This document shows positions 1-64,000 of a DNA stretch of 64,000 bases, piece after piece. Below the pieces are notes generated by a model. The model was given only the letters and a program-made list of their open reading frames with translations. It had not been told where the DNA came from and did no database searches. Every line of letters begins with the position of its first letter. The first letter of the stretch is position 1. This DNA comes from Ichthyenterobacterium magnum (GTDB lineage Bacteria; Bacteroidota; Bacteroidia; Flavobacteriales; Flavobacteriaceae): NCBI RefSeq assembly GCF_003610635.1, contig NZ_RAQJ01000001.1:372474-436473 (forward strand). Direction: 5' to 3'. The position numbers and the translations under genes are program-made.

Positions 1-252
1 TCTTTAAAATTGATGATTGAACGTCAAGGTTCTAATCAAGTCATTATGGGATTAGATGACCCATATCCTCTTGGAGAGATGGAAAGTGATGCACAATCAT
101 CATATCCAGGAAAACTATTAGATTTAGCTATTGATAGAGATATTATCAATCAAAAACAATACGATGACATTTGGGAAGACAATGTGTTGCGTTGGCTGTT
201 TGGTGATAACAATACTGCTAAAACAGATTTAATAGATAAAATTCTAAACTAG
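1..252 (+). CDS. ACMSD-like amidohydrolase, C-terminal fragment (5' end outside window)
   Basis: The reading frame is open from base 1 and ends at 252, so only the last ~83 codons are visible. The segment VIMGLDDPYPLGE followed by a PGKLLDL block and a C-terminal LRWLFG matches the end of amidohydrolase-fold decarboxylases of the 2-amino-3-carboxymuconate-6-semialdehyde decarboxylase type, where an aspartate before PYPLGE is a metal ligand. In that family the enzyme decarboxylates a kynurenine-pathway intermediate. The metal-binding N-terminus is off the window, so the exact substrate is an inference. The next gene follows after 5 bp and may be co-transcribed. Confidence 0.7.
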   Translation, partial: SLKLMIERQGSNQVIMGLDDPYPLGEMESDAQSSYPGKLLDLAIDRDIINQKQYDDIWEDNVLRWLFGDNNTAKTDLIDKILN

Positions 253-257
253 TTAGA

Positions 258-1400
258 ATGACTGAAGTTTCAGAATTTTATAACCTTTCACACATTTTCA
301 TTTCGTTTGTTGGAGCCATATTACTTATTGCTATTTGGTACAATATTAGGAAACGTTTTAAACAACTTCTTGAAGAAGACGACACTCAAAAACGTGTAGA
401 TAAAGGCTTACTATATCTGAGTTTTTCAATGTTTATTTGGGTGCTTTCTGGTATTTGGTCGTATACTGGAAGTGTGTTCAACTTTGAAAACACCAACAGT
501 TTTCAATTTGGAGTTCATATCCTATCTATAGTCAATAACATGTTTTTATTGTTGGCTTTATTTTACTTTTATTATGCGCCACGCTTTATATATCACAACA
601 AAAAAAATATTAAAACTATAATAATAATTATTGTTGTAACGTCTATAATCACTTTTATACTTTCAAATTCATCAAGCACAAATGGCATAACAAATAACAT
701 TAAAACAAGTGGTATACCTGATTTAATTCTATCTGGTTTTTTATGTTATTTATTGGGTATTTCACTTTATAGAACATTTGCTCATAGAGGTTTAAAAATT
801 GTTGGTGTTATCTCAGTATTGGTAGTTTTTCTGATGTTTTCTTCTCAATTATCAGAAGTATTTACAACCTTCGGAAATGAATTTAGTAATAATCTCATAA
901 AGATAATTGCTAAAACATCCTTGATTTCAGTATTTCTTGTATTAGCAACAACTTGGGTTATTCGTTTAGCAAACATGCCAAAACCTAACGAAATGACAAT
1001 TAGTTTTATGGATTGGAGTTTAGTAAAAATTAGCATTCCTACTAAAGGTGTTTTTGACCAAACTATAGATTTTGGTTCTAAAACAACACAATACAAAAAT
1101 TTATTAAAGTTTGCTATAAGAAGAAAATATGGCGAAGGTAATTCGCAAAGTATTTCTGTAAGTTTAGGTGGAGAAATTAAAAACCAAACCTATCTAACAC
1201 GCATTATTGAGAATATAAATTCTATATTAAAATTAGATGCTACTCAGTCTTTAGAAAGACGTGATCTTTTCACTTTTATTGGCGAAGGTCGCTACCGATT
1301 ACGTATGATTCCTAATCATATAACTATAGATTCAACATTACTTGAAGAGTTTTGTAAAGCATCTCAAAACGCAGACTACAAAACGCTTTGCAGGCTATAA
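258..1400 (+). CDS. Seven-TM membrane protein of unknown function
   Basis: I do not recognise the family. The 380-residue product has about seven hydrophobic segments (roughly residues 12-30, 50-72, 85-110, 117-136, 153-172, 179-205, 215-238), with a basic loop after the first. A soluble C-terminal domain of ~140 residues follows and contains no obvious kinase or cyclase motif. The 7TM-plus-soluble-domain layout resembles 7TMR-type sensory receptors, but no output domain can be named. The ATG at 258 lies 5 bp after the amidohydrolase stop. No strong terminator follows before the peptide transporter. Confidence 0.75.
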   Translation: MTEVSEFYNLSHIFISFVGAILLIAIWYNIRKRFKQLLEEDDTQKRVDKGLLYLSFSMFIWVLSGIWSYTGSVFNFENTNSFQFGVHILSIVNNMFLLLALFYFYYAPRFIYHNKKNIKTIIIIIVVTSIITFILSNSSSTNGITNNIKTSGIPDLILSGFLCYLLGISLYRTFAHRGLKIVGVISVLVVFLMFSSQLSEVFTTFGNEFSNNLIKIIAKTSLISVFLVLATTWVIRLANMPKPNEMTISFMDWSLVKISIPTKGVFDQTIDFGSKTTQYKNLLKFAIRRKYGEGNSQSISVSLGGEIKNQTYLTRIIENINSILKLDATQSLERRDLFTFIGEGRYRLRMIPNHITIDSTLLEEFCKASQNADYKTLCRL

Positions 1401-1512
1401 ATTACTCAGTTACAATTAAGCACAATCTACTATAATTTATTATAAATTACAACACTGTTCTGTATTGACATCATCTTAAAATACATTGCCATCAAATCAA
1501 AAAACAGAACAG

Positions 1513-3057
1513 ATGAACACCTCTAATTCTAATGAAGCTTTTGGTCATCCAAAAGGATTACTCTACTTATTTTTTGCAGAACTCTGGGAACGATTTTCGT
1601 TTTATGGCATGCGAGCACTTTTGGTGCTTTATATGACTAAACAATTATTATTTACAGACGACATGGCTTTTGGTATTTATGCAGCATATATGTCTTTAGT
1701 TTATGTTACACCAATGATTGGTGGTATTCTTGCAGACAAAATATTAGGGTTCAGAAAAGCTATATTACTTGGAGGTGTTTTAATGGCATTAGGTCATTTC
1801 TTTTTAACCTTTGAGCATCCAGTCTTCTTTTATGGCTCATTAGGTTTAATCATTGTAGGAAACGGTTTTTTTAAACCAAATATCTCCTCTTTTGTAGGTG
1901 ATTTATATCAGCAAGGTGATGCAAGACGAGACTCTGGTTTTACTATTTTCTATTTAGGAATTAACTTAGGAGCTGCTATTGCTCCTTTAGCTTGTGCTTG
2001 GTTTGCTGAAAGTTATGGATGGCATTATGGTTTTGTTTTAGCTGGAATAGGAATGGTCGTTGGACTTTTAGTTTTTAATAAAGGATTAAAAAGTGACGTT
2101 TTTGGAAACAAAGGTTTTGAACCAAATACAACACTTTATAACAAAACATGGCTTGGTTTAAATAAAGGGCAACAAATAACCATTGCTGCATTTTTAACGG
2201 TTCCGCTTTTTGCAATAATTATTAAGTTTCATCAGTTTGAACACTATCTTGTTTGGGTTGTTTCAGTATTCTTAATTGGCTACATTATATATATACTAAA
2301 ATCTGTAAATGCAATTGAAAAAAAGCGCTTAACTGTTGCTATTTATTTTACAGTACTATATACATTATTCTCAGCTATTTTTGAACAAGCAGGAAGCTCT
2401 CTTACCCTATTTGCAGACAGAAACGTCAACTTAGTTGGCATGGATGCTGCTGGAACAAATAGCATAAATGCAGGATTTATCATGCTTTTTGCTATACCTT
2501 TTTCAATACTATGGACATACTTAAGTAAACGGAAGAAAAACCCAAATTCAGCTATTAAATTTAGCTTAGGGTTAATATTTTTAGGTTTAGGCTTTATCAT
2601 TTTTGCATTATCTGCACACAGTGTTGATGAACTAGCAAAAACATCAATGTTATACTTAGTGCTTGGATATTTAGTACTAACTATTGGCGAGTTATTTCTA
2701 TCGCCTATTGGCCTTTCAAAAATGACTGAGTTATCACCTCTTAAATATGTTGCATTTATTATGGGTGTTTGGTTTTCGGCAAACTTTTATGGTCATTATT
2801 TTGCTGGAAAAATAGCCAAACTAACCACTGTAACCGAAGGTGAAACTAATGTGTTTACAAAAGGAATATTTGGTGATACTGTCGAGTTTATCACTGGAAT
2901 AACACCAGAAATTGCAATGCAAAATAGTGATAACTTTCAGCAGTTATATTCTTACTTATCTGTATATGCAAGCTTTGGTGTAATTAGTGTGATTGTTGGT
3001 ATATTTGCATTACTAATTTCGCCAGTAATTAAAAAACTAATGTCTGGCGTTCATTAA
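1513..3057 (+). CDS. POT/PTR family proton-dependent oligopeptide transporter
   Basis: An MFS-fold inner-membrane symporter that takes up di- and tripeptides with protons. Family signatures are visible: HPKGLLYLFFAELWERFSFYG at the N-terminus (the ExxERFxYYG proton-coupling region), GGILADKILGFRKA in the TM2-TM3 loop, and FFKPNISSFVGDLY followed by FTIFYLGINLGA (the PTR2 signature). There are about 14 hydrophobic segments. The frame opens at a TTG at 1486, but I chose the ATG at 1513 because it directly precedes the conserved start of the family and follows an A-rich stretch. An O-methyltransferase gene follows after 9 bp. Confidence 0.93.
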   Translation: MNTSNSNEAFGHPKGLLYLFFAELWERFSFYGMRALLVLYMTKQLLFTDDMAFGIYAAYMSLVYVTPMIGGILADKILGFRKAILLGGVLMALGHFFLTFEHPVFFYGSLGLIIVGNGFFKPNISSFVGDLYQQGDARRDSGFTIFYLGINLGAAIAPLACAWFAESYGWHYGFVLAGIGMVVGLLVFNKGLKSDVFGNKGFEPNTTLYNKTWLGLNKGQQITIAAFLTVPLFAIIIKFHQFEHYLVWVVSVFLIGYIIYILKSVNAIEKKRLTVAIYFTVLYTLFSAIFEQAGSSLTLFADRNVNLVGMDAAGTNSINAGFIMLFAIPFSILWTYLSKRKKNPNSAIKFSLGLIFLGLGFIIFALSAHSVDELAKTSMLYLVLGYLVLTIGELFLSPIGLSKMTELSPLKYVAFIMGVWFSANFYGHYFAGKIAKLTTVTEGETNVFTKGIFGDTVEFITGITPEIAMQNSDNFQQLYSYLSVYASFGVISVIVGIFALLISPVIKKLMSGVH

Positions 3058-3066
3058 TACACATCA

Positions 3067-3708
3067 ATGCACTTTATACCAGAACAATTAGATGATTATG
3101 TTGTAAAACATTCTGAAGACGAACCAAAACTATTACAACAGCTAACGCGAGAAACCTATCAAAAAATACTGCAACCACGTATGCTTAGTGGCCACTATCA
3201 AGGACGTATTTTAAGTATGATTTCTAAACTCGTAAACCCAAAAAATATTTTAGAGATAGGCACATACACAGGATACTCAGCTTTGTGTTTAGCAGAAGGC
3301 ATGAAAAATGGAGGTGAATTACATACTATTGATATTAATGAAGAGCTAGTAGATTTTCAGCGTAAGTATTTTGATAAATCTGAATATGGAGCACAAATAA
3401 TTCAGTATTTAGGGAATGCATTAGACATTATACCAAAACTAAATGCTACTTTTGACTTAGTGTTTATTGATGCAGACAAAGACAATTACCCAAATTATTT
3501 TGAGGTAATTATAGACAAACTAAACTCTGGTGGCATTATCCTTTCAGACAATGTGTTGTGGAGCGGAAAAGTAATAGAACCGCTTAATCCAAAAGATTTA
3601 TCTACTAAAGCAGTTTTAGAGTATAATACATTATTAAAAGAAGATGATAGAATAGAAACGGTGTTACTTCCTATAAGAGATGGCTTGACTATTAGTCGAA
3701 AAAAATAA
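3067..3708 (+). CDS. SAM-dependent O-methyltransferase (caffeoyl-CoA O-MT-like)
   Basis: A 213-residue class I methyltransferase of the O-methyltransferase family 3 type. The SAM-binding motif LEIGTYTGYSALCLA lies near residues 60-75, the acidic end of beta 2 is HTIDINEE, and FDLVFIDADKDNYPNYFE carries the family's metal- and substrate-binding Asp cluster; LSDNVLWSG follows. Bacterial relatives methylate catechol-like or unknown small molecules. The gene starts 9 bp after the POT transporter stop and is probably co-transcribed. It converges tail-to-tail with tatA with no spacer. Confidence 0.88.
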   Translation: MHFIPEQLDDYVVKHSEDEPKLLQQLTRETYQKILQPRMLSGHYQGRILSMISKLVNPKNILEIGTYTGYSALCLAEGMKNGGELHTIDINEELVDFQRKYFDKSEYGAQIIQYLGNALDIIPKLNATFDLVFIDADKDNYPNYFEVIIDKLNSGGIILSDNVLWSGKVIEPLNPKDLSTKAVLEYNTLLKEDDRIETVLLPIRDGLTISRKK

Positions 3709-3996
3709 TTATAATTTTCGTTTTACAGAACCAGTAAAGTCTTGAAGGTCGTCTTTAACTTTATTAATCTCTTCGGTAATATTTTTAGTAACATCTGAAT
3801 CAATACCTTGTTTTTCAGCACTTTTAGTGATTTCAGACTTAATATCATTTGAAGCATCTTTAAGCATACGCATACCTTTCCCTAAACCTCTAGCTATTTC
3901 AGGGATTTTATCAGCACCAAAAACCATTACCACTATAAATAGGATAAATACAATCTCTGTTGTACCAATAAATAAAAATGTTGCTCCTTGTATCAC
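3709..3996 (-). CDS. tatA: Twin-arginine translocase subunit TatA/TatE
   Basis: A 95-residue protein with one N-terminal TM helix (about residues 7-25), the hinge FGADKIPEIARGLGKGMR and an amphipathic helix, then a charged tail. This is the TatA layout; TatA multimers form the pore that exports folded proteins bearing RR signal peptides. tatC is not in this window. A possible substrate, the broken RR-signal carboxypeptidase at 7.7 kb, lies nearby. The only usable start is GTG at 3996 (on the complement), 4 nt downstream of a TATATTTG box, so the transcript may be leaderless. TatA versus TatB cannot be fully settled from sequence. Confidence 0.9.
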   Translation of the reverse strand: MIQGATFLFIGTTEIVFILFIVVMVFGADKIPEIARGLGKGMRMLKDASNDIKSEITKSAEKQGIDSDVTKNITEEINKVKDDLQDFTGSVKRKL

Positions 3997-4000
3997 AGTG

Positions 4001-4008
4001 CAAATATA
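4001..4008 (-). promoter_or_regulatory. Bacteroidota -7 box (TATATTTG) of tatA
   Basis: The complement reads TATATTTG, matching the TAnnTTTG consensus of the primary Bacteroidota sigma factor. It ends 4 nt before the GTG start of tatA. I see no convincing -33 TTG at the usual distance. Confidence 0.55.
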
Positions 4009-4106
4009 GTGAGATGTTTGATTAGATAATAGTGTTGTTTATGAATTATTTTTGAGTGTCATTAATTCTTTTTAGTTTTAAGATTAGCGCTATAAACTAT
4101 TAATTT

Positions 4107-4859
4107 TTACTGAAGGAACTCTAACATTTTTAAGTCATCACTAGCTTCACATAGTCCTAAAAATAATTCATCATCAGATACAAAATAGAAAAAGTCAATC
4201 CTTAACTCTTCTTCTAATGAATCAGCTTCAAAAAGTAATTCTGAAAATTCAGAAATTACAGACCTCATACATTTCTCTTGGTTTTCAAAATGCACTCTGT
4301 TTTTCAACATTTTGGTACGCCCAGAAATTTTATTAAGTATTTTTTGAAAATTAATTTTTAAAGGTGCTCCATCAAATAGGCTAATTGCCTTGCCGTGATC
4401 TGCTTCATACAAACGTCTTTCCGTTTGTGTTTTTGGCTTCCCAGTATAACCAAGTATTCCTAAATCGTAAAAATTAATATCGCGCTTTGTATCTGAGTTT
4501 TCGATATCTGAAAGTAAGTCTCCTGTTAAAATTTTTCCTACAACAACTTCATCTAATTCATTTATATTCTCGGTGAGATAAACCGTTATTGATTTAGCTT
4601 GAATTTGTAAATGCGTAACAATAATCTCTTTGGGCTGGTATTTTATGCCAGAAACCAGAATTGTATCACTGTGTTTAGCTGGAATCACAAACTCACCGCG
4701 TTCGTTTGTTATTGTAAACCTATTTGCTGTTTTATTAATAATATGAATACCTTCTACTTCATCAGACGCTATAACTTTCCCGTTTACATCTGTTTGAGCA
4801 TTTACAATGCATGAACTAAAACTGAATAATACAAGTATATAAAACCTAATCCTTTTCAC
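4107..4859 (-). CDS. Secreted protein with CarboxypepD_reg-like domain (paralogue 1)
   Basis: A 250-residue protein with a signal peptide (MKRIRFYILVLFSFSSCIVNAQ). An ~85-residue beta-sandwich domain of the carboxypeptidase regulatory-like type follows (VNGKVIASDEVEGIHIIN, FTITNERGEFVIPA, ending INELDEVVV). This domain also begins many TonB-dependent receptors, but no plug or barrel follows, only ~140 charged helical residues. It is a clear paralogue of the upstream gene and overlaps its 3' end by 14 bp, indicating a tandem duplication translated in tandem. The C in SSCIV could suggest a lipoprotein, but the NAQ cleavage site fits better. The precise function is unknown. Confidence 0.8.
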   Translation of the reverse strand: MKRIRFYILVLFSFSSCIVNAQTDVNGKVIASDEVEGIHIINKTANRFTITNERGEFVIPAKHSDTILVSGIKYQPKEIIVTHLQIQAKSITVYLTENINELDEVVVGKILTGDLLSDIENSDTKRDINFYDLGILGYTGKPKTQTERRLYEADHGKAISLFDGAPLKINFQKILNKISGRTKMLKNRVHFENQEKCMRSVISEFSELLFEADSLEEELRIDFFYFVSDDELFLGLCEASDDLKMLEFLQ

Positions 4860-5664
4860 TCTTAGGCTTTAAAAATTGTTTGCTCTGTAAAGTTAAATGC
4901 TCTAAAAATTGTAATTCTTTACCTGTTTCTAATAAAGAATAATCAAGGTTATTAGCTTCTACATAAGTTATAAACTCTTCAAATCTATTAATTGGTATAC
5001 CAAAATTTTCGTTTAAAAAAAGCTCACTATAATAAGTTGTTAAAGTATTTATAGGAATATTAACACTTGCGTTTTTAGCTTTTCCTTCTTTACTTTTATT
5101 AGACCTGAATAATGGCTTTAAAAGCAAACCAACTAAATTAATAACATTTAAACCATTAACCATTGTTTGGCCTTGAGAGTGCATGGCTATATTCTCTACA
5201 TTAGAACGTATATCATCAGAAAACTCATACGCACTACTATGCTTAATACCAAAATGAATTGCTTCCATATTGGGGTTAAATGTTTTAACACTTTCTAAAT
5301 CAACTGCTAAATTTCCGGTAAGGTCATAAGGCAAAATAACGACCTCATCAAGTTTATTTACATCTTCCACTAAAAAAACAGTCATTTGTTTTGAGTCAAT
5401 AATTTTTTCATCAATAATTACTGTAAAATCTTTAAACTGAAGTGCTCCAAACTCTATATGGTCGTTAAGCGCAACCTCAATAACAAACTCACCCTTTTCA
5501 TTTGTTATTGTGCCTTTATTTGCTGAAGAATTATAAACCGTTACACCTTCAAGATCATCACTATCTACAACAATTTTACCTGAAACCTCTATACGGTTAC
5601 TAACTTGAGAAAAAATGGCAAATGCCTGAAACAAAAAAACAAATACTAGTAATTTTCTTTTCAT
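4846..5664 (-). CDS. Secreted protein with CarboxypepD_reg-like domain (paralogue 2)
   Basis: Same architecture as the downstream gene: a signal peptide (MKRKLLVFVFLFQAFAIFSQ), a regulatory-like beta-sandwich (VSGKIVVDSDDLEGVTVYN, GTITNEKGEFVIE, VNKLDEVVI), then ~150 residues without a named domain. The open frame extends upstream to 5700, but the ATG at 5664 is chosen because the signal peptide begins there. The 3' end overlaps the start of the paralogue by 14 bp, suggesting translational coupling. The function is unknown; an envelope location is inferred from the signal peptide. Confidence 0.8.
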   Translation of the reverse strand: MKRKLLVFVFLFQAFAIFSQVSNRIEVSGKIVVDSDDLEGVTVYNSSANKGTITNEKGEFVIEVALNDHIEFGALQFKDFTVIIDEKIIDSKQMTVFLVEDVNKLDEVVILPYDLTGNLAVDLESVKTFNPNMEAIHFGIKHSSAYEFSDDIRSNVENIAMHSQGQTMVNGLNVINLVGLLLKPLFRSNKSKEGKAKNASVNIPINTLTTYYSELFLNENFGIPINRFEEFITYVEANNLDYSLLETGKELQFLEHLTLQSKQFLKPKSEKD

Positions 5665-5779
5665 ATGAATTGGTTTAGAAGTATAAAGAACGGATTTCAT
5701 ATCTTAATTAAATTGCAAAGTCATTATAAACTTTTGTTAAATGGAAGGTTTACTTAAATTTACAACAAATTTACCAAGC

Positions 5780-6487
5780 ATGAAAAATATAATTATAGCA
5801 AGTACATCTACAGTTCACGGAAGCGGTTCTTTAGAATATCTTTTAGAAGAGTTGTCTGTGTTTTTTAAAAACACTTCAGATATATTGTTTATTCCTTACG
5901 CAAGACCAGGAGGAATTACGCATGATGAGTATACAGCAAAAGTAAATGTAGCTTTTAATAAAATCAATAAAAAAGCTAAAGGAATTCATGAATTCGAAAA
6001 CCCAAAAGAAGCTTTAAAAAATGCTAAAGGTATTTTTGTTGGCGGTGGAAACACATTTGTTTTGGTAAATCAATTATATAAAAACAATCTTTTAGAAGTT
6101 ATAAAGGACGTCGTAAGTAACGGAACACCATATTTAGGCACAAGTGCTGGAAGTAATATTTGCGGTCTAACTGTAAATACAACTAATGATATGCCTATTG
6201 TATATCCACCAAGTTTTAAAACTTTTGGTTTTGTACCTTTTAATATAAACCCACACTATTTAGATCCAGACCCAATTAGCAAACATATGGGAGAAACTCG
6301 AGAAACGCGTATTAAAGAGTTTCATAAGTTTAATACACAACCAGTTGTTGGTATTAGAGAAGGTAGTTGGCTAGCAGTAAAAGGTGATTCTATAATTTTG
6401 AAAGGCGACTTATCTGCTCGTATTTTTGAATATAACAAAGCACCATACGAAGTTGATACCGAAACAGAACTTAATAGGTTAAAATAA
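5780..6487 (+). CDS. pepE: Peptidase E (alpha-aspartyl dipeptidase, family S51)
   Basis: A cytoplasmic serine peptidase that hydrolyses dipeptides with N-terminal aspartate. With the ATG at 5780 as start (235 residues), the nucleophile lies in LGTSAGSNI at Ser122, followed by His159 in INPHYLDPDP and Glu194 in GIREGSW. These sit almost exactly where the Ser120-His157-Glu192 triad lies in the Salmonella enzyme, which supports this start over the ATG at 5741. The FVGGGNTF turn is also typical. The gene stands alone and ends in a hairpin that belongs to the duplicated tRNA-flank segment. Confidence 0.93.
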   Translation: MKNIIIASTSTVHGSGSLEYLLEELSVFFKNTSDILFIPYARPGGITHDEYTAKVNVAFNKINKKAKGIHEFENPKEALKNAKGIFVGGGNTFVLVNQLYKNNLLEVIKDVVSNGTPYLGTSAGSNICGLTVNTTNDMPIVYPPSFKTFGFVPFNINPHYLDPDPISKHMGETRETRIKEFHKFNTQPVVGIREGSWLAVKGDSIILKGDLSARIFEYNKAPYEVDTETELNRLK

Positions 6488-6534
6488 AAAAGCCTCATCG
6501 TTTTAGATGAAGCTTTTGAGCGAGAGACCGGGTT
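6484..6534. repeat. Direct repeat copy A: duplicated tRNA-Gly 3' end plus its terminator
   Basis: These 51 bases are identical to 6599-6649. They contain a hairpin and the last ~15 bases of the tRNA-Gly gene (complement strand), after which identity stops abruptly. Copy A starts inside the last codons of pepE. Duplication of a tRNA 3' end is the usual footprint of integration at a tRNA gene; here only 64 bp remain between the copies. Confidence 0.85.
6486..6517 (+). terminator. Hairpin terminator downstream of pepE (copy A)
   Basis: A ten-base-pair stem (AAGCCTCATC with GATGAAGCTT, one G-T pair) around a GTTTTA loop, flanked by A- and T-runs so it can act in both directions. The copy at 6601 terminates the tRNA. 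Confidence 0.7.
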
Positions 6535-6535
6535 T

Positions 6536-6553
6536 ACTTCGGCTGCGCTCAGT
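6536..6553. repeat. REP-like palindromic element fragment (copy 1)
   Basis: The complement of this 18-base GC-rich string matches 33700-33717 inside nqrE at 17 of 18 positions. Its composition is unlike the AT-rich surroundings. Similar ACTGAGCGCAGTCGAAGT elements are, from general knowledge, dispersed in flavobacterial genomes. Confidence 0.6.
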
Positions 6554-6598
6554 ATAAACTTCTTACCCTAAATTTTTAAATACCATTTTATTTATTGC

Positions 6599-6649
6599 AT
6601 AAAAAAGCCTCATCGTTTTAGATGAAGCTTTTGAGCGAGAGACCGGGTT
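6599..6649. repeat. Direct repeat copy B overlapping the intact tRNA-Gly 3' end
   Basis: Identical to 6484-6534 over 51 bases, offset by 115 bp. This copy continues into the complete tRNA gene, so it is the parental copy. Confidence 0.85.
6601..6632 (-). terminator. Terminator of tRNA-Gly
   Basis: On the complement, AAGCTTCATC-TAAAAC-GATGAGGCTT forms a ten-pair stem (one G-T) followed by six T residues, immediately after the tRNA 3' end. Confidence 0.75.
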
Positions 6650-6706
6650 CGAACCGGCGACATTCAGCTTGGAAGGCTGACGCTCTACCAACTGAGCTAC
6701 TCTCGC
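6634..6706 (-). tRNA. tRNA-Gly (anticodon TCC)
   Basis: The complement folds as a full cloverleaf: acceptor GCGAGAG pairs with CTCTCGC, the D-arm is AGCTCAGTTGGTAGAGC, the anticodon stem TCAGC/GCTGA encloses the loop CTTCCAA (anticodon TCC, reading GGA), and the T-arm holds GGTTCGAACC. The discriminator base is U, normal for bacterial tRNA-Gly. CCA is not encoded. The 3' end is duplicated 115 bp away. Confidence 0.97.
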
Positions 6707-6756
6707 ATTTCCGAGGCGCAAATATATATAAACTATACTTTCTAATAAAGAAAAAT

Positions 6757-7182
6757 CTAAAGTGTTTTCACAAAATGATAACCTAATATTTTAAAGCCTT
6801 CATTAAAATAAAATTTATGTGATGGATGGTTCTGTACATATGTATTTAACTCAATAGATTCAAAGCCTTTATCTTTAATATATTTATAAATCCAATTCAA
6901 AAATTGTTTACCTAAACCTCTATTTCTATAGCCATCATCAATAAAAACATGATCAATTTCTACGCTCCTACCAGAATAATGTCGTGTACAAAACCAAAGT
7001 CCTGAAACTCCTATAAGCTTATCATCATTATAAATAACTGCACACTCATAGTTTTGATTTGCCATTTCTAAAAAACGACTTTCTAAAACTGCATCAGAAA
7101 ACTTATGTTCTGTTAATTTTTGAACTAAAGGAATTACCTCTTTAATTTTCGACTTTTCGATAATTTTAAATTCAAATGGCAT
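6757..7182 (-). CDS. GNAT family N-acetyltransferase
   Basis: A 141-residue single-domain acetyltransferase of the GNAT fold. The acetyl-CoA pyrophosphate-binding motif A is RNRGLGKQFLNWIYKYI (about residues 85-102), preceded by the beta-strand VEIDHVFIDDGY and followed by motif B with HKFYFNEGFK. The substrate cannot be inferred. The gene is transcribed away from the damaged GNAT gene at 7.26 kb, with only ~75 bp between them; the two are different subfamilies rather than recent duplicates. Confidence 0.88.
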   Translation of the reverse strand: MPFEFKIIEKSKIKEVIPLVQKLTEHKFSDAVLESRFLEMANQNYECAVIYNDDKLIGVSGLWFCTRHYSGRSVEIDHVFIDDGYRNRGLGKQFLNWIYKYIKDKGFESIELNTYVQNHPSHKFYFNEGFKILGYHFVKTL

Positions 7183-7257
7183 TTGTTACTATTTTTAAGT
7201 GAAGATAATTATTTTTATAACTGAAAATTTAAATAAATCAAAAATTCTAAGTCTTAC

Positions 7258-7686
7258 ATAAAATTAATTAGCGCAAAGGAAACACATGCTGTTAGACATC
7301 CTGTTTTACGTAAAGGCAGACCAATTGAAGATTGCATCTTTAGTGGTGATAATTTAGAAACAACTGTTCATATAGGATTATATATTGAGAAAAAACTTGT
7401 TGGTGTTGCAACATTTTTAATGCAAACAAATAAACTATTTCTTGAAACTAAACAATACCAGCTTCGTGGTATGGCAATACTAGAAGCTTATCAAGGTTTA
7501 AAGTATGGAGAACAAATTTTAAAATATGCAGAACAATTTTTAAAAGAAAAAAAAGTAAAACTCATTTGGTGTAATGCGCGTGAAATTGCTGTTCGTTTTT
7601 ATAAAAGAAACAACTATAAAATAATTGGCTCAGCATTTGAAATTGAAAAAGTTGGCACTCATTATGTAATGTATAAGGAAATTTAG
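7258..7686 (+). pseudogene. GNAT acetyltransferase whose only plausible start codon is ATA
   Basis: From 7258 the frame encodes a complete GNAT-like protein (KLISAKETHAVRHPVLRKG, then HIGLYIEKKLVGVATF, then RGMAILEAYQGLKYGEQIL, then VRFYKRNNYKIIGS), open back to a stop at 7234. Between that stop and the first in-frame ATG at 7420 there is no ATG, GTG or TTG. Starting at 7420 would remove the first ~54 residues, including conserved N-terminal strands. At the position expected for the initiator the codon is ATA, one G-to-A change from ATG. The gene is therefore either start-lost or initiates at a rare ATA. The stop lies 3 bp before the next gene, which is also damaged. Confidence 0.7.
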
Positions 7687-7689
7687 TTT

Positions 7690-8424
7690 ATGAATCGGAG
7701 AACATTTATAAAGTCTGCAACAGTTTCTGGAGTAACATTGTCCTTACTACCTACGCTTGCATTTCAAAGTGCAGAAAAAATAATTCCTTTTAATGAGCTC
7801 ATAGGAAAAGGAAATCCATCTTTATTTGGGTCTAATTTTAAGTTGAAAAAAGAAGCTCATAATGCTTTTATAAAAATGAAAACCGATGCCTTAAAAAGTA
7901 ACCTAAATATAAAAATCGTGTCAAGTTATAGAAGCTTCGATGACCAAAAAAGAATTTGGGAACGTAAGTATAAAAAGAACCTAAATCAAGGCATGAGTCC
8001 AACACAAAGTATTCAAAACATAATACAATATTCTACAATTCCAGGCACATCAAGGCATCATTAGGGAACAGACATTGATATTATTGATGCTAATGCAAAA
8101 CGACCAAAACACCTCTTATCTCCAAAAAATTTTAAAAATACAGGCTGTTATAATAAATTAAAAACATGGCTGGATGAAAACGCAAATAAATTTGGTTTTT
8201 ATTTAGTTTACACAAACTCATCAAACAGAAAAGGATTTAAATATGAGCCATGGCACTATAGTTACAAACCACTTTCTACCCATTTTTTATCAAGTTTTTG
8301 TGGTTTAGATATAAAATCTATTCTTACAAAAGAAAAGCTAATAGGGTCAAAATATTTTTCAGACACATTCATTACCAAATACTTAAACGAAAATATATTA
8401 GATATAAATCCAGAACTTTTGTAA
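7690..8424 (+). pseudogene. Tat-exported D-alanyl-D-alanine carboxypeptidase (M15, VanY-like) with in-frame amber codon
   Basis: The N-terminus MNRRTFIKSATVSG is a Tat signal (RRxFIK). The M15B domain follows: IVSSYRSFDDQKRIWERKY, then PGTSRHH, a TAG at 8062-8064, then GTDIDIIDA in the same frame and EPWHYSY further on, ending at 8424. Relatives read SRHHWGTDID, so TAG most simply replaces a TGG tryptophan codon. The zinc-binding Asp and second His lie after the stop, so the 124-residue product would be inactive. Everything downstream remains in frame, suggesting a recent lesion. In the intact family the enzyme trims peptidoglycan stem peptides. Confidence 0.85.
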
Positions 8425-8450
8425 ATTTAATACTATTAAACTAGACTAAA

Positions 8451-9221
8451 ATGAGAGGAAGAAATTTAAAAGTAAGGTTATTAATTGGGATTGTTATTGC
8501 ACTCTTTTTTGTTGTTAAAAGATGTAGTCAACGTGAAGTGAACCCATACACTGGGCGAACGCAAACTATCTCAATGACTCCAGATAAAGAAATAGCTATT
8601 GGTTTACAAAGTGCCCCGCAAATGGCTCAACAACATGGAGGCTTACATCCAAACAACCAATATCAAACTTTAGTTGATAATGTTGGAAACAAATTAGTAA
8701 ACAATAGTATAGCTAAAGAAACACCTTATAAATATGAATTTCACTTACTAGCAGATCCAAATACCATTAATGCATTTGCACTACCTGGAGGTCAAGTTTT
8801 TATTACCTATGCATTATTTTCTAAACTAGAAAACGAAGACCAATTGGCAGGTGTCTTAGGGCATGAAATAGGGCATGTTCTTGGTCGACATAGTGCCGAA
8901 CGTATTGCAGAAAGTGAATATTGGCAAGGCTTAGCTACTGCTGGTTCTGTTGGTGGAGATATTGGAGGTTTAGTAAGCGGTATTGGTCAAAATACACTAT
9001 TAACCAATGGTAGAGATGATGAATTAGAAAGTGATGATCTTGGTGTTTTATTTATGTTAAAAGCTAACTATAATCCTGAGGAAATGATTGGTGTAATGCA
9101 AATTTTAAAACAAGCTGCTGGACCAAATAGAGTTCCAGAAATGCAGAGCACACATCCAGACCCAGAAAATAGAATAGAAAAGATAAAAGCGTCTATTGCA
9201 AAATACAAAAAAACGCTTTAG
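8451..9221 (+). CDS. M48 family membrane-anchored metalloprotease
   Basis: A 256-residue M48C-type protease. An N-terminal hydrophobic segment (residues 8-23) probably anchors it to the membrane, with the catalytic domain outside. The zinc motif is LGHEIGHVLGRHSAER (His138, Glu139, His142), and the third ligand is in DDELESDDLG (about Glu191). TINAFALPGGQVF, another family hallmark, is present. Relatives such as LoiP/YcaL/BepA act in outer-membrane protein quality control, which is the likely role here. The stop codon lies within the terminator hairpin. Confidence 0.92.
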   Translation: MRGRNLKVRLLIGIVIALFFVVKRCSQREVNPYTGRTQTISMTPDKEIAIGLQSAPQMAQQHGGLHPNNQYQTLVDNVGNKLVNNSIAKETPYKYEFHLLADPNTINAFALPGGQVFITYALFSKLENEDQLAGVLGHEIGHVLGRHSAERIAESEYWQGLATAGSVGGDIGGLVSGIGQNTLLTNGRDDELESDDLGVLFMLKANYNPEEMIGVMQILKQAAGPNRVPEMQSTHPDPENRIEKIKASIAKYKKTL

Positions 9222-9240
9222 GAAAACTAAAGCGTTTTTT
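9211..9240 (+). terminator. Rho-independent terminator of the M48 protease gene
   Basis: An eleven-pair perfect stem (AAACGCTTTAG with CTAAAGCGTTT) around GAAAA, followed by T residues. The TAG stop is inside the left arm. Confidence 0.85.
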
Positions 9241-9288
9241 CAAACTAACTAACTCAAATAATTACCTTATTACAAGGTCTGTTTTTTT

Positions 9289-9675
9289 TTAAGAATCTAA
9301 ACTTTTAATGTATGCTAAAGTATCTTTTGCATTAGATAATTTGGCATATTTAGCAGCAGTCATTCCTTTGTCTGATTTTTTATTCAACTTTGCTCCTTTT
9401 TCTACTAACAATTTCAAAATATCTAATCTATTATATTTTGCTGCATACATTGCAGGCGTTAAACCATTAGAAACCTGATTAACATCAGAACCTAATTCTA
9501 TAAGTTTTTTTACTGTATCAAAATCTCCTTTAACAATTGACATACAAAAAGGGTTAACTGGAGATTTAAACGTTGCTTCATAAGTTGTTGTTAAAGCTTC
9601 TAATTTGTTTGTTGCATTTAAGGTTGTAAATGAAAACCCTAATGCGATTGCAATAATAACTACTGATTTTTTCAT
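9289..9675 (-). CDS. Exported ankyrin-repeat protein
   Basis: A 128-residue protein with a signal peptide (MKKSVVIIAIALGFSFTTLNA). It has about three ankyrin units: MSIVKGDFDTVKKLIELGSD, then GLTPAMYAAKYNRLDILKLL, then a GMTAAKYAKL half-repeat that caps the stack. Short periplasmic ankyrin proteins are usually protein-binding; no partner is evident. The frame stands alone between the M48 terminator and the divergent gpmI. No function beyond binding can be assigned. Confidence 0.85.
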   Translation of the reverse strand: MKKSVVIIAIALGFSFTTLNATNKLEALTTTYEATFKSPVNPFCMSIVKGDFDTVKKLIELGSDVNQVSNGLTPAMYAAKYNRLDILKLLVEKGAKLNKKSDKGMTAAKYAKLSNAKDTLAYIKSLDS

Positions 9676-9914
9676 GATGAAAGATTTTAAATTAAATTGA
9701 TTGTTTTTTGATTATACTAAAGAGACGATATTATTTACAAAGTGTTACACATTAAAATCATAAATAACATTTTTTTAACTATTTGCAAACAAATATGTTA
9801 AGCACATCACAATTAAAATCAACCAATTAAGAGTAACTAAAAAATTACATAATCAATCTTTAATCAATACTATTTTTTTGTTACTAAAGTTTCATGTATA
9901 GGCATTTAAACTTT

Positions 9915-9922
9915 TATCTTTG
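9915..9922 (+). promoter_or_regulatory. -7 box (TATCTTTG) of gpmI
   Basis: A TAnnTTTG match 20 nt before the gpmI ATG, within a 266-bp intergenic region otherwise free of recognisable features. No -33 TTG at the expected spacing is seen. Confidence 0.6.
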
Positions 9923-9941
9923 AACTTAAATTTTAACGCAC

Positions 9942-11459
9942 ATGAATAAGAAAGTAATTTTAATGATTCTAGATGGTTGGGGGAAATCTCCAGACCCACA
10001 AGTATCTGCAATAGATCATGCACAAACACCTTTTATTGATTCGCTTTATAAAACTTATTCTAATGCGTCTTTAAGAACAGATGGTTTACATGTTGGGTTA
10101 CCAGAAGGACAAATGGGAAACAGTGAAGTTGGACATATGAATTTAGGTGCTGGTAGAATTGTTTATCAAGATTTAGCTAAAATAAATCTAGCTGTAAAAA
10201 ACAATACGCTTAAAGATGAAAACACTTTAGTAGAAGCTTTCCAATATGCAAAACACAATAACAAACCCATCCACTTTTTAGGCTTAGTAAGTGATGGCGG
10301 TGTACATTCTCATATTAAACATCTTTTAGGTTTAGTAAATGCTGCTAACGATTTTGGAATTAAAAAGTCATTTGTTCATGCATTTACAGATGGTCGTGAT
10401 GTAGATCCAAAATCTGGATTAAGTTTTATAAACACATTAGAATCTCATATTAAAAACTCTCCCACAAAACTTGCTTCTGTAACAGGACGCTATTATGCTA
10501 TGGATAGAGACAAACGTTGGGAGCGCATTAAATTAGCTTATGATGCAATAGTAAATGGTGTGGGAAATTATTCAGAAAGCGTATTAGAGTCAATTCAAAA
10601 TAGTTATGACGAAAATATAACTGACGAGTTTATAAAACCAATCGTTATGGTTAAAAACAATCAACCCATAGCAACTATTAAAGATGGAGATGTTGTTATC
10701 TTTTTTAATTTTAGAACAGATAGAGGTCGTCAACTCACAGAAGCATTATCTCAAAAAGATTTTCATGAGCAAAACATGCACAAATTAAATTTGCATTTTG
10801 CAACTATGACCAATTATGACGACTCTTTTAAAGGAATTAATGTTATTTACAATAAAGATAATCTTACAGATACTTTAGGTGAAGTGTTAGAGCAACAAAA
10901 CAAAACTCAAATACGTATAGCAGAAACAGAAAAATATCCGCACGTTACTTTTTTCTTTTCAGGAGGACAAGAGCAGCCTTTTAAAGGTGAAACTCGAATT
11001 TTACGTCATTCTCCAAAAGTAGCAACCTACGATTTAAAACCAGAAATGAGCGCCTTTGAATTAACAGATGCTCTTATTCCTGAACTTGAAAAAGGCGATG
11101 TAGATTTTGTTTGCCTAAATTTTGCTAATGGAGATATGGTTGGTCACACAGGAGTTATGGAAGCTGCAATAAAAGCTTGTGAAGCAGTAGATACATGTGT
11201 TAAAAAAGTTATAGAAACAGCTTTAAAAAATGATTACACAACCATATTAATTGCAGATCATGGTAATTGCGAAACCATGATAAACCCTGATGGAACGCCA
11301 CACACAGCGCACACCACCAATCCAGTTCCTATAATTTTAATTGACAATGGCAACTTAGAAATTAAGGATGGTATTTTAGGAGACATAGCTCCTACAATTC
11401 TAAGACTTATGGGAATTAAGCAACCAAAAGCAATGACCCAAAAACCCCTTGTGAGTTAA
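9942..11459 (+). CDS. gpmI: 2,3-bisphosphoglycerate-independent phosphoglycerate mutase
   Basis: A cytosolic glycolytic enzyme interconverting 3- and 2-phosphoglycerate, dependent on two manganese ions. The alkaline-phosphatase-fold start MILDGWG supplies Asp11, and MGNSEVGHMNLGAGR contains the phospho-accepting Ser61. The C-terminal metal ligands are in FANGDMVGHTG and IADHGNCE, followed by HTAHTTNPVP. The length of 505 residues is normal. A TATCTTTG promoter lies 20 nt upstream, and the HAD gene downstream has its own promoter. Confidence 0.97.
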   Translation: MNKKVILMILDGWGKSPDPQVSAIDHAQTPFIDSLYKTYSNASLRTDGLHVGLPEGQMGNSEVGHMNLGAGRIVYQDLAKINLAVKNNTLKDENTLVEAFQYAKHNNKPIHFLGLVSDGGVHSHIKHLLGLVNAANDFGIKKSFVHAFTDGRDVDPKSGLSFINTLESHIKNSPTKLASVTGRYYAMDRDKRWERIKLAYDAIVNGVGNYSESVLESIQNSYDENITDEFIKPIVMVKNNQPIATIKDGDVVIFFNFRTDRGRQLTEALSQKDFHEQNMHKLNLHFATMTNYDDSFKGINVIYNKDNLTDTLGEVLEQQNKTQIRIAETEKYPHVTFFFSGGQEQPFKGETRILRHSPKVATYDLKPEMSAFELTDALIPELEKGDVDFVCLNFANGDMVGHTGVMEAAIKACEAVDTCVKKVIETALKNDYTTILIADHGNCETMINPDGTPHTAHTTNPVPIILIDNGNLEIKDGILGDIAPTILRLMGIKQPKAMTQKPLVS

Positions 11460-11482
11460 ATTTCACAAATAGATATTTATTG

Positions 11483-11490
11483 TATTTTTG
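11483..11490 (+). promoter_or_regulatory. -7 box (TATTTTTG) of the HAD-map-methyltransferase operon
   Basis: A TAnnTTTG match 20 nt before the ATG at 11511, in the short gap after gpmI. Confidence 0.6.
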
Positions 11491-11510
11491 CAGCATCACA
11501 AAATTATGCG

Positions 11511-11924
11511 ATGAATTTTCAAGATAAATTAGTAATAGCCATCGATTTTGATGGCACAATAGTAGAAGATGCCTATCCAAAAGTAGGTAAAGCAAGACTC
11601 TTTGCTTTTGAAACTCTTAAACGACTTCAAGATGATGGTCATCGTCTTATTTTATGGACTTACAGAAGCGGTTCTAAACTTAAAGACGCAGTAGAATTTT
11701 GTGAAGCAAATGGCATTGAGTTTTATGCAGTAAACCAAAGTTTTCCTGAAGAGCAATTTGATAATAGTGTTAGTAGAAAAATTTATGCCGACATTTTTAT
11801 TGACGATAGAAATATTGGTGGCATTTTAGGTTGGGGAGAAGTTTATCAACTAATTACAAAAGAAGCTCCAAACATGAAATCTATAAAACAGAAAAAAGGA
11901 TTCTTTTCATTTTTAAGAAAATAA
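11511..11924 (+). CDS. Small HAD-superfamily hydrolase-like protein
   Basis: A 137-residue protein with HAD motif I as AIDFDGTIVED (nucleophile Asp and second Asp), a motif II threonine in LILWTYRSG, and acidic residues in ADIFIDDRNIGG near the end. There is no large cap domain, as in the BT0820-like group of small Bacteroidota HAD proteins. The substrate is unknown. The last ~15 residues (SIKQKKGFFSFLRK) are basic and hydrophobic. map starts 2 bp after the stop, so the two are co-transcribed. Confidence 0.85.
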   Translation: MNFQDKLVIAIDFDGTIVEDAYPKVGKARLFAFETLKRLQDDGHRLILWTYRSGSKLKDAVEFCEANGIEFYAVNQSFPEEQFDNSVSRKIYADIFIDDRNIGGILGWGEVYQLITKEAPNMKSIKQKKGFFSFLRK

Positions 11925-11926
11925 AT

Positions 11927-12748
11927 ATGATTGTAGTAAAAACAAAAGAAGAAATAGAAATAATGCGCCAAAGCGCACTAGTTGTTTCAAAAACTTTAGG
12001 CATGCTTGCTAAAGAGATAAAACCTGGAGTAACCACACTACAGTTAGATAAAATGGCAGAAGAGTTTATTAGAGCACAAGGTGCTGTCCCTGGGTTTTTA
12101 GGACTTTATGACTGTCCTTCAACTTTATTATGTAGTGTAAACGAAGCCGTAGTACATGGCTTGCCTACAAACACTCCTCTAAAAAATGGTGATATTGTAT
12201 CTGTAGATTGTGGTGCTTTAATGAATGGGTTTTATGGCGATCATGCCTATACTTTTGAAATAGGCGAAGTGTTGCCAGAAACAAAAAAACTAATTGAGGT
12301 TACTAAAGAATCTTTATATGTAGGCATTAGAGAATTAAAAGTTGGTAATCGTGTTGGAGATGTTGGTTATGCCATTCAAAAGTATTGCGAAAATCATGGT
12401 TATGGTGTAGTTAGAGAACTCGTTGGTCATGGTTTAGGTCGTAAAATGCATGAAGATCCAGAAATGCCAAATTATGGAAAACGTGGTCGTGGCAAAAAAT
12501 TTATTGAAGGCATGGTTGTAGCTATTGAACCTATGATAAATGGCGGAACACATCGTGTTAAACAATTAAAAGATGGCTGGACTATTGTCACGCTTGATGG
12601 CAAACCAAGTGTTCATTTTGAACATGACATTGCAATTGTTGACGGTAAACCAGAACTATTATCAACCTTTGCATATGTGCATGAAGCTTTAGACATAAAA
12701 AGTGATGAAGAAAACGAGTTTAGAAATCAGTTTACAGTAAACAGTTAA
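11927..12748 (+). CDS. map: Type I methionine aminopeptidase
   Basis: Removes initiator methionine from nascent proteins. The pita-bread fold ligands are visible: His in VVHGLPTN, Asp in VSVDCGALMNGFYGDHAYTF (two Asp), His in LVGHGLGRKMHEDP, Glu in VAIEPM and Glu in VHFEHDIAI. The ATG at 11927 starts the canonical MIVVKTKEEIE N-terminus; the longer open frame from 11831 is a read-in from the HAD gene. The final residues (QFTVNS) and the stop codon are encoded by a CAGTNNN repeat array, so the tail of the protein was set by repeat insertion or expansion. Confidence 0.95.
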   Translation: MIVVKTKEEIEIMRQSALVVSKTLGMLAKEIKPGVTTLQLDKMAEEFIRAQGAVPGFLGLYDCPSTLLCSVNEAVVHGLPTNTPLKNGDIVSVDCGALMNGFYGDHAYTFEIGEVLPETKKLIEVTKESLYVGIRELKVGNRVGDVGYAIQKYCENHGYGVVRELVGHGLGRKMHEDPEMPNYGKRGRGKKFIEGMVVAIEPMINGGTHRVKQLKDGWTIVTLDGKPSVHFEHDIAIVDGKPELLSTFAYVHEALDIKSDEENEFRNQFTVNS

Positions 12749-12762
12749 CAGTTTTCAGTTGA
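12728..12762. repeat. Five exact CAGTNNN heptads spanning the map/methyltransferase junction
   Basis: Read in sevens, the bases are CAGTTTA CAGTAAA CAGTTAA CAGTTTT CAGTTGA. The third unit supplies the TAA stop of map (12746-12748), and the last supplies the TTG start of the next gene (12759-12761). A related CAGT/ACTG-rich segment lies between nqrE and nqrD. Confidence 0.85.
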
Positions 12763-13526
12763 AAAAACTCTTTAAAACTTTTCTAAACATAATCCCAAGG
12801 CCTTTACTTATAAGGTTAAGTTATCTTGTTAGGCCTATTCTTGCATTTTTTTTAAAAGGAAACACCTTTACAGATCCTATTGATGGTAAATCGTTCAGGA
12901 GTTTTTTACCTTATGGTTATGGCAACCAACGTAACAATGTGTTATCACCATCAACACTTTCACTAGAACGCCATAGACTACTTTGGCTATTTTTAAAAAA
13001 TGAAACCGGTTTCTTTTCAAAAAAACTTAAAGTACTCCATTTTGCTCCAGAACAAGCTTTTTACAAACGCTTTAGAACTATGAAGAATTTGGATTATATA
13101 ACTACAGATTTACACTCGCCTTTAGCAGATGTAAAAGCAGATATTTGTAATTTACCTTTTAAAGATAATAGCTACGATGTAATTTTATGCAATCATGTTT
13201 TAGAACACATTTCTGATGATACTAAAGCGATGAAAGAATTATATCGTGTTTTAAAACCTGAAGGTATGGGCGTTTTTCAAATTCCTCAAGATTTATCTCG
13301 AGAACACACTTTTGAAGATAATACTATAACTGATAAAAAAGAACGCGCTAAAATTTTTGGTCAGTATGATCATGTTCGTATTTATGGTCGTGATTATTTT
13401 GACAAACTTCGCTCTGTTGGTTTTAAAGTAAAGGAAGTTGATTACACATCTAAATTAACAAAAGAAAACGTAACCAAATACTGTTTAGCTAAAGGCGAAA
13501 TTATTCCTGTAGTTTACAAATCTTAG
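12759..13526 (+). CDS. Class I SAM-dependent methyltransferase (Methyltransf_11)
   Basis: A 255-residue protein with an amphipathic N-terminus (MKKLFKTFLNIIPRPLLIRL) that may bind membrane. A methyltransferase core follows: VLHFAPEQAFYKRF in place of motif I, DYITTDLHSPLAD, then FKDNSYDVILCNHVLEHI and MKELYRVLKPEGMGVFQIP, typical of Methyltransf_11. Motif I lacks the usual GxGxG, as in some Bacteroidota relatives. The substrate is unknown. The TTG start lies in a CAGT repeat 11 bp after map, and the 3' end overlaps apbE by 4 bp. Confidence 0.85.
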   Translation: MKKLFKTFLNIIPRPLLIRLSYLVRPILAFFLKGNTFTDPIDGKSFRSFLPYGYGNQRNNVLSPSTLSLERHRLLWLFLKNETGFFSKKLKVLHFAPEQAFYKRFRTMKNLDYITTDLHSPLADVKADICNLPFKDNSYDVILCNHVLEHISDDTKAMKELYRVLKPEGMGVFQIPQDLSREHTFEDNTITDKKERAKIFGQYDHVRIYGRDYFDKLRSVGFKVKEVDYTSKLTKENVTKYCLAKGEIIPVVYKS

Positions 13527-14500
13527 TCAACAGGAAACCCATTAATTGCTATTGATTCTAGATTTTGCTTATCGTTTTCAAAAATTAAAAATGCTTTAAG
13601 TTCTGGATGCGACTGAAGAAAACGTTTTACGTTTTCGATTCCCATAGACTTAAAAGCCGTTGCGTAAGCATCTGCAGTCATACAATCTTTTGCAATTACA
13701 GATATTCCCAACAGATTTGTTTGACTTGGATACCCAGTTTTTGTATCAATAATATGTGCGTAACGATTACCATTTTTATCAATTTTAAACTTTCTGTACG
13801 TTCCAGAAGTTGCCATGGCTTCGTCTGTTAAACTAATTGCTTTATAAACAGATTGCGAGCCATCAAAATTAGGCTTATCAATACCAACACGCCAAGGTGA
13901 TTTTTTTTCAACATTTAATCCTTTAGCACGTATCTCGCCTCCTATTTCTACTAAATAATTTTTTGTGTTTTTACCCTCTAAAAATTCGGCAATTACATCC
14001 ACGCCATAGCCTTTAGCAATAGCATTAAAATCTATTCTGGTTTCTGAGTTTCTTTTAATAATCTTCTCGTTTATTAAGCCAACTTTATTCAAGCCTACAG
14101 TTTGCATTAAATTATTAATCTTTACACTATCTAAATCTTTTACAGCACCTTCTGGTCCAAAATCCCATGCATTAACAACAACCCCAATTGTTGGATCAAA
14201 TGCGCCTTCTGTAAGTCGGTAAATAGACTTAGAAGCCTTAAAAACTTTTATAAAATGATTATCAACATTAAATGCTTCGTTTCTATTTAATTTTGAAATA
14301 TCTGAATTGTCTTGATAGGTTGACATTGATTTATTAATCACATAAAACAAACTATCTAATTGTTTTTCATAATTAACCTCATTGTCATAAATAACTGAAT
14401 ATGACGTGCCAAAAACAGCTCCAGATAGCTTTGTATTTTTTGATTCCTTTTTACAAGACACTATAAAAAGGATAATCATTAAGTAGGTAATAGGTTTCAT
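13523..14500 (-). CDS. apbE: FAD:protein FMN transferase (ApbE), lipoprotein
   Basis: Transfers FMN from FAD to a threonine in acceptor proteins. The N-terminus MKPITYLMIILFIVSCKK is a lipoprotein signal, placing the enzyme outside the inner membrane, where the flavinylation sites of NqrB and NqrC are exposed. ApbE hallmarks are STYQDNSDISKLN, AFDPTIGVVVNAWDFGP, DFNAIAKGYGVDVIAEFL, VEIGGEIRAKG and TADAYATAFKSMG. Length (325) is normal. It is downstream of, and 1 bp from, a small gene read in the same direction. The likely acceptors, encoded by nqrB and nqrC, lie ~20 kb away in this window. Confidence 0.95.
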   Translation of the reverse strand: MKPITYLMIILFIVSCKKESKNTKLSGAVFGTSYSVIYDNEVNYEKQLDSLFYVINKSMSTYQDNSDISKLNRNEAFNVDNHFIKVFKASKSIYRLTEGAFDPTIGVVVNAWDFGPEGAVKDLDSVKINNLMQTVGLNKVGLINEKIIKRNSETRIDFNAIAKGYGVDVIAEFLEGKNTKNYLVEIGGEIRAKGLNVEKKSPWRVGIDKPNFDGSQSVYKAISLTDEAMATSGTYRKFKIDKNGNRYAHIIDTKTGYPSQTNLLGISVIAKDCMTADAYATAFKSMGIENVKRFLQSHPELKAFLIFENDKQNLESIAINGFPVD

Positions 14501-14501
14501 T

Positions 14502-14879
14502 TTAATTTAAATTGGTTTCTACAACTTGTATCCCATTGTATTCAATAAGGTAATCTTCATTTAAGTAAATTGGCAAATCTTCACCGTTAGGATTTCCTAA
14601 ACCTACTCCAGCATACAATACTTTTGCATCTTTATCATGTGCATGTTTTTTAAATGTTTCCATCCAAATTACATCATAATTGTTAGGGTTCTCGGGTAGA
14701 ATTACTGCTTTTACAATAACAAAAAAATACTGATTGTTTTTATCAATACACACAAACTGTGGATGCTTTTTTAATTTGCTATTAACAGCTACAAACTCAA
14801 AACCACGTTGTTCTAAATCTTTACCAACGTGATTCATAGCTAGGTTATGTAATTCTTGTTTTGTTAATGCTTTGTTCAT
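14502..14879 (-). CDS. Conserved 125-residue protein upstream of apbE
   Basis: A soluble protein without signal peptide or named motif. It has alternating strands and helices (FEFVAVNSKLKKHPQFVCID, YFFVIVKAV, AKVLYAGVGLGNP). As far as I recall, relatives beside apbE in flavobacteria have sometimes been labelled NADH-quinone reductase subunit F, but this product has none of the ferredoxin cysteines or flavin-binding motifs of NqrF, so that label looks wrong. The 1-bp spacing to apbE points to a role linked to flavinylation or NQR. A TATTTTTG box ends 4 nt before its ATG. Confidence 0.75.
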   Translation of the reverse strand: MNKALTKQELHNLAMNHVGKDLEQRGFEFVAVNSKLKKHPQFVCIDKNNQYFFVIVKAVILPENPNNYDVIWMETFKKHAHDKDAKVLYAGVGLGNPNGEDLPIYLNEDYLIEYNGIQVVETNLN

Positions 14880-14883
14880 ATTG

Positions 14884-14891
14884 CAAAAATA
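14884..14891 (-). promoter_or_regulatory. -7 box (TATTTTTG) of the 125-aa gene / apbE operon
   Basis: On the complement TATTTTTG is followed by CAAT and then the ATG at 14879, so transcription would begin at or beside the start codon (leaderless). No clear -33 element. Confidence 0.55.
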
Positions 14892-15003
14892 GCATAAAAG
14901 TTAATTTAGTGATGACTTTTTTTAAAGCATACGATATACAAGAAAACACAAATAGAACTTATATGTCTTTAATCTATAAAAAACAGTCTTTAAGCAAATT
15001 AGA

Positions 15004-15034
15004 TTGTAAAAGTCGATGCTTTGATATATCTTTA
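15004..15034 (+). promoter_or_regulatory. Candidate promoter of the ECF sigma operon
   Basis: TTG (15004-15006), a 20-nt spacer, then TATCTTTA, which differs from TAnnTTTG only at the last base. It ends 8 nt before the sigma factor ATG. TATCTTTA also precedes the VWA gene (28262-28269) and the secreted lipase-like gene (45529-45536). Confidence 0.35.
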
Positions 15035-15042
15035 ATTAGTAT

Positions 15043-15639
15043 ATGCAAAAAGTCGATTTTAAATCTAATCTAACCCAAAAAAGCGCTCAACTTGTTGCTG
15101 CCATTAAGGCTAATGACGAAATGGTATTAAAATCATTATATATCACAAATTATCAAAAAATTGAGTTTCTGGTTTTAAAAAACAATGGAACAAAAGAACA
15201 TGCTAAAGACATCTATCAAGATGCTTTTTTAGCTGTTTGGAGAAACATTAAAGACAATAAATTTGAACCAAAAAATGAATCCTCTATTAATGGATACCTA
15301 TATACTATAGCAAAAAACAAATGGATGGATTTTTTACGATCAAAAAATTATAAAAAAACAATATTAAATAATGATATAGCTACATTGAAAAGCGATAATT
15401 TACATATACATCCTTCTACTCAAGACCATGAGTTTGAACTTAAATTAAATCAAGCAATGAAAGCTTTTGAGAGTTTGGGTGAACCCTGTAAATCATTATT
15501 AAAATCGTTTTATTTTGATAAAAAATCGATGAAAACAATTGCAAATGAATTACAAATTGATGCAGCTTCAGTTAAAAACAAAAAATATAGATGTATGCAA
15601 AAATTAAGACTATTAGCCCAAAATCTAAACAAAACATAG
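15043..15639 (+). CDS. ECF-type sigma-70 family RNA polymerase sigma factor
   Basis: A 198-residue group 4 sigma factor. Region 2 spans roughly residues 28-95, with AKDIYQDAFLAVWRNI (core binding and -10 melting) and SINGYLYTIAKNKWMDFLRS. Region 4 lies near residues 140-190, with a helix-turn-helix in MKTIANELQIDAASVKNKKYRCMQKLR. There is no region 1 or 3. It is followed after 1 bp by a membrane TPR protein and then a TPR-CHAT protein, so it is probably the regulator of that cassette. The target promoters are unknown. Confidence 0.9.
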   Translation: MQKVDFKSNLTQKSAQLVAAIKANDEMVLKSLYITNYQKIEFLVLKNNGTKEHAKDIYQDAFLAVWRNIKDNKFEPKNESSINGYLYTIAKNKWMDFLRSKNYKKTILNNDIATLKSDNLHIHPSTQDHEFELKLNQAMKAFESLGEPCKSLLKSFYFDKKSMKTIANELQIDAASVKNKKYRCMQKLRLLAQNLNKT

Positions 15640-15640
15640 C

Positions 15641-16402
15641 ATGAATGCTGAAAAACAAAATATAACACAAGAAGAATTTGAACTTATAGAACGTTACCTA
15701 CTTAACACTATGAGCGAAACTGAGTTTATTTCTTTTAATGAAACTCTAAAAACTGATTCTCTATTAAAAGAAAAAGTTGAAAATTGTCGCATTACTCTTC
15801 AAGCCATTGAAGAGCAATCATTAATAGAAAAATTTGATACTTTTCATCAAGAGATTACATTAGAAAATAATAGCAAAATTATTTCACTTTCAGATAATGT
15901 AAAACAAGTCAAATGGTATAAAAAGTATACTGTTGCGGCATCAATTATACTACTACTTGGTCTATCTGGTATTTGGTATTTATCTTCAACCCAAAACCCT
16001 AAACAACTGTATAATAAATACTTTAATGTAGATCCAGGTTTACCAACAATTATGAGCGATAATACTAGTCATTTTAAGTTTTATGATGCTATGGTAAATT
16101 ATAAACAAGGTGAGTATATTATTGCTATTTCAAAATGGGAAGCTTTACTTAAAAACAAGCCTCAAAATGATACTTTAAATTATTTTATAGGTGTTGCACA
16201 TTTAGCAAATAAAAATGAGGATGCTGCAATAAAGTTTCTTGATAATGTTATTCTAAACTCAAATACAACTTTTAAAAATGAAGCTTATCATTATCTAGGT
16301 TTAGCATATTTAAAAACAAATAATATTGAGCTTGCAAAAAAAAACCTTACCTTTAGTACTATTGATAATAGCAAAGCCCTTCTTTCTGAACTAAACGACT
16401 AA
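15641..16402 (+). CDS. Single-TM TPR protein, putative anti-sigma factor
   Basis: A 253-residue protein in three parts. An ~85-residue N-terminal helical region (FELIERYLLNTMSETEFISF, then LKEKVENCRITLQAIEEQ) resembles the cytoplasmic sigma-binding part of Bacteroidota anti-sigma proteins. One TM helix follows (about residues 96-116, YTVAASIILLLGLSGIWYLS), and then ~130 residues of TPR-like helices (YKQGEYIIAISKWEALLKN, NYFIGVAHLANKNEDAAIKF, AYHYLGLAYLKTNNIELAKK), predicted periplasmic. Its position 1 bp after an ECF sigma gene supports an anti-sigma role; no zinc ligands are seen. The function is inferred from layout only. Confidence 0.75.
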   Translation: MNAEKQNITQEEFELIERYLLNTMSETEFISFNETLKTDSLLKEKVENCRITLQAIEEQSLIEKFDTFHQEITLENNSKIISLSDNVKQVKWYKKYTVAASIILLLGLSGIWYLSSTQNPKQLYNKYFNVDPGLPTIMSDNTSHFKFYDAMVNYKQGEYIIAISKWEALLKNKPQNDTLNYFIGVAHLANKNEDAAIKFLDNVILNSNTTFKNEAYHYLGLAYLKTNNIELAKKNLTFSTIDNSKALLSELND

Positions 16403-16415
16403 AAGACTTTTAGTA

Positions 16416-19400
16416 ATGAAAAAAATATGCTATTTCAAGAAAGTTGTATTGTACTTATTTATAAGCTTCAATATGACAGCTTTTTCTCAAAATGATTCCA
16501 TTTCTGGATTAGAATATGTTAAAAAACTAATAGAAACTGATGCTTTACAAGAAGCTCAAAAAGAATTAAACACACAAATTGAATATTTTAAATCTCAACA
16601 AAATTATGACACTTTGGTTTCATACATTCCTTTAGTTGGGAGTTTTAAGTTAGCCAATGGAGATTCTAAAATTGCTATTGATAAAGCATTAGTTTTAGTT
16701 AATAACTTAAAGCAACAAAAAAACCCAACAATTTCTACTGATGCTTTAATTCAATTATCAAATATTTATTTTAATGCTAGACAAGCAAATGAGGTCTATA
16801 AAACCTGTGTTGAAGCTTTAGAACTTGCTATGCAAATTCAACCTATAGATTGGTTTAAAATATCAAAAATTCAATACAACTTAGGAACAGCCTCTCTCAA
16901 TCTAGGGCAATATAATAAAGGTAAAGAGCATCTTTATAAATCTAAGTCCATTTTAGAACAAAGCTCAAAAAAAAACTTAAAACAGTTATATAATACCTAT
17001 AATTCTATTGGTAGATTTCAATCTAGTAAAACTCAAATAGACAGCTCTACATATTATTATAAAAAAGCTTTAAAAATGTTAAGCTTAATGGATAGCACAG
17101 AAGTTAATCGAGACTATTGGAAAGCAATCGTAAACAATAACATTTCTTTAAATTTTCAAAACACAGGAAATACTGATGCGGCTATAACATATATAACAGA
17201 TGCAATTTTTAACTTTCAAAAATTTATTGATATTGCTAAAGACGAATCAAAAAAATTAAGAGCTAAACGATATCGACTCTCTTCTATTGATAATTTAGGA
17301 ACCTTTTATGATGGCATAGGAGAATATAATAGAGCGGTAGAATTGATGACTTATTCGTATCATGAAAAATTAAAATTTTTAAAAAAGGAAGACCCCAATA
17401 TTGTTTTCTCTTTAGTTCTATTAGGTCACACCAACCTTAAAGCACAAAATTATATTAAAGCTGCAGAATATACAGACAAAGCACTTGTATTAATACATAA
17501 AACGCCAATCAATTACAGTTATATACACAGTTTTACATTAACTATTAGAGCATCTATATATGAGGCTATGAAAGATTTTGAAGGTGCAAAAAAATTGTAT
17601 GAAGATAGTGAGGTGTTATATAGAAAAAATTTTGATGGTAATTACTCCAGAGATTATTTAGATGCTTTAATAGAAATGTCTAAGTTTTATGCAAAAACTA
17701 ACGACTCAAAAAAAGCTATAGAACTTGCAATGAAAGGCTATTTATTCGCAAAAAAAGAAAACTTTGAAAATAACTTAACACAATTTCACCAAACACTAAA
17801 CTTAGCATTAGTCTATCTAGAACTTGAAAACCATGAAAAAGCTTTAATATATAGTGAAGAAGCTTTGTCCTTTTTTAAAGATAAAAAACTAAATCCAAAA
17901 TCACTATCAGACTCTATTCAAAATGAATTTAATAAACCAAAAGCATTATACATAAATGCAAAATCTAGATATATTCTTAACACTAATAAAAACAAGTCTT
18001 TTTTAAAATCAATTTTAAATGATATAGAAGAAAGTATTACTATTTTAGAACGAAGAAAAGTTACTATAAAAACACCCGATGATTTAAATTTACTTATTCA
18101 AGAAAACAATGACTTATTCAATTTTGCTAAGCAAATTCGTTTAGATCTTTATAAAAAAACTAATAACGAAACTTATTTACAAGATTTAATTGCCATACAT
18201 GAGTCTAGTATCTATAATAGAATAAGGTCTCGATTAAACCTAAGAAACAACATTACTTTTTCTGGTTTACCTAAAAAAGTAGCAGCAAGAGAAACCTTTC
18301 TAAAAAACAAACTAAACTCATCATTAAACTCATCTCAAAATACGATTAAAAACTTTATTGAATCAACAACACAATGGCATCAATTTATAGATTCTTTAAA
18401 ACAACATTTCCCGAAGTATTATAAAATGCGTTATGCTACAATTGAGGAGCCACTAACTAATTTACAAAACAACATCTCAACAAATACAACCATAGTTCGT
18501 TATCTTTATATAGAAGATATTCTTTATGCTTTTGTAGTTACTAAAACAAACAAAAGCTTAGTTAGACTTAACACAGAAAACCTAAAAGAAAGCATTGAGT
18601 ATTTAACCAAAAACCAGTCTGATATTTTAAAAACCAGCACCAAACTACATGAACTATATTTAAAATTGTGGCAACCTATTGTAAACTTAATTACAACAGA
18701 TAAAGTAATTTTAATTCCAGACGGAAATCTTTTTAATTTAAGTTTTGAAACTCTAACACCTTCAAAAATAAGCACCTTTAAAGATTTAGCAACTAATAGT
18801 CTTTTAGCAAAACATAGTTTTTCATATAACTATAGTTTATTTTTATTAAACTCTGATAATAAAAAAGTTAACTATAGTAGTGATTTTATTGCTTTTGCTC
18901 CTGAGTTTACAAGTAAAATGAAACATGCATATAAAATTACGGTTACAGACTCTGTGAGTTTAGATAAAACCTACCTTACATTATTACCTCAACCCTTTAG
19001 TGTTGACTTAGCTAAAAAATATTCTAAAATTTTTAAAGGATCTTCGTTTTTAAATGAAAAAGCCTCAAAGCAAATTTTTACAAATGAAGCTAATGAGCAT
19101 AAAATTATACATATTGGCACACATGCAGAATCTAATAATATTAGTCCTGAATTATCCCGCTTAATTTTTGCAAAAAACGCATCTAGCGATGATAACTCAT
19201 TATATACTTATGAGATTTACAATCAAAACTTAAACTCAAATTTAGCCATTTTAACAGCTTGTGAAACTGGCAAGCCAACATACCAAGCTGGCGAAGGTAT
19301 GATTTCTTTAGCTCATGCTTTTAATTATGCTGGTAGTGAGAGTATATTAACTAGTCTTTGGAAAATTGATGAGCAATCTAGCACACAATTAATTAAATCT

Positions 19401-19640
19401 TTTTACGATTATATTGCCAAAGGACTACCTAAAGATATTGCTTTAAAAAAGGCAAAATTAGATTATATTTCTACTGCAAATGGAAGAATAGTTGCTCCTC
19501 AATATTGGGCAGGACTCGTTTTAATTGGTGACCAATCTCCTATACAAATCAATACCAACTCTAATTTTATTTTCTGGCTATTTGGTGTTTTAATAATTAT
19601 TCTTTTAATGATATTGATTAAGAAAAAACGAAAAACATAA
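16416..19640 (+). CDS. TPR-CHAT caspase-like protease with signal peptide and C-terminal TM
   Basis: A 1074-residue protein. A signal peptide (VVLYLFISFNMTAFSQ) is followed by some 600 residues of TPR repeats (for example IQYNLGTASLNLGQYNKGKE, VSFSLVLLG-type units, ALIYSEEALSFFKDKK). A CHAT domain follows (about 760-1035), then a C-terminal TM helix (about 1047-1066) with a KKKRKT tail. The catalytic dyad of the caspase-like fold is present: His903 in IHIGTHAES and Cys949 in LTACETGKP, followed by GEGMISLAHAFNYAGS and SLWKIDE. The protease domain would sit in the periplasm, on the same side as the TPRs of the putative anti-sigma factor 13 bp upstream. Substrates are unknown. Confidence 0.9.
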   Translation: MKKICYFKKVVLYLFISFNMTAFSQNDSISGLEYVKKLIETDALQEAQKELNTQIEYFKSQQNYDTLVSYIPLVGSFKLANGDSKIAIDKALVLVNNLKQQKNPTISTDALIQLSNIYFNARQANEVYKTCVEALELAMQIQPIDWFKISKIQYNLGTASLNLGQYNKGKEHLYKSKSILEQSSKKNLKQLYNTYNSIGRFQSSKTQIDSSTYYYKKALKMLSLMDSTEVNRDYWKAIVNNNISLNFQNTGNTDAAITYITDAIFNFQKFIDIAKDESKKLRAKRYRLSSIDNLGTFYDGIGEYNRAVELMTYSYHEKLKFLKKEDPNIVFSLVLLGHTNLKAQNYIKAAEYTDKALVLIHKTPINYSYIHSFTLTIRASIYEAMKDFEGAKKLYEDSEVLYRKNFDGNYSRDYLDALIEMSKFYAKTNDSKKAIELAMKGYLFAKKENFENNLTQFHQTLNLALVYLELENHEKALIYSEEALSFFKDKKLNPKSLSDSIQNEFNKPKALYINAKSRYILNTNKNKSFLKSILNDIEESITILERRKVTIKTPDDLNLLIQENNDLFNFAKQIRLDLYKKTNNETYLQDLIAIHESSIYNRIRSRLNLRNNITFSGLPKKVAARETFLKNKLNSSLNSSQNTIKNFIESTTQWHQFIDSLKQHFPKYYKMRYATIEEPLTNLQNNISTNTTIVRYLYIEDILYAFVVTKTNKSLVRLNTENLKESIEYLTKNQSDILKTSTKLHELYLKLWQPIVNLITTDKVILIPDGNLFNLSFETLTPSKISTFKDLATNSLLAKHSFSYNYSLFLLNSDNKKVNYSSDFIAFAPEFTSKMKHAYKITVTDSVSLDKTYLTLLPQPFSVDLAKKYSKIFKGSSFLNEKASKQIFTNEANEHKIIHIGTHAESNNISPELSRLIFAKNASSDDNSLYTYEIYNQNLNSNLAILTACETGKPTYQAGEGMISLAHAFNYAGSESILTSLWKIDEQSSTQLIKSFYDYIAKGLPKDIALKKAKLDYISTANGRIVAPQYWAGLVLIGDQSPIQINTNSNFIFWLFGVLIIILLMILIKKKRKT

Positions 19641-19667
19641 AAAAGAGCTATCATTTTTGATAACTCT
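19639..19667. terminator. Bidirectional hairpin between the CHAT gene and the T9SS protein gene
   Basis: AAGAGCTATCA-TTTT-TGATAACTCTT. On the complement the single mismatch becomes a G-T pair and the stem is followed by a T-run, so it best serves the minus-strand gene. It also follows the CHAT stop. Confidence 0.6.
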
Positions 19668-19729
19668 TCTCGTATAATAAACCCTAAATAATAACTTCCC
19701 TAATTAATAGCAGAGGATTTATATCATAA

Positions 19730-22360
19730 TTATTGTTTGACTAAACGGTTTACAATTGAACCATTATTAGAATTTATTCTAAAAAAGTAAATACCGCTTG
19801 AATAGTTGTCTAATGAAATAATATGATTTGTTACCATTTCTTTAAAATTGATTTTTTGTATCAAACGACCATTGATATCAATAATTTCGGCATATGATAG
19901 CTCAAGATTGTTTGGATTGCTTAGTATTAACTTATCTTGTATTGGGTTAGGATATAATATTAAGCTTTCCATAAGTTTATCTGTAACCGATAAGGATTCT
20001 CCATCAACATCAAATTCAAAATCCCCAAACTCATCCTCATTAAACCCTCTAATGCCAATAAAATACGTTGTACTTCCATCTGATGTAAATGCGTTATTCT
20101 GTCGCCAACCAGATGAACATCCTGGCTCTGCAACTAGCTCATTGGAGGTAAATGGATAAACACATGTTAAACTACTACAGTCTCCTGTAAACACACCTAG
20201 CTGAACTGAAAAAGGTCTATCACAAAAAGAAATGATGATATCTTCTTCACTACCCAACCCTGTGTACGAAAACCAAACTACTTTTTCATCATCATTCGTT
20301 GGGTTATTGCAAAGCGGAACATTATCAAAATTGGTAGCCCAAGTGGTGTCTCCAGAATAAGATGTACCTCTTTGGATAGCAATAGCATCTATGCAGTTAT
20401 TATTTACTGGCGGCGGCGGTGGAATACTAATGCACAGATCAAATGATGCATCTCGTCCATCTTCAAATGAAGCTCTATTCATTGTTAATCTAAGATAGTA
20501 TGTATTACCAATCACTAAGTTGTAATAAATATAAATTTCATCATCATCATTGTATGAACAGAAAAGTCTATCTACATCATCTTGAGTATTACAGTCAATA
20601 ATATTATCAAAAAGTACTGCATTGTAATCTGAGTCGCTAAAATCATTGTTTGTTCCAATAATTTTAAATTGATATGAGGTTGATGTTGCTACAAAAGAGT
20701 ACCATACATCTTCATCATGAAAACCACAATCATCAAAATTATCTGGAGAATACGTTGCTCCCAGTGTGTTGCCACTAGTACTAAATTCGCAATCACCACC
20801 AGTAGGCAATAATAATTCAGCATTCTCACAATCGTTATTAGCTGGAATTAAAGACTGCAACCACTCAAAAGGACCAGCCCAATCACTAAATATACCACTA
20901 CCACAATCTGTTCTAACATAAAACTCATAGGTTTCATTTACGCTACCACTAACTGAAACAGAGGTTTCTGTAGTTGATGTACCAGAACCTGTAGGTGCTC
21001 CCAAACCATCTAACTGCACCACATACTCCCAAATGCTTTCGCTACCATCATAGTCTGTCCAAGAAATATCAGCATCGGTTTCAGAAGTTACAGTAACATC
21101 CAAATCAACTGGAAGTACACAACCTATTGCTTCTACGCAAATTTCTGAGACTGTTGTGTTAGGAAAACCAGATCTCCAAACTGCAAGGCTGTATTCTGTA
21201 TTAGGGTCTAAATCCAGTACTGTTTGTTGATTCATATTTGTTGGGTTTCTATAACAAAACACCTCGCTATCTCTAAAACAAACACCTTGACTATTACAAT
21301 TAAGTGTGTGTATAACAAAGTTGTCATCAGCATTATCGGTTGTAATCTTTATAGCACCATTTGGAGGACTTGTAAACCGATACCAAAACCCATGCTTTTC
21401 AACTGTGGCTTGTGGATCACAGGCAAAATTCAAATACACATCGGTGTTATTTGGAAATCTATAAAACGGAAAACCGTTATTATAATCAAAATTAATGGTT
21501 GGTTCCAAAGTGCAACTATCTGGCGATAGATTAATAGAAATAGGAAAAGCAACAGACTCGCCTTCTACAGGTTGAACTATAGTATAAGGTCCTATCCATT
21601 GGCTATTATTTACACCACAACTGGTTTGCAAATAGTAATCATAAGATACTCCTGAGGTTAAACCAGTAATAATAGGGAAATTATTATCTGGTATACTATC
21701 ATCTGTAATTTGCATGCCATTTCCAAGTGTAAAACCTGTTTCTCCATATTCAACTATCCAACCACTTTCGTTTGATACAATTCTTCTCCAGGTAAAAACA
21801 GATTCTGTAAGTAATCGTGGCGATCCATCTAATGCATATGGACTTGGACAGTTAAAGCTATCGTTAGAAAACTCGTCTAGATACAAAACACCACCTGTTG
21901 CCATAGAGACAATAGCGATATAAACCAATTGATTATTATATGCCGAGAGGTCATATGCATATAAATCATAGTTTCCAAACTCGGCATCTGGAGCAGTTTC
22001 TGTAGCAATTATGTTTGTAAAATCTGAGGAATCTGTTCCTGTTGTTGATAACCGCACTTCAAAATTCTGTTCCATAAAATCACCACGAACATGAAAGGAA
22101 ATACGTTCAGAAACACCAGAAGTAATTATAAATTGTGGTGTAATTAAATAATCTTCATCAATATCACTGTCATTAAATATAGCAAGACCATCGCCTCCGC
22201 CCCAAGAATAAAGCGAAGTAGACTCCCACAAATCATTTCCAGAACCATCTAGTACTGTCCAATTATTAGGAATTCCTGAATTAAAATCTTCAAAAAACTG
22301 TGCATTAACTATAGTTATATATAATAATGAAATTGTAAAAAAAAGTAAAATTCGTTTCAT
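19730..22360 (-). CDS. T9SS-secreted multidomain surface protein (choice-of-anchor J, FnIII)
   Basis: An 876-residue exported protein. A signal peptide (MKRILLFFTISLLYITIVNAQ) precedes a choice-of-anchor J-like module (FFEDFNSGIPNNWTVLDGSG, DYLITPQFIITSG). Fibronectin-III-like segments follow near 180-270 and 410-500 (WIVEYGETGFTLGNG; ISWTDYDGSESIWEYVVQL), then beta-rich units with NDCENAELLLP and NNCIDAIAIQRG. The C-terminus (YPNPIQDKLILSN, then IIDINGR, then YSSGIYFFRI, ending RLVKQ) is a type A T9SS sorting signal. The role is adhesion or matrix binding by analogy; no enzyme motif is seen. Signal peptide, sorting domain and upstream leader all resemble those of the neighbouring adhesin. 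Confidence 0.88.
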   Translation of the reverse strand: MKRILLFFTISLLYITIVNAQFFEDFNSGIPNNWTVLDGSGNDLWESTSLYSWGGGDGLAIFNDSDIDEDYLITPQFIITSGVSERISFHVRGDFMEQNFEVRLSTTGTDSSDFTNIIATETAPDAEFGNYDLYAYDLSAYNNQLVYIAIVSMATGGVLYLDEFSNDSFNCPSPYALDGSPRLLTESVFTWRRIVSNESGWIVEYGETGFTLGNGMQITDDSIPDNNFPIITGLTSGVSYDYYLQTSCGVNNSQWIGPYTIVQPVEGESVAFPISINLSPDSCTLEPTINFDYNNGFPFYRFPNNTDVYLNFACDPQATVEKHGFWYRFTSPPNGAIKITTDNADDNFVIHTLNCNSQGVCFRDSEVFCYRNPTNMNQQTVLDLDPNTEYSLAVWRSGFPNTTVSEICVEAIGCVLPVDLDVTVTSETDADISWTDYDGSESIWEYVVQLDGLGAPTGSGTSTTETSVSVSGSVNETYEFYVRTDCGSGIFSDWAGPFEWLQSLIPANNDCENAELLLPTGGDCEFSTSGNTLGATYSPDNFDDCGFHDEDVWYSFVATSTSYQFKIIGTNNDFSDSDYNAVLFDNIIDCNTQDDVDRLFCSYNDDDEIYIYYNLVIGNTYYLRLTMNRASFEDGRDASFDLCISIPPPPPVNNNCIDAIAIQRGTSYSGDTTWATNFDNVPLCNNPTNDDEKVVWFSYTGLGSEEDIIISFCDRPFSVQLGVFTGDCSSLTCVYPFTSNELVAEPGCSSGWRQNNAFTSDGSTTYFIGIRGFNEDEFGDFEFDVDGESLSVTDKLMESLILYPNPIQDKLILSNPNNLELSYAEIIDINGRLIQKINFKEMVTNHIISLDNYSSGIYFFRINSNNGSIVNRLVKQ

Positions 22361-22398
22361 GATTAATAGCTTTATAAGGTTGATATACTATTACATCG
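22361..22398 (-). promoter_or_regulatory. Leader segment shared with the adjacent adhesin gene (copy 1)
   Basis: The 38 bases next to the start codon closely resemble 26723-26760 upstream of the neighbouring T9SS gene (ATTAATAGC, ATATACTAT, ACATCG conserved in order and spacing). Both signal peptides begin MKR. This is a duplicated 5' leader or shared regulatory site. Confidence 0.6.
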
Positions 22399-22419
22399 GT
22401 AAAGTCAGTAAATGTCATC

Positions 22420-22452
22420 AAAAAGGACGACCACCAAAAAGGTGATCGCCCC
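22420..22452 (-). terminator. Terminator of the large adhesin gene
   Basis: On the complement GGGCGATCACC-TTTTT-GGTGGTCGTCC forms an eleven-pair stem with two G-T pairs, followed by TTTTT. Confidence 0.75.
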
Positions 22453-22483
22453 AAATAAACCAATAATATGAAACGATAACTTA

Positions 22484-25400
22484 TTATTGCTTAATTAATC
22501 GTTTTGTAATTGAATTGTTTGATGCATTTATTTTTACAAAATACATCCCACTAGAATAGGTGTCTAATGAAATTTCTTTAACCGTATTCATGTTTCTAAG
22601 GTTAATAATACTAATAACTTTACCCGTAACATCAATGATTTCAGCATTAATCAATTCTAATCTACTTGTGTTTTTTAATGTAACTATGTTAAATGCTGGA
22701 TTAGGAAACAAAGAAATATCTGCATCATTCAACTCATTATCATTAATACTTAAGGTGTCATCAACAGTTACTTTAAAAGAACACTCAGCTGTATTTCCAG
22801 AATCGTCTGTAACTTCAACTCTAATATTATGACTTCCAGGACCAAGTTCTGTTCCTGGTATTGGTGTTTGTACACGATCGAGGTCATCATCACAGTTATC
22901 TGAAACTACAACGGTTCCATCTTGAATATAATTTGGGACTGTATATGTACCATCTACCTGTACTGTAAAATCACTAGGGCAAATTATTTCTGGCAATGTA
23001 TTATCAATCAATGTTACGGTCGCTGGTACTGATGCGCTATTGCTACTTTGGTCAGTTACTATTAAGTTTACTGTGTTTGCACCTAAATCTTCACAGGTAA
23101 AATCGGTTACATCTAAGCTTAAAGTACTCATCATACAATTATCTGATGACCCATCATTAACGTCTGCTGGCACTATTGATGCATTTCCTGAAGCATCTAA
23201 CTGAACTATAATATCTTGAGTAACTACTATTGGATTTTCAGTATCATTTATCGTAACATTAAACGTACAAACATCTGTATTACCTGATGCATCGGTTGCT
23301 GTTACTGTTACTTCTGTTGTTCCTAACGGAAACACACTGCCTGATGCTGGAACACTCGAGGTTGTTACTCCTGGACAATTATCTGTTGCTGATGCCATAA
23401 ATGTAACTACGGCATCACATGAACCTGAATCGTTTGATTGAACAATATCATCTGGACAGGTTACTACTGGGTTTTCAGTGTCATTTATCGTAACATTAAA
23501 CGTACAAACATCTGTATTACCTGATGCATCGGTTGCTGTTACTGTTACTTCAGTTGTTCCTAACGGAAACACACTGCCTGATGCTGGAACACTCGAGGTT
23601 GTTACTCCTGGACAATTATCTGTTGCTGATGCCATAAACGTAACTACGGCATCACATGAACCCGAATCGTTTGATTGAACAATATCATCTGGACAGGTTA
23701 CTACTGGGTTTATAGAGTCTTCAACTGTTACTATAGCAGTTGCATTAGCTGAGTTTCCATCATTATCAGTCACTGTAAGTATTACTGAATTATCACCTAC
23801 ATCTGCACATGTAAAAGCGGTAATATCTAAAGAAAACACTAACTCATTTGTTGGTGTACAATTATCAGTTGTACCATCATCTACATCAGTATCGACTATG
23901 CTAACATTCCCTGTAGCATCTAATTGAACTGTAATATCTTGAGTAATTATATCTGGAGGCAAAATATCTAACTTATCTGAAATGGTAAGCAATACAGAAT
24001 TACTTTCAGGATATGTAACATCAAAAGTATATCGTTTTCCGTCATAATCAACAATGATAGGTGTTACTAAATTTTCAGTAGAATTTGTTCCAGAAACTGT
24101 TGCTATTGTAAATGTATCTCCTTGGTTAGCTTCAAAACCCATTATAATATTAACATTGCCTTCAAACACAACATTGGTACCAGTTATTGCTAAAACATCA
24201 TGCTCGGTATCTGGTGTTAAACCATTTAATTCAATATCTAGAATAGTATTTATTGTAGATATATAATTTCCTATAACAGTTAATGTTCCTGGTGACGCTC
24301 CTGGTGCAAATGTCCCATCATTGGTAAATATGGAAATCGCAGGTAAATCGAATATTGCATTTCCTTTTACGACTCCACCTACTTGATGGTCTAATGTACT
24401 CGAAAAACTCATTGTTCCTGTTTCGGCATCAATAATTCCAGAATTAGTAACCTCAACACCAATATTTGATTTATCAGCAACTATATCGTTAGTATAAGCC
24501 GTTCTTAAAATTCCTGCATTATTTAAAATTCTAGGTACAGCACCACTTCCAGAAAATCCTGAGTCATCACCTATAAATTGAATGACACCAGTTTCGGTAT
24601 TATTTAAAACAGCATTAGTACCAATAAATATATCTCCTAATCCATTAAAATCAATATCACCATTGTTGGTTAATGTAGAACCTGCTGACATAGTAATGTT
24701 ACTATCTAAAATTGAAATTCTACTCTCATTTACAAGTGTCCCGCTTTGAAGGCTTCCACTTGCCCAAGTCACAGTTTCACTCCCTAAGAAATCAAATGTT
24801 GCTGTTTCTGCTGGTGCAATAATAGCAGTACTTCTCCAATTTATTATACCATCAACAGTTCCTGATAGCACTCCAGATAATGTAATGGTTGTGTCCCAAT
24901 CTAAAGTTCCATCTGCAAATACGTTATAAGTTCCATCATTTAACTCAATCCCAGGGCTACTTAAATTAAGCGTCCCATTTTCAACCTGTATTATACCATT
25001 ATTATTTTTTAATTCAACACTTATTGTTGCTTTGTCTGTAATATCAGAAAATGTTGCTTTAATAATCCCTTCATTATTTAATAGTCTAGGTAAGCCTCCT
25101 GACCCAGAGAATCCAGAATCGTCGCCTTGTAAATCAATTACACCTGTACTAGTATTATTTAAAACAGCATCTGTTGAGATAAAAATATCGCCTCCTCCAG
25201 AAAAATTGATTTTATCATTATTAATTAGGGTAGTAGCAATATTTATAAACACATTACCTATCTGTATTTCTATGATACTATTGTTGGTAAGTACACCTCC
25301 ACCAGCCAAAGAACCTGAAGGCCAATTTACAGTTCCGTTTCCAGTAAAATCAAACGTTGCGGTACCTAAAACACTGGTTGTACTTCTCCAGTTAAAATCA

Positions 25401-26722
25401 CCATCAATAGCACCTGTTAAAGTCCCAGATATTAATATTGGCGAATCCCAATCTAGTGTAGCTCCTGAAAACACATTGTAAGTACCTCCTGTTAATTCAA
25501 TACCTGGACTAGCAAGGTTAAGTGTTCCGTTTTCGACTTGAATTACACCATCATTATTTCGTAACTCAACTCCAATTGAGGTTTTATCTGAAGGATCAAT
25601 AAAAGACGTTTTAATTAGGCCCTCATTATTTAATAGTCTAGGTTGAGCTCCTGTTCCAGAAAAGCCTGAATCATCGCCTTGAAAGTCAATAACGCCTGTA
25701 CTCGTATTATTGAGAATGGCATTTGTAGCAATAAAAATATCGCCTCCTAAAGCAAAATCAATATTGCCATTATTTGTTAGTGTTGTCGACATTGAAAGCG
25801 TAACATTTCCAGACTGAATTTCTATAGTACTTTCATTGGTTAAAGTTCCGCCTCCTGTTAGATTTCCACCTACCCATTTCAATGTTTCATTACCTGAAAA
25901 ATTGAATGAAGCCGATGTTAAAACATTTGCTGTACTTCTCCAATTAATATCGCCATCAACAACTCCAGTAAACGTACCAGAAATTGTTATAGCTGAATCC
26001 CAATCTAAAGCTGCTCCAGAAAAAACATTGTAAACTCCACCGTTTAACTCAATTCCAGAACTTGAAAGATTTAGTGTACCAACTTCAACTTGAATCGTTC
26101 CACCATTATTAATCAGCTCTGCACCTATAGATGATTTATCTGAAACATCTGCATACGAAGTTTTAATTAACCCTTCATTGTTTAATAGTCTTGGTTGACC
26201 TCCTGAGCCACTAATACCAGAATCATCACCTTGAAAGTCTATAACGCCAGATATTGAATTATTTAATACACCATTAGTTGCAATAAAAATATCGCCACCA
26301 CCAACAAAATCAATAGCTCCATTATTAGTTAGTATGGTTGATGCAGGAATAAATACATTTCCGCCAAGTATACTAATGGTTCCATCATTTGTAAGTGTAC
26401 TACCATTTGAAGTGAAAGTTCCTCCGCTCCAATTAATGCTAGTATTTGGCCCAAATGAGGAGTCATCAGTAAACGTTAAATTAGTGTTTACATCAAATAT
26501 TGATGTTCCTTGTACGTCAATAGATTTAACGGTTCCTGCAACATTAAGCGTTACTGTAAATCCTGTTGGGATAATAACATCATCTGCCGCTGTTGGTACT
26601 AAGTTAGTGTCCCAGTTATCGGTATTGTTCCAGTTTGTGTTTGCGCCTAAACCTGTCCAAGTGGTTTGCGCAATTGCTATTGTGCCTGAGAGCAACAATA
26701 GTAGTAGTAAAAATCGTTTCAT
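22484..26722 (-). CDS. Large repetitive T9SS-sorted adhesin with HYR repeats
   Basis: A 1412-residue exported protein. The ATG at 26722 is chosen because MKRFLLLLLLLSGTIAIAQ is the signal peptide; four extra codons upstream are open. Residues ~60-800 hold four ~182-186-residue units (each with GxIDxQGDDSG, LLNNEGLIKT, GTLNLSSPGIEL and DWD), probably a beta-solenoid. Then come HYR-like Ig-fold units beginning NPVVTCPDDIVQSND, two of them nearly identical, and a final TVDDTLS linker. The C-terminal sorting domain (FPNPAFNIVTLKN, YSSGMYFVKI, RLIKQ) marks it as T9SS cargo anchored at the cell surface. An adhesin role is inferred from architecture. Confidence 0.88.
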   Translation of the reverse strand: MKRFLLLLLLLSGTIAIAQTTWTGLGANTNWNNTDNWDTNLVPTAADDVIIPTGFTVTLNVAGTVKSIDVQGTSIFDVNTNLTFTDDSSFGPNTSINWSGGTFTSNGSTLTNDGTISILGGNVFIPASTILTNNGAIDFVGGGDIFIATNGVLNNSISGVIDFQGDDSGISGSGGQPRLLNNEGLIKTSYADVSDKSSIGAELINNGGTIQVEVGTLNLSSSGIELNGGVYNVFSGAALDWDSAITISGTFTGVVDGDINWRSTANVLTSASFNFSGNETLKWVGGNLTGGGTLTNESTIEIQSGNVTLSMSTTLTNNGNIDFALGGDIFIATNAILNNTSTGVIDFQGDDSGFSGTGAQPRLLNNEGLIKTSFIDPSDKTSIGVELRNNDGVIQVENGTLNLASPGIELTGGTYNVFSGATLDWDSPILISGTLTGAIDGDFNWRSTTSVLGTATFDFTGNGTVNWPSGSLAGGGVLTNNSIIEIQIGNVFINIATTLINNDKINFSGGGDIFISTDAVLNNTSTGVIDLQGDDSGFSGSGGLPRLLNNEGIIKATFSDITDKATISVELKNNNGIIQVENGTLNLSSPGIELNDGTYNVFADGTLDWDTTITLSGVLSGTVDGIINWRSTAIIAPAETATFDFLGSETVTWASGSLQSGTLVNESRISILDSNITMSAGSTLTNNGDIDFNGLGDIFIGTNAVLNNTETGVIQFIGDDSGFSGSGAVPRILNNAGILRTAYTNDIVADKSNIGVEVTNSGIIDAETGTMSFSSTLDHQVGGVVKGNAIFDLPAISIFTNDGTFAPGASPGTLTVIGNYISTINTILDIELNGLTPDTEHDVLAITGTNVVFEGNVNIIMGFEANQGDTFTIATVSGTNSTENLVTPIIVDYDGKRYTFDVTYPESNSVLLTISDKLDILPPDIITQDITVQLDATGNVSIVDTDVDDGTTDNCTPTNELVFSLDITAFTCADVGDNSVILTVTDNDGNSANATAIVTVEDSINPVVTCPDDIVQSNDSGSCDAVVTFMASATDNCPGVTTSSVPASGSVFPLGTTEVTVTATDASGNTDVCTFNVTINDTENPVVTCPDDIVQSNDSGSCDAVVTFMASATDNCPGVTTSSVPASGSVFPLGTTEVTVTATDASGNTDVCTFNVTINDTENPIVVTQDIIVQLDASGNASIVPADVNDGSSDNCMMSTLSLDVTDFTCEDLGANTVNLIVTDQSSNSASVPATVTLIDNTLPEIICPSDFTVQVDGTYTVPNYIQDGTVVVSDNCDDDLDRVQTPIPGTELGPGSHNIRVEVTDDSGNTAECSFKVTVDDTLSINDNELNDADISLFPNPAFNIVTLKNTSRLELINAEIIDVTGKVISIINLRNMNTVKEISLDTYSSGMYFVKINASNNSITKRLIKQ
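23235..23471 (-). repeat. HYR-encoding tandem repeat, unit 1 (237 bp)
   Basis: Nearly identical to the next 237 bases, with only about five differences by eye, all apparently silent. Each unit encodes 79 residues of an HYR domain. Confidence 0.85.
23472..23708 (-). repeat. HYR-encoding tandem repeat, unit 2 (237 bp)
   Basis: Second copy of the 237-bp unit, directly adjacent. The high DNA identity implies recent duplication or gene conversion. Confidence 0.85.
24400..26500 (-). repeat. Four ~550-bp diverged repeats in the adhesin
   Basis: Equivalent GDDSG-encoding sites lie near 26218, 25672, 25118 and 24562, a spacing of about 546-556 bp (182-186 residues). The copies are diverged at DNA level, so they are older than the HYR duplication. 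Outer limits are approximate. Confidence 0.7.
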
Positions 26723-26760
26723 AATTAATAGCATTTAAAGATTTATATACTATCACATCG
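26723..26760 (-). promoter_or_regulatory. Leader segment shared with the adjacent T9SS gene (copy 2)
   Basis: Resembles 22361-22398 over the whole 38 bases next to the start codon; see that entry. Confidence 0.6.
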
Positions 26761-26795
26761 AAACGAATAAAAAATGTGAGCATTAAAACCAAATG

Positions 26796-27665
26796 CTACT
26801 TAAATCGTACAAATTTTGAGCTATTAAAAGTATAATTAGAAACTGGGATTATGGTGTCTTTTTTTAAATTATACCAAGGTGAAATATTTTCGTCTTCAAG
26901 GTTTTTAACTAAATGAACACTTTGTGCCGGTGTATTACCTTGAAACAACAAATACAGCTTTTCGCCTTTTGAGTTTACAACTTCATCACAAATCATAGCA
27001 ATATGCCCTGGTGAACCACCTTTAATAAGCATATCTCCAATCTTTAAATCCTTAGCATATTCAATTTTAGACAATTCATTAAACAACGATAAAGTACCAG
27101 AATACATATAAATTAAATTCAGGTATTTATAAAAATTAGCTTTAGAATAATCTTTGTTTGATGTTTTATGAAATGATACTTTATTTCCTTTAATTTTTGG
27201 CCGGTAACCTTCTGCATACTTAAACCAAGAACAATAATGTCCAGAAGTAAAGTTAAAGCCTATCTCATCTTTTCTATTACTATCCCAAAGATATTCTGCT
27301 CTAATTCTTATTAAAGCATCTGCGCATTGTTGTAGCCCGTTTGACGGCACAGGAATATCTAAAACTCCTATATGACCTCTTTGCCAGAAATACTCAGTTG
27401 CATCATAATTAATAATTTTACTCCCAAATGGTTTCAAACTATAATTCCGTAAATACTCTTGAAAAGACCCTTTTTTATAAATGACACGCTTATAACCTTT
27501 AGGTGCAATCACTCTAGATTTAATTGTTAAGCTATCTTCATTTAATAAAACTATTTTCTTTGTAGAAGCTATCAAGACTTGAGTCGTTTTTTTAACTGGC
27601 TTTAATTGGTATACTAACAAGACAATAGTAATACAAACTAATACTACAAGTAAATATTTTTTCAT
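26796..27665 (-). CDS. DUF4846 family exported protein
   Basis: A 289-residue protein from the ATG at 27665, where an N-terminal hydrophobic segment (MKKYLLVVLVCITIVLLVY) begins; the open frame reaches 27731. The family pattern is clear: VIAPKGYKRVIYKKGSFQEY, YLRNYSLKPFGSKI, DIPVPSNGLQQCADALIRIRAEYLW, FNFTSGHYCSWFKYAEGYRP, GDMLIKGGSPGHIAMICDEV and LFQGNTPAQSVHL. DUF4846 has no established function as far as I know; the GH and QG motifs hint at a peptidase-like fold. A TAACTTTG box lies 63 nt upstream. Confidence 0.85.
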   Translation of the reverse strand: MKKYLLVVLVCITIVLLVYQLKPVKKTTQVLIASTKKIVLLNEDSLTIKSRVIAPKGYKRVIYKKGSFQEYLRNYSLKPFGSKIINYDATEYFWQRGHIGVLDIPVPSNGLQQCADALIRIRAEYLWDSNRKDEIGFNFTSGHYCSWFKYAEGYRPKIKGNKVSFHKTSNKDYSKANFYKYLNLIYMYSGTLSLFNELSKIEYAKDLKIGDMLIKGGSPGHIAMICDEVVNSKGEKLYLLFQGNTPAQSVHLVKNLEDENISPWYNLKKDTIIPVSNYTFNSSKFVRFK

Positions 27666-27728
27666 AAGTATAAGAACGTTTTGAAACTGTTTTTTCGTAT
27701 TTGATATACAAAAAAGTGTAACTTTAAG

Positions 27729-27736
27729 CAAAGTTA
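27729..27736 (-). promoter_or_regulatory. -7 box (TAACTTTG) of the DUF4846 gene
   Basis: TAnnTTTG on the complement, 63 nt before the ATG at 27665. Confidence 0.5.
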
Positions 27737-27828
27737 CTTCTGTAACATTTTATTTTTTATATACAGATAGTCTTATACTCAACTCCAGCTACAACCATTA
27801 GCTTCATTTTACTAACAACTGTAAATTT

Positions 27829-28230
27829 ATGATCAAACAATTCTGTAATACTAATAAGAATAGTTTCTTAATTATTGGAAGCATTTTTAGCATTATTTTC
27901 TTATTTAATTGCAAAAACAAAAGTACGCTTCCTGACCCTCTTGAAGCTGGGTGGAACAATATAGCCGTTTGTGAGGTATTAGAAGACAATGAAAGCTTAA
28001 GAGCTTTAAAGTGCACGTTTCCGCCAAGCGTTGGGCACAATCGTCATTACCATAACGCTCATTTTGGATATGCTATTTCTGGAGGAAGAATGAGAATAAA
28101 AGACACAACAGGCATTAGAGAAGTCACTATAAAAAAAGGAGCTCATTTTTCTAGTGATGGTATAGACTGGCATGAGGTTATAAATATTGGTGACAGTACT
28201 GCTATTTTTTTAATTATTGAGCCTAAATAA
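27829..28230 (+). CDS. Cupin-domain lipoprotein
   Basis: A 133-residue protein. A lipoprotein-type signal (IIGSIFSIIFLFNCKN) is followed by a single cupin barrel, with motif 1 as GHNRHYHNAHFGYAISGGRMRI (His-x-His pattern and glycine) and motif 2 as GAHFSSDGIDWHEVINIGDS. A metal site of three His is plausible. The substrate is unknown. The gene diverges from the DUF4846 gene and ends 62 bp before the VWA gene. Confidence 0.82.
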   Translation: MIKQFCNTNKNSFLIIGSIFSIIFLFNCKNKSTLPDPLEAGWNNIAVCEVLEDNESLRALKCTFPPSVGHNRHYHNAHFGYAISGGRMRIKDTTGIREVTIKKGAHFSSDGIDWHEVINIGDSTAIFLIIEPK

Positions 28231-28292
28231 CTCCATTCTATAAACAAAAATTAATTTTTAGTATCTTTAAATACATAATTAAACCTAACATC

Positions 28293-29693
28293 ATGAAGCT
28301 ATTAATTACACTATGTTGTGTGTTAGGTTTTAGTTTACAATCTTACACACAACAGGACGCTCCATCTCCTATTTTATTTATCTACGACGCTAGTGGCTCC
28401 ATGTGGGGACAACTAGATGGTAAAACAAAAAAAGGCATTGCTGCAAACGTTTTATCAACAACTGTAAGCAATCTTCCTACCAATCAAAACATTGGCTTAG
28501 TGGCTTATGGTCATCGCAAAAAGGGAGATTGTAACGATATTGAGTTTTTGGTTGATATAAAAAATGACGACAAAAACAATATTACAGCTGCAGTTAAAAG
28601 CATGAATGCTTTAGGAAAAACACCATTAGCTCGTTCGGCTGGACTTGCCATTAATTCACTAAAAGAAAACAATACTAAAGCCACCATTATTTTAATTACT
28701 GACGGCATTGAATCTTGTGACGGAAATATTTGCGATGTGGTCTCAAAAGCTAAGTTAGAAGGTATTGATTTTAAACTTCACATTGTCGGATTTGGGCTAA
28801 AAGAAGAAGAAACTGAACAATTAAAATGTGCGGCCAATGCTGGAGGTGGCACATATTATGATGCTACTAATGCTGCTGGTTTAGGAGAAGGGCTGACAGA
28901 AGCCACTGAGCAAACTATCGACGATTCAGAAGGAAACTTTTCTATCTATGCGACCAAAAATGATGAACCCGTAGATGCTTGGGTGAAAGTAGTTAAGTCT
29001 GGTACCAACCAAGAAATAGCTGTCACTCGTACTTATCGAGATTCGGGCTGGGTATTTCTTCCGCCAGGGAAATATGACATGATTGTCAACCCTCTAGAAA
29101 ATACAAGAATTAAAGGAACCACAATAAAAGTAGAAAGTGTCAAAGATAAAATTGGGCATCAAACTGTAAGTTTTGATGGCGGAAAAATAAATCTTATTAC
29201 GCTAAATAATGGTGAAGGTTGGGATTGCACAAGTAAAGTAAAAACTCAAGAAGGCGAAGTAGTTGGTGGTAGTAGAACCTATGGTAGGCCACAAATTATA
29301 GAAGTAAACGCAGGAGTTTATGATATTGAAATTATGGGTTTAACCATGAAGGGTTTAGAAACCAAATATATTATTGAAGATGTGGTAGTTGCATCTGGAA
29401 AAACAGTTGAAGCTTCCCACAATTTCGAAACTGGAATTGCTATGATTGGCGTAAAAAGTGGAGAAACCTTAGTTGACGCCGTTGTAAGTATTAAGGATAA
29501 AAAATCAGGCCAAAATGTAGCTGGTAGTAGAACTTATACATCTAATTCTAGTAATCCAAGAGAATTTATGTTGAATCCAGGTACATATGAAGTGAAAGTT
29601 AGTGCGGTAAAAAAAGAGCATGCAGGAAAAACAGAAACTTTTACAATTGAAGTAAAAAAAGGTGAAACCATAACCAAGATTATAACCTTTTAA
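28293..29693 (+). CDS. Secreted von Willebrand factor A domain protein with three RTY repeats
   Basis: A 466-residue protein with a signal peptide (MKLLITLCCVLGFSLQSYTQ). The VWA domain (about 28-200) has an intact MIDAS: DASGSM near the start, a Thr in GKTPLARS and Asp in ITDGIESCDG. Three ~80-residue beta-rich repeats follow, each with RTY and a glycine turn: RTYRDSGWVFLPPGKYD, SRTYGRPQIIEVNAGVYD, SRTYTSNSSNPREFMLNPGTY. It probably binds protein ligands in the envelope via a divalent metal. A near-consensus TATCTTTA box lies at 28262-28269. A membrane protein gene follows after 2 bp. Confidence 0.88.
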   Translation: MKLLITLCCVLGFSLQSYTQQDAPSPILFIYDASGSMWGQLDGKTKKGIAANVLSTTVSNLPTNQNIGLVAYGHRKKGDCNDIEFLVDIKNDDKNNITAAVKSMNALGKTPLARSAGLAINSLKENNTKATIILITDGIESCDGNICDVVSKAKLEGIDFKLHIVGFGLKEEETEQLKCAANAGGGTYYDATNAAGLGEGLTEATEQTIDDSEGNFSIYATKNDEPVDAWVKVVKSGTNQEIAVTRTYRDSGWVFLPPGKYDMIVNPLENTRIKGTTIKVESVKDKIGHQTVSFDGGKINLITLNNGEGWDCTSKVKTQEGEVVGGSRTYGRPQIIEVNAGVYDIEIMGLTMKGLETKYIIEDVVVASGKTVEASHNFETGIAMIGVKSGETLVDAVVSIKDKKSGQNVAGSRTYTSNSSNPREFMLNPGTYEVKVSAVKKEHAGKTETFTIEVKKGETITKIITF

Positions 29694-29695
29694 TT

Positions 29696-30691
29696 ATGGC
29701 GCATCAAGCAATAAAACTCTATAGTTTATTAATGTACTTTTTAGCTATTATTGCCTTTTTCTTTTTAGGGTTGGTCTATGCCGGTATAACTGAAGCTGGT
29801 AAAGGGCAAATGCTTGCTGGTGGCGCTATTGTATTTGGCTATGCTGTTATTGGAGCTTTTATAGGACTTTGTTTATCATTGATTATTGCCTTTATAGCTA
29901 AGCGGTCTACAATTATTAAACTTAATGTAGTATTAACACTCATCATTGTAGCTTCATTTTCGTATTTTACCATTAGCTACCAAAAGCGTCAACGCGAAAA
30001 ATTAGAAAATGATTCTCATATAAAAAAGCAACCAACAAAATCTAAACTTATAACACCTGTAAACGAAGCTCAAGAAAATAAAGCTATGGCAATGCTCAAA
30101 ACAAAAAAAGTAAAAAAACAAACACAACCCATTATGGGTTTAGGTATGTTTACACCAAACTTTTATAAAAACAAGGCACTTTATTTTTACAGTAATTTAA
30201 CACCTAGCAAATCTGTACATGAGCATATACCAACTGATAGTATTACTTTTAAACAACTAGAATACGGTGGTTTTGATATTGCCACCGCGCCGTCTTGGCT
30301 GGTTCCAGACCATTTAAAACTGGATTATGATAGGTTACATTTTAAAGCAAAGTCTATTAGTCATGATTTTATTGAGATTGTCGTTAATACAACTAATAAT
30401 CAAACTACTTTTGTAGACAGATATGCTGGAAAACTACAATATTGGCCCGAGTTTTTATTAGGCATTCATAGTGTTGAATTTCCAGAACCTTCAAAACACA
30501 AGATATATGTAAAACCTTTAGATTATGCTGAAACAATTAAAACACCTTACAGTTTTATGCTACCAATAAAAATTCAAAATCAATGGATGTATGTCGAGTT
30601 ACAAGGTGATGATTATAAAGCAGTAGCCAAAGGTTGGATTCGTTGGTGTAAGGATGGAAAACTTCTTATAACTTATAACTTATTAAGCTAG
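29696..30691 (+). CDS. Membrane protein of unknown function, partner of the VWA gene
   Basis: A 331-residue protein with three predicted TM helices in the first ~105 residues (LLMYFLAIIAFFFLGLVYAG; IVFGYAVIGAFIGLCLSLIIAF; VVLTLIIVASFSYF). A basic linker and a ~190-residue soluble domain follow (FDIATAPSWLVPDHLKLDYD, WPEFLLGIHSVEFPEP, WMYVELQGDDYKAVAKGWIRW). I do not recognise the family. It starts 2 bp after the VWA gene and is followed after 8 bp by the DUF6090 pair, so these genes likely form one operon. Confidence 0.78.
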   Translation: MAHQAIKLYSLLMYFLAIIAFFFLGLVYAGITEAGKGQMLAGGAIVFGYAVIGAFIGLCLSLIIAFIAKRSTIIKLNVVLTLIIVASFSYFTISYQKRQREKLENDSHIKKQPTKSKLITPVNEAQENKAMAMLKTKKVKKQTQPIMGLGMFTPNFYKNKALYFYSNLTPSKSVHEHIPTDSITFKQLEYGGFDIATAPSWLVPDHLKLDYDRLHFKAKSISHDFIEIVVNTTNNQTTFVDRYAGKLQYWPEFLLGIHSVEFPEPSKHKIYVKPLDYAETIKTPYSFMLPIKIQNQWMYVELQGDDYKAVAKGWIRWCKDGKLLITYNLLS

Positions 30692-30699
30692 CTTACTAT

Positions 30700-31439
30700 A
30701 TGATAAAATTTTTCAGAAGAATACGCCAAAACATGATTAAAGAAAACAAAGTAAGTAAATACATGTTATATGCCATTGGAGAGATAATATTGGTGGTTAT
30801 TGGTATCCTCATAGCATTGCAGATTAATAATTGGAATGAAAGAAAAAAAGAACGAGCAAAAGAGCAGGCTTTTTTAAAGGAAATAAACCTAGACTTTAAA
30901 TCAAATAAAGCACAGTTAGATTCAATAATTAGTTTCAACAAAATTAATTTTCATGCTAGTACTAGATTACTAAAAATTATAGGAACCTTTAATCTAAAAA
31001 CCCTCAGAGAAATGACGCTAATACACACTTTGCAGATAGTATGAGAGTTTATAATCGATTAATGTGGAGAAATAAATCGTTTAATCCAAAAAACGGAGCT
31101 GTTGAAGCACTTTTAAATTCATCATCTTTTAATCTTATTAAAAATGACACTTTAAGGCGAAATTTAATTTCATGGAAAGATGTTTTGGGAGATTATTTAG
31201 AGGAAGAACAATTTGCAGTCAATTTTTTGAACAATGAGTATGGACCATGGGCAAGAGCAAGCTTTGATCCCGATATTTCTGATGACCCAGAAAACACAAA
31301 AGCTTTCTTCAGCAAACGACATAGAAATTTTATAAACCAAAGAGCTGGAGATTTGGATAATAATATAAACACCGTAAAAGAAGAAGGTGTTGTAGCTATG
31401 ATTAACGATATAATTAGATTAACAGAACCTAAGCAATGA
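30700..31439 (+). pseudogene. DUF6090 family gene disrupted by a frameshift
   Basis: The N-terminal part (MIKFFRRIRQNM, one TM helix in AIGEIILVVIGILIALQINN, then NWNERKKER) is the DUF6090 start and ends prematurely at 31044. The rest of the family protein continues in another frame (FADSMRVYNRLMW, FNPKNGAVEALLNSSSFNLI, ending at 31439). The frame changes between about 31005 and 31012 and is explained by loss of one base. The intact paralogue abuts immediately downstream. Sequencing error or programmed frameshifting are alternatives, though no classic slippery site is evident. Confidence 0.75.
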
Positions 31440-32210
31440 ATGATTAAATTCTTTAGACGAATAAGATACAACCTAATGGAAACAGGAAAGACAGCGAAAT
31501 ACTTTAAATACGCTATTGGTGAAATTGTACTTGTGGTTATTGGTATTTTAATTGCACTTCAGATTAACAACTGGAATGAATATAGAAAAGATAGAAATAG
31601 AGAACAAGCTATCTTAAAGAGCCTTCAAACAGACTTTAAAACCAATATCATCAACTTAGATAACGCTTATCATAGTTTTTCAAAAGCCTATGAGGCATCA
31701 GCAAATTTACTCGAAATTATTAGATCTGATAATAGTATTAATGGCTCAGAAGTAGAAAAATTATTAGATGATATTATTAATAAAACCAAATCATTAGATA
31801 TAATTACCGGATCATTAGACGAAATGCTCAATACTGGATCCATCAACTTAATAAGAGATACTAATTTAAAAAATCAATTATCTAATTGGTCTTATTTTAA
31901 AACCGATACAGAAGATGACATTATAATATATAGAGACTATTTATTCGATTTCTTTATTCCTTCATTAACAAATAAAGCACTTTTAAGAAATATGGAGGTT
32001 CCAAATTTTTTTGAAGACGATTTAAATTTAAAAATAATTGCTAAATCTAATTTCAAAATTAATTATACTAATACAATCAGGACAGTTGAATTTGAAAATC
32101 AACTTTACAATAACACCTTAAATTATATGTATACGCTTAACTCTTACAAGGTGTTTAAGCATTATTTAACTGACACTTTAAAACTAATTGAATCTAATAT
32201 AAATGATTAA
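31440..32210 (+). CDS. DUF6090 family membrane-anchored protein
   Basis: A 256-residue intact paralogue of the gene just upstream. It has the same start (MIKFFRRIRYNLME), one TM helix (about 23-45, AIGEIVLVVIGILIALQINN) and NWNEYRKDRNREQ, then a helical soluble domain with LKSLQTDFKTNI and DEMLNTGSINLIRD. Members often occur as tandem clusters in flavobacteria, and their function is unknown. The ATG directly follows the TGA of the broken copy. A strong terminator lies 14 bp after the stop. Confidence 0.85.
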   Translation: MIKFFRRIRYNLMETGKTAKYFKYAIGEIVLVVIGILIALQINNWNEYRKDRNREQAILKSLQTDFKTNIINLDNAYHSFSKAYEASANLLEIIRSDNSINGSEVEKLLDDIINKTKSLDIITGSLDEMLNTGSINLIRDTNLKNQLSNWSYFKTDTEDDIIIYRDYLFDFFIPSLTNKALLRNMEVPNFFEDDLNLKIIAKSNFKINYTNTIRTVEFENQLYNNTLNYMYTLNSYKVFKHYLTDTLKLIESNIND

Positions 32211-32223
32211 ATGTTTATAAAAC

Positions 32224-32253
32224 AAAAAACCCAACACAATGTGTTGGGTTTTT
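32224..32253. terminator. Bidirectional terminator between the DUF6090 and nqr operons
   Basis: A perfect eight-pair CCCAACAC-AAT-GTGTTGGG stem flanked by A6 and T5. It is placed 3' of both convergent operons. Confidence 0.88.
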
Positions 32254-32321
32254 CAATTCCTAAAAAGATAGGAATTTATTTATTTTCAGAATGACAATCA
32301 TTGCCAAACGTCACTTAGCTA

Positions 32322-33644
32322 TTAGCCTCCAAAGTCATCAAATCTGATGTTTTCATCATCAATACCAAAGTCTTCTCCCATTTTTTGAACCGCTTGATTC
32401 ATTAATGGTGGTCCACAGAAATATAGCTCAATATCTTCTGGCGCTTCATGTTTAGATAAATATTGATCGATTACAACTTGGTGGATAAATCCAACAAAAC
32501 CATCTCCAGCTTCATCATTTATATCTGTTTTAACTTTCCAGTTATCTTGTTCCATTGGTTCTGATAATGCCAAGTAGAATTTAAAGTTTGGAAAATCTTT
32601 TTCTAATGCTCTAAAGTAATGTATGTAAAACAATTCAGCTTTAGAACGTCCTCCATACCAATAGGTTACTTTACGTCCAGTTTTTATAGTTCTAAACAAC
32701 TCGTATAAATGTGAACGCATTGGTGCCATACCTGCACCACCACCAACGTATAACATTTCTGCTTCAGAATCGTTGATAAAGAATTCTCCGTAAGGTCCAG
32801 AAATGGTTACTTTATCTCCTGGTTTTTGATTAAAAATATACGATGATGCTACACCTGGATTAACATCCATCCAACCGCCTTTAGCACGATCAAAAGGTGG
32901 TGTTGCAATACGAACATTTAACATAATCTTTCTTCCTTCTGCTGGATAAGAAGCCATAGAATAAGCACGCTCAACAGTTTCTGAATTCTTCATTACTAAA
33001 GGCCAGAGTCCAAATTTTTCCCAATCTGGTTTAAATTTATCTGGTTCTCCTGGATGGTCTTCAGGATGCGCAGTAACATCCATTTCTGAATATTTAATTT
33101 CTGTTTCTGGAATTTCAATCTGGATATAACCTCCAGCTTTATAACCCATATCTTCAGGAATTTCTACTATAAACTCCTTAATAAATGTAGCCACGTTATA
33201 GTTAGATACTACAGTTGCTTCCCATTTTTTAATTCCAAAAATTTCTTCTGGAATAGTAACTTCCATATCCTGTTTTACTTTTACTTGACAAGATAAACGT
33301 GCTCCGTGTGCTAACTCTTTTCTTGTAAAGTGAGGTGTTTCTGTTGGTAATGCTTCACCACCTCCAGAGGTTACATGGCATTCACATTGAATACATGTTC
33401 CACCACCACCACAAGCTGATGGTAAAAATATTTTTTGAGCACCAAGAGTTGATAATAAGGTATCTCCTGAAGCAACTTCAATTTCACGTTCACCATTAAT
33501 TAAAATCTTTACAGGGCCTGATGGTGATAATTTTTGTTTTACAAACAATAACAAGGCTACCAATAATAAAGTTACTAGTAAAAAGGCTGCTATAGTTGCA
33601 ATGATTGTTCCTGTTGTACTTGCTGCTAATATCATGTTATTCAT
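32322..33644 (-). CDS. nqrF: Na+-translocating NADH:quinone reductase subunit F
   Basis: The NADH-oxidising subunit. It has one N-terminal TM helix (about 12-35) and a 2Fe-2S ferredoxin domain with [17 protein letters not shown] plus a distal Cys in ARLSCQV. An FAD/NADH reductase module follows: RAYSMASYP binds FAD, GPYGEFF and [16 protein letters not shown] bind NADH, and [14 protein letters not shown] is the C-terminal signature. It is the last gene of nqrABCDEF. Its first ATG overlaps the end of nqrE by 8 bp; a second ATG three codons later (33635) is also possible. Confidence 0.97.
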
Positions 33645-34407
33645 TTGCGTTTATTGTGTTAGCTATCACTTTTTCTTCAGACGTTTTAACAGAGTTTACA
33701 CTGAGCGCAGTCGAAGTGCTCAACGTGACATCTTCTATTGATTCTTTTTCTAACAAAGCTGTTTTCTCTTCAGTTGTAGCTTCTTCATCTCCACCTGTTA
33801 ACATACCTCCAAAACTCATAAAACCAATGGCCATTAATCCTGTAATGATAAATGTAATTCCTAAACCTCTTAATGCTGGTGGCACATTACTATATCTAAT
33901 TTTTTCACGAATTGCTGCAATTGCTAAAATTGCTAAAAACCAACCAATTCCCGAACCAACTCCATAATTTAAGGCTAAACCTAAAGTTGCTATTTCACGA
34001 GATTGCATAAATAATGAACCTCCTAAAATGGCACAGTTTACTGCAATTAATGGTAAGAAAATACCAAGTGAGTTATATAATGATGGTGAAAATTTCTCAA
34101 CAATTATTTCTACTAATTGTACCATGGTTGCAATGGTAGCAATAAACATAATAAATGATAAGAAACTCAAGTCGTATGCTGCATACTCTTCTCCAAGCCA
34201 AGATAAAGCTCCAGGTTGAAGTATGTATTGATCTAACAACCAGTTTAAAGGTACTGTAATAGCTAATACAAATATTACAGCAGCTCCTAAACCAACAGCT
34301 GTTGATACTTTTTTAGATACAGCTAGGTAAGAACACATTCCAAGAAATGTGGCAAATACCATGTTATCTATAAATATTGATTTGAAAAATAATTCTAAAT
34401 GTTCCAT
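33637..34407 (-). CDS. nqrE: Na+-translocating NADH:quinone reductase subunit E with repeat-derived C-terminal tail
   Basis: A membrane subunit with six TM helices carrying part of the central iron site: [16 protein letters not shown] (with the conserved Cys) and [16 protein letters not shown] (second Cys), then [17 protein letters not shown]. The conserved protein ends near residue 205 (IGFMSFGGM). An acidic tail follows, and residues ~227-241 ([14 protein letters not shown]) are encoded by a GC-rich REP-like palindrome whose codons (ACG, TCG, GCG, CTC) differ from the rest of the gene. The tail is cytoplasmic or periplasmic and probably tolerated. A CAGT-rich repeat separates it from nqrD. 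Confidence 0.95.
33700..33717. repeat. REP-like palindromic element fragment (copy 2) inside nqrE
   Basis: ACTGAGCGCAGTCGAAGT matches the complement of 6536-6553 at 17 of 18 positions. Here it is read in frame as part of the NqrE tail. Confidence 0.7.
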
Positions 34408-34421
34408 ATATTTTTAGTTTT

Positions 34422-34474
34422 CAGTTTCAGTCTTAGTTTACAGTATTAACTGTTTACTGCAACTGCAAACTGCA
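34422..34474. repeat. CAGT/ACTG-rich inverted repeat between nqrD and nqrE
   Basis: A left arm of CAGT-starting words (CAGTTT, CAGTCTT, then TTTACAGT) is mirrored by ACTG words on the right (ACTGTTTACTGC, AACTGCAAACTG). It fills most of the 73-bp nqrD-nqrE gap and is built of the same words as the 12728-12762 array. Confidence 0.65.
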
Positions 34475-34480
34475 TCCTGA

Positions 34481-35125
34481 TTAGTCTTCTATTAAAGCTT
34501 TATTTCTACTACGTTGTACCCAAATAATGATTCCTACAACTATTAGAGCCATAGGCGATAATAACATAAATCCGTTATTCTCATAACCAATACTGTATAA
34601 TCCAGTTTTTTCAATTGGATCTCCTAAAACAGGAATACCTAATAATGTACCTGATCCTAATAATTCTCTAAAGAATCCTACTATAATTAATATTACACCA
34701 TAACCAAAAGCGTTTCCAATTCCATCAAGGAATGAACGCCATGGTCCGTTACCTAAAGCAAAAGCTTCAAAACGTCCCATAATAATACAGTTAGTAATAA
34801 TTAATCCAACAAATACTGAAAGTGTTTTACTTAGTTCGTAAGCAAAAGCTTTCAATACTAAATCCACAATAATTACTAATGTTGCTACGACAATAAGTTG
34901 TACAATAATTCTAATTTTTGAAGGAATTATATTTCTCATTAAAGAAATCACTACGTTTCCTACACCTAATACAAACAATACTGAAATTGCCATTACGATA
35001 GATGCTTCTAACTCTGCTGTAATCGCTAAAGCGGAACAAATACCAAGTACTTGAATTGTAATTGGATTATTATCTGCTAATGGATCTTTTATTAAAGCTG
35101 CATCTTTTTTTGAAAGTAAGCCCAT
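34481..35125 (-). CDS. nqrD: Na+-translocating NADH:quinone reductase subunit D
   Basis: A 214-residue membrane subunit paralogous to NqrE, with six TM helices. The two halves each carry a conserved Cys for the intramembrane iron site: ITIQVLGICSALAITAELEA and GLIITNCIIMGRFEAFA. GNGPWRSFLDGIGNAFGYG is the typical C-terminal half. It starts 4 bp after nqrC. The C-terminus (RSRNKALIED) ends just before the CAGT-rich repeat. Confidence 0.97.
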   Translation of the reverse strand: MGLLSKKDAALIKDPLADNNPITIQVLGICSALAITAELEASIVMAISVLFVLGVGNVVISLMRNIIPSKIRIIVQLIVVATLVIIVDLVLKAFAYELSKTLSVFVGLIITNCIIMGRFEAFALGNGPWRSFLDGIGNAFGYGVILIIVGFFRELLGSGTLLGIPVLGDPIEKTGLYSIGYENNGFMLLSPMALIVVGIIIWVQRSRNKALIED

Positions 35126-35129
35126 AGTA

Positions 35130-35873
35130 TTAATTTTTTAAAGTTTTGAAATAAGGTACATAAAGCTTTAAATCGCTTCTAATCATTGCAGACACACCAT
35201 CACCTGTGATAGTTGCTCCTGCAATAGCGTCAACCTCGTTATCTGTTTTGTCATTATTTTTTGGATCGGCATTTCCTTTAGCTACATTAATACCTTTAAA
35301 AGCACCATTGGCCATTAAATGTTCTCCAATAAAATCGTCCATAAAGAAACGTTGCTTAATGTTTGCCCCTAAACCAGGTGTTTCTCCTTTATGATCAAAA
35401 TAAGCACCTTGAACTACCATATTTTCATCCATAGCAATGTAAGCCCAAATTGCATCCCAAAGCCCTTTACCTCGTATTGGAGCTATGTAAAATGTTTTAC
35501 CATCTTTTTCTCCTACAAATAAAGGCAACTGCCTAGCTTTACCAGCTTTTGCATTTGCTTGTTCTTTTTTTACATCTATTAAGTAAGCCTCATCGTTAGC
35601 TGTTGCTTTTCCGTTTTGGATTACCAATTGTTGCTTAATGTATTTTTTAAACAATTCTGGAGCTGCATCTGTAGACACAAAATTTGCGCTTGTACCTTCA
35701 TTTTCATTAATACCCATTGCATAAAGAATGTTTTGTTGCTTTTCTAAACGCTCATTCTCAGAAATTCTAGGTTTTAATGACGATGCTAAAAATGCTAATA
35801 TAAAACCAACAATGATTACCATACCTATGGCAAAGATTATTGTGTACGAATTTTTATCTGTTCTCTTTTCCAT
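35130..35873 (-). CDS. nqrC: Na+-translocating NADH:quinone reductase subunit C
   Basis: A periplasmic flavoprotein anchored by one TM helix (about 11-31). The flavinylation motif is VDAIAGATITGDG, with Thr221 as predicted FMN-attachment residue, matching the DxxSGAT consensus recognised by ApbE. Other family blocks are GKGLWDAIWAYIAMDEN and FDHKGETPGLGA. Its 247-residue length is normal. The gene lies 2 bp from nqrB and 4 bp from nqrD. Modification would be done by the lipoprotein ApbE encoded near 14 kb. Confidence 0.97.
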   Translation of the reverse strand: MEKRTDKNSYTIIFAIGMVIIVGFILAFLASSLKPRISENERLEKQQNILYAMGINENEGTSANFVSTDAAPELFKKYIKQQLVIQNGKATANDEAYLIDVKKEQANAKAGKARQLPLFVGEKDGKTFYIAPIRGKGLWDAIWAYIAMDENMVVQGAYFDHKGETPGLGANIKQRFFMDDFIGEHLMANGAFKGINVAKGNADPKNNDKTDNEVDAIAGATITGDGVSAMIRSDLKLYVPYFKTLKN

Positions 35874-35875
35874 CG

Positions 35876-37099
35876 TTATGCAACTTTAGCTTTTAAACGT
35901 TTCATTCTCTTCTTAACATTACCTTGTACAACGTAATGATCGATTGTTGGAGCAAACACATTCATTAATAGAATTGCTAACATTACGCCTTCTGGGTATG
36001 CTGGATTAAATACACGAATCATGATAGAAATAAATCCTACTAAGAAACCATATATCCATTTTCCTTTATTTGTTTGTGATGCTGTTACTGGATCTGTAGC
36101 CATAAATACAGTACCAAAAGCAAAACCACCAATTAATAGATGCTGCCAAAATTCTGTACTCATTAATCCATAAAACTTACTCGTTTCTGTTATCCAACCT
36201 GAGCTTACAACACCATTAAAGATTAATCCCATTACTAAAGCTCCAATAACAGATGAAAGCATAATTCTCCAGCTTCCTATTTTTGTAAAGATTAAAAATA
36301 AACCTCCTAATAAGATTAGTAATGTTGATGTTTCTCCTACAGAACCTGGAATGATTCCGTAAAACATATCCATTATCTCATAACCTGCAGCTTTATTTTG
36401 TGCCAAGCTTCCTAAAATAGTTTCTCCAGAAATTGCATCAAGATTTTCTCCAGCTGCAATTAATTGGTCTCTCTCAACTGCACCATGAACCCATACTTTA
36501 TCTCCAGACATCCATGTTGGATACGCGAAAAATAAAAAGGCTCTAATAGTTAATGCAGGATTTAAGATATTCATTCCTGTACCTCCAAAAACTTCTTTAC
36601 CAATAACAACTCCAAAGGCAACTGCTACTGCAAGCATCCAAAGCGGCGTATCTATTGGTACAATTAAAGGCACTAACATACCTGTTACTAAATAACCTTC
36701 TTCTACTTCATGACCTTTTAATATAGCAAATATGAATTCGATTCCCAATCCAACTCCGTAAGACACAATTACCAACGGTAGAACTTTCCATAAACCAATA
36801 ACTAAGTTATCCCAGTTCCAAAATGCTGAATCAAAAAATCCACTAGCATTCCCTATTTCTCCTAAAGCTAAATGATGTTGGTAACCAGCGTTAAACATAC
36901 CAAATATTAAACATGGTATTAATGCCATGATTACTGTATTCATTGTACGTTTTAAATCGTCTGCTACTTTTATATGAGTACCATTATGTGTGGTCTCATT
37001 TGGCATGTATAAAAATGTAAAGATAGCGTTGAAGCCTGGAAGCCATTTCTTATCTTTATTCTTTTCTTTAAACTTATGTAAGTTACTTTTTAAACCCAT
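35876..37099 (-). CDS. nqrB: Na+-translocating NADH:quinone reductase subunit B
   Basis: The main sodium-channel subunit, a 407-residue membrane protein with about ten TM helices. Hallmarks include MNTVIMALIPCLIFGMFN, GMLVPLIVPIDTPLWM, GGTGMNILNPALTIRAFLFF and FMATDPVTASQTNKG. The FMN-binding Thr is most likely Thr227 in DAISGETILG; the canonical flavinylation motif ends SGAT, so an A-to-E replacement is visible. Gene order A-B-C-D-E-F is the standard one. A 73-bp gap before it holds a TTTTCAATTTTTCATC-type AT-rich inverted repeat but no promoter box. Confidence 0.97.
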   Translation of the reverse strand: MGLKSNLHKFKEKNKDKKWLPGFNAIFTFLYMPNETTHNGTHIKVADDLKRTMNTVIMALIPCLIFGMFNAGYQHHLALGEIGNASGFFDSAFWNWDNLVIGLWKVLPLVIVSYGVGLGIEFIFAILKGHEVEEGYLVTGMLVPLIVPIDTPLWMLAVAVAFGVVIGKEVFGGTGMNILNPALTIRAFLFFAYPTWMSGDKVWVHGAVERDQLIAAGENLDAISGETILGSLAQNKAAGYEIMDMFYGIIPGSVGETSTLLILLGGLFLIFTKIGSWRIMLSSVIGALVMGLIFNGVVSSGWITETSKFYGLMSTEFWQHLLIGGFAFGTVFMATDPVTASQTNKGKWIYGFLVGFISIMIRVFNPAYPEGVMLAILLMNVFAPTIDHYVVQGNVKKRMKRLKAKVA

Positions 37100-37172
37100 C
37101 TGTTTTATTTTTCATTTCGTTCCTTAATGAATTATTTATTACATTTTTCAATTTTTCATCTAAAATTGAAAA

Positions 37173-38525
37173 TTATCCAATTTCTTTAAGCATTAAGTCT
37201 AAACCTTCTCTAATTATTTTTTGATGTGGTTGTTTAGATACACATACAAATTCTGTTAATGCAAAGTCTTCTGGTGCAACTTCGTACATTCCTAAAGCTT
37301 CCATTTCGTCTAAATCTTTATACATACAAGCTTTTAAAATTTGCATTGGATATATATCTAACGGAAACACTTCTTCGTAAGTTCCTGTTGTTACAAAAGC
37401 ACGATGCTCACCATTTGTATTGGTATTTAAATCGTACTTTTTATTTGGAGACATCCATGAGAATGTTAATGCTCTAGATGTAGATATTTTATTAAAAACT
37501 GGTTTATTCCATCCAAAAAACTCATAATCATCTCCTTCTGGTATTACAGAAATTACATTACTATAATAATCTAAGTTTCCATCTGGTTTCACTTGCTTTC
37601 CAGACAATACATTACCAGATATAATTCTAGCATTTGCATCTTTGTCTATACCATTATCGTAAACCATTGTAGCGACTTCGCTACCAATTTTTGTTTTAAA
37701 GTATCTTGGTTTTTTAACCAAAGACCCTACAAGTGCTACAATGCGTTCTGCATTAAACTTACCTGTAAGTAATAACTCTCCAATAATAACAAGATCTTGG
37801 GCATTTACTGTCCAAACAACCTCACCTTTATTTACTGGGTTAATTTTGTTAATTTGCGTACCAACATTTCCTGCAGGATGTGGTCCTGATACATTATGAA
37901 TTGTTGCATCAGATAATCCAGCTAATGGCGAATTATTTGAGCCAATACTAATATGCACTTGACCTTCTGTTAATTTTGCTAAAGCAGAAACAGCAGCTTG
38001 CAACTCTGCTTCTTTACCTTGAAGTGTAAAATCTAAATCTGCAGCTAAAGGTGCAGTAGCATATCCTGAAACAAAAATCGCTTTTGGTGATTTTTCTGGG
38101 TTTGCAATGACATCATAAGGCCTTTGCTTAATAAATGGCCAACATCCTGAAGCTAATAAGTGCGCTTTTACATCTTCTGCTTTTGCTGAAGCAATATTAA
38201 ACTTACCATTATCTACAAAAGATTGTTCTTTATCTGCTTGAATTTTAACAGCATCAATGCGTCGTTTTGGTCCTCTTAAAATTTCTATAACGGTTCCAGA
38301 AACTGGTGAAACAAATTTAACATCTTCATGAGACTTGTTGTAAAAAATAGTTTCTCCTGCTTTTACAGATGTGCCTTCTTTGGCTACCAATTTTGGAATT
38401 ACACTATGGAAATCTTCAGGTCTTATAGTGCAAAAATTACTGATTATCGCTTGTTCAGCGGTTTTTTCAGCTACACCTTTAAGTTTTATATTAAGACCCT
38501 TTTTAATCTTAATGTCTTTTGACAT
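37173..38525 (-). CDS. nqrA: Na+-translocating NADH:quinone reductase subunit A
   Basis: The cytoplasmic, quinone-binding-associated subunit, first gene of the operon. It has 450 residues, normal for the family, starting KIKKGLNIKLKGVAEK. VSPVSGTVIEILRGPKRRI is the biotinyl/lipoyl-like region, and CWPFIKQRPYDVIANPEKSPKAIFVS is the central NqrA block. GPHPAGNVGTQINKINPV and YEVAPEDFALTEFVCVSKQPHQKIIREGL lie toward the C-terminus. The promoter (TTG, 22 nt, TATTTTTG) lies 38 nt upstream. Confidence 0.97.
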   Translation of the reverse strand: MSKDIKIKKGLNIKLKGVAEKTAEQAIISNFCTIRPEDFHSVIPKLVAKEGTSVKAGETIFYNKSHEDVKFVSPVSGTVIEILRGPKRRIDAVKIQADKEQSFVDNGKFNIASAKAEDVKAHLLASGCWPFIKQRPYDVIANPEKSPKAIFVSGYATAPLAADLDFTLQGKEAELQAAVSALAKLTEGQVHISIGSNNSPLAGLSDATIHNVSGPHPAGNVGTQINKINPVNKGEVVWTVNAQDLVIIGELLLTGKFNAERIVALVGSLVKKPRYFKTKIGSEVATMVYDNGIDKDANARIISGNVLSGKQVKPDGNLDYYSNVISVIPEGDDYEFFGWNKPVFNKISTSRALTFSWMSPNKKYDLNTNTNGEHRAFVTTGTYEEVFPLDIYPMQILKACMYKDLDEMEALGMYEVAPEDFALTEFVCVSKQPHQKIIREGLDLMLKEIG

Positions 38526-38562
38526 AGGTTATATATTGAAATTAGTTGTCTAAAAATCGCTG

Positions 38563-38595
38563 CAAAAATACAAATTTCTCAAACAGTTTTCACAA
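38563..38595 (-). promoter_or_regulatory. Promoter of the nqr operon
   Basis: On the complement, TTG (38595-38593) is followed by a 22-nt spacer and TATTTTTG (38570-38563), in good agreement with the Bacteroidota -33/-7 consensus. Confidence 0.7.
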
Positions 38596-38682
38596 TAAAT
38601 AATAGAGAAATTTTAGAGCTACAGCTGCATACAATTTTTAGGCATAAAATTTGTTTATATTTACGACGAAACTTTACATCAA

Positions 38683-39933
38683 ATGCTATTAAAACTTAAT
38701 ACTGTATTACTTCTATGTATAATCCCTTTGTTTGCTTTTTCTCAAGTTGAAGAAGTTAATCCGCCAGATTATATTAAAACTATAACTTTTAAAGGAAGTA
38801 CTTTAGAAAGCCAACTTCCTATTTTAAAACTCGGTCAGCCGCTTATATTAGAATTTGATGCTTTAAATGGTGATGAAGACGATTTTTATTATAAAATTGA
38901 ACATTACGATTTTGATTGGACGCGTTCAAAATTAGCTAAAGCCGAATACCTTAGAGGTTTTGATGATCAACGTATACGAGATTATGACAACTCATTAAAT
39001 ACATATCAAATTTTTTCGCATTACAGATTAAGAATCCCTAATGAGCAAACACGAGGCATCTTAAAAAGTGGTAATTATATAATTTCTATTTATGATGATT
39101 ATGACGAATTAGTATTTACTAGAAAATTTATGGTTTATGAAGACCTAGTAAGTGTTGGCGTAAATATAAAACGCTCCAGAAATGTTAAGTATATTAATGA
39201 AGCACAAACTGTCGATTTTAAAATTGTAACAAACAATATTAATTTTAACAATCCATCGCAGACTATAAAAACATTAGTTATTCAAAACAACAATTTACAC
39301 AATACTATTTCTGACCTAAAGCCTACTTATACTTTAGGTAACGAACTCATTTACAGATATACAAACGAAGCTAATTTTTGGGCTGGAAACGAATATTATT
39401 TCTTTGAAAACAAAGATGTAAGAGCAGCCAATGTTGGTGTGCAGTTTACAGACTTAAGAGATATTTATCACACCTTTTTATATACTAACAGAGAACGCGC
39501 AACATTACCTTACACTTACAACCCCGATATTAATGGTAACTTTTTAGTTACTGCTCTAGATGCAGACAATGTTTCTATTGAAGCAGATTACACAATGGTT
39601 CATTTTTCATTGCAACATCCAGAACTCACAGACGGAAGCACTATTTATGTGTATGGTAACTTTAATAATTATGCATTAGAAGAAACTAATAAATTGACAT
39701 TTGATTCTGTAAGCGGACTATACAAAACCGCTTTTGAATTAAAACAAGGGTTTTATAATTATAAATATGTAGTTGTAGATGCTAAAGGTAATATTGACGA
39801 AGGCTTAATTGGTGGCGATTTTTGGCAAACCGAAAACAATTACAAAGTACTTGTGTATTATAGAGATTTAGGTGCTAGATACGATAAACTTATTGGCTTT
39901 GGCGAGGCGTCTTCTGTAGATATTTCTAATTAG
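38683..39933 (+). CDS. Type IX secretion system plug protein (DUF5103)
   Basis: A 416-residue exported protein with a signal peptide (LNTVLLLCIIPLFAFSQ). It matches the DUF5103 family, whose F. johnsoniae member was found occupying the SprA translocon pore in the resting state. Typical blocks are KTITFKGSTLESQLPILKLG, LILEFDALNGDEDDFYYKIEHYDFDW, RDYDNSLNTYQIFSHYRLRIP and an Ig-like end domain with VYGNFNNYALEETNKLTFD and GFYNYKYVVVD. It fits with PorT and the three T9SS cargo proteins in this window. It diverges from nqrA. The 184 bp downstream hold only short inverted repeats. Confidence 0.88.
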   Translation: MLLKLNTVLLLCIIPLFAFSQVEEVNPPDYIKTITFKGSTLESQLPILKLGQPLILEFDALNGDEDDFYYKIEHYDFDWTRSKLAKAEYLRGFDDQRIRDYDNSLNTYQIFSHYRLRIPNEQTRGILKSGNYIISIYDDYDELVFTRKFMVYEDLVSVGVNIKRSRNVKYINEAQTVDFKIVTNNINFNNPSQTIKTLVIQNNNLHNTISDLKPTYTLGNELIYRYTNEANFWAGNEYYFFENKDVRAANVGVQFTDLRDIYHTFLYTNRERATLPYTYNPDINGNFLVTALDADNVSIEADYTMVHFSLQHPELTDGSTIYVYGNFNNYALEETNKLTFDSVSGLYKTAFELKQGFYNYKYVVVDAKGNIDEGLIGGDFWQTENNYKVLVYYRDLGARYDKLIGFGEASSVDISN

Positions 39934-40117
39934 AAATCTTACACATTATTATGGTTACTCATAAAATGAGTCATTAATTGTACACAAAGTTAGCATAAGT
40001 TTTTTTACTTTAAGTAGTGTACGTTTATTTTGTTAAATGATTTTCCTTTATTAGGGATAAAAATAGAATCCTGTTTTTTCTTTTTCTTTAAATTTTTTCA
40101 TAATCGTGGTTTTCTGC

Positions 40118-40645
40118 TTATGTCAAACTATTGCTTAACAATAACTCCTTATACGTGTCATAACTCAATTGCTTAGCAACAAAAGATTGTGTTTGCTCAT
40201 CAAAAAAAGTACAAGCATCAATTGGTTTTGCATATAAGTGCAAACTTATGGTTCTGCCTTTATAGCTGTTTTTTAATTTATGTAAGCCAATAAGATCGTT
40301 AATATAAGAGCTTTCATTTGCACACAGTTTTCGTGTTCCGTTTTTAACTAACTCATCGTTTTCGCCTTTACTATAAAACACTTCTTCTACTTCGCCTTGC
40401 AACACATTTACCCAACATTCTTCACCTCCATGACAATGTATAGGTGTTTCTTGACCTGCTTCCCAACACAATAAAATAAGCTCAAAATCAGACTCTCTAT
40501 GCAAACAATTTCTTGTATATTTTTTTGAAGACCAACTTTCAAAATCTAATAAAGAGACAGCATCAATATTAAAATTTTTAAATATTGAGTTGTAATTCTC
40601 TTTATTGTTTTCCGACAATAATGCTATTAATTTTTGTAAAGACAT
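40118..40645 (-). CDS. Cysteine dioxygenase (eukaryote-like, with Cys-Tyr pair)
   Basis: An iron cupin enzyme that oxidises cysteine to cysteine sulfinate. Blocks align closely with the mammalian enzyme: YTRN, FELILLCWEAGQETPIHCHGG, ECWVNVLQGEVEEVFY, SYINDLIGLHKLKN and SLHLYAKPIDACTFF. Numbered from the ATG at 40645, His70, His72 and His122 are the iron ligands; Cys77 and Tyr138 align with the Cys93-Tyr157 cross-link of the mammalian enzyme. Many bacterial homologues lack that Cys. The ATG at 40645 is preferred over a TTG four codons earlier. It is divergent from a PLP decarboxylase 118 bp away, suggesting a shared pathway. Confidence 0.88.
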   Translation of the reverse strand: MSLQKLIALLSENNKENYNSIFKNFNIDAVSLLDFESWSSKKYTRNCLHRESDFELILLCWEAGQETPIHCHGGEECWVNVLQGEVEEVFYSKGENDELVKNGTRKLCANESSYINDLIGLHKLKNSYKGRTISLHLYAKPIDACTFFDEQTQSFVAKQLSYDTYKELLLSNSLT

Positions 40646-40763
40646 TTTAGATTCCAAAAAGTATTAATTTTAAAACGTTACAATTTAAATTGATTTTCTT
40701 TAGCATTCCTTAAAAATAGGAATAAATTTACAAGGTCAATCATTTTCGTGCGACATTAGCCAC

Positions 40764-42125
40764 ATGCATAAAGACTTAAAATTATTTATTGAACTTGCTG
40801 AAATTCTTTTAGAAGAAGAGGCTAACAATACGGTTGCAAAACCTATTGATACCGACAAACTATATCAAACATTAGACCTTCAACTTAATGACGCTCCAGC
40901 TTTAGACGAAGAATTTAAAAGCACATTACTACAAATTGTAAAAAACACACCAAAAACAGCTTCGACCTCTTTTTTTAATCAACTTTTTGGAGGACGAATT
41001 GGTAAAGCTACACTTGGAGATTTATTAGCCGTAATGCTAAATAATAGTATGTATACTTATAAAGTTGCTGGACCTCAAGTAGGTATTGAAAAAGTGATTT
41101 TAAATAAAATCTGTGACATTATTGGTTACGGAAACGAAAGCGACGGCACCTTTGCGCCTGGTGGTTCTATGAGCAATTATATGGCGATGTTAATGGCTAG
41201 AGACAAGTACAATTCGACTATAAGAAATGAAGGCGTTACAAATAAAATGGTGGCTTATACATCTGAAGCATCACACTATTCTATTGCAAAAAATGCTTCA
41301 TTTATTGGTATTGGAAGAAACCAAGTTAGACGCATTAAAACCAATGCTTTTGGGCAAATGCTTGCTGAAGATTTAGAACACCAAATAAAATTAGACATTA
41401 AAAAAGGTTACCAACCATTTTTTGTTAATGCAACTGCAGGAACAACAGTTCTAGGTGCTTTTGATAACACAAAAACTATTAGTAACGTTTGTAAAACCTA
41501 TGATTTATGGCTACATCTAGATGGCGCATATTGTGGTTCTGTTATTTTTAGCAAAAAATACAAACACTTAGTAGAAGGTATCGAGCATACAGACTCATTT
41601 AGTGTTAATGCACACAAAATGTTAAGTACACCTTTAAGTTGTTCAATAATTGTTGTTAAAAACAAAACATACTTGCATCAATCCTTAACTAATGATGCTG
41701 AGTATTTATATCAAACAAATGATGATGATTTTAACTTAGGAAAAACATCATTACAATGCGGTAGACGAAATGATGCTTTAAAATTATGGACATTATGGAA
41801 ATCTGTAGGCAATAAAGGTTTAGAACATATTGTAAACCACCAATTTAAACTAGCCGATATTGCAAGAGATTATATTAATAATCACAGTGATTATAAGCTA
41901 TACAGTTTTGACGATTCAATTTCTGTATGTTTTAATTACAAAAATATCCCTGCAAATATTTTATGCACAAAACTCTACCAAAGTGCTAAGCTTATGGTTG
42001 GTTATGGTAATTTTAATGACACTGAATTTGTAAGAATGGTGACTATAAACTCAGTTCTTAAAGAGGAAGATATTATTGCTTTTTTCAAGACTATTGAAAG
42101 TTTTGTAGAAGCTGAAAAGCTTTAA
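40764..42125 (+). CDS. PLP-dependent group II decarboxylase, probable cysteine sulfinate decarboxylase
   Basis: A 453-residue fold-type I decarboxylase of the glutamate/cysteine-sulfinate family. Motifs are GTFAPGGSMSNYMAMLMARDK (phosphate binding), VNATAGTTVLGAFD, LHLDGAYCGSVIFS (Asp253 to the pyridine nitrogen) and SVNAHKMLSTPLSCSIIVVK with PLP Lys285. In animal CSAD and GAD this reads NPHK; here it is NAHK. The substrate is not readable from sequence, but the divergent cysteine dioxygenase makes cysteine sulfinate the best guess, giving hypotaurine. Glutamate, aspartate or 2,4-diaminobutyrate are alternatives. Confidence 0.82.
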   Translation: MHKDLKLFIELAEILLEEEANNTVAKPIDTDKLYQTLDLQLNDAPALDEEFKSTLLQIVKNTPKTASTSFFNQLFGGRIGKATLGDLLAVMLNNSMYTYKVAGPQVGIEKVILNKICDIIGYGNESDGTFAPGGSMSNYMAMLMARDKYNSTIRNEGVTNKMVAYTSEASHYSIAKNASFIGIGRNQVRRIKTNAFGQMLAEDLEHQIKLDIKKGYQPFFVNATAGTTVLGAFDNTKTISNVCKTYDLWLHLDGAYCGSVIFSKKYKHLVEGIEHTDSFSVNAHKMLSTPLSCSIIVVKNKTYLHQSLTNDAEYLYQTNDDDFNLGKTSLQCGRRNDALKLWTLWKSVGNKGLEHIVNHQFKLADIARDYINNHSDYKLYSFDDSISVCFNYKNIPANILCTKLYQSAKLMVGYGNFNDTEFVRMVTINSVLKEEDIIAFFKTIESFVEAEKL

Positions 42126-42206
42126 ATCAAGTTATTGGCTTTCAATTTTAGCTGTTAAAAATTTGCTTTATTCTAAAAAAGTGCTGAAATTGGTAGAAAA
42201 ATATGC

Positions 42207-42214
42207 TATTTTTG
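42207..42214 (+). promoter_or_regulatory. -7 box (TATTTTTG) of apaG
   Basis: TAnnTTTG match 22 nt before the ATG at 42237; a TTG lies 14 nt upstream, closer than usual. Confidence 0.55.
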
Positions 42215-42236
42215 CATATTCAATACGAATCCCTAC

Positions 42237-42623
42237 ATGGTACAACAAGTTACAAGTGGCATAAAGATTTCTGTGGAAACCACATTTGAAGGTACATTTT
42301 ATAAAAATTATAAAGTGCACTTTGCTTTTGGCTACAAAATAACTATTGAAAACCAAAGCAAAGATTCTGTTCAGCTTAACTCAAGACACTGGGAAATTCT
42401 TGATGCTTTAAATAATATTGAAATCATTGAAGGTGAAGGTGTTATTGGAAAAAAACCTGTTTTAAAGCCTGGTGAATCTCACACTTATAATTCTGGTTGT
42501 TTATTAACTTCTCCTTTTGGAGCTATGCAAGGCCATTACAACATGGTTAACTTTACAACAACCAATAAGTTTAAAGTCATTATTCCTTCATTTAAATTAA
42601 GTGCTCCTTTTGCGCTTAACTAA
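42237..42623 (+). CDS. apaG: ApaG family protein
   Basis: A 128-residue FnIII-like fold protein. Family blocks are VTSGIKISVETTFEGTF, FGYKITIENQSKDSVQLNSRHWEILDA, GEGVIGKKPVLKPGESHTYNSGC and SPFGAMQGHYNMVN. ApaG is linked in enterobacteria to cobalt resistance and low diadenosine tetraphosphate; its biochemical role is unclear, and in flavobacteria the gene often precedes pruA, as here. It converges with the next gene, with a 1-bp gap. Confidence 0.93.
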   Translation: MVQQVTSGIKISVETTFEGTFYKNYKVHFAFGYKITIENQSKDSVQLNSRHWEILDALNNIEIIEGEGVIGKKPVLKPGESHTYNSGCLLTSPFGAMQGHYNMVNFTTTNKFKVIIPSFKLSAPFALN

Positions 42624-42624
42624 C

Positions 42625-43626
42625 TTATTTAAATTCTCGTAAAAAATCAAACCGGTAAACAACATGCTGTTGCTTTACATGAAAAAAATTACAATTTGAA
42701 TTTTTAATAAAACTGTACTCTTTAGCAATATCAAATCCTAAATTAAAAAGTTTATACACACCATCTACATCCACATTACCAAAAGGTGAAATGCGTCTAA
42801 AACGAAACTCTTTGTCATGATTAATATCGTGCAACTCAAACCAAGCGCCTGCTCCTATCCCAGAAAGCCATTGTGCCTTATCTGCAACACCACTAATAGC
42901 TATAGGCTCTAAACTACCTTCTAATTTAGGCTCATAGTCTTTTAATCGGTCTAAGAAACATCTTATATTTTCAGACTGTTTTGAGCCTTTAAATTCAGAT
43001 ATATTGCCTTGTTCAGATACACTATATACTTTTTTTTCTGTATTTACTATAAGTACATTACCAATAGTACTTGGCGTAAACCATTTAGACTTAATTAATG
43101 CTTTTTTAATCGTTTTATTTGTGACAGATGCAATTAAAGTATCTGTTACAAAACGCGAACAATTTGTTGCTCCTTTTTTAAAAGCGGCATACTTTATAAA
43201 ATAAAGATCTTGTAAAGTACTAATATATGCTTTAGCTTTTTCATAGTTAATTGATGAACAAACTGAAGCTATTAATTTGCCTTCGCCATGTGTAAGTTGT
43301 GGATTTGTTGCTAAGAACACTAAAACCTCATTAAGGTTTTCAATCTTATCTCCTTTAAGCTTAGCTTTCATAGGAAACTCTAATTCATAATCTGTTGTTT
43401 TCCCTCTAACTCTTCCGTTAGACTTTGGCGAAATGTAACGTCCAAAATCATGATACTCTAGCTCTCCTGTGCTTTTATCTATAAGTACTAATGCAGCATG
43501 ACCAGCTCTTATATAATTTTTTTTTCCAACACCAAGAAATCTTAAATAAGACAGATACCATTCGTCAGAAATCATAACAACAGTATCGGGATACGCTAGC
43601 GTAAGTATTATTCCGTTATTAATCAT
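42625..43626 (-). CDS. Flavobacterial conserved protein, possible permuted papain-like hydrolase
   Basis: A 333-residue protein without signal peptide or TM. I recall similar flavobacterial proteins under DUF6695, but am not certain of the name. AGHAALVLIDKSTGELEYHDFGRY (His near residue 43) and GATNCSRFVTDTLIAS (Cys near residue 157) have the His-first, Cys-second order of circularly permuted NlpC/P60-like enzymes. The C-terminal ~80 residues (WLSGIGAGAWFELHD, FRRISPFGNVDVDGVY) form a separate beta-rich part. The enzymatic role is an inference from these motifs. It is encoded between apaG and pruA on the opposite strand. Confidence 0.75.
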   Translation of the reverse strand: MINNGIILTLAYPDTVVMISDEWYLSYLRFLGVGKKNYIRAGHAALVLIDKSTGELEYHDFGRYISPKSNGRVRGKTTDYELEFPMKAKLKGDKIENLNEVLVFLATNPQLTHGEGKLIASVCSSINYEKAKAYISTLQDLYFIKYAAFKKGATNCSRFVTDTLIASVTNKTIKKALIKSKWFTPSTIGNVLIVNTEKKVYSVSEQGNISEFKGSKQSENIRCFLDRLKDYEPKLEGSLEPIAISGVADKAQWLSGIGAGAWFELHDINHDKEFRFRRISPFGNVDVDGVYKLFNLGFDIAKEYSFIKNSNCNFFHVKQQHVVYRFDFLREFK

Positions 43627-43757
43627 TAAAATACTTTTCTTTTTATAAAAACAAACATTGACTTTGTCTTTTTTAACCCAAGCAACTTACAAAAAATACG
43701 CAAGAAATCTATCTGCTTTTATTGAACTTGAAAACAATAAATGTTATCAAAAAATTG

Positions 43758-43765
43758 TACCTTTG
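43758..43765 (+). promoter_or_regulatory. -7 box (TACCTTTG) of pruA
   Basis: TAnnTTTG match 41 nt before the ATG at 43807. Confidence 0.6.
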
Positions 43766-43806
43766 CATCTCAAAATTTTTGAACAAACTTTTAAACCAAA
43801 ACTCTC

Positions 43807-45432
43807 ATGGGAAAAGGATTTTTTAATGTACCAATCGCAACAAACGAACCTGTAAAGTCTTATGCTCCTGGATCTCCAGAGCGTGACGCCGTTTCAAAAG
43901 CTTACAAAACAATGTTTAACGGCATGATTGATGTACCAATGTATATTAACGGAAAAGATGTTACTACAGGAAATACCAGAACAATGTCTCCTCCACATGA
44001 CCACCAACATGTTGTTGGAAGTTATCATCTTGCTGAAAAATCTCATGTTGAAGAAGCGATTTCAACAGCTCTTGAAGCTAGAAAATCTTGGTCGCAATTA
44101 CCATGGGAACAACGCGCAGGCATCTTTTTAAAAGCTGCTGAATTAATTGCTGGACCTTACAGAGCAAAAATAAATGCTGCAACCATGATTGCGCAATCTA
44201 AAACTATACACCAAGCAGAAATAGACGCTTCTTGTGAGTTGATTGATTTTTTACGTTTTAATGTACAATTCATGACAGATATTTATCATGAACAACCTGA
44301 AAGCACAAGTGATGCATGGAACAGATTAGAGTATCGCCCTTTAGAAGGATTTGTATATGCCGTTACACCATTTAATTTTACTGCTATTGCTGGAAATTTA
44401 CCTGCATGTATGGCAATGATGGGAAATGTAGTTGTATGGAAACCTAGCGATAGCCAAATCTATTCAGCTAAAATAATTATGGATGTTTTTAAAGAAGCTG
44501 GTGTACCTGATGGCGTAATTAACGTTGTATTTGGAGACCCAGTTATGATTACAGATACTGTTATGGACAGTCCAGATTTTTCAGGCTTACATTTTACAGG
44601 ATCAACATACATATTTAAAGAACTTTGGAAAAAAATAGGAAACAATATTCATAACTATAAAACGTACCCAAGAATTGTAGGAGAAACTGGTGGAAAAGAT
44701 TTTATTGTTGCCCATAAATCTGCGAATGCAAAACAAGTAGCTACTGCAATATCAAGAGGTGCTTTTGAATTTCAAGGTCAAAAATGTAGTGCTGCCTCTA
44801 GAGCTTATGTGCCATCAAACTTATGGGATGATGTTAAAAAACAAGTTATCGAAGATGTAAAGTCATTTAAAATGGGATCACCAGAAGACATGAGTAATTT
44901 TATTACTGCTGTTATACATGAAGGATCTTTTGATAAGCTTGCAAAATTTATTGACCAAGCAAAAGCTGATAATGATGCTGAGATAATTGTTGGAGGAAAC
45001 TACAACAAGTCTAAAGGTTACTTTATAGAACCAACAGTTATTGTAACAAGCAACCCAAAATACACTACAATGTGCACAGAACTTTTTGGACCTGTAATTA
45101 CTATTTATGTTTATGATGAAAACAACTTTTCTGAAACATTAAAACTGGTAGACCAAACTAGTGAGTATGCTCTAACTGGAGCCATTTTATCTACTGATAG
45201 ATACGCAATACAAGAAGCAACAAACGCTTTACAAAACTGCGCAGGTAACTTCTATATTAATGACAAACCAACTGGAGCCGTTGTAGGTCAACAACCATTT
45301 GGTGGAGCAAGAGCTTCAGGTACAAATGACAAAGCTGGTAGTGCTCTTAATTTATTGCGTTGGGTATCCCCAAGAATGATTAAAGAAACATTTGTAACAC
45401 CAACAGATTATCGTTATCCGTTTTTAGGATAA
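43807..45432 (+). CDS. pruA: L-glutamate gamma-semialdehyde dehydrogenase (P5C dehydrogenase)
   Basis: Oxidises glutamate semialdehyde/P5C to glutamate with NAD+ in proline catabolism. This 541-residue ALDH4-type enzyme matches the stand-alone (non-PutA) form. Motifs are YAVTPFNFTAIAGNLP, VVWKPSDSQIYSAK, LHFTGST, IVGETGGKDFIVAHK (catalytic Glu) and FEFQGQKCSAASRAYVP (catalytic Cys327), then ELFGPVITIYVY and GQQPFGGARASGTNDKAG. The N-terminus (MGKGFFNVPIATNEPVKSYAPGS) is typical. A TACCTTTG promoter and a strong terminator bracket it as a single-gene unit. Confidence 0.97.
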   Translation: MGKGFFNVPIATNEPVKSYAPGSPERDAVSKAYKTMFNGMIDVPMYINGKDVTTGNTRTMSPPHDHQHVVGSYHLAEKSHVEEAISTALEARKSWSQLPWEQRAGIFLKAAELIAGPYRAKINAATMIAQSKTIHQAEIDASCELIDFLRFNVQFMTDIYHEQPESTSDAWNRLEYRPLEGFVYAVTPFNFTAIAGNLPACMAMMGNVVVWKPSDSQIYSAKIIMDVFKEAGVPDGVINVVFGDPVMITDTVMDSPDFSGLHFTGSTYIFKELWKKIGNNIHNYKTYPRIVGETGGKDFIVAHKSANAKQVATAISRGAFEFQGQKCSAASRAYVPSNLWDDVKKQVIEDVKSFKMGSPEDMSNFITAVIHEGSFDKLAKFIDQAKADNDAEIIVGGNYNKSKGYFIEPTVIVTSNPKYTTMCTELFGPVITIYVYDENNFSETLKLVDQTSEYALTGAILSTDRYAIQEATNALQNCAGNFYINDKPTGAVVGQQPFGGARASGTNDKAGSALNLLRWVSPRMIKETFVTPTDYRYPFLG

Positions 45433-45447
45433 ACTATACTAACACAT

Positions 45448-45483
45448 AAAAAAGCCTCAAAACATTTGATTTGAGGCTTTTTT
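45448..45483 (+). terminator. Terminator of pruA
   Basis: An eleven-pair stem (AAAGCCTCAAA with TTTGAGGCTTT), eight-base loop, followed by T residues. Confidence 0.88.
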
Positions 45484-45556
45484 GATTTACAAAATATTCA
45501 AAATCAATTTTAGAAAAGCAAAACTTTGTATCTTTAGGAAACAAAATATGTGTCTT

Positions 45557-47380
45557 ATGAAAAAGAAATACTTTTTACTTTTATTCCTTTGCCCCTTTTT
45601 AACCTTTTCTCAAATTGTAGAATTTGAATCAACTCGTATTGCAGATTTATCAAACTATACTGGAGCAACAAATTTTGCGGGCTTAGGTGAGTATGAAATA
45701 TTCTTGGGTAATGATGGTGTACTAGACAAGCCAATAATAGTTATAGACGGTTTTGACCCAGGTGATGGCAGAACTATTTCTGGTCTCTATGATTTATTGG
45801 GCTATACAGATTCAAATGGTTCACAAAACCTTGCCGCCTTAGTAAGAGACGAAGGTTTTGATGTTGTAATCTTAAATTTTCCACAATATTTACGTCTAAG
45901 TGATAGTTCATTATTAAATATTGACAATGTTACAGATACTAACGGAGACATGATTATAGACGAAATAGACTATCCAGCCGGAAGCACTTTAATTGATGGA
46001 GGTGCAGACTTTATAGAACGAAATGCTATGTTACTTGTTGATTTAATCAATATGCTTAATGGACCTGTAGAAGAAGGAGGCAAAGTTGGTAATGAAGAGC
46101 TTGTTATAATTGGACCAAGTATGGGCGGATTAATCTCTCGTTATGGGTTAAATTATATGGAAAATGATACTGCAAATAATGGAGCAGCTCCTCATGAAAC
46201 TAGATTATGGTTATCTTTTGATTCTCCACATCTAGGGGCTAATGTACCTTTAGGGTTTCAACATCAATTTAATTATCTTGCTTTTGGTCTTGGTGATGGT
46301 TTAAATGTAACCGCGCTACAGCCAGTAGTTAACGGTTTATTAAAATCTCCAGCTGCAAAACAACTGTTAGTCGATCATTTTGAATCACATCTTGTTGATG
46401 GTAATCCAGTAAATTTTGATTCAGCAAAACTATTACCAGAACCTCATCCTTATAGAACTGAGTTTTTAAATACAATTGGAGGCTATCCTCAAAACACAAG
46501 AAATGTTTCTATGATTAATGGTAGCGGTATTGGGAATCCATACAAATCAATAGCTAATACAGATGTCACCCCAGGATTTAGTGCTTTTAATGATACTTTT
46601 AATGTGCCAGACGCACCTTTACCTACTACTGCAGAAATAAAAATTAATCTAACACCAGCGTCTACAAATAACCCAAACGATGGCGGAGAACTTATTAGTA
46701 AAATAAAGGTAATATCTACGCTAATTATTGTTCCAATAACAGTTGTTGATGTTGAAGTTAATGCTAAAGCACATACTTACTCAGATGGTGTTGACGCTGC
46801 CTCTGGTGGTCTTTTTGATATAGGAGGTTTTACTGAAGACCTTGGTACAGAAGGTTTAATCGGTCAATTTATTAGCGCACTTACAATTGATAAGTTTTGT
46901 TTTATTCCATCTGTTAGCGGTATGGGTTTAGAGGTTAACAATAATGAAATTAATTGGTTTCATGATATAAATCTTGGTGCTCCAAGCAACAATAACGACG
47001 TGATAAACAACACGCCATTTGTCAATTGGTACATGCCTGATGAAAACGAAAATCATGTTGAACTAACTGAGGCTAATGTCGCTTTTGCATTAAGTGAAAT
47101 TATGCCTGAAACATTATCAAATCAATCAATTGATAGTAATGATATATTTAAATTGGGCAAAAACCCTATAACAGACAACTTAGTGATTTTAAGTAACAAC
47201 GCATATGAAAATGCATCTATTAATATTGTAGACTTCACAGGAAAATTAGTTTATTCTATTAAAGGTTTACCAATTTCTAACCGAACCATAATTCCTGTTA
47301 ATTTAGAATCAGGAATGTATGTTTTAAACATTAAAACTAAAGACAACCTTAGTTATAAAACAAAACTAATTGTTAGATAA
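45557..47380 (+). CDS. T9SS-secreted alpha/beta-hydrolase (lipase-like)
   Basis: A 607-residue protein from the ATG at 45557, where the signal peptide (MKKKYFLLLFLCPFLTFSQ) begins; the open frame extends to 45482. The alpha/beta-hydrolase core shows KPIIVIDGFDPGDGR, FDVVILNFPQY, the nucleophile elbow IIGPSMGGLISRYG (GxSxG) and LSFDSPHLGANVPLG, as in PGAP1- and lipase-like esterases. The C-terminus (KNPITDNLVILSN, NIVDFTGKLVY, LESGMYVLNIKT, KLIVR) is a type A T9SS sorting domain. The acid and His of the triad cannot be fixed by eye. It probably attacks extracellular esters. A near-consensus TATCTTTA box lies at 45529-45536. Confidence 0.85.
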   Translation: MKKKYFLLLFLCPFLTFSQIVEFESTRIADLSNYTGATNFAGLGEYEIFLGNDGVLDKPIIVIDGFDPGDGRTISGLYDLLGYTDSNGSQNLAALVRDEGFDVVILNFPQYLRLSDSSLLNIDNVTDTNGDMIIDEIDYPAGSTLIDGGADFIERNAMLLVDLINMLNGPVEEGGKVGNEELVIIGPSMGGLISRYGLNYMENDTANNGAAPHETRLWLSFDSPHLGANVPLGFQHQFNYLAFGLGDGLNVTALQPVVNGLLKSPAAKQLLVDHFESHLVDGNPVNFDSAKLLPEPHPYRTEFLNTIGGYPQNTRNVSMINGSGIGNPYKSIANTDVTPGFSAFNDTFNVPDAPLPTTAEIKINLTPASTNNPNDGGELISKIKVISTLIIVPITVVDVEVNAKAHTYSDGVDAASGGLFDIGGFTEDLGTEGLIGQFISALTIDKFCFIPSVSGMGLEVNNNEINWFHDINLGAPSNNNDVINNTPFVNWYMPDENENHVELTEANVAFALSEIMPETLSNQSIDSNDIFKLGKNPITDNLVILSNNAYENASINIVDFTGKLVYSIKGLPISNRTIIPVNLESGMYVLNIKTKDNLSYKTKLIVR

Positions 47381-47397
47381 ACTATAACTATTTATAT

Positions 47398-47420
47398 AGG
47401 CTGAGTGTACAACTTAGCCT
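47398..47420. terminator. Hairpin between the lipase-like gene and rsmG
   Basis: AGGCTGAGT-GTACA-ACTTAGCCT, nine pairs with one G-T, between convergent genes and overlapping the rsmG stop. The T-run is weak. Confidence 0.45.
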
Positions 47421-48043
47421 TTGTATTTAATTGGTAAATGAACAACTTTTTTAGTTTCAAAAAAATCTTCTTTATAGTAATCTGTTAGCTTATAAATTGT
47501 TGCCGATTTATAGGTCTCTAATTCCTCAGTAAGATCACCACCTTTTAAATACAAAACTCCGTTTTTTAATTCGTGGTTTTGCTTTTTTGCTATTTTTCCT
47601 TTTATCCAATGTACAAAAGTAGGCATTGCAGCTACAGCTCTACTTACAATAAAGTCATATTGTTCATTAATTTCTTCAACCCTTGTATGAGACGTTTTTA
47701 CATTTGTAAGTCTTAAGCCTTCAACAACTTCATTTACAACTTTTAACTTTTTTGCTATACTGTCTACCAAATGAAATTGACAATCTGGAAACATAATAGC
47801 TAAAGGAATACCAGGAAAACCTCCACCTGTACCAACATCTATAATCTTAGAATTAGGCTTAAAAGAAATCACTTTTGCAATACCTAAAGAATGTAATACA
47901 TGACGTAAATAAAGTTCATCTATATCTTTACGTGAAACAACATTTATTTTTAAATTCCAATCCTTATACAATTCTTCCAATTGCTTAAATTGATTTACTT
48001 GATTCTCAGATAAATCTGGAAAATAATGTTGTATTAACTGCAT
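47414..48043 (-). CDS. rsmG: 16S rRNA (guanine(527)-N7)-methyltransferase RsmG
   Basis: Methylates G527 of 16S rRNA (GidB). Family motifs: LYKDWNLKINVVSRKDIDEL, RHVLHSLGIAKV, IIDVGTGGGFPGIPLAI (SAM binding), HLVDSIAKKLKVVNEV and IVSRAVAAM. The ATG at 48043 gives MQLIQHYFPDLSENQ, the usual family start; ten further codons are open upstream to 48073 but look non-coding. The length of 209 residues is normal. It diverges from the desaturase gene. Confidence 0.96.
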   Translation of the reverse strand: MQLIQHYFPDLSENQVNQFKQLEELYKDWNLKINVVSRKDIDELYLRHVLHSLGIAKVISFKPNSKIIDVGTGGGFPGIPLAIMFPDCQFHLVDSIAKKLKVVNEVVEGLRLTNVKTSHTRVEEINEQYDFIVSRAVAAMPTFVHWIKGKIAKKQNHELKNGVLYLKGGDLTEELETYKSATIYKLTDYYKEDFFETKKVVHLPIKYKG

Positions 48044-48126
48044 GTGTTTTAAATTTTCAACAAAAGTATACATTTTTATGTGGATATTTTTAGCATATTA
48101 TTACCAATATCGCAGCATTTATTAAT

Positions 48127-48134
48127 TATATTTG
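48127..48134 (+). promoter_or_regulatory. -7 box (TATATTTG) of the desaturase gene
   Basis: TAnnTTTG match 53 nt before the ATG at 48188. Confidence 0.55.
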
Positions 48135-48187
48135 CCGCTTAATATGATATCTAATTATAAATCGTTATCATACTAAAACATAACTTC

Positions 48188-49285
48188 ATGACAAAGCAAA
48201 CTTTATCTTTTTCAAGAACTGACTCTGCAAAGTTTTTTAGAACATTAAACAAACGTGTTAATGCCTACTTTAAAGACAATAACATTAAAAAAACTGGAAA
48301 CTGGAAATTATATATTAAAGCTATAGTAATGTTTACATTATTACTTGGTCCTTTGGTGTTATTATTGACAGTTAATTTACCAACTTGGCTACAAATTATC
48401 TGTATGATGATTATTGGAGTTGGAATGGCTGGTGTTGGAATGAACGTAATGCACGATGCAAATCATGGCTCTTTTTCTAGTAAAAAATGGGTAAACAAAT
48501 TAATGGGAAGCAGTATACACATATTAGCTGGTAATGATTACAATTGGAAGGTGCAGCACAATGTTTTACACCATACGTATACAAATATTCAAGGGCACGA
48601 TGAAGATATTGATGCTGGGAGAATTATTCGTTTCTCTAAACATTCTAAATGGCTAAAAATTCATCAATACCAAAAATATTACGCCTTTTTATTATATGGT
48701 TTATTAACTGTTAATTGGGCTATTACCACCGATTTTAAACAAACATACCTTTACCTAAAAAGAAAATTATCTTACGGTGAGTTTCCAAATCCTGCTACGC
48801 AATGGACAAAACTAATCATTGGTAAAATAGTCTATTATTCTATTTGGGTCGCTTTACCTATAATTTTAGGTTATGCTTGGTGGCAAGTTTTAATAGGCTT
48901 CCTAATTATGCATTACACAGCCGGAATTATATTAAGTGTTATTTTTCAGTTAGCACACGTAATGCCAAATACAGAAATGCCTGTACCAGACGAAAATGGT
49001 AATATGAAAAACACTTGGGCAATTCATCAATTATTTACCACTTCAAATTTCTCACCAAAAAGCTGGATAGTAGAATTTTATACGGGAGGTTTAAACAGAC
49101 AGGTTGAGCATCATTTGTTTTCAAATATTAGTCATGTTCACTATAAAAAAATTGCAGAAATCGTTAAAGAAACAGCTAAAGAATTTAAATTACCTTATAA
49201 CGAATACAATACCTTTTGGAAAGCAGTTTCTGAGCATTACAACCAACTAAAAGTTTTAGGTCAAAAACCAACTTTACAAGCTTAA
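48188..49285 (+). CDS. Membrane fatty acid desaturase (acyl-CoA/front-end type, no cytochrome b5 domain)
   Basis: A 365-residue di-iron membrane desaturase. The three His boxes are MHDANHGSF (His89 to His93), QHNVLHHTYTN (His124, 128, 129) and NRQVEHHLFSNISHVHY, where the Gln before EHH is characteristic of the delta-6/linoleoyl-CoA-like group. Four TM helices in two pairs are visible (about 45-90, 205-245). No fused cytochrome b5 is present, so an external electron donor is needed. It probably adjusts membrane fluidity. An aminotransferase gene follows after 14 bp. Confidence 0.92.
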   Translation: MTKQTLSFSRTDSAKFFRTLNKRVNAYFKDNNIKKTGNWKLYIKAIVMFTLLLGPLVLLLTVNLPTWLQIICMMIIGVGMAGVGMNVMHDANHGSFSSKKWVNKLMGSSIHILAGNDYNWKVQHNVLHHTYTNIQGHDEDIDAGRIIRFSKHSKWLKIHQYQKYYAFLLYGLLTVNWAITTDFKQTYLYLKRKLSYGEFPNPATQWTKLIIGKIVYYSIWVALPIILGYAWWQVLIGFLIMHYTAGIILSVIFQLAHVMPNTEMPVPDENGNMKNTWAIHQLFTTSNFSPKSWIVEFYTGGLNRQVEHHLFSNISHVHYKKIAEIVKETAKEFKLPYNEYNTFWKAVSEHYNQLKVLGQKPTLQA

Positions 49286-49299
49286 TCAGTATTTAATAG

Positions 49300-50484
49300 A
49301 TGAATTTACTTTCAGATAGAGTTACAAAAATGTCTACGTCTGCCACATTAGCTATGGCAGCAAAAGCCAGAGAATTAAGAGCCGAAGGAAAAGACATTAT
49401 AGGCTTAAGTTTAGGTGAACCTGATTTTAACACACCCGATTTTATTAAAGATGCTGCTAAACAAGCTATAGACGATAACTTTAATTCTTACACGCCAGTT
49501 GATGGCTATGTAGAACTTAAAGAAGCAATTATTACCAAGTTTAAAAGAGATAATAATCTTAATTATAATTTACCAGAAATTGTAGTGTCTACAGGTGCCA
49601 AACAAGCTTTAGCAAATGTAGCTGCTGTATTAATTAATAAAGGAGATGAAGTTATTTTACCTTGTCCTTATTGGGTAAGTTATAGCGATATTGTAAAGCT
49701 AAATGAAGGTGTTCCTGTAGAGGTTAAAACATCAATCGAAAACGATTTTAAATTGACGCCTCAACAATTAGAAGCTGCTATAACTCCAAAAACTAAAATG
49801 ATTTGGTATAGTTCGCCTTGCAACCCAAGTGGTTCTGTTTATAGCAAAAAAGAATTACGTGCTTTAGCAAATGTTTTACAAAAATACCCAAATATCATCG
49901 TTGTTTCTGATGAAATTTACGAACATATAAATTTTATTGGAGGTCATGCAAGTATGGCTCAATTTAATGACATGTTTGAGCGTACTGTAACCGTAAATGG
50001 TGTGTCTAAAGCATTTGCCATGACTGGCTGGAGAATAGGTTATATTGGAGCTCCAAGCTGGATTGCCCGTGCATGTAACAAAATGCAAGGTCAAGTAACA
50101 AGTGGTGCAAATTGTATAGCGCAGCGCGCAGTAATAACAGCTTTAAATGCTTCACCGACTAAAGTGCAATATATGATCGATGAATTTAAAGTAAGACGAG
50201 AACTTATCTTGAATTTATTAAATGATATAGAAGGTTTTAAAACCAATGTACCAGAAGGTGCTTTTTATGTATTCCCAGATATCACACATTATTTCGGAAA
50301 AACATTAAGAGGAAAAACAATACAAAATGCAACAGATTTCTCTATGTACTTATTAGAAGAAGCTTTAGTAGCAACAGTAACTGGCGACGCTTTTGGCAAC
50401 CCAGATTGTATACGTATTTCTTATGCTGCATCTCAAAAACAAATTATTGAAGCTATAAAGCGTATAAAAGAAGTTGTTAGCTAA
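49300..50484 (+). CDS. PLP-dependent aminotransferase, aspartate aminotransferase family (AAT I)
   Basis: A 394-residue class I aminotransferase. Motifs: GLSLGEPDFNTPDFI, YTPVDGYVELKEAI, VVSTGAKQALANV, PYWVSYSDIVKL, YSSPCNPSGSVYS, VVSDEIYEHINF and NGVSKAFAMTGWRIGY with the PLP lysine, then RISYAAS with the carboxylate-binding Arg. It resembles thermostable aspartate aminotransferases; prephenate or other amino donors cannot be excluded. It is 14 bp from the desaturase and ends at a clear terminator. Confidence 0.93.
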   Translation: MNLLSDRVTKMSTSATLAMAAKARELRAEGKDIIGLSLGEPDFNTPDFIKDAAKQAIDDNFNSYTPVDGYVELKEAIITKFKRDNNLNYNLPEIVVSTGAKQALANVAAVLINKGDEVILPCPYWVSYSDIVKLNEGVPVEVKTSIENDFKLTPQQLEAAITPKTKMIWYSSPCNPSGSVYSKKELRALANVLQKYPNIIVVSDEIYEHINFIGGHASMAQFNDMFERTVTVNGVSKAFAMTGWRIGYIGAPSWIARACNKMQGQVTSGANCIAQRAVITALNASPTKVQYMIDEFKVRRELILNLLNDIEGFKTNVPEGAFYVFPDITHYFGKTLRGKTIQNATDFSMYLLEEALVATVTGDAFGNPDCIRISYAASQKQIIEAIKRIKEVVS

Positions 50485-50503
50485 ACTAACCCAAACACGC
50501 ATT

Positions 50504-50531
50504 AAAAAGCCACTACAATTAGTGGCTTTTT
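50504..50531 (+). terminator. Terminator of the aminotransferase gene
   Basis: A perfect eleven-pair stem AAAAAGCCACT-ACAATT-AGTGGCTTTTT ending in a T-run. Confidence 0.9.
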
Positions 50532-50655
50532 CTTTACTAGCAAGTAACTATTTAACTAGCTCTTAGTAAGTGAGAAAATTATTATTCAAAAATGTAAAAG
50601 ATAGTTTGAGTTTAACTCAATAAAATCAGTTAAAAAGGCCTGTCTATAAAGTAGC

Positions 50656-50910
50656 TTATAAAATTACTACTAAGGCAATTACAAAAACAGACAGTTTTAA
50701 AACAGTTTCAATGCTTGAAGTGATATTATATTGTCTACTCTTAATATGCTGTCTAATACCAAAAACAGATGTTGAATTTAATGTATTGTAATTACGTTTT
50801 ACAATACTTTTGTAGTTTGAATTTAATAAGCCTTCTGGCTTGCTAATGTCTTTAATAAATACCTGTTTGGGTAATGGCTCTAAATCTTGTGATGTTAATA
50901 CTAATTCCAT
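50656..50910 (-). CDS. Small hypothetical protein with C-terminal TM tail
   Basis: An 84-residue frame in the 600-bp gap between the aminotransferase and trkH. The N-terminus is polar (MELVLTSQDLEPLPKQVFIK), the middle basic, and the last ~18 residues hydrophobic (VLKLSVFVIALVVIL), as in tail-anchored proteins. No family is recognised and no consensus promoter is found, but the AATTAAATTAATCATC stretch before the ATG resembles other leaders in the window. The remaining bases on either side hold no other feature. It could be a chance frame. Confidence 0.45.
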   Translation of the reverse strand: MELVLTSQDLEPLPKQVFIKDISKPEGLLNSNYKSIVKRNYNTLNSTSVFGIRQHIKSRQYNITSSIETVLKLSVFVIALVVIL

Positions 50911-51067
50911 GATGATTAATTTAATTGGTTATACAAGTATGACGTGCAATTAAATAAAATGTTACAACTCGTATTCGTTTAAACAACTAAAAATCAAAGA
51001 TTAAAATTGAGAAACACCTATAAATATTAATAAATCGAGATACTGAAAATATTTAAAAATATTTTTA

Positions 51068-51093
51068 AAATAGATAATGAAAATTATCTATTT
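51068..51093 (-). terminator. Hairpin at the end of trkH
   Basis: A perfect eleven-pair stem (AAATAGATAAT with ATTATCTATTT) around a four-base loop; it includes the trkH stop codon. AT-rich with only a short T-run beyond. Confidence 0.6.
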
Positions 51094-52577
51094 CTCCAGA
51101 AAAAAGGGGTTAAAAGAATCAATACTGTAAATAGTTCTAAACGACCAATAAGCATTAAAAAAGCTGCCCACCATTTACCTAAACTTGGTAGTGCTGCATA
51201 ATTATCTACTGGTCCAAAATTCCCAAGTGCTGGCCCTACGTTTCCTAAACTAGACGCAGACAATCCTATTGCAGATGTAAAATCAATTTGAAACATAGAA
51301 AACACAAGTGCACCTATAATAAATGAAAGCATATATAGAATAAAGAAACCTAGAATATTAAATACAATATCTCCAGATATAGACTTTCTATTATATCTCA
51401 CAGGTAATATTGCATTAGGATGCAAAGCACGTTTAAACTCTAAAAATCCATTTTTAATCAGTATCAAATGTCTGACAATTTTCACACCTCCAGATGTACT
51501 ACCAGCTGATCCACCAAGAAACATTATACCAAAAAAGAATACCATTAAAAAAGGGGTCCATAAGGTATAATCTGCAGTTATAAAACCAGTAGTTGTAACT
51601 ACAGATAATACTTGAAACAACCCATGTCTAAATGAGCTTTCTGCTTTTCCTAAAACCATTGGGTGTGCTATTGAAGACGCAGATGCATCAGCTTTAAAGT
51701 ATATAATTAGAGCTGCAAGTACAGTAAAAATAGCTATAAATTTAAAGTACAACTTAAACTCTTCGTCTTTAACTATTTTTTGAACTTTTCCTTTAAACGC
51801 AAAATAACTTAACACAAAATTTGTTCCTGCTAAAAACATAAATACAATAACAATGTATTGTATTATGGGTTTATTATTCCAAAAAGCTAAACTATCATTT
51901 TTTGTTGAAAATCCTCCAGTAGACAAAGTAGACATTGAATGATTAATAGCATCAAAGAAAGACATTCCCGCAAGGTTTAACAAAATAGTTTCTGCTGCTG
52001 TGTAACCAAAATAAATAAGCCATAAACGCTTGGCTGTATCTGTAATTCTAGGATGCAATTTGTCTGCATTAGGTCCTGGAGCCTCAGCAGCAAATAATTG
52101 CATTCCACCAATCCCTAATAGTGGCAAAATAGCTATTGCAAGCACAATAATTCCCATACCACCAATCCAATGTGTAATACTTCTCCAAAATAAAACTCCT
52201 TTTGGTACAGCTTCAATATTGTCTAAAATTGTTGCTCCTGTTGTGGTGTAACCAGACATGGTTTCAAAAAAAGCATTTGTGAAATTTGGTATAGATTCGG
52301 TTAACAGATAAGGCAAGGTTCCTGACAAGGCCATAACTACCCAACCAAAAGTAACAACAATATAACCTTCACGTTTGTTTAGTTCTTTTCGGTGATTTCT
52401 TGTGCCAATCATCAAAAAAACTCCAACAAGAAGTATAAAAACACCAGACAGAAACAATTTTAATGTTACTCCATCTTTATAGATTAAGCTTATTAGAGAA
52501 GATAATAACATAAAGCCTCCATTAAATAATAGCAGCAATCCAAAAAAATGAAAAATGATTTTAAAATTAAGTTTCAT
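51084..52577 (-). CDS. trkH: Trk-type potassium uptake channel subunit TrkH
   Basis: A 497-residue membrane protein of the TrkH/KtrB superfamily with four pore-loop repeats. Filter-like segments are visible: FFETMSGYTTTGATIL, STLSTGGFSTKND, LSVVTTTGFITADY and ASSLGNVGPALGNFG. It contains GGSAGSTSGGVKIVR in the D3 region. It imports K+ together with the TrkA gate encoded 7 bp upstream in the same operon. Its role is osmotic adaptation. Confidence 0.95.
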   Translation of the reverse strand: MKLNFKIIFHFFGLLLLFNGGFMLLSSLISLIYKDGVTLKLFLSGVFILLVGVFLMIGTRNHRKELNKREGYIVVTFGWVVMALSGTLPYLLTESIPNFTNAFFETMSGYTTTGATILDNIEAVPKGVLFWRSITHWIGGMGIIVLAIAILPLLGIGGMQLFAAEAPGPNADKLHPRITDTAKRLWLIYFGYTAAETILLNLAGMSFFDAINHSMSTLSTGGFSTKNDSLAFWNNKPIIQYIVIVFMFLAGTNFVLSYFAFKGKVQKIVKDEEFKLYFKFIAIFTVLAALIIYFKADASASSIAHPMVLGKAESSFRHGLFQVLSVVTTTGFITADYTLWTPFLMVFFFGIMFLGGSAGSTSGGVKIVRHLILIKNGFLEFKRALHPNAILPVRYNRKSISGDIVFNILGFFILYMLSFIIGALVFSMFQIDFTSAIGLSASSLGNVGPALGNFGPVDNYAALPSLGKWWAAFLMLIGRLELFTVLILLTPFFWRNR

Positions 52578-52584
52578 ATACTAG

Positions 52585-53934
52585 TTAAAAGAAAAACTTT
52601 TCTACTTTAGAAATTGATCTTGGCAAACTACAAACTACTACTTTATCTCCTACTTCAACCTGAAAATCGCCTAAAGGTATAATTCCTTTTTCGTCTCTTA
52701 TAACACCACCAATAATTGCAGAACGCGGAAAATCTAAATCTTTAATTCTCTTTCGAGTAATTTTTGATTTCGAGGTAACTTCAAATTCTAACAACTCAGC
52801 ATTCATATTACTAAGCTTTGTCATTGCTACCACTTTTCCTTTTCTTATATATCTAAAAATATTGTTTGCAGCTAGTAGTTTTTTATTAATTAAGGTATCT
52901 ATACCAATAGAATGTGATAATTGGTAATAATCCATGTTTTCAACCAAAGCAATGGTTTTTTTCACACCTTTAGATTTTGCTACCAGGCATGACATAATGT
53001 TGGTTTCAGAGTTTCCTGTTACAGAAATAAAAGCATCCATTTCATTAATATTCTCTTCTTCAAGAAGATCAACATTTCTACCATCTCCATTAATAACTAA
53101 AGCGTTTGGTAAATCATCTGCCAAATCAAAAGCTGTTTCTTTATCATTCTCAATGAGTTTTACATTAAACTTATTTTCGCATAAATCTGAAGCTGTTTTT
53201 TGTCCAATATTACTACCTCCAAGAATCATTACATTTTTAACTTCAGCTTTAATTTTACCAGACAACTCTATAAGCTCATCATCACCTCCTTTTGAAGTCA
53301 TGAAAACCACCTTATCACCTTCTTTAAATTGCGTATCGCCTCGAGGAATAATTGTATACTGAGTCCCGAAACGCTGTATTGCTATAGGCACAAAATGAAG
53401 TTCTGGAAACACTTGAGCAGCTTCTCTAACTGTTTTATCTATAAAAGTTGCTGTTCTAGATAAGCGCAAACTTAACATGGTTAACGCTCCTTTTTCAAAC
53501 TCATAACTATCGTTAAAACCATATTGATTAAGCAATAATTCTATTTCTGAAGCAGCTAATAACTCTGGAGAAATTAATTCATCAATACCAAACTTGGTAA
53601 ATCCTACTTCATCTTTTTGATCTATAAACTCAGAGTTAGAAATTCTGGCTATAGTTCGTTTTGCTCCAAGTTGTTTAGCAAGTACACAAGCTGTAATATT
53701 TGTAGTTTCTGAAGATGTTACTGCTATAAACAGTTCGGCAGTATTTATTCTTGCTTCTTTTAAAATAGCAATTGATGTTACATCACCTCGTATTACTCTA
53801 ATATCTAAATGATCGTTTGCATAACTCAAACTCTCTTTATTAATATCTATGAGTGTAATTTCTTGAGACTCGTAAGACAATAATTTTGCCAAATGAAATC
53901 CAACTTCACCAGCTCCAGCAATGATTATTTTCAT
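52585..53934 (-). CDS. trkA: Trk potassium transporter regulatory subunit TrkA
   Basis: A 449-residue cytoplasmic protein with two RCK units. Each begins with a Rossmann motif: KIIIAGAGEVGFHLAKLLSYE (residues 1-21) and VMILGGSNIGQKTASDL (near 233), each followed by a TrkA-C segment (FIDKTVREAAQVFPELHFV; LLEFEVTSKSKITRKRIKDLDFP). It binds nucleotide and gates TrkH. First gene of the trkAH operon; a TATATTTG box at 54052-54059 would give a 118-nt leader that includes the split repeat described at 53960-54027. Confidence 0.95.
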   Translation of the reverse strand: MKIIIAGAGEVGFHLAKLLSYESQEITLIDINKESLSYANDHLDIRVIRGDVTSIAILKEARINTAELFIAVTSSETTNITACVLAKQLGAKRTIARISNSEFIDQKDEVGFTKFGIDELISPELLAASEIELLLNQYGFNDSYEFEKGALTMLSLRLSRTATFIDKTVREAAQVFPELHFVPIAIQRFGTQYTIIPRGDTQFKEGDKVVFMTSKGGDDELIELSGKIKAEVKNVMILGGSNIGQKTASDLCENKFNVKLIENDKETAFDLADDLPNALVINGDGRNVDLLEEENINEMDAFISVTGNSETNIMSCLVAKSKGVKKTIALVENMDYYQLSHSIGIDTLINKKLLAANNIFRYIRKGKVVAMTKLSNMNAELLEFEVTSKSKITRKRIKDLDFPRSAIIGGVIRDEKGIIPLGDFQVEVGDKVVVCSLPRSISKVEKFFF

Positions 53935-53959
53935 GTGTTTATATCTATTGTTTTTTTAA

Positions 53960-54027
53960 CGGTCACATGCTGTTCGCAGTTAATATTCCTCATAAAAAAA
54001 GAAAAAAATTTAACATGCTCGTTTCAT
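53960..54027. repeat. Split inverted element, left copy (trkA-ubiE intergenic)
   Basis: Two motifs, CGGTCACATGCTGTTCGC (53960-53977) and ATGCTCGTTTCAT (54015-54027), are separated by 37 AT-rich bases. Both recur perfectly, in inverted orientation and order, at 56390-56453. Both contain a related ACATGCT/ATGCTCG core, so they may be two half-sites of one factor. Confidence 0.8.
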
Positions 54028-54051
54028 CTATAAATTTATTCAAAAAACATA

Positions 54052-54059
54052 CAAATATA
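54052..54059 (-). promoter_or_regulatory. Candidate -7 box (TATATTTG) of trkAH
   Basis: TAnnTTTG on the complement, 118 nt before the trkA ATG, upstream of the split repeat. Confidence 0.45.
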
Positions 54060-54140
54060 CTACAATTATATATGAATGCTTAAGTTTAGATTTGAATATA
54101 ATAAGTACACTACTAATTATATAAAACTAATCGATTGTCA

Positions 54141-54148
54141 TATATTTG
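54141..54148 (+). promoter_or_regulatory. -7 box (TATATTTG) of the ubiE-porT operon
   Basis: TAnnTTTG match 11 nt before the ATG at 54160; it lies inside the upstream open frame, which supports the later start. Confidence 0.6.
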
Positions 54149-54159
54149 CCAAAAAAATA

Positions 54160-54888
54160 ATGGCTTCAAAAGTTACTCCATATAAAGATAGCGATTTAAA
54201 CAAAAAGCAACAAGTCACTCAAATGTTTGATAACATTTCTAAAGAGTATGACGGTTTAAATCGTGTTATTTCTTTTGGCATAGATATTAAATGGCGCAAT
54301 AAGGTTGTAGACATTGTAACTAAAACAAAACCAGAAACCATTTTAGATATTGCTACAGGAACAGGTGATTTAGCTATTAGCTTAATAAAAACTAATGCCA
54401 AAGCAATTACTGGGCTAGACATTAGCGATGGTATGCTTGAAGTTGGTAGACAAAAGATTGCTAAAAAAAACCTAGACCATGTTATAAAAATGGTTATTGG
54501 AGATTCTGAAAATCTGCCTTTTGAAGATAACACTTTTGATGCTATAACCGTAGCTTTTGGAGTACGTAACTTTGAGAATTTAGAAAAAGGACTTTCAGAA
54601 ATACATAGAGTATTAAAACCTAACGGAATTTTTGTTATTTTAGAGACCTCTGTACCAACAAAAACACCATTTAAACAAGGTTATACTATGTATACTAAAT
54701 ACATTTTACCAACAATTGGTAGGTTGTTTTCTAAAGATAAGAGTGCTTATCAGTACCTTAGTGATTCTGCTTCTGTTTTTCCTTTTGGCGAAGCTTTAAA
54801 CAATATTTTAAGAAAAATTGGGTTTAATAACGTTGAAGACAAACCACAAACATTTGGCGTTGCAACAATTTATGCAGCTTATAAATAG
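54160..54888 (+). CDS. ubiE: Demethylmenaquinone methyltransferase UbiE/MenG
   Basis: The last step of menaquinone synthesis: C-methylation of demethylmenaquinone with SAM. Motifs: [39 protein letters not shown] (SAM), [40 protein letters not shown] and [16 protein letters not shown]. With the ATG at 54160 (242 residues) the length is normal and the promoter lies just upstream; the frame open from 54076 is not used. Its product feeds the NQR complex encoded at 32-38 kb. porT starts 5 bp downstream. Confidence 0.95.
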
Positions 54889-54893
54889 TTTTT

Positions 54894-55607
54894 ATGAAAA
54901 AAATACTTTTTGCTTTAACCTTATTAATTATAACACAAAGTGCTTCTGCTCAACTTTTTAGTAAGGAAAAAATAAAGAATAATGAAAATTTTGATAAAGC
55001 GCGTTTATCTTGGGGTTTTTTTCTGGGATTAAACAACTATGATTTTCAGTTTACATACAAACAAGATTTAGAAGACATATTAGTTGAAACTACTTCTGGA
55101 TTTAATGTAGGTTTAATTTCTGATCTAAGACTTAACGAATACTTAAATTTAAGATTCGAACCAGGTTTGTTTATCACACAAAGAAATATACAGTATAGTG
55201 AAAGTTATTTTAATGGCATTGAACATAACGATTCTGATTTGCTTAGAGAGGTAAAATCTACATACGTCCATTTTCCATTACTTTTAAAAGTATCTACAAA
55301 ACGTTTTAATAATTTTAAACCGTTTATTGTTGGTGGTTTCTCTACAGCATTAAACTTATCTAGTAATCAAGAAAACCCTGATGATAATAGTGTTGGCCAA
55401 TTTAGAACCAAAAAAAACATGGTGTTTTATGAACTTGGTTTTGGTATAGATTTCTATTTATACTGGTTTAAGTTTACGCCTTCAATACGTGGTGTATTTG
55501 CTTTAAACGACGAGATTGTAAAAGATGTCGACCCTAATAGTCCCTGGACAAGTAATGTTAATACCATGAAAACAAGAGGCTTCTTTATAAACTTTACATT
55601 TCAGTAA
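54894..55607 (+). CDS. porT: Type IX secretion protein PorT (SprT), outer-membrane beta-barrel
   Basis: A 237-residue protein with a signal peptide (MKKILFALTLLIITQSASA). The remainder is a predicted eight-strand outer-membrane barrel with alternating hydrophobic residues (RLSWGFFLGLNNYDFQFTY, LNLRFEPGLFITQRNIQY, FELGFGIDFYLYWFKFTPS-like end strands, FFINFTFQ with terminal aromatic). In flavobacteria porT typically sits directly after ubiE, as here. PorT is required for T9SS secretion. It overlaps the convergent trmH-family gene by 14 bp. Confidence 0.88.
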   Translation: MKKILFALTLLIITQSASAQLFSKEKIKNNENFDKARLSWGFFLGLNNYDFQFTYKQDLEDILVETTSGFNVGLISDLRLNEYLNLRFEPGLFITQRNIQYSESYFNGIEHNDSDLLREVKSTYVHFPLLLKVSTKRFNNFKPFIVGGFSTALNLSSNQENPDDNSVGQFRTKKNMVFYELGFGIDFYLYWFKFTPSIRGVFALNDEIVKDVDPNSPWTSNVNTMKTRGFFINFTFQ

Positions 55608-56319
55608 AACCTCTTTTAAATTCACTTAATGCAATTGCTGTAGCTGTAGCTACATTTAAACTTTCTGTTGCTTGAGTATCTCCAAATCTTGGAATACTTA
55701 TTCTTTTATCAATAACAGCCTCTACAGATTCTGAAATCCCATTAGCCTCGTTTCCTAAAATTATTACACCTTGCTTTGGCAAATTTTGAATATAGATATT
55801 TTTGCCATTCATGAAGGTCCCAAATGTTTCAACTTTTATTTCTTTTAAAAACTGTGGCAAATCTAAGTAACTAATATTGACTCTACTTAACGAGCCCATG
55901 GTTGCTTGCACAACTTTTGGGTTATAACAATCTACTGTTGCTGAGTTACAAACTAAATCTTTAATACCAAACCAATCACACAACCTTATAATTGTTCCTA
56001 AATTACCTGGATCCCTAACATTATCTAAAGCTACAACTAAAACGTTTTCATTAATTGGTTTAAGTTTTGGCATTTTAAAAATAGCCAACGCTGTATTAGG
56101 CGTTTTTAAACTACTTATCTTTTTTAATTCTTGATTAGACACCAAGATTGCTTCTACATTAAATACATTTTCAACGCTAAAGAGTTGATGTAACTCAAAA
56201 CTAGAATTTAAAAATTCTTTTATTCCTTTTAAACCCTCAACAATAAAGAGTTGATGTTGAGTTCTAAACTTTTTTTGACTTAAACTTGCAATTAATTTTA
56301 TATGACTCTTTGTTAACAT
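55594..56319 (-). CDS. TrmH-family (SpoU) RNA 2'-O-methyltransferase
   Basis: A 241-residue SPOUT methyltransferase. The N-terminal substrate-binding part (KKFRTQHQLFIVEGLKGIKEFL) is followed by the SpoU knot: ALDNVRDPGNLGTIIRLCDWFG (motif 1), GVIILGNEANGISESV (motif 2) and SIPRFGDTQATESLNVATATAIAL (motif 3). This suggests ribose methylation of rRNA or tRNA; the target is unknown. The ATG at 56319 is chosen because homologues start MLTKSHIKLI; twelve more codons are open upstream. Its upstream region holds the right copy of the split repeat. Confidence 0.92.
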   Translation of the reverse strand: MLTKSHIKLIASLSQKKFRTQHQLFIVEGLKGIKEFLNSSFELHQLFSVENVFNVEAILVSNQELKKISSLKTPNTALAIFKMPKLKPINENVLVVALDNVRDPGNLGTIIRLCDWFGIKDLVCNSATVDCYNPKVVQATMGSLSRVNISYLDLPQFLKEIKVETFGTFMNGKNIYIQNLPKQGVIILGNEANGISESVEAVIDKRISIPRFGDTQATESLNVATATAIALSEFKRGFTEM

Positions 56320-56389
56320 TAAAATGTATTTACTTTTGTTATGTGTAAAATGCATTACAAAGTAATACTTTTTTGGACTAATTTTTGTT

Positions 56390-56453
56390 ATGAAACGAGC
56401 ATATTAGTTTTATCACTTAAAAAGAAAAAATAATAGCGAACAGCATGTGACCG
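56390..56453. repeat. Split inverted element, right copy (trmH-BamA-like intergenic)
   Basis: ATGAAACGAGCAT (56390-56402) and GCGAACAGCATGTGACCG (56436-56453), separated by 33 bases, are exact reverse complements of the motifs at 53960-54027. The A-rich spacers are not conserved. Confidence 0.8.
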
Positions 56454-56499
56454 ATTTAATAAAATAATAAAGACACATGACATAACAACTTAAAAAATG

Positions 56500-56507
56500 T
56501 AAATTTG
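56500..56507 (+). promoter_or_regulatory. -7 box (TAAATTTG) of the BamA/TamA-like gene
   Basis: TAnnTTTG match 28 nt before the TTG start at 56536; the split repeat ends 46 nt upstream of the box. Confidence 0.5.
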
Positions 56508-56535
56508 AATTGATTACATATTTAATAATTATTGA

Positions 56536-59061
56536 TTGAAAAACGCACTCTATAACATAACACTAATTGTACTAGTTTCAGGATTAATATCGTCCTGTAA
56601 TGTTATGAAACGTGTCGCTAAAAATGATTATTTACTTACAGATAATGAAGTTTTAGTAAATAACAAAAAAGATAATAGCGAAACCGTAAGTGATCAAATC
56701 AATCAAAAACCTAACGGCAAATTATTAGGATTTCCGCTCAGACTTCACATTTATAATCTAGCTAGACCTAATATTGATTCGATTCTTAAAGCAAAAATTT
56801 ATGATAACCCAAGAAAAGTATCATGGAAAACAAAACTGCTTTCAAAAAAACAATTAAATAAAGATTTAGAATCAAGAAAAGGTATAAATAAATGGTTAAA
56901 AAAAACCGGTGAAGCTCCAGTAATTGTTAATGAAGAAAAAACAAAAAAAACAACAGAAAACTTAAGAAAATACTTTTTCGCTAAAGGCTGGTTTGATGTA
57001 AAAACATCTTATAACATTGATAAAACAGAAAACCAAAGAGCATCAATAACATATAATATAGTTACAGGTCAACCACATACATTAGATTCTATAACTGAAC
57101 AAATAGAATCTCCAATTATTAATTCATTATACCAACAACAATTAAAACAGAACTCTTTACTAAAAAAAGGAGAACAGTATGATGCCTCAAACTTTAAAAA
57201 TGAACGTGACAGACTAACCTCATCGTTAAGAAACTCTGGTTTATACTATTTTGATCAAGACTATATTTCTTTTAATATAGACACTATAAATGCTACTAAA
57301 AAAGTAAACACTGAACTTTTAATAAAAAACAGAGCCATAAGAAACGGAGATTCTACAGTTAGAAAACCTTTCAAGATTTATAAAATAAAAAATGTAAACA
57401 TTTATACAGACTATCAAAACCGAGGTTCAAAGATTAAAGACTCTACAACATATAATAATTTTAACTTGTACAGTTTTAATAAACTAAACTACAGACCTAA
57501 GGCATTAACCGATGCTGTTTTTATTAGCAAAGGTGAGGTTTTTAAAGATATAGATAGAACAAGAACTTATAGGTATTTAAGTGAGTTGCAAGCATTTAGA
57601 TACCCAAGTATAACTTATGTCGAAAACAAAAATGACACAACACTAACTGCAAATATTTTTCTTGTACCAAAAAAGAAATACGATTTAGGTTTTGATTTTG
57701 ATGTAACACAAAGTAATATTCAAACCTTAGGGTTTTCATTTAGAACAGGCTTAATAATTAGAAACATTTTTAGAGGTGCAGAAAATTTAGAAATTTCAGT
57801 TTTAGGAGCCATTGGGGCATCTAAAGACGCATCTGAAACTAAAGATGCTTTTTTTGATATTAATGAGCTTGGAGCTGATTTAAAGTTAACAATTCCTAGA
57901 ATTTTCTCTCCATTTAATACAGATAAAATTATACCAAAATACATGTCTCCAACAACACGAATTAGTTTGGGAGCTACAAGCCAGAAAAATATAGGTTTAG
58001 ACAAACAAACCATTAATGGTCTTTTTAATTACAAATGGAATCCTTCTACTAAAATCACAAATAATTTTGGTTTATTTAATATTCAATTTATTAAAAACGT
58101 GAATTCTGCAAATTATTTTAATGTTTACAACAGTTCGTATGATTCACTAAATAGCATTGCTCAAAACATTGGCTATACTACTTCTGGTTTAAGCATCCCT
58201 GAAGGTACAAATGCTTTTATAAATGATGTCTTTTCAGGAAACACAACAATTACTCCAGAAAGCGATGATTTTTCAACCATTTTAAGTATCTCAGAAAGGC
58301 AATTTAGACTCACACAAGACAATTTAATATTTGCGTCTAACTTTACATTTTCTAAAAACAATCGAGAAAACTTATATGACGAAAACTTCTCTCTTTTTAA
58401 AACAAAACTAGAACTTGCAGGTAATTTATTTTCTGCTTTAGCCAAACCTTTAAACTTTAAAAAGAATGACACAGGTAATTATCAAATTTTTGGAGTTGAA
58501 TATTCACAATATGTTAAAGCTGAAGTTGATTATGTTAAACATTGGAGTTTAGGTGGCACAACCAATAACGTATTAGCATTAAGAACTTTTGGCGGTATTG
58601 CAATCCCTTTCGGAAATTCAAAAAACATCCCTTTTTCTAAAAGTTATTATGGTGGCGGAGCTAACGATAATAGAGCTTGGGAAGCTTACAAACTAGGCCC
58701 TGGAAAATCCCAAAGCATTTTAGATTTTAATGAAGCAAATTTAAAATTGGCATTAAATGTGGAGTACCGATTTGATTTAGCAGGTAAATTTAAAGGCGCT
58801 TTATTTGCAGACACAGGAAATATTTGGAATGTGTTTGATAATATTGGAACTGATGATACAGAATTTAAAGGCATATCATCATTAAAAGATATTGCTATAG
58901 GCTCAGGTTTTGGTTTACGTTATGACTTTAGCTTTTTTGTACTTCGAGGCGATATTGGTTTTAAAACCTACGAGCCATCACGAGGTTTAGGTAATCGTTG
59001 GTTCAAAAATTACAATTTTGCAAATGCAGTATACAACATTGGCCTTAACTACCCCTTTTAA
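56536..59061 (+). CDS. BamA/TamA-like outer-membrane protein (Omp85 barrel), lipoprotein
   Basis: An 841-residue protein. Its N-terminus (TLIVLVSGLISSCNVMKRV) is a lipoprotein signal, unusual for an Omp85 protein but common in Bacteroidota TamA-like members. About 330 residues of POTRA-like repeats follow (LRKYFFAKGWFDVKTSYNI, LRNSGLYYFDQDYISFNI, YRYLSELQAFRYPSITYV), then a barrel with KYDLGFDFDVTQSN at its start and NRAWEAYKLGPG plus GDIGFKTYEPSRG near the end (the surface-antigen region). The start codon is TTG. The role is in outer-membrane assembly or translocation; a distinct main BamA is expected elsewhere. Confidence 0.88.
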   Translation: MKNALYNITLIVLVSGLISSCNVMKRVAKNDYLLTDNEVLVNNKKDNSETVSDQINQKPNGKLLGFPLRLHIYNLARPNIDSILKAKIYDNPRKVSWKTKLLSKKQLNKDLESRKGINKWLKKTGEAPVIVNEEKTKKTTENLRKYFFAKGWFDVKTSYNIDKTENQRASITYNIVTGQPHTLDSITEQIESPIINSLYQQQLKQNSLLKKGEQYDASNFKNERDRLTSSLRNSGLYYFDQDYISFNIDTINATKKVNTELLIKNRAIRNGDSTVRKPFKIYKIKNVNIYTDYQNRGSKIKDSTTYNNFNLYSFNKLNYRPKALTDAVFISKGEVFKDIDRTRTYRYLSELQAFRYPSITYVENKNDTTLTANIFLVPKKKYDLGFDFDVTQSNIQTLGFSFRTGLIIRNIFRGAENLEISVLGAIGASKDASETKDAFFDINELGADLKLTIPRIFSPFNTDKIIPKYMSPTTRISLGATSQKNIGLDKQTINGLFNYKWNPSTKITNNFGLFNIQFIKNVNSANYFNVYNSSYDSLNSIAQNIGYTTSGLSIPEGTNAFINDVFSGNTTITPESDDFSTILSISERQFRLTQDNLIFASNFTFSKNNRENLYDENFSLFKTKLELAGNLFSALAKPLNFKKNDTGNYQIFGVEYSQYVKAEVDYVKHWSLGGTTNNVLALRTFGGIAIPFGNSKNIPFSKSYYGGGANDNRAWEAYKLGPGKSQSILDFNEANLKLALNVEYRFDLAGKFKGALFADTGNIWNVFDNIGTDDTEFKGISSLKDIAIGSGFGLRYDFSFFVLRGDIGFKTYEPSRGLGNRWFKNYNFANAVYNIGLNYPF

Positions 59062-59153
59062 AGCTTAAATCAACATTTTTAAACCTATATTGTTTTCGTA
59101 GTTTTGTAGTTTAACTTCAGTTAAAAATGGCAAGTATATAATCAAAAATTGAT

Positions 59154-59161
59154 TACTTTTG
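59154..59161 (+). promoter_or_regulatory. -7 box (TACTTTTG) of fbaA
   Basis: TAnnTTTG match 27 nt before the ATG at 59189. Confidence 0.55.
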
Positions 59162-59188
59162 ATTTTAGAATTTTAATTAAAAAACATC

Positions 59189-60256
59189 ATGAATCATAGC
59201 ATAAAACCAGGAGTTGCAACAGGAAAAGAAGTTCAAGACATTTTTAGTCTTGCAAAAGAAAAAGGATTTGCCTTACCAGCAGTTAACGTCATTGGTTCTA
59301 ACAGTATAAATGGCGTATTAGAAACTGCAGCAGAATTAAACTCTCCAGTAATTATTCAGTTTTCAAACGGTGGCGCAGCCTTTAATGCAGGAAAAGGGCT
59401 AAGCAACGAAAACCAAAAAGCAGCTATTGCAGGCTCTATAGCCGGAGCAAAACATGTACATCAAATGGCAGAAGCTTATGGCGTTCCAGTTATTTTACAT
59501 ACAGATCATTGTGCAAAAAAATTATTGCCATGGATTGATGGTTTACTAGATGCAAGTGAAAAGCATTTTGCAGACACTGGTAAGCCTTTATACAGCTCTC
59601 ATATGATAGATTTGAGTGAAGAACCTATTGAAGAAAACATAGAAATCTGCAAACAATACCTATCACGTATGAGTAAAATGGGTATGACACTAGAAATAGA
59701 ATTAGGTATAACTGGTGGTGAAGAAGATGGTGTAGACAATACAGATGTAGACGATTCTAAACTATACACACAACCAGAAGAAGTTGCTTACGCTTATGAA
59801 GAATTAAGTAAAATTAGCTCACAATTTACAATTGCAGCTGCTTTTGGCAATGTTCATGGTGTTTATAAACCTGGCAATGTAAAGCTCACACCAAAGATTC
59901 TTAAAAATTCTCAAGAGTTTTTATCTAAAAAACACAATCTACCTCATAACCATATCGATTTTGTTTTCCATGGTGGTTCTGGCTCAACTATCGAAGAAAT
60001 TAGAGAAGCTATTGGTTACGGCGTTATTAAAATGAACATTGATACAGACATGCAGTATGCATTTATGAGTGGAGTTCGTGATTACATGGGCGAAAAAGAA
60101 GCCTACTTAAAATCTCAAATTGGAAACCCAGATGGTGATGATGTTCCAAATAAAAAGTATTATGATCCAAGAAAATGGTTGCGTGAAGGAGAAAATGCTT
60201 TTGTAACACGCTTAAAAAAGGCCTTTGAAGACTTAAATAATGTAAATACACTTTAA
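59189..60256 (+). CDS. fbaA: Class II fructose-bisphosphate aldolase
   Basis: A zinc-dependent glycolytic and gluconeogenic aldolase, 355 residues. Motifs: GFALPAVNVIGSNSINGVLE, ILHTDHCAKKLLPW (first zinc His and catalytic Asp), LEIELGITGGEEDGVDN, AAFGNVHGVYKPGNV (zinc His), FVFHGGSGST (zinc His and phosphate loop) and IKMNIDTDMQYAF. It is of the long E. coli FbaA type. A weak five-pair hairpin with T5 (60276-60293) lies between it and accD, which may be partly co-transcribed. Confidence 0.97.
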   Translation: MNHSIKPGVATGKEVQDIFSLAKEKGFALPAVNVIGSNSINGVLETAAELNSPVIIQFSNGGAAFNAGKGLSNENQKAAIAGSIAGAKHVHQMAEAYGVPVILHTDHCAKKLLPWIDGLLDASEKHFADTGKPLYSSHMIDLSEEPIEENIEICKQYLSRMSKMGMTLEIELGITGGEEDGVDNTDVDDSKLYTQPEEVAYAYEELSKISSQFTIAAAFGNVHGVYKPGNVKLTPKILKNSQEFLSKKHNLPHNHIDFVFHGGSGSTIEEIREAIGYGVIKMNIDTDMQYAFMSGVRDYMGEKEAYLKSQIGNPDGDDVPNKKYYDPRKWLREGENAFVTRLKKAFEDLNNVNTL

Positions 60257-60333
60257 AATAAAAACATTAATTTTGCCTAAGATTTAGGTTTTTAATAAAA
60301 TCTAAAAAATACAATCTAAAATCGGAAATCGAT

Positions 60334-61191
60334 ATGTCTTGGTTTAAAAGAAAAGATAAAGGAATACAAACGTCAACAGAAGAAAAAAAAGACACTCCCA
60401 AAGGTCTTTGGTATAAGTCTCCAACTGGAAAAGTAGTAGACACTAAAGAATTAGAACAAAACTATTATGTAAGTCCAGAAGACGGATATCATGTTAGAAT
60501 TGGAAGTAAAGAATATTTTGAAATTCTTTTTGACGATAATAAATTTAAAGAGTTAGATGCTGGTTTAAGCTCAAAAGACCCTTTAAAATTTGAGGACACA
60601 AAAAAATACCCAGACCGTTTAAAAGCTGCACAAGAAAAAACAAATCTTACAGATGCTGTTAGAACTGCCGTTGGTAAATCTAAAGGTAACGATTTAGTAA
60701 TTGCCTGTATGGATTTTAGCTTTATTGGTGGCTCTATGGGTTCTGTTGTAGGAGAAAAAATTGCTCGTGCTGCAGATTATGCGCTAAAGAAAAAAATTCC
60801 ATTTATGATTATTTCAAAATCAGGTGGAGCGCGTATGATGGAAGCTGCATTATCCTTAATGCAATTAGCAAAAACATCAGTAAAACTTGCACAATTGGCA
60901 GACGCCAAAGTCCCTTACATTTCATTATGTACAGACCCAACAACTGGAGGAACAACAGCTTCTTTTGCTATGCTAGGCGATATTAATATTAGTGAACCTG
61001 GAGCATTAATTGGTTTTGCTGGCCCAAGGATTGTAAGAGATACAACTGGAAAAGAATTACCTGAAGGTTTTCAAACATCAGAGTTTTTATTAGAACATGG
61101 GTTTTTAGATTTTATTACTCATAGAAAACATTTAAAAGATAAAGTAAATCAATACATCGATTTAATCTCAAACCAACCGTTAAGAGCATAA
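60334..61191 (+). CDS. accD: Acetyl-CoA carboxylase carboxyltransferase subunit beta without zinc ribbon
   Basis: The beta half of the carboxyltransferase making malonyl-CoA for fatty acid synthesis. The crotonase-fold core is intact: [71 protein letters not shown] and [14 protein letters not shown]. The N-terminal zinc ribbon of the E. coli protein (four Cys in two CxxC pairs) is replaced: [20 protein letters not shown] then [18 protein letters not shown] has no Cys at these sites. This pattern is, as far as I recall, shared by other flavobacterial AccD. The length of 285 is normal. A strong terminator follows. Confidence 0.96.
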
Positions 61192-61193
61192 AT

Positions 61194-61225
61194 AAAAAAG
61201 GCGAGCCAATTGGCTCGCCTTTTTT
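61194..61225. terminator. Terminator after accD (bidirectional)
   Basis: A palindromic GGCGAGCCAATTGGCTCGCC stem flanked by A6 and T-run, placed between convergent accD and the lipoprotein gene. Confidence 0.9.
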
Positions 61226-61241
61226 ATTTCATATCCATAAC

Positions 61242-62120
61242 TTAGTTCAAAGTTACATCAATCATAGTTCCATTGTTAAATGTAAATGTTGCTTGATTAT
61301 CACAATCGCCATTACCATAATCAAAAGTACCTCCAAAATTTGTACGCTGTACATCTACACTTCCGCTAACAAAATAAAAGCATATTACTTCGCGTCGCAA
61401 AGGAATCACTACATCGTAAGTATGTGTGTTTCCATTTACAAATGTGGTTGTCCAATTTCCTGTAATTTCAAATACATTATCACTAAAAATTCCACTCTGA
61501 AAACCTTCTACCCATTCTCTAATTTTCAAACCTTCCCTAGAAGCTTCTGCGCCATTTGGCCATATTATCGTTAAATCTAATGTGTGCGTAAATTGAGGAT
61601 TTCCATTATCATTAGATAATTGCTTAAATAGAGTTTTACTTCCTATTACATTTTTAGCATCAAAATAAAAATCTACCAAAGCATAGCTTATTAATACTTC
61701 TTGAGCTTCCGGATTTCTTGTATAAGAAAATACTATTTGCCCTTTTAGCAAATGATTATACACCATACAGCCTTCTGTTCCAAAATCGACCGTTACTTCT
61801 CTAAATCCTTGTTGAGCAACAACAGTTATTGTAACACATTCTGGCAAACCAGATATTGTATTACTTGCATTTCTGTCTTCTACATTAGATTCTTCGTTTT
61901 CATAAACATTAATAATAACATCACCAACTACAATTGCTGCAGCATCAACTTCTGAAGATAATTCAACTTCAGAAATCTCTAAACTTTGTTCATCAGAATC
62001 TACAGATTCTTCATCACTACAACTTGTAAATGTTAACCCTAAAACTATAAATGATAACATTAATACTATACTAGCACCAATCTTAGCGATGTTTTTGTGT
62101 TTGTTTCTAAGTAAATTCAT
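61242..62120 (-). CDS. Lipoprotein of unknown function
   Basis: A 292-residue protein with an SPII signal (IGASIVLMLSFIVLGLTFTSCS, cleavage before the Cys). An acidic, disordered segment (residues ~35-85) follows, then a beta-rich domain: GLPECVTITVVAQQGFREVTVDFGTEGCMV has two Cys likely to form a disulfide, followed by LKGQIVFSYTRN, ITGNWTTTFVNGNTHTYDVVIPL and GGTFDYGNGDCDNQATFTFNNG with further Cys. The acidic stretch after the lipidated Cys resembles signals that send Bacteroidota lipoproteins to the cell surface. No function can be named. Confidence 0.8.
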   Translation of the reverse strand: MNLLRNKHKNIAKIGASIVLMLSFIVLGLTFTSCSDEESVDSDEQSLEISEVELSSEVDAAAIVVGDVIINVYENEESNVEDRNASNTISGLPECVTITVVAQQGFREVTVDFGTEGCMVYNHLLKGQIVFSYTRNPEAQEVLISYALVDFYFDAKNVIGSKTLFKQLSNDNGNPQFTHTLDLTIIWPNGAEASREGLKIREWVEGFQSGIFSDNVFEITGNWTTTFVNGNTHTYDVVIPLRREVICFYFVSGSVDVQRTNFGGTFDYGNGDCDNQATFTFNNGTMIDVTLN

Positions 62121-62217
62121 AACTCATTTTTTATTGTTAATATAATGTTAAGACCAAAATCTTGCTTAAAGGTTTAAAATGAGTCATCAAAAAACTTAAA
62201 ACTAAGCTTCAAAATAG

Positions 62218-62246
62218 TTGCAAATCATAAAAAATAACTATATTTG
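62218..62246 (+). promoter_or_regulatory. Promoter of rpsO
   Basis: TTG (62218-62220), an 18-nt spacer and TATATTTG (62239-62246): the best match to the Bacteroidota -33/-7 promoter in this window. The leader to the ATG is 54 nt. Confidence 0.75.
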
Positions 62247-62300
62247 CCGATCGAAAGAAAAACTTTCGTGTACATAAAAATCATTTACAAAAATATTAGC

Positions 62301-62570
62301 ATGTATTTAGACAAAAAAGAAAAAGAGGCAATCTTTAAAAAACATGGTAAAGATGCAAAGAACACAGGTTCTGCTGAAGGGCAAATTGCATTATTTACTT
62401 ACAGAATTAATCACTTAACTGAACACTTAAAACAAAATCGTAAAGATTTTAATACTGAGCGCTCACTAGTAAAGTTAGTAGGTAAAAGAAGAAGTTTACT
62501 TGACTACTTAACTAAAAAAGATATCTTAAGATATCGTGCGATAGTTAAAGAATTAGGATTAAGAAAATAA
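62301..62570 (+). CDS. rpsO: 30S ribosomal protein S15
   Basis: An 89-residue primary 16S rRNA-binding protein of the small subunit. The family start MYLDKKEKEAIFKKHGKDAKNTGSAEGQ is at the ATG at 62301; the open frame from 62244 overlaps the promoter and is not used. The signature RINHLTEHLKQNRKDFNTERSLVKLVGKRRSLLDYL is intact. rpsO upstream of pnp is a widespread order. The rpsO terminator separates the two here. Confidence 0.98.
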   Translation: MYLDKKEKEAIFKKHGKDAKNTGSAEGQIALFTYRINHLTEHLKQNRKDFNTERSLVKLVGKRRSLLDYLTKKDILRYRAIVKELGLRK

Positions 62571-62578
62571 TAATAAAG

Positions 62579-62600
62579 AGAGGCTTCGCGCCTCTTTTTT
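62579..62600 (+). terminator. Terminator of rpsO
   Basis: A six-pair AGAGGC-TTCGC-GCCTCT stem followed by T5 or more. Some read-through to pnp is likely, as in other rpsO-pnp pairs. Confidence 0.8.
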
Positions 62601-62725
62601 GTTTTATATATAACTCAAACGTAAGAGTTGAAAATTCGTAAATAAGAAGCTAATTACAGTTTTTCATTGGTCACACAACAACTACACAACACAACTACCA
62701 ATGTTCAATTAGAATTAAAAAATTT

Positions 62726-64000
62726 ATGATTCCAAAAGTATTTAGAGAGGTCATAGACCTTGGTGATGGTAGAGAAATTTCTATCGAAACCGGAAAATTA
62801 GCAAAACAAGCGCATGGTAGCGTTGTTGTACAATCTGGAAAATGTATGTTATTATGTACAGTCGTTTCCAATTACAAGCAAAGTCCAGTAGACTTTTTGC
62901 CACTTACAGTAGATTACAGAGAGAAATTTGCTGCAGCAGGACGTTATCCTGGAGGTTTCTTTAAAAGAGAAGCAAGACCTAGTGATGGCGAAGTGCTAAC
63001 AATGCGTTTAGTAGATCGTGTATTACGTCCATTATTCCCAAAAGATTATCACTCAGAAACACAAGTGATGATTCAATTAATGTCTCATGATGAAGATGTT
63101 ATGCCAGATGCAATGGCTGGATTAGCAGCATCTGCAGCAATTCAATTATCAGATTTCCCATTTGAATGCCCAATTTCTGAAGCCAGAGTTGGTCGTATCA
63201 ATGGTGAATTCATTATCAATCCAACACGAACACAATTAGAAGCGTCTGACATCGATATGATGATTGGTGCTTCTGCCGATTCAGTAATGATGGTTGAAGG
63301 TGAAATGGATGAGATATCTGAGGAAGAAATGGCTGAAGCAATTAAATTTGCACACGAAGCGATTAAAATTCAATGTGCTGCACAAGTAAAATTAGCTGAA
63401 GCATTTGGGAAAAAAGAAGTTCGTGAATACGAACCAGAACGCGCAGACGAAGATTTAGCAAAGAAAATTCATGACATGGCTTATGATAAAGTGTATGCAA
63501 TTGCAAAAGCTGGATCTGCAAAACATGAAAGAAGTACTGCTTTTTCTGAGATAAAAGAAGATATTAAAGCAACATTTTCTGAAGAAGAACAAGAAGATTT
63601 TGGAGATTTAATATCAAAATATTATTACAAAGCTGAAAAAGAAGCCATTCGCGATTTAACCTTAAATGAAGGTTTACGTTTAGATGGTCGTAAAACAGAT
63701 GAGATTAGACCAATTTGGTGTGAAGTAGATTACTTACCATCAACGCATGGTTCGTCCATCTTTACTCGAGGAGAAACGCAAGCTTTAGCTACAGTAACAT
63801 TAGGAACATCAAGAGAAGCAAACCAAATAGATATGCCATCTTTTGAAGGCGAAGAGCGTTTTTATTTACACTATAACTTCCCTCCTTTTTCAACTGGTGA
63901 AGCGAGACCAATTCGTGGAACATCTCGTCGTGAGGTTGGACATGGTAATTTAGCACAACGTGCTTTAAAAGGTATGGTTCCAGAAGATTGTCCTTATACA
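62726..64000 (+). CDS. pnp: Polynucleotide phosphorylase, N-terminal part (runs off the window)
   Basis: A 3'-5' phosphorolytic exoribonuclease. 425 codons are visible, open to the window edge. The first RNase PH domain begins [24 protein letters not shown], then [20 protein letters not shown] and [13 protein letters not shown]. The alpha-helical linker follows (~210-300), and the second RNase PH domain starts [27 protein letters not shown], with [15 protein letters not shown] and [15 protein letters not shown]. The KH and S1 domains are beyond the end. Its 125-bp upstream gap has no consensus promoter box, suggesting partial co-transcription with rpsO. Confidence 0.97.

Follow-up and report, generated by a model that had tools for sequence, protein, structure and literature searches.

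The three consecutive genes at positions 15043–19640 of the window (the whole stretch of 64,000 nucleotides from Ichthyenterobacterium magnum analyzed here) probably constitute a transmembrane sigma switch in which a CHAT protein serves as the periplasmic site-1 protease of an anti-sigma factor. In the mechanism that we propose, the cytoplasmic N-terminal domain of a TPR protein would keep an ECF sigma factor inactive, and a single transmembrane (TM) segment would join this domain to a periplasmic part made up of a short linker and a TPR domain. The TPR-CHAT protein, anchored in the same membrane, would sense a signal through its own TPR array and cut the linker after M138, before S139; this site-1 cut would shed the TPR ectodomain, after which the sigma factor would be released by a site-2 protease of the M50 family together with cytoplasmic proteases. 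Residue 986 of the CHAT protein would set the P1 preference and, as proposed here, would thus keep paralogous cassettes in one cell apart. We infer the cleavage, the topology, the sigma inhibition, the site-2 step and the signal; the covariation of a conserved juxtamembrane motif with a CHAT residue is best explained by proteolysis of the TPR protein.

By a narrow measure, it also appears likely that widespread, CRISPR-free, periplasmic caspase-like site-1 proteases fire ECF sigma factors of Bacteroidota, with a one-residue code insulating the cassettes from one another. To our knowledge, few CHAT proteins have a known substrate, and the present analysis names a likely substrate, scissile bond and specificity residue for a whole CHAT family. 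If these assignments are correct, caspase-like proteases enter everyday envelope signaling, the protease-sigma logic of type III-E systems gains a non-CRISPR counterpart, and insulated protease/substrate pairs are on offer.

Organization and predicted topology of the cassette

The features of the cassette, all on the + strand, are as follows.

15043–15639, +, ECF sigma factor gene (198 aa; open reading frame with Pfam and NCBIfam matches)
15641–16402, +, membrane TPR protein gene, presumed anti-sigma factor (253 aa; role from position and fused model)
15929–15985, +, hydrophobic (TM) segment of the TPR protein, residues 97–115 (hydropathy)
16028–16057, +, periplasmic linker motif of the TPR protein, residues 130–139 (conservation)
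16052–16054, +, codon of M138 of the TPR protein, after which the cut is predicted
16067–16399, +, periplasmic TPR domain, residues 143–253 (Pfam and alignment)
16416–19640, +, exported TPR-CHAT protease gene (1074 aa; open reading frame and Pfam)
16416–16490, +, Sec-like N-terminus of the TPR-CHAT protein, residues 1–25 (by eye)
18645–19532, +, CHAT domain, residues 744–1039 (PF12770 match)
19122–19124, +, codon of CHAT His903 (alignment)
19260–19262, +, codon of CHAT Cys949 (alignment)
19371–19373, +, codon of CHAT Glu986, the residue covarying with the linker (alignments, tree set)
19563–19619, +, C-terminal hydrophobic anchor of the CHAT protein, residues 1050–1068 (hydropathy)

Open reading frames and profile matches agree with the trio as it was originally predicted, that is, an ECF sigma factor followed after 1 bp by a one-TM TPR protein and, after another 13 bp, by a TPR-CHAT protein. 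The sigma factor matches Pfam Sigma70_r2 (41.5 bits, cut-off 24) and the NCBIfam sigma70-ECF model (TIGR02937; 75.8 bits, cut-off 42.9), with the region 4 models of Pfam scoring below their cut-offs at residues 137–189. The TPR protein is matched by TPR_2 at residues 214–235 (29.7 bits, cut-off 27) and the CHAT protein by PF12770 at residues 744–1039 (126.7 bits, cut-off 24).

The single hydrophobic segment of the TPR protein (residues 97–115) is preceded by basic residues, and the protein fits the RseA-type layout of one TM segment, a positive N-terminal side and an adjacent ECF gene. The CHAT protein has, by eye, a Sec-like start that ends in FSQ, and its C-terminal hydrophobic segment (residues 1050–1068) is followed by a basic tail. 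Membrane sides were assigned by the positive-inside rule, which places the TPR and CHAT domains in the periplasm and residues 1–95 of the TPR protein in the cytoplasm; in this predicted topology, the protease domain and the TPRs lie on the same side, as had been claimed. His903 and Cys949 are kept in all 12 relatives that reach these columns in a first alignment (the 13th row, L030, stops short) and are invariant in the 27 rows of a second one. The description of the CHAT protein as exported, membrane-anchored and equipped with an intact dyad is thus borne out by its start, its C-terminal segment and the alignments; its proteolytic activity is putative.

ECF/anti-sigma pairs typically show this gene order and the one-TM design, and the TPR protein presumably binds and inhibits the sigma factor through residues 1–95. 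A fused sigma-TPR model of a relative, made with AlphaFold, shows the N-terminal helices with good confidence. The sigma part of this model scores 0.43 and 0.42 against the anti-sigma-bound structures 8z6g and 1or7 vs 0.32–0.35 against RNAP-bound ones, a likeness that is weak given that Foldseek returned no match of the model at E 0.001 or better. The matches shown by a second aligner fall on the TPR part. Across 180 sigma/TPR pairs, mutual information did not single out the N-terminal domain: the 20 top pairs involve the linker in 11 cases, the TPR domain in 7 and the N-terminal domain in 2, which is taken as a subtype signal. Accordingly, of the "anti-sigma-like N-terminus" that had been proposed, the one-TM layout with TPRs stands, and the anti-sigma character is read from the gene position and the AlphaFold model. 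An uninformative coevolution analysis and a contact suggested by one fused model speak for another role of the TPR protein, namely that of an activator or membrane tether of the sigma factor. We regard this role as quite improbable: it is opposed by the gene order and one-TM design, which match those of ECF/anti-sigma pairs in general, and, weakly, by the fused model with its confident N-terminal helices and a sigma part nearer to anti-sigma-bound structures.

Upstream of 23 of 63 sigma genes, a TTTG-17-TGTAT pair is present, vs 5–6 for the commonest word in shuffled sequences. This pair looks like what we take to be an ordinary Bacteroidota promoter and so is no evidence for autoregulation of the sigma factor, a reading that was rejected.

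Gene linkage across genomes

In 149 genomes of the family, 82 of the 106 CHAT genes lie less than 10 kb from a full-length TPR homologue, and 81 of the 93 TPR genes are linked to a CHAT gene within 10 kb (TPR matches were counted down to E 2.7e-15, with weaker partial matches excluded). Both genes are found in 57 of these genomes, TPR only in 4 and CHAT only in 10. In the fetched loci, the CHAT gene is co-directional and downstream, convergent, divergent, or part of a divergent operon, and the linkage survives this rearrangement. The co-occurrence check suggested with the original prediction therefore yielded strongly conserved linkage, also across different layouts.

For cassettes like the trio at 15043–19640 (hereinafter window-type), the best 80 of 202 relatives in named genomes were kept, giving 79 loci, in 61 of which sigma, TPR and CHAT genes are consecutive; in 3 of these (L187, L188 and L196), the trio is a second cassette adjoining the matched lone CHAT. 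The remaining 18 loci comprise 12 CHAT genes without a sigma-TPR pair alongside (11 of them titled Aequorivita), 3 TPR genes without a called sigma gene, 1 case with an extra small open reading frame and 2 contig ends. Judging by the record titles of the 79 loci, the genomes are mostly of Flavobacteriaceae genera or Bacteroidia, with one from Chlorobiota. Outside the family, 49 TPR loci, picked by hand among the matches listed, were fetched; the TPR gene was re-called in 48 of these, and a CHAT gene is present in the stretch in 28 of the 48 (in L319, without the dyad). CHAT is common in the phylum, occurring in 148 of the 296 genomes sampled from it; the linkage counts come from the other genome sets described above.

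The genome that carries the cassette encodes two CHAT proteins and two TPR homologues. In the second cassette, the TPR and CHAT genes are neighbors in a convergent layout and have their own ECF gene.

The juxtamembrane linker and the covarying CHAT residue

Within the TPR protein, conservation peaks in the linker between the TM segment and the TPRs: among 68 thinned window-type rows, the mean identity is 0.83 for residues 129–139, 0.57 for the TPR domain and 0.40 for the N-terminal domain. A few of these rows had been selected as Met type, so that the cleaner figure for the conservation of the linker Met is its presence in 64 of 64 window-type TPR/CHAT pairs from named genomes. Most window-type rows read PDPGLPT[TV]M[SG], and the predicted junction has the form DPGLPT.M|[SG] (here M138|S139) in this type and ..R|[GSD] elsewhere. 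By layout, the linker takes forms such as ITRGE in convergent loci, LPSLV.RGD in divergent loci and ISLTVRG in divergent operons. AlphaFold models the linker of a relative as a coil, with Met326 located in one of four stretches with pLDDT below 50 (residues 325–327). Such a conserved, disordered juxtamembrane stretch looks like a cleavage site or a docking motif, and, from its conservation, the cut would fall at M138|S139. The output of a single masked motif model, in which two registers were mixed, is given for window-type rows and otherwise just for L320, L325 and L338, where it puts Leu, Met and Met, respectively, at the site.

The residue at this site covaries with the CHAT residue located four positions past the tryptophan of the SLW motif and 37 after Cys949 (Glu986 here). 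In the 116-row tree set, Asp at the 986 position is accompanied by a linker Arg in 75 of 78 rows (the exceptions being Lys in L147 and L156 and Leu in L331), and in 37 of the 38 rows with any other residue there, the linker has Met, Lys, Gln or Leu rather than Arg, with L348, Glu with a linker Arg, as the exception. Glu occurs with Met in all 30 rows of the window-type clade and with Lys or Gln in L153, L157, L352 and L158; the Ala rows L320 and L338 have a linker Leu or Met, and the Pro row L325 has Met. The P1 calls were made by a rule in a 13-residue window and then, for 19 rows, by eye, so that the assignment is partly manual: ten by-eye rows, including L325 and L338, overrode the rule because of another Lys or Arg in the window, and nine window-type rows were assigned P1 Met. 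Pairs without His and Cys at the dyad columns (L030 and L044, at contig or stretch ends; L091, with a split gene; L319) were excluded, as was L215, which has a gap at the covarying column; of the window-type rows of the named-genome scan, one in eight was retained in the tree set.

The tree requires five changes of the residue at the 986 position and, by our reading of it, four of these accompany a change in the linker and the one in L348 does not. The Pagel test on one quick tree favors dependent over independent change (LR 23.5, 4 df, p 1e-4); an independent-pairs test points in the same direction, with 3 supported pairs only and a median p of 0.25. The two cassettes of the present genome carry different codes, Met/Glu in the trio and Arg/Asp in the second one. 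An outside check comes from the PDB CHAT chain that has its Cys at residue 627, which agrees with the numbering of the published TPR-CHAT of Scalindua: this chain has Ser at the aligned 986 position, and the Scalindua protein cleaves its substrate after Leu407 (PMC9729208).

The P1 pocket of clan CD enzymes is described as being formed in part by a loop that carries a conserved aromatic residue (PMC4357240), and in human separase, the substrate Arg is contacted by Asp2070, which lies 41 residues past the catalytic Cys2029 (PMC12609080). The 986 position of CHAT would correspond, by motif and spacing, to this Arg-contacting Asp; in the full-length CHAT model, pLDDT is below 50 over most of residues 814–1049, so that the placement of residue 986 comes from the sequence motif and its spacing.

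Linkage and covariation would also be expected if CHAT were a co-sensor that, leaving the recognized linker uncut, bound the anti-sigma ectodomain and altered its grip on the sigma factor, and the TPRs present in both proteins would suit such binding. We nevertheless consider a co-sensor unlikely because His and Cys occupy the dyad columns in 173 of 177 TPR/CHAT pairs and the covarying residue matches, by motif and spacing, a P1-pocket residue. The earlier proposal that the protease cuts the anti-sigma factor and frees the sigma factor accordingly gains from the linkage, the same-side topology and the covarying linker; the cut itself and the sigma release we infer.

At the chromosomal position that the trio occupies, next to an apbE-like gene and a gene of 125 aa, some relatives lack CHAT. 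Among loci with no adjacent CHAT, the motif Met has been lost in L032 (linker INTNIKD) and in L115 (LPEINIK; no sigma gene called), and in L095 the Met is kept and the next residue is changed (LPTSMNH vs intact forms like LPTTMSS). The genomes of L032 and L095 showed no window-type CHAT, and that of L115 holds at least one CHAT gene. L034 keeps LPTTMGT, with a Glu-form CHAT elsewhere in its genome (L355), and in L091 the CHAT gene is split and the linker is intact. These cases, few as they are, are compatible with the matching CHAT exerting selection on the linker. They also bear on the possibility that CHAT, produced once the sigma factor is active, belongs to its output and has substrates elsewhere, and that another protease cuts the linker. 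In favor of this are the divergent operons, in which CHAT stands at or close to the end of an operon that encodes exported proteins and faces the sigma-TPR pair, suggesting co-expression with likely target genes. Its probability appears low, however, given that the linker covaries with the CHAT domain, that the CHAT-less L032 and L115 have lost the Met and L095 has it with a changed next residue, and that L034, with a window-type CHAT elsewhere in the genome, keeps the Met.

Some loci that have no adjoining CHAT likewise carry Arg linkers. The outside-family genomes of this kind hold CHAT genes elsewhere, so that a partner encoded in trans is possible; for two Arg linkers, L119 and L139, no CHAT was found in genomes of about 80% completeness. 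Replacement of CHAT by a caspase (PF00656) at CHAT-less loci was considered and rejected: the family has matches in 5 of 10 genomes, none listed less than 10 kb away.

Relation to Craspase and other proteolytic systems

In the type III-E CRISPR system Craspase, the TPR-CHAT protein Csx29 cuts Csx30, which restrains a sigma factor (RpoE/CASP-sigma) (PMC10028731, PMC9729208, PMC11106740). The cassette resembles this system in having a TPR-CHAT protein with a presumed target that restrains an ECF-type sigma factor, and the two share a homologous CHAT domain: among the 10 PDB sequences matched by CHAT, CHAT proteins account for 7, and six or more of these are TPR-CHAT proteins of the Craspase type. 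The best PDB match of CHAT is 8rot. Unlike in Craspase, the CHAT protein is exported and membrane-anchored and presumably acts on a one-TM TPR protein; furthermore, the presumed site is conserved here, in contrast to the sites cut by Craspase orthologues (A|S, L|D, M|K), which are not conserved. The two systems thus share CHAT homology and logic and differ in the guide complex, compartment, inhibitor and site.

The RAMP family PF03787 has no match in the genome (99.83% complete) and matches in 4 of 14 control genomes, and no CRISPR array was found among the 20 largest of 29 direct-repeat families at positions 10000–26000 of the window. The sigma factor scores 41.1 bits against the type III-E sigma family NF041236, below its cut-off of 100. 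The cassette's description as a CRISPR-free relative of the type III-E logic is best kept as an analogy built on a homologous CHAT domain, in a genome without a RAMP match. In the open-licence literature, with few subscription journals covered, no description of the trio was found, and among the papers found, only those on type III-E systems join CHAT to a sigma factor. Assignment to a defense system was rejected, the PADLOC matches being weak and partial (12.6–14.8 bits).

In the regulated proteolysis of anti-sigma factors exemplified by RseA/DegS/RseP, a periplasmic first cut is followed by site-2 and cytoplasmic proteolysis (PMC10028731). The cassette shares the membrane anti-sigma design and the presumed periplasmic first cut; in contrast to the DegS-type serine protease, the presumed site-1 enzyme is a linked caspase-like cysteine protease. 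By analogy, the architecture would be that of RseA-type regulated proteolysis with the site-1 enzyme swapped for a linked caspase-like protease. The genome encodes one M50 protease, but M50 is also present in 14 of 14 control genomes, so that its presence lends no special support to the site-2 step.

HetF of Anabaena is another CHAT protein in a regulatory pathway, where it is called a putative protease; unlike the cassette protein, it is a developmental and divisome protein, with no sigma/anti-sigma partner mentioned in the sections of that source consulted (PMC8406250). Separase resembles the TPR-CHAT protein as a clan CD protease with a TPR-like region (PMC12609080); it differs in being eukaryotic, cytosolic or nuclear and directed at other substrates, and is likened to CHAT here by motif and spacing.

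Stepwise cassette decay at one chromosomal site

The cassette, which consists of the genes for an ECF sigma factor, a one-TM TPR protein (the presumed anti-sigma factor) and an exported TPR-CHAT protease, is flanked in the window by the following genes.

window 13523-15042: 125-aa gene and apbE-like gene, site flanking the cassette
window 19730-26734, (-) strand: two large exported proteins

The site with the 125-aa and apbE-like genes is common to the window and to loci L032, L091, L095, L108 and L115 of relatives, among which the cassette decays stepwise, the observed states being a split CHAT, an absent CHAT, no sigma factor called and a shorter TPR protein. The two large exported proteins have similar C-terminal tails; a type 9 secretion sorting domain was called in the first, and the gene of the second contains internal repeats of ~552 and ~237 nt.

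CHAT copy number

The class Bacteroidia genomes G459 and G531 each carry at least 10 CHAT genes and numerous sigma-TPR pairs with differing linker codes (the predicted P1 residue of the TPR protein linker paired with the covarying CHAT residue), and represent a natural test bed for insulation between cassettes.

In L163, L170, L221, L230 and L088, one sigma-TPR pair is followed by two tandem CHAT genes of the window type. Inspection of adjacent genes in Aequorivita identified 11 loci (L177, L178, L179, L182, L184, L185, L186, L189, L194, L195 and L239) where such a CHAT stands alone, adjoined by neither sigma factor nor TPR protein.

Neighbourhoods of the other cassette layouts

L041:8753-15998: divergent-operon cassette
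L104:3954-10807: divergent-operon cassette

In both operons, genes for exported proteins whose N-termini resemble those of lipoproteins are accompanied by one for an exported protein of 650 aa and by the CHAT gene, after which comes a small protein with a DTGA motif, putatively of the aspartyl-protease kind. In L142, 3' of a divergent cassette (7253-9683), inspection by eye recognized a 527-aa protein together with short peptides that carry GG-type leaders, a gene set that appears to resemble peptide-secretion clusters.
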